A stretch of DNA of 36,836 nucleotides from a virus: positions 1-36,836 of IMG/VR virus record IMGVR_UViG_3300032309_001900. One strand, given 5' to 3'. The number at the start of each line of letters is the position of its first letter. Position 1 is the first letter of the stretch. A program made the translations under genes and the position numbers. The notes under the pieces were generated by a model. The model did no database searches. It was not told where the DNA came from and saw only the letters and a list, made by a program, of their open reading frames with translations. This document shows, piece after piece, positions 1-36,836 of the stretch.

Positions 1-2628
1 AGCGGTTCTTCTGGAATCAATGGAACTAGCGGATCTTCTGGAACGAGCGGTTCTTCTGGAATCAATGGAACTAGCGGATCTTCTGGAATCAATGGAACTA
101 GCGGATCTTCTGGAACTTCCGGCAGTAGTGGAAGTAGCGGTTCGTCAGGTTCATCAGGAAGCAGTGGATCAAGCGGTTCTTCTGGAACTTCAGGATCTTC
201 TGGAACTTCTGGCAGTAGTGGAAGTAGCGGATCATCTGGAACAAGTGTATCTATTTCAGGCACAAACAACACAATTGTTAAATTCACATCCGCTTCTACA
301 ATTGGAAATAGTATTGCAGTTGATAGTACTCATAGTTTAACCATTAATAATGTTATTGTTGGTAGAGGTGCTGGAAATGATGTTACCAATACAGTTGCAG
401 GAAACGGTTCTTTAAATAGTAATGTAACTGGCATAAGAAATAGTGCATTTGGTTATAGAGCATTATTAAGTAACACTACCGGCTATAGTAATAGTGCATT
501 TGGTTATAGATCATTAAGAAATAATACAACTGGTTATAATAATAGTGGATTTGGTGATTCTACATTAAGAGATAATACCGTAGGTATAAATAATAGTGCT
601 TTTGGTGTAGCAGCATTGTTGTATAATACATCCGGCAATTCTAATAGCGCTTTCGGTCGTAGTGCTTTACAAAACAATACAGTTGGTAGTAACAATACGG
701 CATTTGGTCATTATACACTTGTAAACAATACTACAAATAACAATACTGCTGTTGGATTCTTTGTATTGAGAAACAATACAACTGGCACATTAAATAATGC
801 ACTTGGTGTAAATGCTCTAATAGCAAACACGATTGGTAATAGTAATAATGCGTTCGGTTATTTAGCATTAGCAAGCAATTCCGCTGGTTCTAGAAACAAT
901 GCATTTGGTACATTAGCATTGTCAAAGAATACCACAAACAATAATAATGCGTTCGGTTATTTTGCGTTAGCAAGCAATACAACTGGTGTTAATAATAGTG
1001 CATTTGGTCATATATCGTTACAAAATAATACAATTGGTGTAAATAACAGCGCATTTGGAATGTATGCTTTATCAAGTAACACAACTGGTAATAATAATAG
1101 TGCTTTTGGTATAAGCGCTTTAAAAAATAATAGAAGTGGCATCAGAAATAATGCATTTGGTATAAATTCTCTAATATTAAACGTAGCTGGTAGTAATAAC
1201 AATGCTTTCGGTTATTACGCTCTTAAGAATAATACCACGAATAATAATAACGCTTTTGGTTACAATTCATTAGCAAGCAATACAATAGGTACAAATAATA
1301 CAGCTATAGGACATCAAACATTGCAAAATAATACCACGGGCGTAAATAATACAGCAGTGGGGCTAAATGCTTTAAATGCTAATAATACTGGTACAAGTAA
1401 TACTGCTATAGGTGTAAACGCTTTGGGTGCTAATACATCAGGTATTGCTAATACAGCTGTAGGTAGAACTTCTTTACAAAGCAATCAAGTTGGTAGTAAT
1501 AACAGCGCATTTGGTTATTATGCTTTAAAAGCAAATACAACAAATAACAATAGCGCGTTTGGTAGAAGTGCATTACAAAATAATACAACCGGTATAAATA
1601 ATAATGCATTTGGTTTAAATGCTTTGGCAAGTAATACAGTTGGTAACAATAATAATGCATTTGGTCATTTAGCATTAGCAAGCAATACAACTGGCGATAG
1701 TAATAGTGCATTTGGTTATCTAGCGTTAAAAAATAACACGTTCGGTTTTGGAAATAGTGCATTTGGTTATTCTGCGTTAGCAAGCAATACCACAGGTGGA
1801 ATAAACAGTGCATTTGGTTTTTTAACATTAGCAAACAATAATACAGGCGAGCGTAATTCTGCTTTTGGTAGAGGAGCTTTACAATTTAATACAAGTGGTA
1901 CCAATAATAATGCATTCGGTTATTTAGCATTACAAAAAAATACTACAGGTATACGAAATGTAGCAATGGGTAATAGTTCTCTTGGCCTTAACACATCCGG
2001 TAAAGAAAATATAGCTTTTGGACATGGCGCATTAGGAGCTAATACAATTGGCAACTTTATTTGTGCTATAGGCAATTTTGCATTGTCTGCCAATACTACT
2101 GGTATAAATAATACCGCAGTTGGTTATAATGCTGGATCTGCTGTAACAACTGGCACCAATCTAACAATAATAGGTTTTAACGCAGCTTCTTCTTCAGCTA
2201 CAGCTACCAATGAAATTACATTAGGTAATGCCAACGTAGCTGCACTTCGTTGTCAAGTAACATCAATTACTGCATTATCTGATTTTAGAGATAAAACTGA
2301 TATCAATGACATGAGCGTAGGATTGAGCTTTGTGGAAAAACTACGCCCTGTCACATTCAAGTGGGATAAACGTGAGTGGTATATTAATGGTAGCAGAGAT
2401 GGTAGTAAAAAAGATAATGTAATCCAAGTTGGTTTTATAGCTCAAGAATTAAAACAACTTCAAGAACAAGAAGGCGTAGAATATCTAAAATTAGTGTACG
2501 AAAACAACCCCGAAAAACTTGAAGCCACTCCAGCTAACTTATTGATACCATTAATTAAAGCGGTTCAAGAATTAAATAATAAAGTAAAAACATTAGAAAA
2601 TAGAATTATATTCTTAGAAAATAGATAA
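1..2628 (+). CDS. Tail fibre/adhesin C-terminal part: collagen-like repeats, 17-residue repeats, S74 chaperone (5' partial)
   Basis: Frame 1 is open from the first base, so the start lies outside the window and 875 codons are visible. In order: 27 collagen-like GXY triplets (nt 4-246, mostly GSS, GTS and GIN), a short linker containing VGRGAGN, about 35 repeats of 16-17 residues with consensus NSAFGxxALxxNTTGxxN (nt 439 to about 2226), and a C-terminal domain starting at LSDFRDKTDIND (nt 2275 on). That last motif, with its Ser-Asp (nt 2278-2283), matches the peptidase S74/endosialidase chaperone family, which trimerises fibres and then cuts itself off at the conserved Ser. The final 25 or so residues form a heptad-like helix (AVQELNNKVKTLENRI), as is usual there. 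The repeats resemble beta-roll stalks of trimeric adhesins. Role: host-binding fibre. It could be the other half of the open gene at the right edge. A methionine at 616 lies inside the repeats and is not the true start. Confidence 0.9.
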   Translation, partial: SGSSGINGTSGSSGTSGSSGINGTSGSSGINGTSGSSGTSGSSGSSGSSGSSGSSGSSGSSGTSGSSGTSGSSGSSGSSGTSVSISGTNNTIVKFTSASTIGNSIAVDSTHSLTINNVIVGRGAGNDVTNTVAGNGSLNSNVTGIRNSAFGYRALLSNTTGYSNSAFGYRSLRNNTTGYNNSGFGDSTLRDNTVGINNSAFGVAALLYNTSGNSNSAFGRSALQNNTVGSNNTAFGHYTLVNNTTNNNTAVGFFVLRNNTTGTLNNALGVNALIANTIGNSNNAFGYLALASNSAGSRNNAFGTLALSKNTTNNNNAFGYFALASNTTGVNNSAFGHISLQNNTIGVNNSAFGMYALSSNTTGNNNSAFGISALKNNRSGIRNNAFGINSLILNVAGSNNNAFGYYALKNNTTNNNNAFGYNSLASNTIGTNNTAIGHQTLQNNTTGVNNTAVGLNALNANNTGTSNTAIGVNALGANTSGIANTAVGRTSLQSNQVGSNNSAFGYYALKANTTNNNSAFGRSALQNNTTGINNNAFGLNALASNTVGNNNNAFGHLALASNTTGDSNSAFGYLALKNNTFGFGNSAFGYSALASNTTGGINSAFGFLTLANNNTGERNSAFGRGALQFNTSGTNNNAFGYLALQKNTTGIRNVAMGNSSLGLNTSGKENIAFGHGALGANTIGNFICAIGNFALSANTTGINNTAVGYNAGSAVTTGTNLTIIGFNAASSSATATNEITLGNANVAALRCQVTSITALSDFRDKTDINDMSVGLSFVEKLRPVTFKWDKREWYINGSRDGSKKDNVIQVGFIAQELKQLQEQEGVEYLKLVYENNPEKLEATPANLLIPLIKAVQELNNKVKTLENRIIFLENR
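4..246 (+). repeat. Collagen-like GXY coding repeat (27 triplets)
   Basis: Twenty-seven uninterrupted Gly-X-Y triplets are encoded in frame 1, almost all GSS, GTS or GIN, with no proline. At the DNA level these are 9-base units in which Gly is mostly gga or ggt. The pattern 'ggaatcaatggaactagc' (GINGTS) recurs three times at the left, a variant not seen in the repeats at the right edge of the window. The X and Y positions are nearly all Ser or Thr, which are possible O-glycosylation sites. Confidence 0.95.
439..2226 (+). repeat. About 35 tandem 51-bp units coding a 17-residue adhesin repeat
   Basis: The unit is N-[ST/N]-A-F-G-x-x-A-L-x-x-N-T-T-G-x-N. Conservation is at the protein level and the DNA has diverged. 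A few units are 16 residues, where NTTNNN replaces NTTGxN before the next AFG (for example near nt 930-950 and 1230-1250). The repeats fade at the right end (NTAVGYNAGSAVTTG, then LTIIGFNAAS) just before the S74 domain. The spacing and the inward-facing AFG/AL residues suggest a beta-roll stalk. Confidence 0.9.
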
Positions 2629-2634
2629 TCTTTA

Positions 2635-3264
2635 ATGTCTTACTCGTATGATTATTATTTGAAAACGTGTTTAATTTTGCGTAAAAGCGGATTTAATCCA
2701 AAAAAAATTTTAGATATTGGCGCGAGTATTTGCGAAACCGCCGACATCATGCGTGATGTTTGGCCTGTTGCAAAAATTGTTCTTTTTGAAGGTAATAAAA
2801 AATTTGAATCTTTATACAAAATAAAAAATTATACATACAATATAAAATTACTTGGTAAGTATAATGGAATATCTAAATTTTATAAAACTAAATGGAGTCC
2901 AGTTTGTTCAGGCAATTCAATATACAAAGAAAATTCATCTTTTTATGACGACACTAATTTAATAGTAGAAGAACTACCGATTTATAAATTAGACGATTTA
3001 ACTAATGAAGATTTTGATCTTATAAAAATAGATACTCAAGGATCTGAGCTAGATATAATAAATGGAGGATTTGCGACGTTTTCAAAAGCAAAAGTCATTA
3101 TCACAGAAGTGTCTTTAATTAATTATAATGAAGGTGGATGCGCAAAACAGCAAGTTATAGATAAATTAACTGATATGAAATTTGATTTCATATCAGTAGT
3201 TGAATCTGTTCTGAATGATAATAAACAAATAATAGCTGAGAGCTTATTGTTTATAAAACCTTAA
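2635..3264 (+). CDS. FkbM-family SAM-dependent methyltransferase
   Basis: 209 residues. The SAM-binding motif I is KILDIGAS (residues 24-31), followed by an acidic strand end VLFEGN (49-54). The family signature KIDTQGSELDIINGG (131-145) matches FkbM/Methyltransf_21 proteins, which usually O-methylate sugars or other small groups. It starts six bases after the fibre stop codon and has no Shine-Dalgarno sequence, so it is probably cotranscribed with the fibre. Its last 14 bases overlap the end of the converging glycosyltransferase gene. Next to glycosyltransferases and a sulfotransferase, methylation of a phage-made or host glycan is the natural inference; the substrate is unknown. Confidence 0.85.
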   Translation: MSYSYDYYLKTCLILRKSGFNPKKILDIGASICETADIMRDVWPVAKIVLFEGNKKFESLYKIKNYTYNIKLLGKYNGISKFYKTKWSPVCSGNSIYKENSSFYDDTNLIVEELPIYKLDDLTNEDFDLIKIDTQGSELDIINGGFATFSKAKVIITEVSLINYNEGGCAKQQVIDKLTDMKFDFISVVESVLNDNKQIIAESLLFIKP

Positions 3265-4012
3265 AATCATCACTTAAATCTTTTGTAGGTTCAGTGAATT
3301 TTTTAAAATCGTTGGCTTTAATATTATTGGCGGCGATAGATTTAAAAGATTCTAGCCAGTTTTTAACATTTCCTGTGAAAGTCTTTGTGCCTGTATGAGA
3401 ACAAGTAATGTTGGTATCTAAATAAACTTTGTTACCCAAATCTCTCCATTTTTTACAGAAGTAAATATCTTCACTTATTAAATCATTATCTTCACAAACA
3501 ACCTCGAATACCATTCGCGAATCGCCTTTTTCATTTTTATATGGTTTACTAGAATTCCAAATTTCTGAAATAGCTTTTTGAGATATCTTCATAAATCCGC
3601 ATCCTAATCCAGCCACTTCCATCAAACCTTCTTGATCTATAGTTAAATTAAGAGATGGATCATTATTATCTAACGCTTTGACAACATACAATTCTTCATT
3701 ATCGCTTTTCTTGCGGTAACTGCCGCCAATTACATCTTTATTGCTAGTTGCCAGCTTAAAAAAATACTCTGGATTCCATCCTACGTCAGCGTCTATGAAA
3801 ATAAGCGCGTCCATACCAGAATCATGTGCCGCTTTGAATATATCATTCCGCGCTCTTTGAATTAAACTATCGTAGCACATGAATAATGGATATATTTCAA
3901 CATTATGCGTAGAAGCTTGCGACAATGTATTTAATAAAGAATCGATATAATAAATATCGATCTTGCCATCGTAAGAAGGAGTGCCTAAAAGAACTTTATA
4001 TTTTTTGTTCAT
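3251..4012 (-). CDS. GT-A glycosyltransferase, paralogue 1
   Basis: 253 residues. N-terminal KVLLGTPSYDGK leads to LFMCYDSLIQRARN (43-56) and then the metal and nucleotide-sugar motif FIDADVGW (D74-A75-D76). Later come GLGCGFM (135-141), the acidic catalytic-type motif SED (180-182) and VYLDTNITCSHTGTKTFTGN (196-215). This layout is that of the Anp1/GT62-like GT-A enzymes common in aquatic phages. It is closely related to the gene at 5274-6059: the DAD motif falls at the same residue numbers and most motifs are shared. It is the last gene of the minus-strand run and converges on the methyltransferase with a 14-base overlap and no visible terminator. The donor sugar and acceptor cannot be told. 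Confidence 0.8.
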   Translation of the reverse strand: MNKKYKVLLGTPSYDGKIDIYYIDSLLNTLSQASTHNVEIYPLFMCYDSLIQRARNDIFKAAHDSGMDALIFIDADVGWNPEYFFKLATSNKDVIGGSYRKKSDNEELYVVKALDNNDPSLNLTIDQEGLMEVAGLGCGFMKISQKAISEIWNSSKPYKNEKGDSRMVFEVVCEDNDLISEDIYFCKKWRDLGNKVYLDTNITCSHTGTKTFTGNVKNWLESFKSIAANNIKANDFKKFTEPTKDLSDDFKVL

Positions 4013-4020
4013 CTATTATA

Positions 4021-4293
4021 TTAAATATTGTATTGCGGATAAAGTCCTGTTATTTGATTTTTTATTTCTTCGGCTAATTGAGCGTCTGTCCAGTTTCCTA
4101 TTTCATCGTATGCGTCACCAGACCAAACATAAAACCAATTATTAGATCCTTGTGGTCCAACTTGGACTAGAGCGTTTACAGTTTTGCTATTTGGATCGTC
4201 TGTGGCATTTAAAATCTTAAATGTATTTCCAGTAACTGGGGTTTGTAAAAGTATTGTGTGTGGAAGTTCTATTGTTGGGTATTCTGCGTTCAT
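4021..4293 (-). CDS. Small hypothetical protein in glycan cluster
   Basis: 90 residues that I do not recognise. It has no signal peptide or membrane segment and is soluble-looking, with a Trp/Tyr-rich middle (NNWFYVWSGDAYDEIGNW). The C-terminal part (TDAQLAEEIKNQI) looks helical. It sits between the GT-B gene (18 bases upstream in reading direction) and GT-A paralogue 1 (8 bases downstream), so it is probably translated from the same message. It may be a small structural or decoration protein, or an accessory to the glycosyltransferases; nothing in the sequence decides this. The compact context and uninterrupted frame argue that it is a real gene. Confidence 0.65.
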   Translation of the reverse strand: MNAEYPTIELPHTILLQTPVTGNTFKILNATDDPNSKTVNALVQVGPQGSNNWFYVWSGDAYDEIGNWTDAQLAEEIKNQITGLYPQYNI

Positions 4294-4311
4294 ATTTAAA
4301 TTTATATTATA

Positions 4312-5277
4312 TTATGTTAAATTTATTACTTTTATCCATTCGTTCATTATCTTTTTTACTTGATAATTTTTAGGATTTGTTTTTATTGGGTTTCCTGAAT
4401 TTAAATGTTCAAAAAAGTCTTTAGAATTTTTAACAATTGTATCGCTGTTCAATACTTCTTTTAATGCGCCATATCCATTCATGCAATAGATATATGGAGT
4501 CGTTTGTAAAATTTCCGCAAGAACAGCAGTTAAACAAAAAGTTTCAGTCATGCAATTCACATAAAATAGACCTTTGCAACTTGCCATTAAATCAATAACT
4601 TGTTTAAAAGTAAGTGATCCATGATATTTTATATTGAAATCTGATTCGCTGATATCGTTTTCAGGATTGTCATAACCGGGTAAACATACATTTAAAATTT
4701 TATTCTTAAATTTATTATTTTGTTTTAAAAATTTCCAATGATTTATTGTTTCATGATATCCTTTCATTATACTGCTTGCATATATAAAATCTTGTTTATT
4801 TTCTGGAATTTTATATTGATAAACCCAATCGGGTATCATAAAGTTAATAACATGCTTATCCCAATCGTTTGCAAATTGTTCATTGCTATATTGGCTTAAA
4901 GTTATTAATTTAATTTTTTTATCATTTAAATAATTATAATAGCTCAAGTTGAATGAAGAATTATTATCTGTAATCCATTGATAACAATATTTATGAGGTA
5001 TTTTTGGAATTATACTATTGCGGTGTAATATTAAATGATTGCATTTTATATTGTATTTAAAAATACTTGTGTTTGGCAAATACAATACATTATTGAATGA
5101 TTTTTCTATTTTGGTATTGTTAAGGCAAATCACCTTCTTGCCTAGTTTTGCAAACTCTTCCAACAACAAAATCGCTTGAAATTCGCTACCACCCATAGCG
5201 TTTGTAATAACAGTTTCACCAGTATATGGTGATCCTACTGTATCAAATAATATTATATCTGCATGTAAATCATTCAT
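4312..5277 (-). CDS. GT-B (GT4-like) glycosyltransferase
   Basis: 321 residues. The N-terminal half has the acceptor-side loop NAMGGSEFQA (GGSE at 29-32) typical of GT4-type retaining enzymes. The C-terminal half has the Rossmann-type nucleotide-sugar domain with KYHGSLTFKQVIDLMASCKGLFYV (about 217-240) and ETFCLTAVLAE (245-255), which corresponds to the acidic donor-binding region, although its spacing differs slightly from the usual E-x7-E. It is somewhat short for the family (usually 350-400). Its start codon overlaps the stop of the upstream GT-A paralogue as ATGA (5274-5277), showing translational coupling. Likely role: adding a sugar in the same glycan as its neighbours. Confidence 0.75.
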   Translation of the reverse strand: MNDLHADIILFDTVGSPYTGETVITNAMGGSEFQAILLLEEFAKLGKKVICLNNTKIEKSFNNVLYLPNTSIFKYNIKCNHLILHRNSIIPKIPHKYCYQWITDNNSSFNLSYYNYLNDKKIKLITLSQYSNEQFANDWDKHVINFMIPDWVYQYKIPENKQDFIYASSIMKGYHETINHWKFLKQNNKFKNKILNVCLPGYDNPENDISESDFNIKYHGSLTFKQVIDLMASCKGLFYVNCMTETFCLTAVLAEILQTTPYIYCMNGYGALKEVLNSDTIVKNSKDFFEHLNSGNPIKTNPKNYQVKKIMNEWIKVINLT

Positions 5278-6059
5278 AAAACTTTAAACATATCGTCTTC
5301 TTTATTTTCTTGAGCAAAATATTTTGATAAATATTCTGGTGTCATTTTTGATATTTGTTTTTGTTCTGCGAATTTATTTCTCCAGTTAGCCAGCCATTTA
5401 TTGACATTGCCAGTATAATGTTTATTGCCTGAATGTATTAATTCAATATTTGTATCAACGTATACTTCACCTCCAAGATTTTGCCATTTAAATCCTAATA
5501 CAACATCTTCTGAGATAAAATGTTTTTGATCGTTTACAACACAATCACAAATGATTTTAGTAACATCGTCAGCACCATCAACATAATAGTTGGGTTCATT
5601 TTCAAACAATTGATCTACACATTTTTTAGACAATTTCAAAAATCCACATCCCAATCCATTTACTTCTAATAAACCATCATTATCAGGTGTTATTTCAAAT
5701 GTATTATCAGTATCTCCTTTTACTTTGAATGTATATAATTCTTCTTCATCTTGTTTCTTTCTATATCCACCGCCAATCATATCTTTATCACTCAATACCA
5801 ACTTTATGAAGTCTTCGGCTTTCCATCCAATATCAGCGTCTATAAAAAACAACGCATCAATATCATTTTCATATGCTATCTTGAAGTATCTATTGCGTAC
5901 ACGTTGCACCAAACTATCATAACACAAATAAACAGGAAGTATTTGTATATTATTTTGTGATACGAGATATTGTGTAGCATTTAAACTTTTGATAAATTCT
6001 ACGTCGTATTTTCCATCGTAACTTGGAGCCGCTAATAAAACTTTTATTGGTTTATTCAT
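5274..6059 (-). CDS. GT-A glycosyltransferase, paralogue 2
   Basis: 261 residues from the start chosen here. The frame extends to an ATG at 6089, but the ATG at 6059 gives MNKPIKVLLAAPSYDGK, which aligns with the start of paralogue 1, and it forms an ATGA overlap with the stop of the sulfotransferase gene. Motifs: LCYDSLVQRVRN (45-56), FIDADIGW (D74-A75-D76), GLGCGFLKL (136-144), SED (183-185), VDTNIELIHSGNKHYTGN (201-218). Same Anp1/GT62-like family as the gene at 3251-4012, from a duplication with divergence; all catalytic-type residues are kept in both copies, so both are probably active. The two copies are separated by the GT-B gene and the small gene. Confidence 0.8.
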   Translation of the reverse strand: MNKPIKVLLAAPSYDGKYDVEFIKSLNATQYLVSQNNIQILPVYLCYDSLVQRVRNRYFKIAYENDIDALFFIDADIGWKAEDFIKLVLSDKDMIGGGYRKKQDEEELYTFKVKGDTDNTFEITPDNDGLLEVNGLGCGFLKLSKKCVDQLFENEPNYYVDGADDVTKIICDCVVNDQKHFISEDVVLGFKWQNLGGEVYVDTNIELIHSGNKHYTGNVNKWLANWRNKFAEQKQISKMTPEYLSKYFAQENKEDDMFKVL

Positions 6060-6883
6060 ACAGGATAATTGAACGCTTTGAAATACCAAGCATACTTGTT
6101 TGTGATATAATCACAATTATGTTTCCCCAAAACTTTTAGATAATCATCTTCAACAGGCTTTATTTTTCCTCGTATCATATGATCACCAAACGGTCTGTAA
6201 AATACATCATTTTCTTGAGTGACTTGTCGCACGTTGTCAAAATTATGAAGTTCATAATATGGTAATTCAAAATAGTTATACACCTTTCGCATTTCAGCTT
6301 CGGGATTACGAGTCAAATCCTCAAATTTGATAAACAAACACTTTTGAGAAATACGACGTACAATAACATCATATATTACGTCAATTGGTGCATTTAGGGG
6401 TGGCGCTACATTTAGATACATATCCACGCGTTTATCGGTGGTAGTGCCTTTCATTTCATTCCAACTTTGCAAACCATTTTCAAATTGTTGGTTTTCTCTG
6501 AACTTCTTTTCTAGACTAGAAACAATAGATCTTAAATCTCTTACCAAGACTACTATTTTTGGGTTAGGATAAAAATAATTTAAAAAATCATGTGTGACGC
6601 TCCAGCCTCTGGATTTATCAAGCGCATATTTTTTATCTGTGACGTTGTTAAAGAATCCAGTCAATAATCCATTGCACATACCTTTGAATCCAGCTTCCAT
6701 TAATGCAGAATCTTGAGCTTTAAATTCAATAGAATTCCATACATTACCTTTCAAATTGAGCAGTACATCACATAATCCACTTGTAGGTGTTGCATAAAAA
6801 TCTGGATTTTGTGCTATTATGTTTTGAAAAAGTGTCGAACCGCTGCGAGGCATACTACTTTGAAAAAAAATCTTTTGAACCAT
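6056..6883 (-). CDS. PAPS-dependent sulfotransferase
   Basis: 275 residues. The 5'-phosphosulfate-binding loop is SMPRSGSTLF (10-19) and the 3'-phosphate-binding region is VVLVRDLRSIVSS (111-123), with Arg115 and Ser122/123 in the expected places. These are the two hallmarks of sulfotransferases that move sulfate from PAPS onto sugars, tyrosines or lipids. No signal peptide or membrane anchor is seen, so it acts in the host cytoplasm. It is the first gene of the minus-strand run and overlaps the next gene by ATGA. Its start codon is only 10 bases from that of the divergent APS kinase, which would make its donor. Acceptor unknown; a glycan made by the neighbouring glycosyltransferases, or the Ser/Thr-rich fibres, are reasonable guesses. 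Confidence 0.85.
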   Translation of the reverse strand: MVQKIFFQSSMPRSGSTLFQNIIAQNPDFYATPTSGLCDVLLNLKGNVWNSIEFKAQDSALMEAGFKGMCNGLLTGFFNNVTDKKYALDKSRGWSVTHDFLNYFYPNPKIVVLVRDLRSIVSSLEKKFRENQQFENGLQSWNEMKGTTTDKRVDMYLNVAPPLNAPIDVIYDVIVRRISQKCLFIKFEDLTRNPEAEMRKVYNYFELPYYELHNFDNVRQVTQENDVFYRPFGDHMIRGKIKPVEDDYLKVLGKHNCDYITNKYAWYFKAFNYPV

Positions 6884-6893
6884 AACATATATT

Positions 6894-7349
6894 ATGACAA
6901 CACAGTCGTTTTTAAAAATATTAATTATGGGTTTGCCGGGATCTGGTAAAACCAGTTTGGCAAGAGATTTAGTTTATATTTTAAATGATAATTATAAGTG
7001 TTATTGGTTGAATGCGGATAAAGTTCGTGAACAATTTAATGACTGGGACTTTTCTGAAGTTGGTCGTGAGCGTCAAGCAAAAAGAATGAAAGATTTGGCC
7101 AATTTATATGGTCAATATAATGAAATTGTAATTTGTGATTTTGTATGTCCATCACAAAAAACTAGAAATAAATTTGATCCTAATTTTTTGATATTTATGA
7201 ATACTATTGATAGATCAAGTTATGAAGATACAAATAAAGCATTTGAGCCGCCGACAAAGTTTGATTTTGAAGTAAGATATAAAAATAGTAACTATTATTC
7301 TAAAATAATATATAATGAAATAGTTCATAAGATGAATAAAAAAGTGTAA
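6894..7349 (+). CDS. cysC: Adenylylsulfate (APS) kinase, short form
   Basis: 151 residues. The Walker A loop is GLPGSGKTS (13-21), followed by LNADKVREQFNDWDFS (39-54), the counterpart of the LDGDNxRxGLNxDLGFS motif of APS kinases, and then GRERQAKRMKDLA (57-69), matching the DRxENIRR helix. ICDFVCPSQKTRN fits the FISP-RxxR loop, and AFEPP near the C-terminus corresponds to YEPP. It lacks part of the C-terminal region of cellular CysC (about 200 residues), so it is a shortened member. Reaction: APS + ATP to PAPS + ADP. The only visible use for PAPS here is the divergent sulfotransferase. The gene runs into the head-tail gene 9 bases downstream. A related P-loop kinase with a different substrate is the main alternative. 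Confidence 0.75.
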   Translation: MTTQSFLKILIMGLPGSGKTSLARDLVYILNDNYKCYWLNADKVREQFNDWDFSEVGRERQAKRMKDLANLYGQYNEIVICDFVCPSQKTRNKFDPNFLIFMNTIDRSSYEDTNKAFEPPTKFDFEVRYKNSNYYSKIIYNEIVHKMNKKV

Positions 7350-7361
7350 GTAGTATATATG
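7344..7361 (+). promoter_or_regulatory. Recurrent start motif GTGTAA-N9-ATG (copy 1)
   Basis: GTGTAAGTAGTATATATGG spans the stop of the APS kinase gene and the start at 7359. The G of GTG lies 15 bases before the ATG. The same arrangement occurs at four other starts on both strands (11248-11232, 13056, 29640, 33694). Function unknown: possibly a late promoter element or a translation-initiation signal. Confidence 0.5.
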
Positions 7362-7871
7362 GTAGCTTATAGTGTACATGATTTAGCTGATGAAATATTC
7401 GGCAACGAATTTGAATATGATAGCGGATACGCTCAATTTTATTATATTTCAGGCTGGCTTGCTAATAATGTTGGCATGTTAAATACAAAAATATATAGTC
7501 AATTTTCTGTAGAAGGAGCTAATTTCGTTCCAACTGGGACTTTTCAACAAGAAGAAAGAGCTATATATAAACAAATGTATTTATATGAGTTTTATACAAA
7601 AAAGACTCGTCAAGTTTTGCGTGGAGTAGATAGCTCTGTGGATTTCGTAACTTTGCGTGAAGGCGACACAATGATTACGCGCACAAATAAAAACGAACTT
7701 GCAAAAACATATCGTGGATTAGCTAATGACGCTAGAGAAGAAATGGAAAGATTAGTGTCTAGTTATAATATATATCAAGCTGCTCCTGTGCAAGTGGCTG
7801 GTGAAGATGGTTCGCCGATATTTACAGGATCTGGATTTTTTTATTATCCATATGGATATGGTCATCCATAA
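7359..7871 (+). CDS. Putative head-tail adaptor/neck protein
   Basis: 170 residues, largely helical by eye (GYAQFYYISGWLANNVGMLN, EERAIYKQMYLYEFYTKKTRQVLRG and ELAKTYRGLANDAREEMERL), with an aromatic and glycine-rich tail (FFYYPYGYGH). No enzymatic motif, signal or membrane segment. Size, helical make-up and position next to neck genes fit a head-to-tail adaptor that docks on the portal, but I cannot recognise the family with certainty. It starts 9 bases after the APS kinase with the recurrent GTGTAA motif and ends at a strong hairpin terminator. Alternative: another small virion assembly protein. Confidence 0.45.
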   Translation: MVAYSVHDLADEIFGNEFEYDSGYAQFYYISGWLANNVGMLNTKIYSQFSVEGANFVPTGTFQQEERAIYKQMYLYEFYTKKTRQVLRGVDSSVDFVTLREGDTMITRTNKNELAKTYRGLANDAREEMERLVSSYNIYQAAPVQVAGEDGSPIFTGSGFFYYPYGYGHP

Positions 7872-7874
7872 GTA

Positions 7875-7910
7875 AAAAAAGAACCCCAGTCTTTCGACTG
7901 GGGTTTTTTA
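7875..7910. terminator. Bidirectional intrinsic terminator
   Basis: A perfect stem of 10 base pairs (AACCCCAGTC / GACTGGGGTT) has a TTTC loop (7892-7895), a run of A before it and a run of six T after it. It sits between two converging genes, ending at 7871 (+) and 7923 (-), so either strand would yield a GC-rich hairpin followed by U residues. It is by far the strongest hairpin seen in the window. Confidence 0.93.
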
Positions 7911-7922
7911 TTGTTATCTATT

Positions 7923-9257
7923 TTAGATCTTGCCAGTGCCAAGCTTAAAGAAGCCAGAAGTAATTGAGTCTAGATAATTTTGATAACTACCAGACATAAA
8001 TAAACCGGCAGTTGTATCATTTGCTCCACCGAGTTGAACTGAATATGTTAAATCTACAGTTTGATTATCACCAAGATTTTCAGAATATGTTTCAGAAGAT
8101 AATAGTGCGCCTCTGATTTCATAAACAATCTTATTTGCTGATGAGCTATTTTTCAATGTAATTGAAAGAGTTTGAGTTCCACTTGTTAAAGCGTCAAAAA
8201 GATTTTGATCTTTTAGTTCAGAAACAATTGCGCTAATACTTACATCCATATTAATAGGAACATTAACAACTCTTGCGAAACCAAATGTATTTCCAAGTCT
8301 TTGTAGAATTGTTCTGCTCAATGGAAGAGTAAAACTAAATGATTGAATATGAGCGTCTGCTAGATTTGTTAAACCAACGCTGTTTCCAAGAGAAAGAACT
8401 ATATCACCAGGACGCAATGCGCTTACAGAACTTACTCCAGTGGTGAATCCTGTAAAATTAACACCAGCGACAGCACCAATTGCTCCAGTGAAAGCTCTTG
8501 AATAATCAAGTTTATATGCAGAACCAATAGAAGTAAATTTAGTAGCTGGAGTAGCAAAAAGATTAATTGCTGGGCTGTTTCCAGTTATTGAGGTTATATT
8601 TGCACCGACTACACTTAATGCTGGCGCACCTACGGATGTTACGGTTGTGACAGTTTCGGCTGAATCAGATTTGATGTTAAAAGCTTCAACAGTTACGCTT
8701 GCTGTTGGAATAGCTCCAACAGAAGCTTCAAAACTATATTCGCTAACGAATCCATTACCAATTCCTACTATAGTAGAATTTGGGGTCAATGTTCCGCCAA
8801 CAACGTCTTCACCTTCATCTACAGTTAAAATGTAATAATTATTACCTTGTAGATCAGATAGTAATCCAGAAATAGCTTGTGCGCCATTAACGATATTTGT
8901 ATCAGTAACTCCAGTAATATTAAATCCCATTAATCTTTCATTATAGCCATCAGTTACATAATAACTGAAATCAAGTCCAACTGTTGGAGCTTCCATAACA
9001 ATAGAATCGATACGAGCGAGTTTACCGAATTCATTGATATCTTGTCTATTAATTGTAAAATTAAAATTACAATTTTGAATGCGATCCATCTTCTTTAGAA
9101 GAGAAATACCGGATGCTAGTGAACCTGTATCAGTTGGAGTAAATGGAGAGGCAGTGAATCCAGTACCTGCGCTATCTACTCCGCTTACTTGTACTCCAGT
9201 AGAACTTGGAGCGATAAATAAAGCTTGACTTTGGTATATTACACGATTTCTTGCCAT
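7923..9257 (-). CDS. Major tail tube protein (probable)
   Basis: 444 residues, rich in Ser, Thr, Gly and Val, beta-rich and without Cys. Near the N-terminus are LKKMDRIQNCNFNFTINRQDINEFGKLARIDS-type strands, and the second half has SFSFTLPLSRTILQRLG, VPINMDVSISAIVSELKD and LSITLKNSS-type strands. This resembles tail-tube beta-sandwich proteins, with an extra variable domain (about residues 150-300) between the two halves. It shares the pattern of strands with the shorter proteins at 20050-20997 and 22744-23550. It is the last gene of the minus-strand neck block, has the largest gap before it (70 bases) with a sigma70-like promoter, and ends at the hairpin terminator. A separate strong promoter and terminator suit a highly made structural protein. 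It could instead be a tail-decoration protein. Confidence 0.65.
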   Translation of the reverse strand: MARNRVIYQSQALFIAPSSTGVQVSGVDSAGTGFTASPFTPTDTGSLASGISLLKKMDRIQNCNFNFTINRQDINEFGKLARIDSIVMEAPTVGLDFSYYVTDGYNERLMGFNITGVTDTNIVNGAQAISGLLSDLQGNNYYILTVDEGEDVVGGTLTPNSTIVGIGNGFVSEYSFEASVGAIPTASVTVEAFNIKSDSAETVTTVTSVGAPALSVVGANITSITGNSPAINLFATPATKFTSIGSAYKLDYSRAFTGAIGAVAGVNFTGFTTGVSSVSALRPGDIVLSLGNSVGLTNLADAHIQSFSFTLPLSRTILQRLGNTFGFARVVNVPINMDVSISAIVSELKDQNLFDALTSGTQTLSITLKNSSSANKIVYEIRGALLSSETYSENLGDNQTVDLTYSVQLGGANDTTAGLFMSGSYQNYLDSITSGFFKLGTGKI

Positions 9258-9294
9258 ATGTTTTTATTGTTTAATGTTTTTAAATTGTTATTAG

Positions 9295-9323
9295 ATTTTA
9301 CAGTGTATACGGATTGTTGTGAA
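9295..9323 (-). promoter_or_regulatory. Sigma70-like promoter for the tail tube gene
   Basis: On the minus strand, TTCACA (9323-9318) is followed by a 17-base spacer and TAAAAT (9300-9295). Each hexamer differs from the consensus at one position and the spacer is ideal. Predicted transcription start is near 9288, leaving an A-rich leader of about 30 bases without a Shine-Dalgarno sequence before the ATG at 9257. AT-rich DNA gives such matches by chance, but this one lies in the widest gap of the block. Confidence 0.5.
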
Positions 9324-9327
9324 ATTT

Positions 9328-10188
9328 TTATAATCTAGGATATCTATAAGCTTTAATTTCAAAATCTAAAAATCCTATGTGTAATATAGGATTCAATTCT
9401 TTTAGAACGCTGTCTCGTATTTTTGAAGTTTCAACATGCGATATAAAAAGAGTTTCTGAGTTGTAAGCGCTGCTTACCGAATTATAGTTATATCCAGTAG
9501 GATATACGCCAGTCTTTAATTCATTAAATTCTCCAAGAGGATGCGCGGTCATTGGGATAAGACTGAAAATCTCATTATAAGAATCGCCAAAAATACTTAA
9601 TACGCCATCTAATTGATATAAATTTTCACAAAAAGCTACAACTTTAAAAATACATTTAGTTTCATCTTCACCTCCAAATGCAAAAGCTGTATTGTGGGCA
9701 GTTTCTAATGAAGCGAATATACAGGGAGTTACGGGATTATAAGGAGCAATGCCAGTTTCAACAACAGTGAATCTACTATTATTAATATATTTACCTTCAA
9801 TAATTAAATTATCTTCAGGTTGATCAGTTACATAACTATTTACTTCTTTTACAGAATATGTTCCAGATATATTTAAGTTAGTGGAAACTCCGCTATTAAA
9901 TATAATACGTCCATTATCAAAATCAATTTGCATTCCGCTAGTTCCAGTTGGTAAGAAAGTTCCATTGACAGTGAATCCACTAGGAATTGTGGCCCCTGTT
10001 ATGCTTTTATCATATACCCACTGTTTATATGGTGAACTATAAGCAACTTTATCATTTCCTAATCTGAAATCAGGATTACTATATAGTTTTGTTGTGTATG
10101 TTTTATAAGCGTCTCCCTTGGTCATTAAAAAATTATCAAACCATAAAAAGAAACTGTTTACTACATTATGTGAAAAAGTGGGTTTCAT
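9328..10188 (-). CDS. Putative tail completion/terminator protein
   Basis: 286 residues, mixed alpha-beta with many aromatic residues. The N-terminus (FSHNVVNSFFLWFDNFLM) looks helical, and a beta-rich middle has FDNGRIIFNSGVSTNLNISG. The C-terminus (ILHIGFLDFEIKAYRYPRL) ends in a strand. I do not recognise the family. Its place between a neck-type gene (start overlaps the previous stop by four bases, 10185-10188) and the tail tube gene is where siphoviruses usually keep the tail terminator or completion gene, although it is longer than typical ones (130-200 residues). The assignment rests on gene order only. Confidence 0.5.
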   Translation of the reverse strand: MKPTFSHNVVNSFFLWFDNFLMTKGDAYKTYTTKLYSNPDFRLGNDKVAYSSPYKQWVYDKSITGATIPSGFTVNGTFLPTGTSGMQIDFDNGRIIFNSGVSTNLNISGTYSVKEVNSYVTDQPEDNLIIEGKYINNSRFTVVETGIAPYNPVTPCIFASLETAHNTAFAFGGEDETKCIFKVVAFCENLYQLDGVLSIFGDSYNEIFSLIPMTAHPLGEFNELKTGVYPTGYNYNSVSSAYNSETLFISHVETSKIRDSVLKELNPILHIGFLDFEIKAYRYPRL

Positions 10189-10775
10189 ACGTTTAGTTTA
10201 TTTAACTCTTTTAATTCTTTATTAAATCTATTTATTAAATCCGATATGTATTTAGAGTTTTTAAATGCTACTCCAGGTCTAACTTGTTCAGTTGATGATT
10301 GAACTCCCAAGCCTGAACGGCTATTTTTAGTTTTTTTTAGATAATAACCTAGTCCAGAAATACCTGTTTCTATTCCTCTCGCCCAACTTCTTCCTATTGC
10401 CCAAGGCATAGGTGTTATTTCAAATATTTGAACAGCAGTTGGTATATCAAAAATAACTGTTGCTTCTACAGATCTATTATTAAATAGAACTCTATAATTT
10501 GATTTTTTTAATAATTCTTCTATAGGTCTAATAGGGTCAGTGCCTTCATCAAATCCAATAAAAGAATATAAATTAGTAATGCCGCCAAGTGTATTTGATG
10601 AGTTTGTGGCGCTTATTCCGCCTTGAATTTCCTGAGTAATAGGATGATTCATGAATTCGTCAATGAATTCATTTTTTATTTTATTAAATTCTTGGTCAAT
10701 AACTTTTTTTATTTCATTTTGATATTCTTTGTCAGCTTGCAAATCTTGGAACATTTTTATCCATTCGGGATTCAT
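10185..10775 (-). CDS. Putative neck/tail-completion protein (gp10-like position)
   Basis: 196 residues. The N-terminal 50 residues are a charged helix (EYQNEIKKVIDQEFNKIKNEF). The middle has a short strand pair (VEATVIFDIPTAVQIFEITPMPW), then GRSWARGIETGISGLGYYLKK and a second charged helix at the end. The mixture of amphipathic helix plus a Trp/Gly-rich loop recalls HK97 gp10-like neck proteins, but the match is not firm. It follows the head-closure candidate by three bases and overlaps the next gene by four, so it belongs to the same translational unit. Confidence 0.45.
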   Translation of the reverse strand: MNPEWIKMFQDLQADKEYQNEIKKVIDQEFNKIKNEFIDEFMNHPITQEIQGGISATNSSNTLGGITNLYSFIGFDEGTDPIRPIEELLKKSNYRVLFNNRSVEATVIFDIPTAVQIFEITPMPWAIGRSWARGIETGISGLGYYLKKTKNSRSGLGVQSSTEQVRPGVAFKNSKYISDLINRFNKELKELNKLNV

Positions 10776-10778
10776 ATC

Positions 10779-11234
10779 TTATGGATCAGGTTTGAGATAA
10801 AGAGTATAAAATTGATTGTCGAACAAACCGTGTGGTCTAAAAGTAGAATTTAAAACGAATCTTTTGCCATCTACATCAAAACGACGACCATCTTTTATAT
10901 ATTCATAATCTTCTGCTCTTATCTTAATTCTAACAGAGCCAACAACTGCTTCTAATTTAATCTGTGAAGCTAAACCTGATTCGCTCCAATATTTTTTACC
11001 AATATCGTCATTATATTGAATTCTAACTTTAAATGTCTTGTAAACAGGTGTATTTACATATGAAGTGGTTTGACCAGCAGTATTATATAATGGATTAAAT
11101 TTAGGATCAGTAATAATTACAATCTGAGAAGCTTCTTTAAAAACAGTTATTTCGCGAGCAAATGTCTCATGAATATCCTCCATAGTCGCATTGAGCGCGA
11201 CTCTTTGTGAATCAGATATAAGATTCGTAGCCAT
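10779..11234 (-). CDS. Putative head closure (head-tail joining) protein
   Basis: 151 residues. The N-terminal half has a helix (QRVALNATMEDIHETFAREI) followed by strands, and the C-terminal half is a small beta-barrel with VRIKIRAEDYEYIKDGRRFDVDGKRFVL. The strand-turn-strand with 'DVDGKRF' is typical of head-closure and stopper proteins of long-tailed phages. First gene of the minus-strand neck block. It starts with the recurrent GTGTAA...ATATGG motif and diverges from the tail-assembly genes across a 55-base gap. In canonical siphovirus order this gene comes first, then neck, terminator and tube, which is exactly the order read on this strand. Confidence 0.55.
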   Translation of the reverse strand: MATNLISDSQRVALNATMEDIHETFAREITVFKEASQIVIITDPKFNPLYNTAGQTTSYVNTPVYKTFKVRIQYNDDIGKKYWSESGLASQIKLEAVVGSVRIKIRAEDYEYIKDGRRFDVDGKRFVLNSTFRPHGLFDNQFYTLYLKPDP

Positions 11235-11248
11235 ATATAACTTTACAC
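11232..11248 (-). promoter_or_regulatory. Recurrent start motif GTGTAA-N8-ATG (copy 2)
   Basis: On the minus strand, GTGTAAAGTTATATATGG leads into the ATG at 11234; the first G is 14 bases upstream. The copy is non-coding here and nearly identical to the plus-strand copy before 33708 (GTGTAAAGTAATATATGG). Confidence 0.5.
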
Positions 11249-11289
11249 TGGTTGAAAAACTATAGAATATATATTAATATAAATAAATT
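11235..11289. promoter_or_regulatory. Divergent intergenic region with candidate promoters
   Basis: This 55-base AT-rich gap separates divergent head-closure (-) and tail-chaperone (+) genes, so it must drive at least one direction unless transcripts read in from far away. On + there is TTGAAA (11252-11257), a 17-base spacer and TAATAT (11275-11280). TATAAATA, the T4-type late -10 sequence, lies at 11278-11285 just before the ATG at 11290. On - the GTGTAA motif lies at 11248-11243. These are weak, low-complexity matches. Confidence 0.4.
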
Positions 11290-12069
11290 ATGTCAAAGTC
11301 TCTATATAGTTTCAATATTTTTAAAAATACCGAGGTCGAGGAAGATAAGACTGAAACGGTAACAAATGAACAGGGCGAGCAAGTCACTCGTACTTATAAG
11401 GAAAAAATTAAGAAGCAGATTCCAGTAGAGATAAATATCTTGCAGCCTAATAGAAAACAGATGCAAGAAGCTGATATGGAATTTAGTATTGAAATGAGCC
11501 GATGCATCCGAAATGGAATTTTAACAAAGGCAATGTTACTAAATAAATATAGCGATACTGGCGGTTTGATCAGCGATAGTGATGCTAAGATCATGGTTTC
11601 TGCCGCTGGAGAAATTGGGGATTTGCAAAGCAGACTAACTATTCTTAATCTAAAACCAGAGTCAGAACGTGATGAAGATTATAAGCAAAAAATTGAAAAG
11701 GTAACTTCAGAAATTCTTCAGCGTCGTAAGACATTGATTGAAAAGGAAACTAGTTATATGACTTTGTTTAATCATACTGCCGACATCAAAGCTCAAAACA
11801 GGGCGATTCTTTGGTATGTCTTAAATCTTACTCAATTTAAGGATAATAGCAAGAAGAATCCTGAATTTGAATGGCTATTTCCCGGTAAGACTTTCGATGT
11901 CAAGGAAGCTGTTATGTTTGATTACGAAGAAAATAAGAATGAAATTTATGAAAAGTGCTATAGTAAACTAGCAAGTATTATTAGTTATTGGTTCTTCACT
12001 AGCAATACAGAAAAGGAAGAGTTCGATAGAATTATTGGAGAAATAGATGGAACAGTCCCAACAGAATAA
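11290..12069 (+). CDS. Putative tail assembly chaperone 1 (gpG-like position)
   Basis: 259 residues, highly charged and mostly helical, with a likely coiled coil (ESERDEDYKQKIEKVTSEILQ and following). A beta hairpin lies near the start (VTNEQGEQVTRTYKEKIKKQIPVEI), followed by NILQPNRKQMQEADMEFSIEM, a phrase resembling phage tail-chaperone N-domains that bind the tape measure. It lies immediately before a second, overlapping gene and the tape measure gene, the standard place of the G/GT chaperone pair. No recognisable slippery site is found in the overlap. The start at 11290 follows an AT-rich leader without a Shine-Dalgarno sequence. Confidence 0.6.
   Translation: MSKSLYSFNIFKNTEVEEDKTETVTNEQGEQVTRTYKEKIKKQIPVEINILQPNRKQMQEADMEFSIEMSRCIRNGILTKAMLLNKYSDTGGLISDSDAKIMVSAAGEIGDLQSRLTILNLKPESERDEDYKQKIEKVTSEILQRRKTLIEKETSYMTLFNHTADIKAQNRAILWYVLNLTQFKDNSKKNPEFEWLFPGKTFDVKEAVMFDYEENKNEIYEKCYSKLASIISYWFFTSNTEKEEFDRIIGEIDGTVPTE
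12037..12040 (+). promoter_or_regulatory. Shine-Dalgarno GGAG deciding the start at 12047
   Basis: GGAG lies six bases before the ATG at 12047, inside the end of the upstream gene. A TAG stop (12044-12046) in the same frame directly precedes that ATG, so the second protein cannot extend further upstream. This supports independent initiation instead of a frameshift fusion. It is one of very few clear ribosome-binding sites in the window. Confidence 0.6.
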
Positions 12070-13042
12070 GTACAAAAAAGCTTTTCGGGATATTAAAAAT
12101 GGATTCTCTGAAATAAAAGTTTTAGAGAATTTTTTTTATTTAAAACATTTATCTTTGGAAGATCAGGTCGATATAGATCAGATCTATGATCATTATTTTG
12201 ATGAAGCTAAAAATCGTGGTGTTCCAACTAACGATGAAACTTTAAAACGTCTTATTGAAGAAAAACAATGGTCTACAAAACAAGAATCGTTAATTAAACA
12301 AGAAGAAGATTTTATTGATAATCTTAATAAGCAAAAGAAAATATTATATTTAAAATCAGAAATACAAAGAGTAAATACAGGTATAGAATCGGGGCAAAAA
12401 CGATTATACGATCTTAAAAATACAAAAGCTTCTTTTTTTAATCGCACCGCCGAAAGCTATGCTGAAGAAAGAGTTAATGATTTTTATATTTTAAAATGTC
12501 TTTACAAAGATAAAAGACTATCAAAACCAGCTTTTGAAGAAGATCAATTTGATAATATCGACTCAGAAACGCTGACTTGTATTATAAAACAATACTCAGA
12601 AGTATATAAAAATATAAATGATAATACAATTCAATATCTAGTATTGCAGGATTTTTTTAATTTATACATGCCATTTGCTGAAAATCCTAATGAATTCTTT
12701 GGTAAATCAGTCTGCGAACTAACTTACAATCAAGTAAAATTGCTTATTTATGCTCGTTTTTTCAAGAATGTCTTTCAGCAGAATGATAAAATGCCTCAAG
12801 ATATTAAAAACGATCCTGATAAGATTATCGATTATGTAAATGCGAATGAAAACGCTAAGAAAGTAATAGAAAATAAAAATAATAAAGAAAATCAAGCTAG
12901 TTCAATAGTTGGAGCAACTAGCGAAGATCTTGAATATGTAGGATTGAAGGCGAAAGGTCAAAAAACTCTTTCTTTGGCTGATGAAGCCAAGAAGAAGGGT
13001 GGTTCTTTGAGCATGGACGATATGATGAAAATATTCGGATAA
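12047..13042 (+). CDS. Putative tail assembly chaperone 2 (gpT-like position)
   Basis: 331 residues, helical and charged, with a long predicted coiled coil around SLIKQEEDFIDNLNKQKKIL and KSEIQRVNTGIESGQKRLYDL. The C-terminus ends in ADEAKKKGGSLSMDDMMKIFG, a short acidic/hydrophobic tail like those ending other tail-chaperone proteins just before the tape measure. It overlaps the previous gene by 23 bases in a different frame (a +1 or -2 shift would be needed for fusion) and has its own GGAG site. It precedes the tape measure gene by 28 bases. Function is inferred from position. Confidence 0.55.
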   Translation: MEQSQQNKYKKAFRDIKNGFSEIKVLENFFYLKHLSLEDQVDIDQIYDHYFDEAKNRGVPTNDETLKRLIEEKQWSTKQESLIKQEEDFIDNLNKQKKILYLKSEIQRVNTGIESGQKRLYDLKNTKASFFNRTAESYAEERVNDFYILKCLYKDKRLSKPAFEEDQFDNIDSETLTCIIKQYSEVYKNINDNTIQYLVLQDFFNLYMPFAENPNEFFGKSVCELTYNQVKLLIYARFFKNVFQQNDKMPQDIKNDPDKIIDYVNANENAKKVIENKNNKENQASSIVGATSEDLEYVGLKAKGQKTLSLADEAKKKGGSLSMDDMMKIFG

Positions 13043-13055
13043 TACTTATTTTAAC

Positions 13056-13073
13056 GTGTAAATAAGAAATATG
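13056..13073 (+). promoter_or_regulatory. Recurrent start motif GTGTAA-N9-ATG (copy 3)
   Basis: GTGTAAATAAGAAATATGG lies in the 28-base gap before the tape measure gene, wholly non-coding, with G of GTG 15 bases before the ATG at 13071. No Shine-Dalgarno sequence is present. Confidence 0.5.
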
Positions 13074-16000
13074 GCAGTTCAAATTAATGTCGCGGCCAAT
13101 CAAGCAGCATTAACAGCTTCTATTCAAGCTGGTGTTCAAGCGTATAATCAAAGATTCGCTCAGAATAACCAACTTAATTTGACAGTTAATCAACGAGCTT
13201 TCTCTCAGCCGCTTGGCAGAATGACAGGCGATGTGAAAGACTTTGAAGCAGCACTAGCCGCTTCTAATGCTCGCGTTATTGCGTTCGGCGCTTCCACTGC
13301 TGTACTTGGTGGTGTTATTAATAGTTTTAAAGAGTTGGCTAATGTTACTATTAGTGTAGAAAAAAATCTTGCTGATATTAATCGCGTATTCGGTCTTACT
13401 ACTTCTCAGTTACAAAAATTTAGCACAGATTTATTTACTGTAAGCAAACAAACCGCATCTTCTTTTGATGACGCATCTAAAGCTGCTCTTGAATTCTCTC
13501 GTCAAGGTTTAAAAGCTGAAGAGACTTTACAAAGAACAAAAGACGCTCTTACGTTAACAAGATTAGCTGGAATTGATACTGCAAATGCTGTTGATGCTTT
13601 GACTTCAACTGTAAACGGTTTTGCCGCAACTGGAATCACTACCACTCAAATATTAAATAAGCTTGTTGCTGTTGAACAAGACTATGCCGTAGGCGCAGGA
13701 GATTTAGCTGAAGCTTTGTCTCGTACAGGTCAAGCAGCGCAAGAAGCTGGAGTCAGTCTTGATCAGTTAAACGCATTGGTAACCTCCGCACAACAAAGCA
13801 CTGCAAGAGGTGGTGCAGTAATCGGTAACGCATTAAAAACAATTTTTACTCGTTTACAACGTACTGAAACTTTAGATCAGTTGGAAGCTTTTAATATAGC
13901 GGTTAGAGATGTCCAAGGAAATATTTTACCTGCTGTTCAAATATTACAAAACTTTGCTGGAGCTTATAAAGGTTTGGCTGACGCTCAAAGAGCGCAATTG
14001 TCAGAACAAGTTGCTGGTGTTTATCAAGTTAATATCTTAAAAGCAATTGTTAATGATTTAAATAAATCACAAGGCACATATGCTGGAGCTTTACAAAGAG
14101 GCGCATCAGCAACAAATGAAGCTGAAATAGCTACTGCTAAATTAAATCAAACTCTTGACGCTTTATTAAAACAAACAGCTAGTTCTACTCAACAATTAGC
14201 AAATAATATTGGTAAAGTAACATTTGAACCATTAGCTAAATATGGCGCAGAGCAATTAAAATCATTCGTTGAATCAATGAATGAAATTCTTGAAGGAGAA
14301 GGAGTTGGTTCTACTTTCGCAAATGGTTTGTTAAAGGGTATTAGAAATGTAATAGCTGGTCCCGGTGCTATTGCTGCTTTCTTTACACTTTTCAAGTTAA
14401 TACAAAATTCTTTTACTTATCTATCTCAAGCTTTACCTCAGATTGCTGGTATTACTACCGAAACACAAAATAGAAAAAATATCGAACAATCTATTTTGCA
14501 AATAATGCAGCAACAAGGGCCAGCTTCGCAAGCTCTTGCTGGACTAATGGGTAATCAAGCTGCACAAGCACAATTATTGCTTCAAATAGCAAGACAGCAG
14601 ACAGCAGAATATCAAATGCAGTCTACACTTGCTAAACAATTAGCCGCTCAATTAGCTACTCAAGGAGTAAGAGTAAAAGGATCTGGTGGATTGCAAGTTA
14701 CTCGCGCAGGAGGATATATTCCTACTGCAACAAGAATGGCTGAAGTCGTTGGCGCACAAGCTGGTGGCTACGCTCCCGGCAGAGTTGTTTCTTCTCCTGT
14801 TGGTGGAGTAATGAATACCGCTGAAGATGTAAAATATATTCCAGGTTTTGCTCAACCTTTTATTAATCCTCCTGCTGGATCAAAAGCTGGCCGCGCACAT
14901 AGACAAAATTCTATAAGTAGAACAGGTGTTGATCCATATATGTTTAATGGATTTATACCTAATTTTGTTAAAAAAAGTCCATCTCAATTTTCAGTAGGCA
15001 GGGCATTTGAACAATCTGTTGGATTTGATATTAAAGTTCCTCCTTCTCGCAATAAACCTATAGATTTTAAAGAGGTTTTAGAAAAACCAATAAATAAAAA
15101 TTTTAATCCAAAACTATATCAATCGAATACTTTTGCTGATGCACACTCTGGTTTAGGGCATACCAGCGCAGAAAATATCAGTAAAGTTATTAATTATATA
15201 GGTCAGAATTATTACACTTATTCACCAAAACAAGGATCAAAAACAAAAAGATTAAAAATTGATGATAAAACCTCTATCATTTCTCAACCAGATCTTTTAG
15301 GAGATTTATTTATTCGTCCAAGATACACAGAAATTATTGGTGAAGGTTCAGATGTTCCAAACCAAATAGAAACCTCTTCTATTTCTAGTCTAAACACTAC
15401 AGCTAAAAAGACTTTATTAAATGGAGTTTCTGAATTAGACTTTAATCCTATTTTAAGAAAAAAAATAAAGATGCAATTTGCTCAAGATAGAGTATATGGT
15501 TCTGGTTTTATTCCTAATTTTGCTACTCCAATGAGTACAGCAAGTATTCCTTGGTTCAAGAAATATTCTAGTAAATATAAAAACGCTTCTGGTGATACAG
15601 ATCTTTTCAAGATGGGAGATTTTCCTACTTATGGAAGAGGTTTAGATCACGAATATGCAAAAAAAGGAAATTCCGCTATGCTTTCTTACTTGCATGAAGA
15701 TTTTGTAAGATCTGCATTAAATATAGCTTTAGGTTCAAAAAAAGTAATAAGACCAGCAGAAGTTGGATTTAAAAATAAACCTGTAAGCGATATAGCAAAT
15801 GAGAATGATTTTGATTTATTATATAGAATTGCTGATGGTTCATATAGTATGCTTGAGTTGAAACAAGATTTCAAAAATATTTCTGGATCAGTCACTGGAT
15901 TCATGAATAAAAAACTTGCAAATCTCGAAAAAGAAAATCCAGTATTAGCTAAGAAAGTTAGTTCGATGATTGCTGTTTCAAATAGACCAAAATTTATTGA

Positions 16001-19000
16001 TCCCACTGGTAAAAATCCAGCAGGGCAATTTAGTGAATTTGAAATGGCTGCCGCATCAATTGTTAAAGATAAGTATTCGAATGTTGATCCATCAATAAGT
16101 GCAAAACTTACAAAAGTTACTGATGGTTTATTAAGAAGATACGAAACTAAGAAAAATACTACATATGGTGGTTTTATTCCTAATTTTGCATATAAACAAG
16201 CAGTAATGGGCTTAGAAGAAAGCATGAGCGGCAATAAAGCTATCTTTGATACCAAGCCTTTTCCTCATATTAGAAACAGCAGTCAACCAACATTTAGTTC
16301 CGCAATTGCTGATCATGGTGGCTTAGGTAATGCATTAAGCGATTCAATGAGAGGACAAAAAGCTGCTGGATTGATGAGCGGAGGATTTATTCCTAATTTT
16401 GCAGATTCAAATATAAATGTTAGAAGTTTATTACCTAACGCTCCAAAAAGTTGGGCAGCTTCTATAGATAAAGCGCAAAATGCTTTGATGCAATTAGCGG
16501 ATGAATTATTAAAGAATAAAACTAAAGTATCTCAATATTCTACTGAATTAGCGAAAGTTGCTGCTAATAATAAAGTGTTAAATAGCATACTACCTCAAGT
16601 AGAAAAGCAATTAACGCAAGAAATAAACGAAAAGAAAAAATCAGCAAGAAATCAAAAAATATCATCTTTAGGAACAACATTGGCTTTTGCTGGGCCTATA
16701 GCAGCAGGATTATTAGAACAATCTGTTTTTGGTAATAGACAAAGAACTGATATGTCTTCTACAGAAAGATCTGTTCAATCAGGATTGAGTACGGGTTTAA
16801 CCGCTGTTTCAACTGGTGCATCTATTGGATCTGCTTTTGGTCCAGTAGGTGCTGCTGTAGGAGCTACAGCAGGAGCTTTAATTGGTTTAATTCAGTCTGT
16901 TGATGCCGCTAAATTATCAATGGAAGAATTAGCTAAAATAGATCAAGAAAATATCGAGATAATGCAAAAAAATGCTTCTGCTGGTTCTGATTACATTCAG
17001 AAACAACAGGAATTATCAAGATTAATAGCTTCTGGAGCAAAAGAATCTGACATACAAAATGCTTCTAAAGCAGTATCTCAAAGTTTTACAGAAATAAAAG
17101 ATACAAAATTAGCTGAAGCTTTTACAAAAACAAAAGGTGATGTAGAGGGAATGTCTAAAGCTTTACAATCTTTCAATGCCGATCTTCGTAAAAAACAATC
17201 TGCATCTGCCGCTCTTTCTTCTTTGAGAGAAGGTGGTTTCTTTTCTACTACAGCGCAAAAAGGAGTTAAAGATGCTAGAGAAGTAGCTGGTAATTTATTT
17301 TCTGCATTTTCTGAAAGCGATTTGAGTAAAGGATCAATGGAAAATATTGTAAATAATATTTCTAAATATAATCAAATAAAGCCTGGAACTGGAAGAGCTG
17401 GTGCAGCTTCAGCAGCGCAACAGCAATTAAGTATTAGAAATGCTGCAACTTCAGATATAGAAAATTTAATAAGTTTTGAATCTCCTGAATTAAAAAAAGG
17501 TACAGATGAATATAAACAAAGAGTTGAAAGATATTTAAATTTATTTTTTGGAGCAAGCGGTAATCAAATTGCAGAAACATATAAAGATTTAGCTGGTAAA
17601 AACAAAGATGAAGCTAAAAAAATATTGGATAAAATTAATAAAGAAGGAAATCTAAGAAAAGCTCGTTTAAAAATTGAAGATGATATCTTTAATCAAACAA
17701 GGCAGTTAAATGAAGATCTTTTAAAAAATGATTTCGCTCAAAAATTAAAAGAAACTATTTTTAACTTTGATCAAAACGTAAGATCTTCTTATGTAGATCC
17801 ACTTCAATTACTTTCAGAAAAAAGAGAATTTCAATTAAATCAATTACAGAATGAATTTGCGAATGGAACTAAAAAAGCTATTGGTGATTTTTATGATAAA
17901 ACTTTACAAGGATTAAGTGGAACAATTCAAAATGAAGATTTTTTAAATAAAATTCTAAAACCAGCATTAGATGAATTTAAAAAAACTGGTAATGTGTCTG
18001 ATTTGAATGATACGTTGACTACAGATGGTCAGATTTCAAATAATCCTGACGCATCAAAGCTTTTAATGGAATCTATAAGACTGTATAATGAAGCTGAATC
18101 TAAAAGAGCAATAAACAACGGTGGTCAAAGAGACTTGGTAAATAAACAATTGGATTTAGAGGATATAAGAGCAAGAAATGATAAATTTTTAAATTCTCTT
18201 ATTATAAAACAAATTGAATTATCAGGTGATGCTGAAATATCACAAATAAAAAGAAGAACTCAATCGGAGTTAGAAATGGATACGTTAGATAGAAAAATGT
18301 CTGATCAAGGACAGTTTTTAGGGATGGGAGTTTTAGGAAAAGCTAGTGAAAGATCTAGAATAAGAAATTTGATGTCTAAACGAAAAATAGCAGAACAAGA
18401 ATTTGAAAAATCAGCTTCTGCCCAAACTTCTTATGCTAGTATTTTAGAGGCTCAAAGAAGCAGTTTGTTGCAAGAAGCTAACGTGTTAGATCAACAATCT
18501 CCATTGGGAACTGGTGGTTTTTTACAAAGAGCGCAAGCAGAAGGTATTTCTCCAATACAAATTCAAAATCGTCACGATTTGGCTTCAGCAATCAAAGAAA
18601 TTGAAAATATAAAATTAGTTGGAGAAAAAGAAACAGAAAGAGTTAGAACTTTAAGTAATTTAAAAAAGATTCAACAAGAAATAATTAGTGGAAAAACGAA
18701 AGAAGAAAAAATTACAAGAAGAATAAATGATGAAGATAAGCGTACTGCCAGACGCTCTACATCTTTTTCTTATGGAGTATCTGCTGGATTTGATAAATTA
18801 AAAGATGAAAGTGAATTAATGATAGGTCGTTTAGGAGAAGATCTACCAAAAATGTTTGCTGATGGATTGGTTAATGGAATTAAAGCTGCTATAAGAGAAT
18901 CTGATAATTTAGGAAGCGCTTTGATGGGTATAGCTTCTACTTTTTTGGATACTATAAGTACAACATTAATGCAATCTGCGGTTTATGGAATATTAGGAAA

Positions 19001-20048
19001 TCTTGGAGTTTCTAATTTACCAGTTGCCGCTAAACAAAGAGGAGGAGTAATTCGCGCTCAATCTGGTATGTATATTTCTGGAGTTGGTTCTGGAGATAAA
19101 TATCCAGCACTACTTGAAAATGGGGAATACGTATTAAATAGAAGAGCGGTAATGGCAATGGGTGGTCCAGCTTCACTTGATCAACTAAATTTTGCGATGG
19201 CTCCTCGTTTTGCTTCTGGCGGTTCATTTAGTAATGAATTTACAGATCTCAAATCAATGGAATCTAATATGACTAGTTATGGAATGGAAAATAGCAAGTT
19301 ATATGGTGAATTAAGGGATGCTGAAGTTGCAGCCGCTGAAGAACGTAGAAGAAAAGCTTTTGCAAGAAAACAACAAAGAGCAGGTATGATTGGATCTTTA
19401 GTTGCTGCTGTAGCATCTATTGGTTTGGCGCAAGGAATGTCAAACATCGCACAAAATGCTCAATCTAAACAAGCGCAAGCTTTATCTGGTAAATTAACTA
19501 GTGGAGCAAATTTAACAAAAGCTGAATCAGCTTCTATCAAACCTTTCATAGATAAAGGTTTAATAAGTCCATACTCAGGAGCTTATACTGGAGGAAGCAG
19601 TTATAGTGGAGTAAAGAGTTTCTTCTCTGGTCCAACTGCTTATGGTCAATCACCTTGGTATCAAAAAATGAATCCATTTGGTAAGCAGACTGGCGGATTA
19701 ATTGGGTCTCGTTTGTCTGATACAATTCCAGGTTATATGGAAGGGGGATTGTATAATACTCCTATAGTTAAAAGATATGGTGTTGGAATGCAAGCGGGAG
19801 GTATGTCGCCAATATCAAATAGTAATTCTAATGTTGTTAATACTACAAATGCTACTAACTCATTTAATTTCAATACTAATGTTAGTAGAGATGGAACAAT
19901 AGAAGTTGGATCTAATTCTACAAGCTATGCTCAACAAGATGTTGCATTATCTAAGAATTTGAATAGCAAAGTTTATGCTGTAGTATTAGATGCCATTAAA
20001 AATGAACAAAGATTCGGTGGAAGTTTAGCAGGAACACGCCAAGGATAA
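13071..20048 (+). CDS. Tape measure protein with embedded nuclease-like domains
   Basis: 2325 residues, the largest gene. About residues 95-330 resemble the TP901-type tape measure core (SKQTASSFDDASKAALEFSRQG and following). A hydrophobic stretch (AIAAFFTLFKLI) lies near 430. From 548 to 1110 the chain is broken by short Gly/Ile/Pro repeats: GGYIPTA (548), AGGYAPG (565), KYIPGFA (588) and four copies of GFIPNF (627, 812, 1034, 1105). Between the second and third GFIPNF copies is a PD-(D/E)XK-like domain (HED 875-877, DFD 913-915, ELK 929-931); between the first and second is a degraded relative. Residues 1202-1275 hold Gly/Ala-rich, possibly membrane-active segments, and 1290-1900 is mainly helical. 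Near 2013-2027 is ALLENGEYVLNRRAV, a motif common at tape measure C-ends. Role: sets tail length and enters the host envelope during ejection. Confidence 0.92.
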   Translation: MAVQINVAANQAALTASIQAGVQAYNQRFAQNNQLNLTVNQRAFSQPLGRMTGDVKDFEAALAASNARVIAFGASTAVLGGVINSFKELANVTISVEKNLADINRVFGLTTSQLQKFSTDLFTVSKQTASSFDDASKAALEFSRQGLKAEETLQRTKDALTLTRLAGIDTANAVDALTSTVNGFAATGITTTQILNKLVAVEQDYAVGAGDLAEALSRTGQAAQEAGVSLDQLNALVTSAQQSTARGGAVIGNALKTIFTRLQRTETLDQLEAFNIAVRDVQGNILPAVQILQNFAGAYKGLADAQRAQLSEQVAGVYQVNILKAIVNDLNKSQGTYAGALQRGASATNEAEIATAKLNQTLDALLKQTASSTQQLANNIGKVTFEPLAKYGAEQLKSFVESMNEILEGEGVGSTFANGLLKGIRNVIAGPGAIAAFFTLFKLIQNSFTYLSQALPQIAGITTETQNRKNIEQSILQIMQQQGPASQALAGLMGNQAAQAQLLLQIARQQTAEYQMQSTLAKQLAAQLATQGVRVKGSGGLQVTRAGGYIPTATRMAEVVGAQAGGYAPGRVVSSPVGGVMNTAEDVKYIPGFAQPFINPPAGSKAGRAHRQNSISRTGVDPYMFNGFIPNFVKKSPSQFSVGRAFEQSVGFDIKVPPSRNKPIDFKEVLEKPINKNFNPKLYQSNTFADAHSGLGHTSAENISKVINYIGQNYYTYSPKQGSKTKRLKIDDKTSIISQPDLLGDLFIRPRYTEIIGEGSDVPNQIETSSISSLNTTAKKTLLNGVSELDFNPILRKKIKMQFAQDRVYGSGFIPNFATPMSTASIPWFKKYSSKYKNASGDTDLFKMGDFPTYGRGLDHEYAKKGNSAMLSYLHEDFVRSALNIALGSKKVIRPAEVGFKNKPVSDIANENDFDLLYRIADGSYSMLELKQDFKNISGSVTGFMNKKLANLEKENPVLAKKVSSMIAVSNRPKFIDPTGKNPAGQFSEFEMAAASIVKDKYSNVDPSISAKLTKVTDGLLRRYETKKNTTYGGFIPNFAYKQAVMGLEESMSGNKAIFDTKPFPHIRNSSQPTFSSAIADHGGLGNALSDSMRGQKAAGLMSGGFIPNFADSNINVRSLLPNAPKSWAASIDKAQNALMQLADELLKNKTKVSQYSTELAKVAANNKVLNSILPQVEKQLTQEINEKKKSARNQKISSLGTTLAFAGPIAAGLLEQSVFGNRQRTDMSSTERSVQSGLSTGLTAVSTGASIGSAFGPVGAAVGATAGALIGLIQSVDAAKLSMEELAKIDQENIEIMQKNASAGSDYIQKQQELSRLIASGAKESDIQNASKAVSQSFTEIKDTKLAEAFTKTKGDVEGMSKALQSFNADLRKKQSASAALSSLREGGFFSTTAQKGVKDAREVAGNLFSAFSESDLSKGSMENIVNNISKYNQIKPGTGRAGAASAAQQQLSIRNAATSDIENLISFESPELKKGTDEYKQRVERYLNLFFGASGNQIAETYKDLAGKNKDEAKKILDKINKEGNLRKARLKIEDDIFNQTRQLNEDLLKNDFAQKLKETIFNFDQNVRSSYVDPLQLLSEKREFQLNQLQNEFANGTKKAIGDFYDKTLQGLSGTIQNEDFLNKILKPALDEFKKTGNVSDLNDTLTTDGQISNNPDASKLLMESIRLYNEAESKRAINNGGQRDLVNKQLDLEDIRARNDKFLNSLIIKQIELSGDAEISQIKRRTQSELEMDTLDRKMSDQGQFLGMGVLGKASERSRIRNLMSKRKIAEQEFEKSASAQTSYASILEAQRSSLLQEANVLDQQSPLGTGGFLQRAQAEGISPIQIQNRHDLASAIKEIENIKLVGEKETERVRTLSNLKKIQQEIISGKTKEEKITRRINDEDKRTARRSTSFSYGVSAGFDKLKDESELMIGRLGEDLPKMFADGLVNGIKAAIRESDNLGSALMGIASTFLDTISTTLMQSAVYGILGNLGVSNLPVAAKQRGGVIRAQSGMYISGVGSGDKYPALLENGEYVLNRRAVMAMGGPASLDQLNFAMAPRFASGGSFSNEFTDLKSMESNMTSYGMENSKLYGELRDAEVAAAEERRRKAFARKQQRAGMIGSLVAAVASIGLAQGMSNIAQNAQSKQAQALSGKLTSGANLTKAESASIKPFIDKGLISPYSGAYTGGSSYSGVKSFFSGPTAYGQSPWYQKMNPFGKQTGGLIGSRLSDTIPGYMEGGLYNTPIVKRYGVGMQAGGMSPISNSNSNVVNTTNATNSFNFNTNVSRDGTIEVGSNSTSYAQQDVALSKNLNSKVYAVVLDAIKNEQRFGGSLAGTRQG
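14712..16400 (+). repeat. GFIPNF linker repeats in the tape measure protein
   Basis: Four exact copies of Gly-Phe-Ile-Pro-Asn-Phe start at nt 14949, 15504, 16170 and 16383 (residues 627, 812, 1034, 1105), three of them followed by Ala. Looser relatives lie upstream: GGYIPTA (14709), AGGYAPG (14760) and KYIPGFAQPF (14832). The copies bracket segments of about 185, 222 and 71 residues with quite different composition, so they look like borders between modules rather than a structural repeat within one fold. Confidence 0.85.
15522..16166 (+). other. PD-(D/E)XK nuclease-like domain inside the tape measure protein
   Basis: Residues about 818-1032. A helix with SYLHEDFVRSALNIALG carries a Glu (876) as in the first core helix of these nucleases. 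Then comes NDFDLLYRIADG (Asp913, Asp915), a turn, and SMLELKQD with Glu929 and Lys931, giving D-x(13-15)-E-x-K. The order and spacing fit the metal-binding core of PD-(D/E)XK enzymes. The rest (MNKKLANLEKENPVLAKKV and so on) is helical. This is a motif call by eye; no structure prediction was run. Confidence 0.6.
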
Positions 20049-20049
20049 T

Positions 20050-20997
20050 ATGAAAAACGCAACGCTAAATTACGAAAATATATTTTATTTAAATGGTGCA
20101 GCCATTTCTGGAATATTATCTATTAATGGCAGTTATAATCTTAATTATGCTCCAATAAATACAATTGGCGTTGGTTATAATAAGCAAATAATGGCCGAAG
20201 TTCCAACGGCTCAATTTAAAGTAAATAAATATTTATTATATAATGAGCCATTTTTGCCTTTTACTGGAGAAAGTCTTTCTAGACAAGCTAAAACTTTTGC
20301 AGCAAGTATAAATTACTTTGGTAAATCATTTGGTTTTCAAACTGGCTGCTTGAATGGATTTAGTTTAGATTGTTCTGTAGGAGAAATTCCTCAGACTTCT
20401 ATAGATATTCAGGTTTTTGGTGATATAGGAAGTAATACTTCTGCTTCAGGAAATTTTGTAGCACCATATATTAGCGTTCCTCAAGTAAAAGATATTATTC
20501 TATTATGTAGCGGTTCATCAACAAATAGAATAACACAATTTAGTTATTCTATAACTTGCCCTAAAAAACCAATTTATCTTCTTCAACCATCTGGACTTTC
20601 TTCAGGAGGTTCTGGTCCTTCTGGACCTACAGCAAATTATGCTTATATACCAAATGAAATATTATTAGAATTACCTATTGAAATAGACGCTTCTTTTAAT
20701 TTAGAAGTAGACGATTACCAAGCTAAAAAATTATATACTCAATTAAATAATGATAATGATACTAGTTTTTCAATAAGTATAAATGGAACAGTTTTTCAAG
20801 ATGAAACTTTGCCAGTTAATGGTTTAGATTTAGTAGTTAATGGAAATGTGCCATTATTTACTTATAGAAAAGCTATTGGAATAAACATGTTTAATCAATC
20901 ATTTAATAATGTAAAACTAGTATCTCAAGAATTTAATTCAAATGCTGACGACGTTTTAAGTGTAAAACTTAATTATAAAGGTTATTTAAACAATTAA
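20050..20997 (+). CDS. Tail-tube-like distal tail protein A
   Basis: 315 residues, beta-rich. Segments SYNLNYAPINTIGVGYNKQIMAEVPTA-type near the start, ITQFSYSITCPKKPIYLLQPSG in the middle, and LELPIEIDASFNLEVDDYQAK plus a final strand set (SFNNVKLVSQEFNSNADD) follow the same order as strands in the major tail protein at 7923-9257. A flexible insert (SGLSSGGSGPSGP) sits in the loop between halves. It starts two bases after the tape measure stop, with AAGGA five to nine bases before the ATG, one of the few Shine-Dalgarno-like sites. Probably a ring at the tail end. The GTGTAA word also occurs at 20960-20965, 39 bases before the next gene. Confidence 0.6.
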   Translation: MKNATLNYENIFYLNGAAISGILSINGSYNLNYAPINTIGVGYNKQIMAEVPTAQFKVNKYLLYNEPFLPFTGESLSRQAKTFAASINYFGKSFGFQTGCLNGFSLDCSVGEIPQTSIDIQVFGDIGSNTSASGNFVAPYISVPQVKDIILLCSGSSTNRITQFSYSITCPKKPIYLLQPSGLSSGGSGPSGPTANYAYIPNEILLELPIEIDASFNLEVDDYQAKKLYTQLNNDNDTSFSISINGTVFQDETLPVNGLDLVVNGNVPLFTYRKAIGINMFNQSFNNVKLVSQEFNSNADDVLSVKLNYKGYLNN

Positions 20998-20998
20998 T

Positions 20999-22744
20999 AT
21001 GGGAATACCACTATCATCATTATCTGATAAATTAGGCGTAAATGTTGCGGCTACTGATATATTTTTGGTATCTAATAGCAATTCTTCGCAAGATAATAAA
21101 ATAACAAGAGATGAGTTTAGTAAAGCGTTTACTGGTTTTTACGCTCAAAATGCACAAGGTTTTACTATTTTTGAAAATAATGGTATTTATGGATTAACAG
21201 TAAGTGGATCAAATGGTTTTGTTGGTATAAATGATAAAACTCCATTTGTTTCATTAGATGTTGTGGATAATACCGCTTCTACAAATGGTTCTGGGCAAAT
21301 TAGATTAAGCACTCCAAATTCTGGAAGAAAGATAGCTTTTTCATTAAGCGATCCAAATACTTATTATGAATTTAGTAAAAAATCCAATGATACTAAGTTA
21401 TATTTAGAATCATCTATTGATGGTGGCTCAACGTTTAGTAATTTATTTGTAGTAGATCAGAGTGGTAATTTTGGCATTACAGATTCTACCGGAGTTTTAA
21501 ATAATAAATTTTTAGTAAGTGGCGCATCAATTCAGTTTCAAAATTCAGGCAATGCTATACTTTTTGATCCATACAATACTGAAATAAAAACAAGCGCTAA
21601 TGATGAAACTTTATTATTAAATTATAATAATCTTGGAGATATAAATGTAGGTTATAATGCAGTATATGTAGATAATAGTTTAACTGCTCCTAAAGTAGGT
21701 ATCGGTCATGCTATTCCAGCTTATACTTTCCATGTAAGTGGAACTGCTGATGAAGTGGCTAGATTTCAGAGTAATGTTAGCAGATGCGTAAGCAGTTATA
21801 GAACTTCAACTTCTACATATTATTTTGGAGCAGAAAGCACAAATGCGTTCATGGGTCCAGTTTCTATATTGAATGAAAATAATTTAGTAGTAGGCAGTAA
21901 CGGTTTTGTTGGTGCTGGAACAACTGGTCCATTATATAAATTAGATATTAGAGCAACTGGTACAGCACAGTATACTCCAGCATATTTTCAAAATACAAAT
22001 ACACAAGGATACGCGCAAATAGTAATAGCTGCAAATAAAGCGTTTGGAGGTGGGGATACAGGACCAAGAAATAGTTTTGTAACTTTTTCTCGATATGATG
22101 GTTCTCCAAGTACAGATAAATGGTCAATTGGAAATTTATATGTTGATACAACTTTTGGAGGTAGTGATGATTTCGTGTTTATTAAAAATGGTTATGCTGG
22201 AGCTTCTCCAGATGTTGTAGCAAAGTTAAGTACAGCGGGAAGTTTAGATATTGATGGAAGTTACACAAGTAATTCCTCTTATTGTAAAGGTCAATTTGTT
22301 GAGGTTTATCAAACAAGATTAACTGGAACTTCTAATATTTATATAGATCCAATTGGAATAAACGGTTCTTCTGTAGTTAGTAGTGGTGATTTTAATAATG
22401 ATTCGCCATATGGTGTATCAATGTATAATGGTAAACTTGAAAGAATAAAATTGTTCACATCAAATACGATATCTTCTAATGTTATTTTTCAATTTTATGC
22501 TATTACTCCAACAACTACATCTGTAAATGGTTATAATAATATAAATACAACTGGAGATTATGCAAATGTAAAATGTAGTGGAACAGTTGCTTTAAACACA
22601 AATCAAATAGCAGAAATAGTATTTCCAACTTTTGGAACTTTTACTTCTGGACAATTATTACAATATAGATTGTTCAAATCGGATTTTACCACTTTAAATA
22701 TACCAGTTAAGATAACTAGCTCTTTAAAATACACTATTGTTTAA
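20999..22744 (+). CDS. Tail fibre-like protein with VGI repeats
   Basis: 581 residues. The N-terminal 45 residues (IPLSSLSDKLGVNVAATDIFLV and following) look like a virion-anchoring segment ending in ITRDEF. Then come fibre-type repeats in which a glycine-valine-glycine strand is followed by xPxxxLDV: NGFVGINDKTPFVSLDV, PKVGIGHAIPAYTFHVSG, NGFVGAGTTGPLYKLDI. The C-terminal 200 residues (from GQFVEVYQTRLTG) are beta-rich and may form a binding head; they have no S74 domain or coiled coil. Located between two tail-tube-like genes, so the fibre probably attaches to distal tail rings. It is one of at least three fibre genes here. No enzymatic motif seen. Confidence 0.75.
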   Translation: MGIPLSSLSDKLGVNVAATDIFLVSNSNSSQDNKITRDEFSKAFTGFYAQNAQGFTIFENNGIYGLTVSGSNGFVGINDKTPFVSLDVVDNTASTNGSGQIRLSTPNSGRKIAFSLSDPNTYYEFSKKSNDTKLYLESSIDGGSTFSNLFVVDQSGNFGITDSTGVLNNKFLVSGASIQFQNSGNAILFDPYNTEIKTSANDETLLLNYNNLGDINVGYNAVYVDNSLTAPKVGIGHAIPAYTFHVSGTADEVARFQSNVSRCVSSYRTSTSTYYFGAESTNAFMGPVSILNENNLVVGSNGFVGAGTTGPLYKLDIRATGTAQYTPAYFQNTNTQGYAQIVIAANKAFGGGDTGPRNSFVTFSRYDGSPSTDKWSIGNLYVDTTFGGSDDFVFIKNGYAGASPDVVAKLSTAGSLDIDGSYTSNSSYCKGQFVEVYQTRLTGTSNIYIDPIGINGSSVVSSGDFNNDSPYGVSMYNGKLERIKLFTSNTISSNVIFQFYAITPTTTSVNGYNNINTTGDYANVKCSGTVALNTNQIAEIVFPTFGTFTSGQLLQYRLFKSDFTTLNIPVKITSSLKYTIV

Positions 22745-23550
22745 TGAGTAAATTTATAAAATATGAGAATTTAGATTTTAGAATAAATAATGATATTTTT
22801 TATTCTACATCTGTGCAAATTTCTTTGCGTACAAATATAGAACCTGTATTGCTTTCTGATGGTTCATTATTAAGATATGCGCCTCAAGGAACAGTTGTAG
22901 GTAGTTTAACTACTGAATTTTTTTTAACAGGAGCTTATCCAAGCTATTTAATTCCTACGAGTAATTCAGAAAATCCAGTTAATGCTTTATTTGCAGGAGT
23001 TCAAATAGAAAATTGTTATCTAAAAACTATTTCATTCAAAGCTTCTCAATTTTCTCCAATATCTTTAAGTGCAGAATTTGATTGGTTTGGAAAATTAAAT
23101 ACAGTTGACAGTACAAATAATTTAAAACAATTTTATTTTAATAGAAATCAATCTCTTGACAATGTTTCTCACTCAAATAGAAGTTATATTTCAGATTTAA
23201 GCAATGTATTTGGATTTTCTGAAGTGTTTGGGTTTCAATATTCTGAGCAATGCGAAAGAATTCCATTTTTCAAAAATGGTGAAATAGTTCCTTTTAGAGT
23301 CGCTAAATCAAATAAAAATAAAAGCGTAAGCGTTGATGGCAATTTCTTTAAACAAAATAATGTTTCTGATATTGAAGGGAAAATAAGTAATTGCGATTTA
23401 TACATAAAAGATTATAATAATAATTTATTAAATACTTTTAATATTTCTGGAAGAATAGAATCGCGAGGAATGAATACTACTAACAATGGAATTTTGCAAA
23501 GCAATTTAGCAATAACTCAACGTTTAGCTCCATTAAGAAATACACTATGA
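22744..23550 (+). CDS. Tail-tube-like distal tail protein B
   Basis: 268 residues, beta-rich, with few charged helices. The N-terminal strands (STSVQISLRTNIEPVLLSDG, LLRYAPQGTVVGSLTTEFFLTG) and the GEIVPFRVAKSN/KSVSVDGNF region resemble the layout of distal tail protein A and the tube protein, though more distantly. It starts in a TAATG overlap with the fibre gene and ends in an ATGA overlap with the gpM-like gene, so translation is coupled. Likely a distal tail or baseplate ring protein joining tube and tip. Alternative: a phage-specific tail-tip protein of other origin. Confidence 0.5.
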   Translation: MSKFIKYENLDFRINNDIFYSTSVQISLRTNIEPVLLSDGSLLRYAPQGTVVGSLTTEFFLTGAYPSYLIPTSNSENPVNALFAGVQIENCYLKTISFKASQFSPISLSAEFDWFGKLNTVDSTNNLKQFYFNRNQSLDNVSHSNRSYISDLSNVFGFSEVFGFQYSEQCERIPFFKNGEIVPFRVAKSNKNKSVSVDGNFFKQNNVSDIEGKISNCDLYIKDYNNNLLNTFNISGRIESRGMNTTNNGILQSNLAITQRLAPLRNTL

Positions 23551-25559
23551 GTGAATTTTTAAATACACAATTTTCTGTCACAGGGATTAAAGATTTTGAT
23601 ATTAATCAAAATTATGATCAATATGATTTAGTTGATTATGAATTTCATACTGGAAATTCTGTATATCCAGCAAACTTATCTGGCTTGTATGCTTGGTTTA
23701 ATTTAGATAGTCTTAATAATATTGAATTTGATGGTTCTGGTAAAATATCTTTATGGCATAATTCTGCTCCAGGCTTTTCAGAACAAAATTTAGTAAATGT
23801 AGATGCTACTGTGACTTTGGATTCTAGACCAAAATACGACTCAAATAAAAATTCTGTAGTTTGTGAAAGATCTTTGAGCGAAACATTCTCGTATAATCAA
23901 CTATATACAACGCAAAATTTTTCGGGTTTTCTAACTGGAGATAGATGTTGGTTCGTTGTATTTGAATATGATGATTTAAAAAATGGATTATTTAATTATA
24001 ATGCTGGCAGTCCTTATGGAGTAATTTATCCAAATTATTCTACAATTATAAATACAGATTCAGCCAATCCATATGTTACTAGTGGTGCATTAATGGTTTA
24101 TGGAAATAATATTGAATATTCTTGGAATACAAATGTGCCTAAAGAATCTCAACAATTTATAGTAGATACTACTACTTCAAATGGAATAGTTTCTCCTCCA
24201 CCAATTAATTCATCATTCTCAGCTTCTAAATTATTAAAAAAGAAAAGTATTGTTTCAATTATAAAAAACAATACAACAAATAATTTTAAATTAAGAAATA
24301 ACGGTTGCGAATTGTTAAATTTAACAAGTAATTATTTTTATACTGGTGCTGCTGGTCTTAGAATTGGAACTGCTGGTAATGGGCATGTTGGCGCAAATAA
24401 TATATGGAACTATGATGCTTCAAGTATTTCTTATTATGAAATAATAGGATATTCAAAAACTCCTACAGATGATCAAATACTACAAATAGAAAAATATTTA
24501 TTTGAAAAACATTTTACAAATGACGATGGTCTTTATATATCTAATCAAGATTTTACTAGTTTAAATTATTCATATGCGCCTATTAATATAACGGGATCTA
24601 GATATTTAACTAGAGATGTTGATTCTATTTTTAATAAAACATATGGATGTTCTGCAAATTTTACCACGAAGGCTTTGAAGATGCAATATGGTGATGGATA
24701 TTATACAAATGTTGTTCCAAACGTTAATAATTTGACAAGCGATTTTAAATTAGTTTATGATGGTTTAACGGATATTCAATCAAAATCTTTAATTGGTTAT
24801 TTTCAAAATACTTTTGAATATGAGGCTTTAGGATTAGTGGAATCTTATCAATCCGTAGATATTGATTTATTTTATCCATATAAAAATAATGCTAAAATAT
24901 ATTTTAATTCTTTGGACTACTCTTCTAAAGAAGCGAATTTAAATGCAATTACAATAACTTGCAATTCGCCATATGATTCTAATTTAGATTATAAAGGATT
25001 TTTAGTTACTGGAGACGATACAACAAGATTATTTGACCAAAATAAACCTTATTTTAAAGATGATGTTTCATTCTTCAAAACAACAAGTTCTTTATTAGAA
25101 GATTATTATTGGTACACTGGAGCCAATAATAAAATCGTAAGTATAAATGAAAATCCTACAGGAATAAATAGCTTATTCACAAGAAAATTTTATTTTAAAC
25201 CTGATTTAAATTTTCAAATTCCGCTTAATCCAAGATTTGTAAAAACTGAGTATGCGATGACCGCGCCAGTTTATGAAACAGACGGAATAAATAAGAATGT
25301 TTTAGATTTTACTTTAAGCTTTTCTAATAGATCAGATAAAGAAGCTTTGGCAATATTAAAATTTTTAGATAATAAAGCTGGTTTTAAGATTTTTGAAATA
25401 GATTTGCCAGATCCTTATAATAAAACAATAAATGTTTATTGTCCTGAATGGAATCATACATATAAATTCTATAACAATCACGATATTTCAGTAAAATTTT
25501 TAGAGTTTAAGGGTTTAACTTCATCAGATATATATTTTAATACATTAATTTCACTATGA
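23547..25559 (+). CDS. Lambda gpM-like tail tip protein, duplicated, with LamG-like domain
   Basis: 670 residues, against about 110 in lambda gpM. Residues 45-330 look like a concanavalin A/LamG-type lectin domain: LSGLYAWFNLDSLNNIEFDG, GKISLWHNSAPG, and at the end YYEIIGYSKTPTDDQILQIEKYLFEK, the usual closing helix of phage and Bacteroidota LamG domains. Two gpM-like domains follow: ALKMQYGDGYYTNVVPNVNN (about 375-480), which matches the 'FGDGYeqR...GlN' signature of gpM, and PRFVKTEYAMTAPVYETDGI to PEWNHTYKFYNNHDISVKF (about 550-665). Role: ring at the tail tip that also binds glycans. ATGA overlaps on both sides. The call for the first gpM domain is firmer than for the second. Confidence 0.7.
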   Translation: MSEFLNTQFSVTGIKDFDINQNYDQYDLVDYEFHTGNSVYPANLSGLYAWFNLDSLNNIEFDGSGKISLWHNSAPGFSEQNLVNVDATVTLDSRPKYDSNKNSVVCERSLSETFSYNQLYTTQNFSGFLTGDRCWFVVFEYDDLKNGLFNYNAGSPYGVIYPNYSTIINTDSANPYVTSGALMVYGNNIEYSWNTNVPKESQQFIVDTTTSNGIVSPPPINSSFSASKLLKKKSIVSIIKNNTTNNFKLRNNGCELLNLTSNYFYTGAAGLRIGTAGNGHVGANNIWNYDASSISYYEIIGYSKTPTDDQILQIEKYLFEKHFTNDDGLYISNQDFTSLNYSYAPINITGSRYLTRDVDSIFNKTYGCSANFTTKALKMQYGDGYYTNVVPNVNNLTSDFKLVYDGLTDIQSKSLIGYFQNTFEYEALGLVESYQSVDIDLFYPYKNNAKIYFNSLDYSSKEANLNAITITCNSPYDSNLDYKGFLVTGDDTTRLFDQNKPYFKDDVSFFKTTSSLLEDYYWYTGANNKIVSINENPTGINSLFTRKFYFKPDLNFQIPLNPRFVKTEYAMTAPVYETDGINKNVLDFTLSFSNRSDKEALAILKFLDNKAGFKIFEIDLPDPYNKTINVYCPEWNHTYKFYNNHDISVKFLEFKGLTSSDIYFNTLISL

Positions 25560-28234
25560 CTTACGTTAATACAACTGGTAAAAATATAGGCCAATGTTTA
25601 ACTGGTTTTGCTATTTCTTATCCATTAAGTATATATAACAGTGGAAATTCACAAGTTCAATATGTTTTCAACAATAGCAACGCTACAAATTTTGCATTAT
25701 CTCAGTCTTCTTTATTATTAGATAGTAGTGACTATGGTAATGTAGATATATATTATATTCCAACTGTTTCTGCTCCTTCAGGTACACAATCAACAACGAT
25801 AACAATAAATAGTGAATCAACAGAAGATGGATCTACAGATCCAAGTGGAAGTATTACATTGCAAATAACAGGAAATAAAATTATAGATATTACTGGTGGT
25901 TATGTTAGGTCTTTTAAAGCAGTAAGAAATTATGATACACAAAATGGTTTAAATTATGATTTTTATTGGTCAGTTCCAACAGGAACAGAAAATTTAAATA
26001 ATTATTTTTTTACAGGTTATAATTTAGAAATATCTACTGTTACAAACTTTTCAACTACAGTTTTTTCTAAGAATATAAATATATCTGAAAATACAAATGC
26101 TTTTCCAAAATATGGAAATTTTTATGGTACAGATCAATATTTAAATTATTTAAATGTTTCTTCAACAGATTATCCATTTGCTATAGAGACTGATTATTAT
26201 GCAAGAATGTATACTATGTCTGTAAATCATAGTGGAATAAGTATTTATGCAACAGGAGTGGATTCTGCAAGCACTCAATTATCAAATGAAGTTGTTAGTG
26301 GTTATAGCGGAACTCCTAAAAATATAAAATTTTCAAGAGGGCCTTTGCTAGTTAATTTAAAGCAAGGATATGATATACAAAATTTTGATTTATTTAAATA
26401 TATAGTAGATGCTAATTATGGTAAACCAGATTTAAGTTATTATAATTCTATAGATATATATTTACCAGAAGATAGTAATTTTTATTCAACAGATAGCAAT
26501 AAATACGCATTGCAATTAGACGGTATATTTGAAAATTTTACTGGAAATACTGGAGGAGATACAATAGTAAATATTTATATACCATCAACTACTCGTTTAT
26601 TAGGTTATCAGGGAGCAGGTGGACAAATAATAAATCAAAATTTAAATAGTTACGATCCTTTTGGTCGCGATTGGTCAAGTTTAATTAATCAGACTGAAGC
26701 TAACTACGCTGCTGGTTCTTTTGCGGATTCAAAAAATGGAGGTAGTATATTAAAGTTAGCAGCAAAAACTAGCATAAACAATCAAACCGCAGTTTCAGAT
26801 ATAAAATATAACTTATATATACAAAATAAATCTTCTTTGCAATCTGGAGGTGGTGGATCTAAAGCTGGTGTAGTGATGACAAAAAATGGTTTAGGAGGTA
26901 GAGGAAATGATTATATTTATCAAAATGGAAATTTTCCTATACAAGGAGCCTCTAATTCTTTTAATACAAGATTTGATTTAGTGTATTCATCGTATCTTAA
27001 TACAAACACTACTCAAATAGATAGCAATTCGACACAAACAGTAGGTTATTGGTTTTCTCCACAAGCCGGTTATGGAGAATCGGGATCGCAAACAGTTGTT
27101 TATTATTTAAATCCAAATACAAATTTTTCAAATACAGATTCAAGAGGTAAAGCGAATTCTTTTAATACAGTTGATGTTGTTACAAGCGCTATAAATACTT
27201 TCTATTATAATAAAGGTAACTTATTCGTAGCTAATTTTAAACCAGTAAATGTTACAGCTACAAATCAACTTTGTGGCAATTTAATAACTTCATTTTCAAA
27301 CTCTTCTGTTTTATTAAATATATATAATAAAAATTTACCATCTGATTATATATTTAGATTTCCTAATAGTGGAATTTCAAGCAGTCCAAATTATTGGGTT
27401 GGTGGTTCATATACTTTAACTGGTGCTGCTACATATTCTGCAAATTATAAGAGTTTTGGATATAAAGCTTTAACATTAAAAAATCAATCTTTATCAACAA
27501 TATTTACTAATTCTATTTTATGTAGTGATTTTGATTTATATATAGTAGCCGCAATAGAGCAAGATACAGATTTTGATACATTAGCTGCTAACTCTACATC
27601 TTTTAAATTTTTAGATTGGTATAAGACAGCGAAAAACGTTTCATCTAAACATCTTTTGTATACGAAATATCCGATAAGTTCTTATAATTATTATTCAAAA
27701 GAGCCTAATGTTTTTCAATCGTTTTTAACTCCATTATTTGATGCTGAAATAACAAACAATACTTCTGCTAATTTTTTTACTTATGATAAAACTAATATTA
27801 TAAGAACTAATTTCGCTCAAGTTTCTAAAAGTTTAAATTCTTCTGATCAAAGTTACTATCCTGTAATAATAAATATTAAACGTTCAAAAACTTTTTATTC
27901 TATTTTTATAAATGGAGTTTTATTAACTAGTTATGATTTGTTGGCTTTAGCACTAGCAGCGAATAAATCTTCATCTTTATTAATAAACGATATTAAAAAT
28001 ACTACTTTTAAATTAATAAATGATTTGTCAAGTCTTAAAGTTTCTTATTTTGATATTGCGTGTTATAATAGGCTTTTGATAGATAACGAACAGATTAATA
28101 TAAATAATTATTTTATAGATACATATTTTAAATTATTCACTGGAGAAACATCTGCTACTTATAATATAAGAAATAAATCTTTTAGATTGCCAAATATTTT
28201 TAATATAGCTGGAACACCATCGAACGCTTCTTGA
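25556..28234 (+). CDS. Large tail-tip adhesin (Ig-like, glycine-rich and LamG-like domains)
   Basis: 892 residues. Residues 10-107 resemble an ASPM/SPD-2/HYDIN ('choice-of-anchor D') beta-sandwich: PLSIYNSGNSQVQYVFN, FALSQSSLLL, DIYYIPTVSAPSGTQ. Residues 112-260 look like a fibronectin-type module ending in VVSGYSGTPKNI. A glycine-rich beta region follows (LLGYQGAGGQI, SLQSGGGGSKAGVVM, GLGGRGND), as in phage fibre tips. The last 250 residues resemble another LamG-type lectin, closing with YFDIACYNRLLIDNEQININN. No catalytic motif. Sits between gpM-like and gpL-like genes, where lambda has no gene. The composition suggests carbohydrate binding at the tail tip. Domain calls other than the last are tentative. 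Confidence 0.55.
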   Translation: MTYVNTTGKNIGQCLTGFAISYPLSIYNSGNSQVQYVFNNSNATNFALSQSSLLLDSSDYGNVDIYYIPTVSAPSGTQSTTITINSESTEDGSTDPSGSITLQITGNKIIDITGGYVRSFKAVRNYDTQNGLNYDFYWSVPTGTENLNNYFFTGYNLEISTVTNFSTTVFSKNINISENTNAFPKYGNFYGTDQYLNYLNVSSTDYPFAIETDYYARMYTMSVNHSGISIYATGVDSASTQLSNEVVSGYSGTPKNIKFSRGPLLVNLKQGYDIQNFDLFKYIVDANYGKPDLSYYNSIDIYLPEDSNFYSTDSNKYALQLDGIFENFTGNTGGDTIVNIYIPSTTRLLGYQGAGGQIINQNLNSYDPFGRDWSSLINQTEANYAAGSFADSKNGGSILKLAAKTSINNQTAVSDIKYNLYIQNKSSLQSGGGGSKAGVVMTKNGLGGRGNDYIYQNGNFPIQGASNSFNTRFDLVYSSYLNTNTTQIDSNSTQTVGYWFSPQAGYGESGSQTVVYYLNPNTNFSNTDSRGKANSFNTVDVVTSAINTFYYNKGNLFVANFKPVNVTATNQLCGNLITSFSNSSVLLNIYNKNLPSDYIFRFPNSGISSSPNYWVGGSYTLTGAATYSANYKSFGYKALTLKNQSLSTIFTNSILCSDFDLYIVAAIEQDTDFDTLAANSTSFKFLDWYKTAKNVSSKHLLYTKYPISSYNYYSKEPNVFQSFLTPLFDAEITNNTSANFFTYDKTNIIRTNFAQVSKSLNSSDQSYYPVIINIKRSKTFYSIFINGVLLTSYDLLALALAANKSSSLLINDIKNTTFKLINDLSSLKVSYFDIACYNRLLIDNEQININNYFIDTYFKLFTGETSATYNIRNKSFRLPNIFNIAGTPSNAS

Positions 28235-28235
28235 T

Positions 28236-29333
28236 ATGAACACTCTTTTTAAATTAAACAATTATTTAATATTAGATCTATATGAAATAGAATTAGATCC
28301 TAACGAAGGATTTCTAAGATTTCATGGATCTAAGAACTTTTCTCAAAATATTATTTTTCAAGGTAATGAGTATTCTTTTTTACCTTGTGAATTTTCATCT
28401 TTTCAAAAAAGCTCTGATGGAAGACAGAGTAGGCCAACTTTAAAAATTGCAAATGTAAATAATTATTTTTCTAAAATTTTAGCCGATAGAAATAATCTTA
28501 TAGGAAAAAAGTTTTATAGAAAAAAGATTTTAGCTAAAGATTTAGATGCGGCAAATTTTACTGATGGGATTAATCCTTATGGAACTTCTAGTTTTAATAC
28601 TTATATAGCTTTTGATAAATTAATAATTAATTTGAAAAAAAGTGAAAATAAACAAGAAGTGGAATTGGAGTTATCTTCTAAGATTGATGTTCAAAATTTA
28701 AATATTCCAGCTAGAAAAGTTACGAACAATACTTGCGGATGGAACTATCGTTGTTATGGATGTAATTATGGAAACACTTCTGACTATGCGGGTCCAATTA
28801 TAAAAAATGCATCTGGAGACGCTGCTAATGCGTTATATTTTTTTCAAACAGTATGGAAAGATTCAGTATCATCTACTCCTTCATATCCTGGAATAACAAG
28901 TAATATAGGTCTTCCAGTTGCAGATCAAAATGATAAGACTTTTTTAGCTGGGTATAAAACAAATTTAAGCAATAATTCTTATAATTTAACAAGTTTAACA
29001 TACAAAGGAGAATGGTTATCAACTAGAACTTATTCTAAGGGTGATTTTGTTTTTATAGATCCACTGCCCAGCATGGATTTAGATGAAGAGTCTTCTTTGA
29101 TAATTCCATTAAATAGTCCAAAAACTTTTTTCGTATGTTTGCAGGATAGCGTATTAAATAAAAATCCATTAGAGAATACAGACGTTTGGAAACAAGATAA
29201 ATGCTCTAAAACATTAAATGGTTGTTTATTAAGGTTTCAAGACAATAAAACATCAGCTAATAACTCCAGAACTTCATTACCTTTTGGCGCTTTTCCAGCA
29301 ACATTTCCTTATGATAACGATGCTAAAAAATGA
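28236..29333 (+). CDS. Lambda gpL-like tail tip protein with inserted CBM5/12-like module
   Basis: 365 residues (lambda gpL has 232). Two cysteine pairs, C167-x8-C176 and C323-x6-C330, match the spacing that I recall for the four cysteines that hold an iron-sulfur cluster in lambda gpL. CNYGNTSDY after the first pair and SKTLNGCLLRF...SLPFGAFPA after the second match gpL signatures. Between the pairs lies an insert of about 120 residues. Its second half, YKGEWLSTRTYSKGDFVFID...FFVCLQDS...W, has the Y-x2-GD-V-W pattern of carbohydrate-binding modules of family 5/12. Extra cysteines at 173 and 301. Last 14 bases overlap the JAB gene. Part of the tail-tip assembly. Confidence 0.75.
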   Translation: MNTLFKLNNYLILDLYEIELDPNEGFLRFHGSKNFSQNIIFQGNEYSFLPCEFSSFQKSSDGRQSRPTLKIANVNNYFSKILADRNNLIGKKFYRKKILAKDLDAANFTDGINPYGTSSFNTYIAFDKLIINLKKSENKQEVELELSSKIDVQNLNIPARKVTNNTCGWNYRCYGCNYGNTSDYAGPIIKNASGDAANALYFFQTVWKDSVSSTPSYPGITSNIGLPVADQNDKTFLAGYKTNLSNNSYNLTSLTYKGEWLSTRTYSKGDFVFIDPLPSMDLDEESSLIIPLNSPKTFFVCLQDSVLNKNPLENTDVWKQDKCSKTLNGCLLRFQDNKTSANNSRTSLPFGAFPATFPYDNDAKK

Positions 29334-29652
29334 ATTATTGGATGAAATAAAAACATTATGCAATAAAAATACTGCATTAGAAATTTGTGGTTTTATTGTT
29401 CAAGATAATAATGTATATAAATTTATTCAAATTGAAAATAAGCATCCTTCTAAAGAAAATAATTTTTTAATATCTCCTAAAGACTATTTAAATATAAAGA
29501 ATAAATTTGAAATCATTTATTTATTTCATAGTCATCCACATAGCCAAAACTTTTCAAAAATAGATTTTCAATATCAAAAATATCATAACTTAAATATGCT
29601 CATGTATGATATCAAAAATAATATTTTTAAAGAAATGAAGTGTAAATATTAA
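29320..29652 (+). CDS. JAB/MPN metalloprotease domain protein (gpK N-half)
   Basis: 110 residues from the ATG at 29320, chosen because MLKNELLDEIKTLC begins at a helix and overlaps the previous stop by only 14 bases; ATGs at 29284 and 29311 are also in frame. The zinc-binding motif is complete: Glu21 (EICGFI), His70 and His72 (HSHP), Ser79 and Asp82 (SKID), i.e. E...HxHP-x5-S-xx-D. Lambda gpK joins such a JAB domain to an NlpC/P60 hydrolase; here the second half is absent and I see no such domain elsewhere in the window. In this family the JAB domain is thought to cleave the ubiquitin-like part of gpI, which is the next gene. Confidence 0.85.
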   Translation: MLKNELLDEIKTLCNKNTALEICGFIVQDNNVYKFIQIENKHPSKENNFLISPKDYLNIKNKFEIIYLFHSHPHSQNFSKIDFQYQKYHNLNMLMYDIKNNIFKEMKCKY

Positions 29653-29659
29653 TTATATG
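29640..29659 (+). promoter_or_regulatory. Recurrent start motif GTGTAA-N11-ATG (copy 4)
   Basis: GTGTAAATATTAATTATATGG overlaps the last codons of the JAB gene (in a frame different from copies 1 and 5, so the bases are not fixed by coding) and runs into the ATG at 29657, 17 bases after the first G. It is the longest-spaced of the five copies. Confidence 0.45.
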
Positions 29660-30163
29660 GTTAACATAAAACTACATGGAATATTTGAGAGTTTAATGAA
29701 AACAGAGTGGAATTTGAATGTTAAAACTGTTTCTGAAGCTTTTGATGCTATTGAGGCTAATAGTGGAAAATTAATTAAAACTTTAGGAATTTTGGAAGAA
29801 TATATCTCTCATTTTTTAATTTATGTAGATGGAAAAATAATGGCTCCAGATTATTTAAATTCTCCAGTTTTAAATAAAAATTCTAAAATAGAAATAGTTC
29901 CTTTAATTTTAGGTTCTGATTTTGGTATTACTCTTTTAGTTTCATTAGTTATAATGGCTATTGCTACAGGTATTCAATTATTAATAACAAAATTACTATC
30001 GCCAAAAACACCAAAAGATATAAAAAATAATTCTAAACTGTTTTCTGGATATGAAAACGTTACTAAAAGAAATGTGTCTATTCCAATAGGTTATGGTAGA
30101 TTAAAAATAGGATCTGTAGTTATATCAAATTATTTATATAATACAAATAGAATAGCTTCATAA
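29657..30163 (+). CDS. Lambda gpI-like tail assembly protein with ubiquitin-like domain
   Basis: 168 residues. Residues 1-85 look like a beta-grasp ubiquitin-like domain (NIKLHGIFESLMKTEWNL, then FLIYVDGKIMAPDYL, ending KIEIVPLILGSDFG). A single strongly hydrophobic segment follows (ITLLVSLVIMAIATGIQLLI, 91-110) and then the gpI signature VSIPIGYGRLKIGSVVIS (140-157). Lambda-type order K-I-J is kept: JAB gene just upstream, gpJ-like gene sharing the TAATG junction downstream (30161-30165). gpI acts transiently in tail-tip assembly and is not in the mature virion of lambda. Confidence 0.85.
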   Translation: MVNIKLHGIFESLMKTEWNLNVKTVSEAFDAIEANSGKLIKTLGILEEYISHFLIYVDGKIMAPDYLNSPVLNKNSKIEIVPLILGSDFGITLLVSLVIMAIATGIQLLITKLLSPKTPKDIKNNSKLFSGYENVTKRNVSIPIGYGRLKIGSVVISNYLYNTNRIAS

Positions 30164-33100
30164 TGAATATATACGTTCAAACAGATACAAGTAATATTTT
30201 AAATATTGCAGCTGGAAGTAATAATGCGACAATAGATTCAGAATCTTTTTATGAATCTGTAGATCTATTAAGCGAGGGGCCTATAGAAGGATTGACTGAT
30301 TCTAATGGCAATACTGTAAATTATATTACATTAAATAACTCTTCTTCTAATCCAGTTAATTCAGCAAATTCTTCTTTAGCTTATGGCGTTTATTATAATG
30401 ATGTTCCAGTTAAAGATAGTAAAAGCAATTTATTTAATGTAACTTCTTCAGATTTTAGTTTATATTTAGGAAATTCACTTAAAAATTCAGATTTAAATGC
30501 TAGTTCTTTATATGAATATAAAAGTAGAGTTTATGATTTGGAAAGAGATCCTTCTTTAAATTTTGATATAACTAAAAATTATGATGTTAAACTTTTTTAT
30601 GAAAATGCCACTGCTGATTTTGAAAAGAAGTTAATTGCATTAAAAGATACTGCTCGTTGCTTTACTCATTATATAAAAAATAAATATACAACAACAGTAA
30701 TATTAAATATATCTATCGATTTGTTGTATTATATAGGAGGAAAAGGCGAGACTTATAGTAATTATATAAGATTTGTTGTTGCTTTAAATAATCCTCAAAC
30801 AAGAAAGACAGCTTATTTATATTTTCAAGGATACTTCGTAGTAAAATCTACGCCAATTATTATTCCAATTGTTTTAGAAATATCCGATGAGGATAAAGCT
30901 AATAATCCATTTGCTGAGTTTATTTTAAGTGTTTATAGCGTTCAACAAAGAATAAGCGCCATTCAAGAGTTGAAAAATGCTGGAAATGCATCAAGAAATT
31001 TTTCAGTAGACTCTATAATCGAACAAATAAATTATGGTTTTTCAAATCCATATTCTGTTTTATGTAGAAATAAAGTAAGCGCAAGACATTTTGGATCTAT
31101 TCCAGTAAGAAGTTATGATTGCAAATTATTAAAGATAAGAGTTCCAGATAATTATGATTGTGAAGCTAGAGAATATTCTGGAGATTGGAGTGGTAATTTT
31201 AGCAAAACTCTCAAATGGTCTGATAATCCAGCTTGGATATTTTATGATTTATGTGTTAATTCAAGATATGGATTAGCTAAAACATTTTTTAATGAAAACG
31301 ATTTAAATAAATGGGAGCTTTTAAAAATTTCTAAATATTGTGATGAGCTTGTAAAAACAAATGCTTCTACAAAATATCCTTATGATAATTTTACTTATGA
31401 CAATGATTTAACAGATATAAATTCTATAGATTATAATACTATAATAATTACTAGAGCTACAGCAATAAATCAAACCCAATTATCTTTAGAATATCCAATA
31501 GGTTCGTTATTATTTTTATATGATATAAAAGATCAATTTGATGAAAATATTAACACTAATTATAAAAAAATTATTGTATCAGCTACTGTAACTAGCACTT
31601 ATAAAGCAAAAATAAAGCTTTATAATGATTTTGGTCCTCGTACATTCATAGAATCTGATAAGAGTGGTAAGTTTTTTTCAGCTTTACAGTCTTATGTTTC
31701 AGGAAATCCATCTATCTTAAATAAACAAGATAAGATTAAGAAGTATGCGGTTTCATATATTTCAAGAACAGACAATATAGTTTTAACTTATAATAGTGCA
31801 GAAGAACAAATTTCTCAGCAGTACAGTTCTGCTAGAATATTTGATTATGATTTAAAAATAAAATCAGGAAAATGTGTAGCTGCTCAAGAAGGTTTTGGAG
31901 ATTTTTTGGAACCTAGATTTTCCGCAAATATTTTATTAAACAGTGAAACAGAAAGCTTAAAAGTTTTATCTGATTTATCGTCAGTTTTTAGAGGTATTTT
32001 TTATTTTAGAAATGGCTATTTGAGTTTAAGCAGCGATGTTTCTGCGCCTACTAGTTATATATTTACAAATTCAAACGTTAAAGATGGTTTGTTTACTTAC
32101 ACATCTAGTGATTTTAATACTTCTTTTTCTATAGCTAAAGTTTCATATCTAGATAAAAGCGATAACTTTAAAGATAAAATTGTTTATGTAGAGGATTCAG
32201 ATTTGATAAAAAAATATGGATTGATTGAAAAAGAGGTTATTGGATTTGGTGTTACTTCTAGATATCAAGCAAATAGAATAGGAAAATGGTTTTTAGCAAC
32301 GGGAAAGTTGGAATCTGAAGTTGTTAGCTTTACAACTGGTGTTGAAGCTAATTTATTAAAAATAGGAGACGTTGTAAGAGTAGCAGATTATTTAAAAACA
32401 TCAAATATAAGTTATGGTAAAATAACTTCTTTAGATTTTAAGAATAATTATATTTATATAGACAGGCCAGTAGCTGATGATTCTTTAGGTAAGAATATAA
32501 AAATATTTTCTGTTGTTCAAGGGGAACCAATTGAATTATCTTTTTATATATCAGAAATAGATAATGCTAATTTAAGATTGAAGTTAATAAATGAAAAATA
32601 TTTTTCTTGGATTTTAAAATCTGGAATAACAGCTTCTTCTGATAATAAAATATTGACTGCTGTAAGTAGTTTTGCATCAGATTGGAATAAAAAGGCTTAT
32701 ACTAATCAATCATATACTGATAATTGTTCTCTTGATTTTTCTGTTCCTGATTTGTCTAGTGAAAGTGCAGTGGGTATTTCAGAAATTGATAATATAAATA
32801 ATAGTTATACAGATATTGATTATCGTTTTAGATTCGCTGGATCAGGAGTTGTTGTAGAAGTTAACAATTCAATTGTAGCTTCAGGATCTTTTAAGATAAC
32901 AGATAGTTTTTCAATAACTTATGATGGAATTTATATAAAATTTTATCAAAATAATACTTTATTATATACAGAAGGAAGAACTAAAGGAAATCCATTATAT
33001 GCAATTGTTGCAATGAAAACTATATATGCAAGTATAAAAGATTTATATTATACATCTTTTCCAGATGAAACTTATGGTAATTATGCAAATTTAAGATCTG

Positions 33101-33699
33101 ACGCTAATTTTGCTATCTATTTAGAAGAAAATATTGATAAACAAAATCTTTATCGTATTAGTAGTATTACAGAAAATTCTGCAAATGATTATGCTATTTC
33201 TGCTCTTAAGTATGATGAAGAAAAATTTAAAATAGTTGAAGATGACAAATATGTAGATCCAAATCAAAACAATCAAAAACAAATAGTTTTTTCTACAGAT
33301 GATTATATATCTTCTGCATTAACAGATGCTCAAATAACGGCCAATATAACTAATCCTCCATTAGACATAAGTTACGTTCAATCTATCAATACAAATTATG
33401 ATTATTCTTTTATAATAGAAAATGAAGTATTAAATGCTAATTATAATTTAAAGATGTATCAATCAGTTAGTATAAATTTCGTTAATTTGTTTGGTTATTT
33501 AATTAATCCATCTGTTTATGGATTGCTTTGCAATATAACAAGAAATGGTAAAATTTTAAAATTTAAAGTTTTAAGAAGTGAGGCTCGTTTTATAAATATT
33601 TTCTTGGGTGAAAAGCCAACTTCTTCAGGAAATTATAGTCCAAGTTATTTTATTGATTTTTACGCTTTTGATAAAAATTTAAAACTAATCAACGTGTAA
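30163..33699 (+). CDS. Lambda gpJ-like central tail tip/host-specificity protein
   Basis: 1178 residues, close to lambda gpJ (1132). Signatures: VDLLSEGPIEGLTD (33-46), a hallmark of gpJ N-termini; GSIPVRSYDCKLLKIRVPDNYD; REYSGDWSG; and NPAWIFYDLCVNSRYGLAKTF (about 354-374) followed by YCDELV. Central regions are beta-rich as in the tail hub, with SRYQANRIGKWFLATGKLESE and AEANLLKIGDVVRV-type segments typical of gpJ. The last 400 residues are fibronectin-like and show no match; the receptor-binding tip would lie there. Starts in a TAATG overlap with gpI. Ends in the recurrent GTGTAA motif before the last fibre gene. Confidence 0.85.
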   Translation: MNIYVQTDTSNILNIAAGSNNATIDSESFYESVDLLSEGPIEGLTDSNGNTVNYITLNNSSSNPVNSANSSLAYGVYYNDVPVKDSKSNLFNVTSSDFSLYLGNSLKNSDLNASSLYEYKSRVYDLERDPSLNFDITKNYDVKLFYENATADFEKKLIALKDTARCFTHYIKNKYTTTVILNISIDLLYYIGGKGETYSNYIRFVVALNNPQTRKTAYLYFQGYFVVKSTPIIIPIVLEISDEDKANNPFAEFILSVYSVQQRISAIQELKNAGNASRNFSVDSIIEQINYGFSNPYSVLCRNKVSARHFGSIPVRSYDCKLLKIRVPDNYDCEAREYSGDWSGNFSKTLKWSDNPAWIFYDLCVNSRYGLAKTFFNENDLNKWELLKISKYCDELVKTNASTKYPYDNFTYDNDLTDINSIDYNTIIITRATAINQTQLSLEYPIGSLLFLYDIKDQFDENINTNYKKIIVSATVTSTYKAKIKLYNDFGPRTFIESDKSGKFFSALQSYVSGNPSILNKQDKIKKYAVSYISRTDNIVLTYNSAEEQISQQYSSARIFDYDLKIKSGKCVAAQEGFGDFLEPRFSANILLNSETESLKVLSDLSSVFRGIFYFRNGYLSLSSDVSAPTSYIFTNSNVKDGLFTYTSSDFNTSFSIAKVSYLDKSDNFKDKIVYVEDSDLIKKYGLIEKEVIGFGVTSRYQANRIGKWFLATGKLESEVVSFTTGVEANLLKIGDVVRVADYLKTSNISYGKITSLDFKNNYIYIDRPVADDSLGKNIKIFSVVQGEPIELSFYISEIDNANLRLKLINEKYFSWILKSGITASSDNKILTAVSSFASDWNKKAYTNQSYTDNCSLDFSVPDLSSESAVGISEIDNINNSYTDIDYRFRFAGSGVVVEVNNSIVASGSFKITDSFSITYDGIYIKFYQNNTLLYTEGRTKGNPLYAIVAMKTIYASIKDLYYTSFPDETYGNYANLRSDANFAIYLEENIDKQNLYRISSITENSANDYAISALKYDEEKFKIVEDDKYVDPNQNNQKQIVFSTDDYISSALTDAQITANITNPPLDISYVQSINTNYDYSFIIENEVLNANYNLKMYQSVSINFVNLFGYLINPSVYGLLCNITRNGKILKFKVLRSEARFINIFLGEKPTSSGNYSPSYFIDFYAFDKNLKLINV

Positions 33700-33710
33700 A
33701 GTAATATATG
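33694..33710 (+). promoter_or_regulatory. Recurrent start motif GTGTAA-N8-ATG (copy 5)
   Basis: GTGTAAAGTAATATATGG includes the last codon and stop of the gpJ-like gene (GTG TAA) and the start at 33708, 14 bases after the first G. It differs by a single base from the minus-strand copy at 11248-11232 over 18 bases. Confidence 0.5.
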
Positions 33711-36700
33711 GCATTTATTCCAAATTCAGGAATTGATTATGATAAAGCGTTCGAAATTTCTAGTATCACTTTAGTTACTGCTAATGTAGATTCTTTAGTA
33801 AATAACACTTTATCGCAAAGCTCATATGGTTTAAATATAAATACGCCATTTGTTAGCGGTTTATTATTAGAGAATTCAATAAATTTAGATTGGTCAGTTA
33901 TAAGACCAATTACTAATGATGTTATATCAGATATAGTTACAGATGCTGGTTTTTCTGGTTTTATAATTAATTTTTATGATATAAATCGTAATTTAATTTT
34001 CAGCTCTCCTGATAGTTTTTTAAATACATCTTATTCGATAAATAACAGTGATTTGGTAAATTTGTTTTCTAATCTTACTGGAGAGCAAAATGTAAATAGT
34101 TTAAGTCAGTTTTTTATAGATATTGTAAGTACAGATATCCAAGGTAGAACTAGCACTGGAAGCGCTTTAATAAATTTTGGAACTCCTCAAGTTTCCATAT
34201 CTGGATACGATATAAATAATGAAGTAACAGTAAATTTAAATTACGAAAATAGAAAAATAATTAAATCTTTAGATGTTTTTGTAACAACGGGATCTTCTTT
34301 TGACACAAGTTCTACTGATTATATTTTTACACAATCTTATGAAAATATAAATATTGATAGCGTAATTATTCCTGATTTACAAACTAGTTCTCAATTTTTA
34401 GTGGCTGATAATAATATTCGTCAGCCATATTATGTACATTTAATACCATATAGTTATTTTTATAGTGGTCAAAAAATAATTTCTTCAGGGATAAAACCAT
34501 TTTCTTATAATTTATCTACTTTACCGCCAAGAATATATGATTTAACAGGTTATGTTTCTTCTAGTTTAAATAAAACAGATAAAAATTTAAACTTAGAAGC
34601 ATTTCTTACTTGGAGTACAATAACTCAGTCTCAAGATTGTGTATTTCATATCGTTGTAGAAGAAAGCGGTAATAATAAAAAAGTATATAATTATTTTGAA
34701 CAGAACACTTCTCCCGAAAATATTTTATCAATTGCTTATGGAACAGGAACGGGAATTTCTGGAAATTTAAATATATTTTCTAGCTATGGATCTTCAGGTA
34801 TTCAATGGGTTGATCATACAGTTTATGTAGACAATTTTGGATCATTACCAATTGGATCTTATCAAACGACATCTTCTCAAATACCTTACATAACAGAGAT
34901 AAGAATTCCATCTGGTAATTCTAATTATCAAGATGTATTCCTATCTTATGGGTATACAGGAAGCGGCGGTTTTAATTTCTTGCCTTCTGGGGGTTTTTAT
35001 AGTGGAACTATTTATACTGGAACATATTCTACAGATAGATATTTAAATAGTTTTGTACCTTCTTCTACTGGAGTAGATACTTTAGAAAACTTCGTAACTG
35101 GAATACAAATAGCAAAAAGAATAACAGGCTTTGCTAATTTTGTATACTCTACCGTAGATCCATCTTTTATTTTTCCAGTAAAAGAAGACACTAATTATTT
35201 CGTTAAAGTTCGCGCAATAAATACAGATGAAGTAGTTTCAGAATTCTCTGATAGTTTATTTATTAGTTCTGGATATATAAATCAAGCAATAAATTTTAGT
35301 CAATTAAGTGGTAAAAAAGTTATTGATGGTTCTGGTATTAGTGGTTATATACCAAAATTTTCAGATTCAGATACACTAACAACAGGTACATTATATTATA
35401 GTGGAAGTAATAATTTAGTATTTACTGAATTACCGACAACTACAAATACTGAAGAGTTGTATAAATTAGTAATTGAAAACAATATAATTAAAAAACAATT
35501 GGACGCTGGCAATGGAACTGCGTTAATTGATGAATTTACTCAAGCAAGTCATGGGTTCGTTGTCGGTGATATTGTTAGATTCGATGGAACAAATTGGTAT
35601 AAAGCTCAAGCAGATAGCGCCGAACATGCTGAAGTCCAAGGTGTTGTAAGAAATATAGTTGATGCAAATACTTTTAAATTGGTATACGATGGATTAATTG
35701 AAGGGTTAAGCGGTTTAACGCCAGGAACTGTATATTTTTTATCACCAACTACCGCTGGAGCTTTAACCGCAACAGAGCCGACAACATTTGGTCAAATTTC
35801 TAAACCAGTTCTATTCGCTCTTTCTTCATCAACAGCAAATGTTTTAACTTTTAGAGGTTATGAGGTGGCTCCATTAAATGGAACAAGTGGAACTTCTGGT
35901 ACTAGTGGGTCTTCTGGAACTTCTGGATCTTCTGGCACATCGGGAAGCTCTGGAACAAGCGGAATAGCAACTTTAATTTCAGCATTGGCAAGATATAGCA
36001 ATACAACACAAAGTATCAGTGCAAGCACGAATACATCAGTTACTTGGAATACTTCTGATACTGAAAATAGTAGAGGATCTATAGGTTTAACATTTGACGG
36101 AACAAATAAATTTACAAATACTTCTGGATTTGCGGCTTTTTTCAATGTTGCTGGATTTATAGGTTGGGCATCTGGAGGAACAGCAGGAACATCTAGATCA
36201 GTATTTATAGTAAAAAATGGTAATATAAGCTCGTCTCAAGGAAGATATTCTTATTCTACAATTCCAGCCACTTTAACTTCAAATAGTCCAGTAACGATTT
36301 TTTCAGGAAATTTAGTATTAGAAAATAATGATTATATTCAAATTTATGTTTGGCACAATGATTCATCATCTCAAAATATAAATTCACAAACAGATTATCC
36401 TGGCAGTAGAATAATTATTGCTAAATTAGAAGGTGTGCAAGGATCGTCTGGAACTAGCGGTTCTTCAGGCACCAGCGGTTCAAGTGGAACTAGTGGGTCT
36501 TCAGGCTCAAACGGTACTTCTGGATCATCAGGAACAAGTGGGTCTTCAGGAACTTCTGGATCATCAGGAACAAGTGGGTCTTCAGGAACTTCTGGATCAT
36601 CAGGGACAAGCGGATCTCGTGGTACTTCTGGTTCATCAGGAACAAGTGGGTCTTCAGGAACTTCTGGATCATCAGGGACAAGCGGATCTTCTGGTACTTC

Positions 36701-36836
36701 TGGTTCATCAGGAACAAGTGGGTCTTCAGGAACTTCTGGATCATCAGGGACAAGTGGGTCTTCAGGAACTTCTGGATCATCAGGGACAAGTGGGTCTTCA
36801 GGAACTTCTGGATCATCAGGGACAAGTGGGTCTTCA
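33708..36836 (+). CDS. Large tail fibre with C1q-like domain and collagen-like stalk (3' partial)
   Basis: Frame 3 is open from ATG 33708 to the last base: 1043 codons, no stop, ending exactly on a codon boundary. The N-terminus (MAFIPNSGIDYDKAFE) probably anchors to the gpJ-like tip. Residues 50-570 are fibronectin-like beta modules. About 600-715 match a module common in phage fibres (HGFVVGDIVRFDGTNWYKA, GLTPGTVYFLSP, PVLFALSS). Nine GXY triplets follow (725-751). A beta jelly-roll like C1q/TNF heads comes next (about 753-911: LARYSNTTQSISASTNTSVTW, SGFAAFFNVAGF, IQIYVWHNDS). Then come 44 GXY triplets (912-1043) to the window edge. The missing end should carry a trimerisation domain, which the open gene at the left edge has. 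Starts with the recurrent GTGTAA motif. Confidence 0.9.
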   Translation, partial: MAFIPNSGIDYDKAFEISSITLVTANVDSLVNNTLSQSSYGLNINTPFVSGLLLENSINLDWSVIRPITNDVISDIVTDAGFSGFIINFYDINRNLIFSSPDSFLNTSYSINNSDLVNLFSNLTGEQNVNSLSQFFIDIVSTDIQGRTSTGSALINFGTPQVSISGYDINNEVTVNLNYENRKIIKSLDVFVTTGSSFDTSSTDYIFTQSYENINIDSVIIPDLQTSSQFLVADNNIRQPYYVHLIPYSYFYSGQKIISSGIKPFSYNLSTLPPRIYDLTGYVSSSLNKTDKNLNLEAFLTWSTITQSQDCVFHIVVEESGNNKKVYNYFEQNTSPENILSIAYGTGTGISGNLNIFSSYGSSGIQWVDHTVYVDNFGSLPIGSYQTTSSQIPYITEIRIPSGNSNYQDVFLSYGYTGSGGFNFLPSGGFYSGTIYTGTYSTDRYLNSFVPSSTGVDTLENFVTGIQIAKRITGFANFVYSTVDPSFIFPVKEDTNYFVKVRAINTDEVVSEFSDSLFISSGYINQAINFSQLSGKKVIDGSGISGYIPKFSDSDTLTTGTLYYSGSNNLVFTELPTTTNTEELYKLVIENNIIKKQLDAGNGTALIDEFTQASHGFVVGDIVRFDGTNWYKAQADSAEHAEVQGVVRNIVDANTFKLVYDGLIEGLSGLTPGTVYFLSPTTAGALTATEPTTFGQISKPVLFALSSSTANVLTFRGYEVAPLNGTSGTSGTSGSSGTSGSSGTSGSSGTSGIATLISALARYSNTTQSISASTNTSVTWNTSDTENSRGSIGLTFDGTNKFTNTSGFAAFFNVAGFIGWASGGTAGTSRSVFIVKNGNISSSQGRYSYSTIPATLTSNSPVTIFSGNLVLENNDYIQIYVWHNDSSSQNINSQTDYPGSRIIIAKLEGVQGSSGTSGSSGTSGSSGTSGSSGSNGTSGSSGTSGSSGTSGSSGTSGSSGTSGSSGTSGSRGTSGSSGTSGSSGTSGSSGTSGSSGTSGSSGTSGSSGTSGSSGTSGSSGTSGSSGTSGSSGTSGSSGTSGSS
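35880..35960 (+). repeat. Collagen-like GXY repeat, nine triplets
   Basis: Nine Gly-Thr-Ser or Gly-Ser-Ser triplets, in frame, followed by GIA at 35961-35969 and then the C1q-like domain. The collagen-then-C1q order is that of animal C1q-type proteins and some phage and bacterial adhesins. Confidence 0.95.
36441..36836 (+). repeat. Collagen-like tandem array of 36-bp units at the right edge
   Basis: 44 GXY triplets, at first irregular (with GSN near 36507), then near-identical 36-base units coding GTSGSSGTSGSS from 36549. Units 36585-36656 and 36657-36728 form a 72-base higher-order pair that differ by one codon (Arg at 36618-36620 against Ser), and the last three units (36729-36764, 36765-36800, 36801-36836) are identical. 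The window ends exactly at the end of a unit. Such recent, uniform repeats commonly halt short-read assembly. Confidence 0.95.

Follow-up and report, generated by a model that had tools for sequence, protein, structure and literature searches.

Viral sulfotransferase (ST) genes were found to be paired with a gene of the APS-kinase family more often than neighbourhood chance would give. At phage ST loci outside the lineage of the DNA analysed here, this kinase goes together with a compact HxGH nucleotidyltransferase, here called N, and the N-kinase partnership is a new observation of our analysis. Some viruses seem to carry the entire sulfation pathway, often close to tail genes. The window, i.e. 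the whole stretch of DNA analysed, is the 36,836-nucleotide IMG/VR virus record IMGVR_UViG_3300032309_001900, and holds the ST and the kinase back to back. The two genes probably encode the last two steps of PAPS-dependent sulfation, with the kinase as an APS kinase and N, in the relatives, as a compact ATP-sulfurylase-like enzyme; APS as the kinase substrate and the reaction of N we infer. In the accessible portions of the open-licence literature, neither the N protein nor a pairing of sulfotransferase and APS kinase in phages was found to be described, and phage sulfotransferase function is called unclear in the available part of PMC10580990. As phage STs are tied to their own PAPS supply, partly beside tail genes, the direct question is whether virions carry sulfate.

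The pair and the genes on its left were as follows:

616..2628 (+), tail fibre/spike with S74 chaperone domain (PF13884, 3.3e-11; phrog_4636 tail spike, 3.5e-113)
2635..3264 (+), FkbM-family methyltransferase (PF05050, 3.9e-11, and TIGR01444, both over cut-off)
3251..4012 (-), possible family-2 glycosyltransferase, PHROG 1574 family (phrog_1574, 6.3e-27; phrog_12406 glycosyltransferase, 1.8e-5)
4021..4293 (-), small cluster protein of 90 aa (40-45% identity in the lineage)
4312..5277 (-), uncharacterised cluster protein from the same strand, kept in the lineage
5274..6089 (-), possible glycosyltransferase, PHROG 1574 family, function not assigned (phrog_1574, 3.6e-20)
6056..6883 (-), PAPS-dependent sulfotransferase, Sulfotransfer_3, 275 aa (PF13469, motifs, PHROG 27463)
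6884..6893 (no strand), spacer of 10 bp between two divergent start codons, constant in length in the lineage
6894..7349 (+), lidless APS-kinase-family kinase (type B), 151 aa (PF01583, AF2 model, PDB matches)

The first-pass annotation had claimed a sulfotransferase with an adjacent, divergent gene of APS-kinase type, and both reading frames (6056-6883 on the minus strand, 6894-7349 on the plus strand) were found to be unbroken where it had placed them. The ST matched PF13469 with an E-value of 1e-17 and 65.6 bits, over the Pfam gathering score of 27, and PF00685 was also over its Pfam cut-off (1.2e-11); PHROG 27463, which has no assigned function, matched with 1.8e-36. The two PAPS-binding motifs claimed for the ST were borne out by an alignment of 15 sequences, where R13, G15, S16 and T17 of PRSGST (R.GST) and R115 and S123 of R-x7-S were invariant; we take these motifs to be the 5'-phosphosulfate loop and the 3'-phosphate motif. 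Loss of PAPS-loop or kinase residues in homologues had been named as a point to check, and the residues were found to be kept. By permissive patterns, and in sets that also contain kinases from cells and multiple copies of one record, the 5'-loop was present in 166/168 and R-x7-S in 162/168 ST relatives, and Walker A in 261/262 and DxxR in 262/262 kinases.

The nearest solved structures by sequence to the window ST were the protein-tyrosine sulfotransferases TPST1/2, with a weak match (5.5e-7). What we take to be their catalytic glutamate segment was not evident by eye in the window ST, which showed nothing to suggest a tyrosine target. The sulfotransferases annotated in the cyanophages S-SKS1, S-SCSM1 and S-SRM01 belong to the same Sulfotransfer_3 family, with 27-29% identity to the window ST. 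Unlike the window, which has the kinase, these three isolate ST regions showed neither kinase nor N, by annotation or by profile models.

PF01583 (APS_kinase) matched the window kinase with an E-value of 3.1e-13 and 50.5 bits against a cut-off of 21.1, with only residues 9-93 aligned, and the NCBIfam equivalog threshold for apsK (TIGR00455) was missed, with 41.1 bits against 138.7. The APS-kinase fold spans the entire chain in the predicted AF2 model (pLDDT 94.6). The best 30 PDB rows for this model were all APS kinases or the APS-kinase domains of larger enzymes (Z 16.3-19.2, 132-151 residues aligned), and gluconate kinase ranked after them. Canonical APS kinases have a lid segment with the motif KGLYKKAR. 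Neither the window kinase nor the relatives of types A and B that were read have it; the kinases of loci L114, L254, L335 and L341 carry a KGLY lid. The claim of an APS kinase is supported by the family, the fold and the Walker A and DxxR motifs, and weakened by the missing lid and the apsK score. At the positions that we take to be the APS contacts of the Penicillium enzyme (R66, F75, R80, N83 and S107), the alignment showed R, F and R to be kept in the window kinase, with N changed to Q and S to C. CysC and the APSK domain of PAPS synthetase (PF01583) have the P-loop kinase fold and the Walker A, D..R and GR motifs in common with the window kinase, the relatives of which share a sulfate-activation gene context with CysC-type enzymes. 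Unlike CysC, it has about 150 aa, lacks the lid, falls under the apsK equivalog cut-off and lies on its own deep branch common to SAR11; it is 57% identical to the kinase portion of a SAR11 protein in which kinase and nucleotidyltransferase are fused.

Outside the window lineage N, a unit of 110-150 aa resembling NMNAT, accompanied the kinase in all 46 kinase-bearing ST loci, usually in the order ST-kinase-N, and it occurred in 0/34 kinase-less loci. At locus L114 N is fused to an APS kinase of the canonical, lid-bearing type, and the fusion overlaps a gene of the same ST family; at L300 kinase, N and ST follow consecutively, the ST scoring 22.4 bits with PF00685 against a cut-off of 22. The N of L079, L258 and L254 matched PF01467 (CTP_transf_like), and PF01747 (ATP sulfurylase) had no match at E 0.01 in the N part of three fusions or in two separate N proteins. 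None of six N proteins reached the NCBIfam NMNAT equivalog cut-off (at best 50.6 bits against 127), and two of the six passed only the broad adenylyltransferase/cytidyltransferase domain model TIGR00125. The best PDB profile match of N was nicotinamide-nucleotide adenylyltransferase (1.4e-9, the significant match being a single segment of about 60 residues), and ATP sulfurylase was not among the 28 matches. N as a classical ATP sulfurylase or an NMNAT was rejected by sequence, since neither model fits. With nicotinamide-nucleotide adenylyltransferase N has the HxGH nucleotidyltransferase motifs in common; it differs from that enzyme in passing no NMNAT equivalog and in occurring with APS kinase and APS reductase.

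The kinase of the relatives is fused to, or followed by, the nucleotidyltransferase in the same order as in human PAPSS1, a bifunctional PAPS synthetase. The model of a SAR11 kinase-N fusion aligned to PAPSS1 entries over 235-246 residues, with an rmsd of 11-17 Å over the two domains; the kinase half filled the structure rows of this fusion, which therefore say little on the fold neighbours of N. The second unit, unlike that of PAPSS1, is the short NMNAT-like one and not PF01747, and none was found in the window lineage.

We propose that the 151-aa kinase would add a phosphate to APS (adenosine 5'-phosphosulfate) at its 3'-OH, forming PAPS, and that the ST would transfer sulfate from PAPS onto an acceptor. 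N, encoded after the kinase in many other phages, would most likely make APS from ATP and sulfate, and ST, kinase and N may in those phages form a complete activation-and-transfer operon. The window had been described as 'self-supplied' for sulfation, which found no support in that form: an APS kinase needs APS, and N, the likely APS-forming enzyme, was not found in any of the 18 window-lineage records searched, all of them possibly fragments, so that the window phage probably draws APS from its host. A wider scenario is offered tentatively. N may represent a compact ATP sulfurylase class that has gone unrecognised and that evolved from the NMNAT-like branch of the HxGH nucleotidyltransferases; it would handle APS beside APS reductase in SAR11 and, with a lidless APS kinase, would make a minimal PAPS synthetase. 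Phages would have joined this unit to an ST, giving a three-gene operon often near tail genes, and the window would be a reduced two-gene form that depends on host N for the sulfation of its own virion glycan.

The acceptor would most likely be a glycan on a tail fibre or another virion protein, built by the neighbouring putative glycosyltransferases. We lean tentatively to the virion, hold the host surface to be conceivable and consider any other acceptor unlikely. The 'glycosyltransferase cluster' of the first-pass annotation is too strong a wording. The product of 3251-4012 has a PHROG glycosyltransferase match, with PF00535 (0.023) under the Pfam cut-off. The PHROG family of the 5274-6089 product has no assigned function and a Pfam search gave no match, and the 4312-5277 product had zero matches in Pfam, PHROG and NCBIfam. 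The product of 4021-4293 had nothing over cut-off in Pfam or PHROG. Gene 5274-6089 was called with a TTG start at 6089; an alternative in-frame ATG at 6059 would overlap the ST stop as ATGA. The S74 fibre gene is probably cut, because its frame is open over 1-2628 and so reaches the left edge of the window. With 18.4% Ser+Thr and 19.6% Asn in this fibre, the earlier wording of 'Ser/Thr-rich fibres' needs to be softened; the richest of the 25 window proteins counted (20999-22744, 7923-9257 and 25556-28234) have 21-22% Ser+Thr each.

That phages modify the surface glycans of their hosts is established, and the sequence does not show which acceptor is used. Sulfation of a host surface glycan by the ST, leading to a superinfection block, is a possibility that we take seriously, and the one argument against it is the neighbourhood, with the pair in a tail region.

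A role of real PAPS chemistry in host metabolism or in sulfated host compounds, with the pair as auxiliary metabolic genes and neither virion nor surface glycan as the target, appears rather unlikely. It is favoured by the listing of viral sulfotransferase as an auxiliary gene in the available parts of published papers and by the type-B kinase and N being also SAR11 genes, partly adjoining APS reductase, so that the phage kinase could use sulfite-derived APS in the host. SAR11 N was mostly fused or near to a type-B kinase or upstream of APS reductase, the gene order being N upstream of aprM-aprB-aprA. AprB-positive SAR11 genomes had N in 79/86 cases (7 without) and classical Sat (ATP sulfurylase) in 6/86, and AprB-negative genomes had N in 20/62; classical Sat occurred in 9 of the 148 SAR11 genomes sampled, and CysD was absent from 50/50 N-bearing genomes tested. 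The kinase relatives point to N as a candidate APS-handling enzyme of SAR11, a group whose sampled genomes often had APS reductase and seldom classical ATP sulfurylase; this is a weighty question for marine sulfur cycling. The surroundings, however, argue against a metabolic role: the window pair sits between the S74 fibre, the FkbM methyltransferase and tail genes. Within 3 kb of the ST in other phages, a fibre-like (by eye) repeat protein was found in 12 of 23 clusters, a GT-B-like protein in 15, a tail sheath in 7 and a long repeat-protein family including a relative of the S74 fibre in 5.

A SAR11-like host for the window phage would be a guess from the 30.6% GC and the kinase tree. The host search gave no match among phage isolates for one window tail gene, and a second matched a fibre protein of wide occurrence, with no more than 43% of its length covered among the matches listed. 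No tRNA genes were found in the window.

It is quite improbable that the kinase phosphorylates the 3'-OH of another activated nucleotide and that the 'sulfotransferase' moves that other group, as with Campylobacter Cj1415, presumably a CDP-phosphoramidate 3'-kinase that for a long time carried the annotation cysC. The absent lid, the low apsK score and the APS_kinase model covering residues 9-93 only would agree with such a role, and the likeness of N to NMN adenylyltransferases means that the activated compound is not readable from sequence. Against it, a canonical lid-bearing APS kinase occupies the same place beside the same ST family, fused to the same N; N lies upstream of APS reductase in SAR11; and the PAPS motifs of the ST are kept. 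The predicted fold and the genome context make another kinase substrate unlikely.

The linkage of ST and kinase was assessed across viruses. An APS-kinase-family gene was present in 54/88 viral ST loci and within 1.5 kb in 50, many of the loci being close kin and the counts thus not independent events. After clustering at 80% identity, 12 of 23 ST clusters had a kinase and 11 had none, and with the window excluded APS-kinase-family genes occurred in 13 of 16 ST-bearing viral records. Three kinase branches (lidless B, lidless A and canonical with lid) partner the one ST family. Among 80 control loci anchored on the tail sheath, many of them short contigs, 4 had ST and kinase, 2 ST only, 2 kinase only and 72 neither (Fisher 1.4e-4). 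Within the window lineage the island changes fast, with a median identity of 58% for the ST and 49-67% for three putative glycosyltransferase-cluster proteins against 95% for the next gene, and its gene order varies among members; a chance meeting of ST and kinase in such a variable cargo island is nevertheless highly improbable and already disfavoured by the kinase being in only 2/74 control loci without ST, by the three branches paired with the ST and by the strict kinase-N partnership.

An ST alone is also a viable arrangement, as 34/88 ST loci had no kinase in the locus; the kinase was absent beside the closest STs as well (L098, L099 and L101). Outside the window lineage, an ST over the PF13469 cut-off was present in only 13 of 66 records with a type-B kinase, made up of 8/36 (L016-L051) and 5/30. 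An initial expectation that an ST would be common beside fusions of type-B kinase and N was dropped on these counts. Among named phage isolates the ST query found 10 records, all with less than 60% identity, and the window kinase and type-A kinase queries found 5 each. Two isolate kinase regions read were kinase-N fusions, with no ST found by the ST model. The ST and kinase lists had no record in common, and the pair is thus not visible among isolates at that sensitivity. An FkbM-anchored control found the kinase in 16 of 17 loci with ST and in 2 of 12 loci lacking it; this control is weak and was superseded by the sheath control, because most of its ST-bearing loci belong to the window lineage. 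A further scan of 8 loci was likewise mostly of this lineage.

Co-occurrence in related phages, which the first-pass annotation had proposed to look at, proved to be strong: the two genes are kept together in the lineage, and other kinase branches are paired with the ST elsewhere. The start codons of ST and kinase were 10 bp apart in 21/21 measurable loci of the 24 tried (L103 included), with L011 and L014 having no ST and L110 lying outside the lineage; five records are doubled, which leaves 16 distinct records.

The virus record comprises 36,836 bases with a GC content of 30.6%. On its left side, the sulfotransferase and kinase genes share an island with five other genes.

616-2628: S74 tail fibre, frame open to the left end of the window; left border of the island
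Island, between the S74 fibre and the genes from 7359 onward: FkbM methyltransferase, two PHROG-1574 proteins, an unmatched 321-aa protein, a small protein, the sulfotransferase and the kinase
6056-6883, minus strand: sulfotransferase
6894-7349, plus strand: kinase
28236-29333: minor tail protein L, in the tail region
30163-33699: protein with a partial-length match to phage tail fibre proteins

The island is evolving more quickly than the adjoining sequence. Compared with the close viral relatives of the window (the window lineage), the sulfotransferase had a median identity of 58% (12 loci) and the kinase one of 79% (14 loci), as against 95% for the gene next to the island (14 loci). The divergent start codons of the pair are separated by 10 bp (6884-6893) in every lineage locus measured, so either the promoters should lie within the gene on the other strand or the transcripts would be leaderless.

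We read the pair as an APS kinase and a PAPS-dependent sulfotransferase, both being predicted activities. Judged by its sequence, the sulfotransferase is a clear member of its family. Both PAPS-binding elements (R13, G15, S16, T17; R115 and S123) were invariant among 15 aligned sulfotransferases, and they were retained in 166/168 and 162/168 relatives of at least 240 aa, as scored with our own regular expression and with repeats of one record counted. The closest solved structures were tyrosine sulfotransferases, with a weak match. The kinase scored above the Pfam APS_kinase cut-off and below the NCBI apsK equivalog cut-off, and it lacks the lid segment of canonical APS kinases. The best 30 matches of its predicted structure (pLDDT 94.6, pTM 0.90) were all APS kinases, either on their own or as a domain of a larger enzyme (Z 16.3-19.2), followed by gluconate kinase (Z 16.1) and then phosphoseryl-tRNA kinase (Z 14.2); as the gap between APS kinase and gluconate kinase is small, the substrate cannot be read from the fold by itself. 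A kinase tree of 81 rows, reduced from 261 proteins and with long branches flagged by the tree program, separated a lidless clade B, in which the window lineage groups with SAR11, SAR86 and phage fusions, from a clade A of lidless phage kinases (fork support 94/90) and from the canonical lid-bearing enzymes. The window kinase was 57% identical to one SAR11 kinase domain (41-57% across the aligned SAR11 rows) and may derive from a SAR11 bacterium.

An APS_kinase-family gene was present in 13 of the 16 viral records retrieved with the sulfotransferase, as it is in the window. With 72 new loci from a second search (best 80 of 567), 88 sulfotransferase loci were available; our kinase model found the kinase in 54 of them, 50 within 1.5 kb of the sulfotransferase. 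It lay downstream on the same strand in 42 of these 50 and was divergent in the other 8, which constitute the window lineage. Grouping the sulfotransferases at 80% identity gave 23 clusters, of which 12 had the kinase in the locus and 11 had it within 1.5 kb. As a control, 80 loci were anchored on the tail sheath gene of one such phage (best 80 of 599): 4 had both genes, 2 the sulfotransferase only, 2 the kinase only and 72 neither (Fisher 1.4e-4), and in both sulfotransferase-only loci that reading frame was cut by the contig start. All three kinase branches had members paired with the same sulfotransferase family. Three loci (L098, L125, L128) each carried two sulfotransferase genes of this family and no kinase.

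Within 3 kb of the sulfotransferase, a GT-B-like protein was found in 15 of the 23 clusters, a fibre-like repeat protein in 12 (both labels assigned by eye), a tail sheath in 7 and a long repeat-protein family in 5. One member of the last (in L093) was 42% identical to the S74 fibre of the window. The GT-B-like protein had no Pfam match and a PHROGs match only to unknown function (4.9e-4); the fibre-like protein had a Pfam match under the cut-off and none in PHROGs. This neighbourhood weakly favours a virion glycan as the acceptor.

A further gene, N, encodes a compact, NMNAT-like HxGH nucleotidyltransferase that we read as ATP-sulfurylase-like. Among wider relatives of the window kinase (best 80 of 301 matches), all 66 loci outside the window lineage had N, fused to the kinase in 65. 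The 88 sulfotransferase loci comprised 46 with all three genes, 8 with sulfotransferase and kinase (all window lineage) and 34 with the sulfotransferase alone; none had N without the kinase. N was not found in any of the 18 window-lineage records searched. The order sulfotransferase-kinase-N, with less than 100 bp from kinase to N, was seen in 39 of the 46; the rest were one kinase-N fusion and six with different spacing or order. Loci retrieved with a clade A kinase had N in 36 of 40 cases and the sulfotransferase in 27. At L114:6803-7852 (plus strand) one reading frame, overlapping the sulfotransferase, joins a lid-bearing APS kinase of the canonical type to the same N; this is possibly a viral PAPS synthetase of new make-up. 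At L335:5986-6951 (plus strand) the frame of a canonical APS kinase continues at its C-terminal end into an additional segment, HAD-type-phosphatase-like by eye, and is followed by N. Kinase-N fusions also occurred in large phage records of up to 524 kb (L016-L081), mostly without a sulfotransferase above the PF13469 cut-off. In L079 (3165-4922), L080 and L081, sulfotransferase domains sit inside open frames of about 575-620 aa, 5' of the fusions, and the L079 frame also has a weak TPR match.

N was also searched for in 84,980 species genomes. Of the best 80 of at least 570 cellular relatives, 76 were from Pelagibacteraceae (SAR11) and the others from SAR86, a Bacteroidetes single cell, a Nitrospiraceae MAG and a gammaproteobacterial MAG, a selection that does not give the full range of N. 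The kinase was present in 52 of these 80 loci, fused to N in 5; the 47 unfused kinases lay within 100 bp of N (34) or at 2-5 kb (13). APS reductase genes were found in 29 loci, AprB neighbours being counted by similarity to that of L258, where PF12139 (1.3e-32) confirmed AprB and PF01925 a sulfite exporter; 8 loci had neither kinase nor APS reductase genes. In the SAR11 loci L255-L331, including L258 (N at 5944-6351), N either precedes aprM-aprB-aprA or lies close to an APS-kinase-like gene.

Classical ATP sulfurylase (Sat) was found in 5, CysD in none and AprB in 32 of 50 genomes taken from these 80 N-bearing ones. Among 148 evenly drawn Pelagibacteraceae genomes, 86 had AprB, 9 Sat and 99 N. 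N was present in 79 of the 86 AprB-positive genomes versus 20 of the 62 AprB-negative ones (Fisher 1.2e-14, uncorrected for relatedness); of the 79 genomes with both, 33 had the two no more than 5 kb apart. Sat was present in 6 of the 86. Neither N nor Sat was found in seven AprB-positive genomes (G163, G201, G210, G240, G246, G261, G279), possibly reflecting assembly gaps or a further route. In SAR202, according to PMC5864207, ATP production from sulfite via AprBA requires a second step by sat. Together with the contexts of N, kinase and AprB and the rarity of Sat, this makes APS the most likely shared currency of N and the clade B kinase. As most of the SAR11 genomes sampled have no Sat, N is a candidate for the enzyme that handles APS in these bacteria.

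Phage sulfotransferases have been published singly, with a function termed unclear in PMC10580990, and viral ones are counted among auxiliary genes in PMC12285232 and PMC13079714. Lone viral cysC is probably already known, since cysC and adenylylsulfate kinase are mentioned in the literature alongside phage and auxiliary metabolic genes. In the open-licence literature searched, we found no published description of N or of the linked module. Kinase-N fusions are present in named isolates, Stenotrophomonas phage DLP_6 (L221:5001-5732) and Clavibacter phage 33 (L222:3992-4729), where they are annotated as hypothetical protein or kinase.

Follow-up and report, generated by a model that had tools for sequence, protein, structure and literature searches.

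The tape measure protein (TMP) encoded in the 36,836-nucleotide stretch of viral DNA analysed here (the window; IMG/VR record IMGVR_UViG_3300032309_001900) contains an array of exchangeable domains. We favor the possibility, with a probability of roughly 0.6, that these domains are cargo and that the second of them, cassette 2, is a metal-dependent PD-(D/E)XK-type nuclease, ejected from the tail together with the TMP as infection begins. Our reasoning is that (i) cassette 2 has an invariant E/D/K signature; (ii) ten further cassette families carry the same signature and (iii) slot 1 of the array holds an SNase domain in some relatives; together these observations support a nuclease role.

The TMP reading frame (2325 aa) spans 13071..20048 and, like every feature given coordinates below, lies on the plus strand. 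It matches Pfam PhageMin_Tail at 2e-27 and eleven PHROG tape-measure families (best 3.3e-45), and the profile match and its site in a tail gene cluster together assign it to the TMP class. Further along the window are predicted genes for a minor tail protein (Phage_min_tail, 1.3e-10; 23547..25559), a minor tail protein L-like product (Phage_tail_L, 8.6e-37; 28236..29333) and a tail tip protein (Phage-tail_3, 1.3e-14; 30163..33699). The Phage_min_tail match places the TMP in what is, judging by these profiles, the tail module of a lambda-like siphovirus.

Four copies of the peptide GFIPNF, at aa 627, 812, 1034 and 1105, divide exchangeable domains that are flanked by an unvarying TMP N-terminus on one side and a constant terminal module on the other. 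In the window the N-terminus (aa 1-626; 13071..14948) is followed by the first boundary motif (aa 627-632; 14949..14966), cassette 1 (aa 633-811; 14967..15503), the second boundary motif (aa 812-817; 15504..15521) and cassette 2 (aa 818-1033; 15522..16169). 

A 71-aa terminal module (aa 1034-1104; 16170..16382) begins with the third copy (GFIPNFAYKQ...DTKPFPHIRNSSQPTFSSAIADHGG) and is followed by the fourth (aa 1105-1110; 16383..16400) and by a variable C-terminal part (aa 1111-2325; 16401..20048). The preliminary description had proposed that two GFIPNF copies inside a TMP enclose a domain of its own, and the copies at 812 and 1034 and the TMP profiles bear this out. Across the clade the order is constant N-terminus, slot 1, slot 2, more slots, 71-aa module and variable C-terminus, with the module as the final cassette in nearly all TMPs that possess it. 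The DNA encoding GFIPNFA is diverse (112 distinct 21-mers in 255 contexts, among the matches listed) and the peptide is conserved, which suggests that the motif acts at the protein level; a linker, a binding motif and a processing site are candidate roles. A DNA recombination site was considered and rejected since the motif codons vary freely.

Relatives were collected by scanning for GFIPNFA-encoding DNA, which returned at least 120 stretches, and scans with two further motif variants and with the end module were added. Loci from the GFIPNFA pattern scan held at least 111 motif-bearing frames, and the TMP N-terminus was present in 55 of the 58 such frames that have more than 450 aa before the first motif (among the matches listed). 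At least 230 non-redundant TMP frames (each 900 aa or longer and bearing between 2 and 9 copies of the motif) were assembled, and these contain at least 712 cassettes in at least 167 BLAST families, including 100 singletons. Swapping of cassettes is seen even among TMPs that share more than 93% identity in the N-terminus. The N-terminus is 93-98% identical in several relatives with differing cassettes (67-90% in L008 and L007), and the C-terminal part shows 28-86% identity among relatives across the matched portions. One relative (L109) has an N-terminus 96.8% identical to that of the window's TMP and an end module that is 100% identical, yet only 63% identity in cassette 1 and 31% in cassette 2. 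Another (L003) retains cassette 2 at 95% beside an unrelated cassette 1; no counterpart of the window's cassette 1 was found in L003, L007, L146 or L233.

The nuclease proposal began with three motifs in cassette 2, HED (875-877), DFD (913-915) and ELK (929-931), all of which are present exactly where they had been reported. A second ELK occurs at aa 1473, beyond the segment. Patterns of the HED/DFD/ELK type are common in charged sequence, so the three motifs alone are weak evidence, and it is conservation across homologues that raises them above chance. A first protein scan of viral contigs gave 11 close relatives that are 89-95% identical to cassette 2; after alignment-based and motif-based scans the family came to about 34 distinct sequences in about six subfamilies, and repeated scans for additional relatives found no more. 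Among TMPs with a complete N-terminus, 24 have the family in slot 2 and 2 have it in slot 3 (among the matches listed).

In 19 homologues (26-91% identical to the window) the sole invariant charged residues of the cassette are E876 (codon 15696-15698), D915 (15813-15815) and K931 (15861-15863). Position 929 (15855-15857) is E, D or Q, at 77%, 13% and 11% by weight. The Q variant is confined to one homologue (L195), whose QAK in place of ExK speaks against a PD-(D/E)XK assignment. The other proposed motif residues vary: H875 is replaced by Y or F, D877 by K, E or T, and D913, which had been named as part of the motif, is A, P, D or S in homologues and is rejected as a catalytic residue. The PD-(D/E)XK core of the preliminary description thus survives in the order of E876, D915, 929 and K931 and fails at H875, D877 and D913, and the corrected core, as read from the alignment, is E876 - D915 - (E/D/Q)929 - x - K931. 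Were 3 of the 59 charged residues drawn at random, all would fall among the seven originally named with P = 0.001. The dN/dS of cassette 2 against close homologues is about 0.15-0.20, which indicates purifying selection and hence that the cassette is maintained as a protein.

These residues agree with several features of PD-(D/E)XK enzymes. The invariant E876 corresponds to the acidic residue of the first core helix and is placed in a helix by an AF2 model of low confidence (16 homologues, pLDDT 41.9), which speaks neither for nor against the alpha-beta-beta-beta-alpha-beta core; D915 supplies the conserved aspartate ahead of the putative (D/E)xK strand, and K931 with position 929 gives the (D/E)-x-K itself. 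No significant profile match to any described family of the superfamily came from Pfam, PHROGs, PADLOC or PDB, and a search for known relatives that also covered INPHARED gave nothing significant. Such similarity is not strictly defining for PD-(D/E)XK, and many true members lack it. Cassette 2 resembles the superfamily in that its conserved E, D and (E/D)xK follow one another as they do there, and differs from recognised members in having no detectable sequence link, a fold that is putative and one homologue with QxK. Profile-profile comparison gave no link between its family and other cassettes, the signature-bearing ones included, once the shared motif was removed, and this result, like the missing match to known nucleases, weighs against the nuclease reading; an apparent link of 87.7% was rejected, the GFIPNF motif itself being the cause.

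Recognisable enzymes occur elsewhere in the array. Pfam matches among the cassettes include SNase (2e-9), GNAT (6.7e-8) and a cytidyltransferase-related region (3.3e-8), with lower-scoring matches to GHKL ATPase (3.8e-5) and a CI-repressor-like HTH (1.4e-4) and weak P-loop matches. The SNase (PF00565) family, which also matches solved thermonucleases (2.3e-4), is slot 1 in some relatives, and in two of these (L148 and L095) the cassette 2 family is slot 2; the L148 SNase member falls below the Pfam cutoff (0.012). The SNase cassette thus shares array, clade and neighbouring slot with cassette 2 and is a recognisable nuclease, but it belongs to an unrelated family and is absent from the window.

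We also examined 40 cassette families of three or more non-redundant sequences for conservation of E...D...(D/E)xK in at least 95% of members (among the matches listed). Eleven passed, including the cassette 2 family, where about one was expected from column shuffles. In related TMPs such families fill the slot of cassette 2 and those next to it, and none of the eleven is chiefly a family of slot 3 or beyond (Fisher p = 0.0008, among the matches listed, with slots assigned by eye and slot numbering off by one in some clades). In the largest signature-bearing superfamily the residues are nearly universal: of 134 non-redundant sequences, all have the D, 130 the E, 133 the D/E and 133 the K. In its L102 cassette the signature residues are E107, D128, E152 and K154. 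This superfamily occurs in 133 of 230 TMPs and the cassette 2 family in 35 of 230, with no overlap (among the matches listed). Such mutual exclusion is what one would expect if the two families stand in for each other as functional equivalents, and we interpret it so, although clade structure contributes too, the cassette 2 family being confined to one clade.

An AF2 model of the largest superfamily (94 sequences; pLDDT 86, pTM 0.79) has an N-terminal three-stranded sheet and then a helix (E), a strand (D), a strand ((D/E)xK) and a helix. Foldseek gave no match for it, PD-(D/E)XK structures included, in PDB (best E 1.0) or among viral models in BFVD (best E 0.16), which weighs against a PD-(D/E)XK assignment. 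Either the PD-(D/E)XK domain has been heavily rearranged in this superfamily, or its catalytic signature is carried by some other fold. Cassette 1 of the window has, by alignment, E647, D665 and D690-x-H692; it is similar to GDAK families with His in place of Lys, and has a weak profile link to families 16 and 3 (E 0.003-0.006).

It is unlikely, though worth weighing, that cassette 2 is a non-catalytic structural or binding insert (contacting a receptor, a chaperone or the tube, or adjusting length) whose variation is selected for by membrane proteins of the host, its E/D/K residues being coincidental or a relic. Such an insert would fit the lack of fold confirmation for both cassette 2 and the largest superfamily, the DxH rather than DxK of cassette 1, and the correlation of TMP regions with the inner-membrane route of lambda-like phages (PMC13190303). 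Against it, just three charged residues are invariant, in PD-(D/E)XK order, across homologues of 26-53% identity; the signature was found again in 11 cassette families (among the matches listed), and other cassettes contain the SNase, GNAT and cytidyltransferase-related domains described above.

There is a smaller chance that cassette 2 is an enzyme whose metal-binding E-D-ExK site is not that of a PD-(D/E)XK nuclease, with a new fold or some other phosphodiester or nucleotide chemistry (with RNA, tRNA or NAD as targets, for example). The textbook core order of PD-(D/E)XK is alpha-beta-beta-beta-alpha-beta, whereas the largest superfamily has a beta-meander before the helix with E, and its confident model has no structural match; these points favor such an enzyme. 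Against it stand the succession of a helix with E, a strand with D, a strand with (D/E)xK and a further helix in that model, and the presence of SNase in an equivalent slot. We consider it improbable that cassette 2 is a nuclease working in the producing cell, in host DNA degradation before lysis or in cassette recombination. The TMP, like other structural proteins, is made there, and the cassettes are highly recombined. However, location within the TMP rather than in a free protein suggests packaging, an active enzyme would endanger progeny genomes, and the variable motif codons argue against GFIPNF as a DNA recombination site.

Under the nuclease reading that we prefer, cassette 2 would be the second cassette in an exchangeable cargo array of a lambda-like siphovirus TMP, each cassette being an independent domain delimited by GFIPNF(A) motifs. 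The front slots would hold mostly nucleases or nuclease-like domains from several unrelated families and the later slots other domains. E876, D915 and (E/D)929 would bind metal, with K931 as the catalytic lysine. In lambda, a proximity probe on ManZ labels the TMP at the inner membrane as the phage infects, and the TMP aids genome crossing there (PMC13190303); by analogy the cassettes could arrive at the inner membrane or in the cytoplasm ahead of the genome. Having left the tail with the TMP, cassette 2 would most likely act on DNA of the host, of plasmids or of rival phages, either at the inner membrane or within it, before the genome enters or while it does so, and differing targets or immunities would account for the frequent swapping. 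A nuclease inside the tube through which the genome passes must spare the phage's own DNA, a consideration that speaks against nuclease cargo. More tentatively, and at a little under an even chance, we suggest that in a widespread group of uncultured siphoviruses the TMP is a programmable multi-effector polypeptide, in which cassettes set off by GFIPNF, with nucleases at the front, other enzymes after them and an invariable end module, move from phage to phage by shuffling and are injected before the genome, the nuclease cassettes including at least one fold new to PDB with a PD-(D/E)XK-like active site.

There is precedent for enzymatic add-ons in TMPs, some of which carry a lysozyme or peptidase. 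These resemble the present case in having an extra enzyme domain within the TMP, but they are wall-degrading, whereas the array with cassette 2 would carry nuclease-like or otherwise cytoplasm-type cargo in multiple exchangeable slots. MARTX and MuF polymorphic toxins likewise combine a constant carrier with exchangeable effector modules, although their carriers are secreted or head-associated and the GFIPNF carrier is a tail TMP. The closest existing concept is that of the polyvalent proteins of phages and conjugative elements, long single polypeptides with many effector-type enzyme domains that are thought to enter the cell with DNA, undergo domain shuffling and may have their domains separated by peptidases (Iyer et al. 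2017, PMC5512222). The GFIPNF TMPs share the long polypeptide, the shuffling and the many effector-type domains, which are of independent origin across the TMP family, with two candidate effector cassettes in the window's own TMP; for arrival in the recipient along with the DNA the precedent is the lambda TMP (PMC13190303). They differ in that the carrier is a tail ruler with repeated GFIPNF boundaries and a constant end module, and the word 'tape' is absent from the polyvalent protein paper (PMC5512222). No open-access paper on GFIPNF TMPs, the array or TMP nuclease cargo was found, which is not proof of novelty.

TMP-borne nuclease-like cargo may thus be a little-known route for delivering enzymes at the first moment of infection. 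If so, TMPs would be more than rulers and wall-openers and would carry a modular arsenal that is active before phage gene expression, which would matter for understanding how, within seconds of the start of infection, phages prevail over host defences, plasmids and rivals. GFIPNF would then be a handle for locating such cargo in uncultured phages. The analysis also yields candidate nucleases that can be tested directly, and a confidently modelled cassette that has no structural match. With regard to occurrence, INPHARED gave no usable cassette or end-module match among cultured phages. A proteobacterial MAG of 1.4 Mb includes one 4-kb contig with the end module; a superfamily match was absent from 263 genomes of that MAG's order, which shows little by itself, and the contig is perhaps a misbinned viral one.

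Nuclease-like cassettes, that is, exchangeable tape measure protein (TMP) domains lying between GFIPNF motifs, were also found in TMPs at related viral and metagenome loci (L-numbers). Staphylococcal-nuclease-like cassettes occupy slot 1 or 2 of the array at L257:3859-4461 (Pfam SNase, 2e-9), L148:5428-5976 and L014:3278-3910, the Pfam SNase scores of the latter two being below cutoff. In a further superfamily (L102:8380-9024 and 133 relatives) an E...D...(D/E)xK pattern is near-universal; its AF2 model is confident (pLDDT 86) and gave no Foldseek match in PDB or BFVD.

Cassette 1 of the window TMP (14967-15503, aa 633-811; motifs GRAFE...PIDF...FADAH) resembles, on sequence comparison, the GDAK-type cassettes with their (D/E)xK signature, but has His where the catalytic Lys is expected; one relative has Tyr at this position. 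Cassette 1 may be inactive or altered in its chemistry.

Five other cassettes look enzyme-like: one cytidyltransferase-related (L058:4886-6166), which alone among them was confirmed by Pfam, and others resembling a zinc metallopeptidase (AHELFH; L071:428-1411), a HAD phosphatase (L013:2849-3241), a kinase-like domain (L035:3864-4460) and an ART-like domain (L444:5703-6341). A constant 71-aa module (DTKPFPHIRNSSQPTFSSAIADHGG; window 16170-16382), found also at 100 viral loci, ends the cassette array in almost all TMPs that possess it.

The sole pointer to a host that we obtained is L193 (RFYG01000107.1), a 4-kb contig within a proteobacterial MAG, whose TMP holds a window-type cassette 1, a relative of window cassette 2, two more cassettes and the end module. 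Perhaps this is a phage contig misbinned into the MAG.

Elsewhere in the window, genes for a sulfotransferase (6056-6883, minus strand; 1e-17), an APS-kinase-like P-loop protein (6894-7349, plus strand; 3e-13) and an FkbM methyltransferase (2635-3264, plus strand; 4e-11) sit near a tail fibre gene and possibly form a sulfation or glycan modification set. Two tail fibre-like ORFs carry collagen repeats (1-2628 and 33708-36836), one of them with a Peptidase_S74 (endosialidase chaperone) C-terminus.
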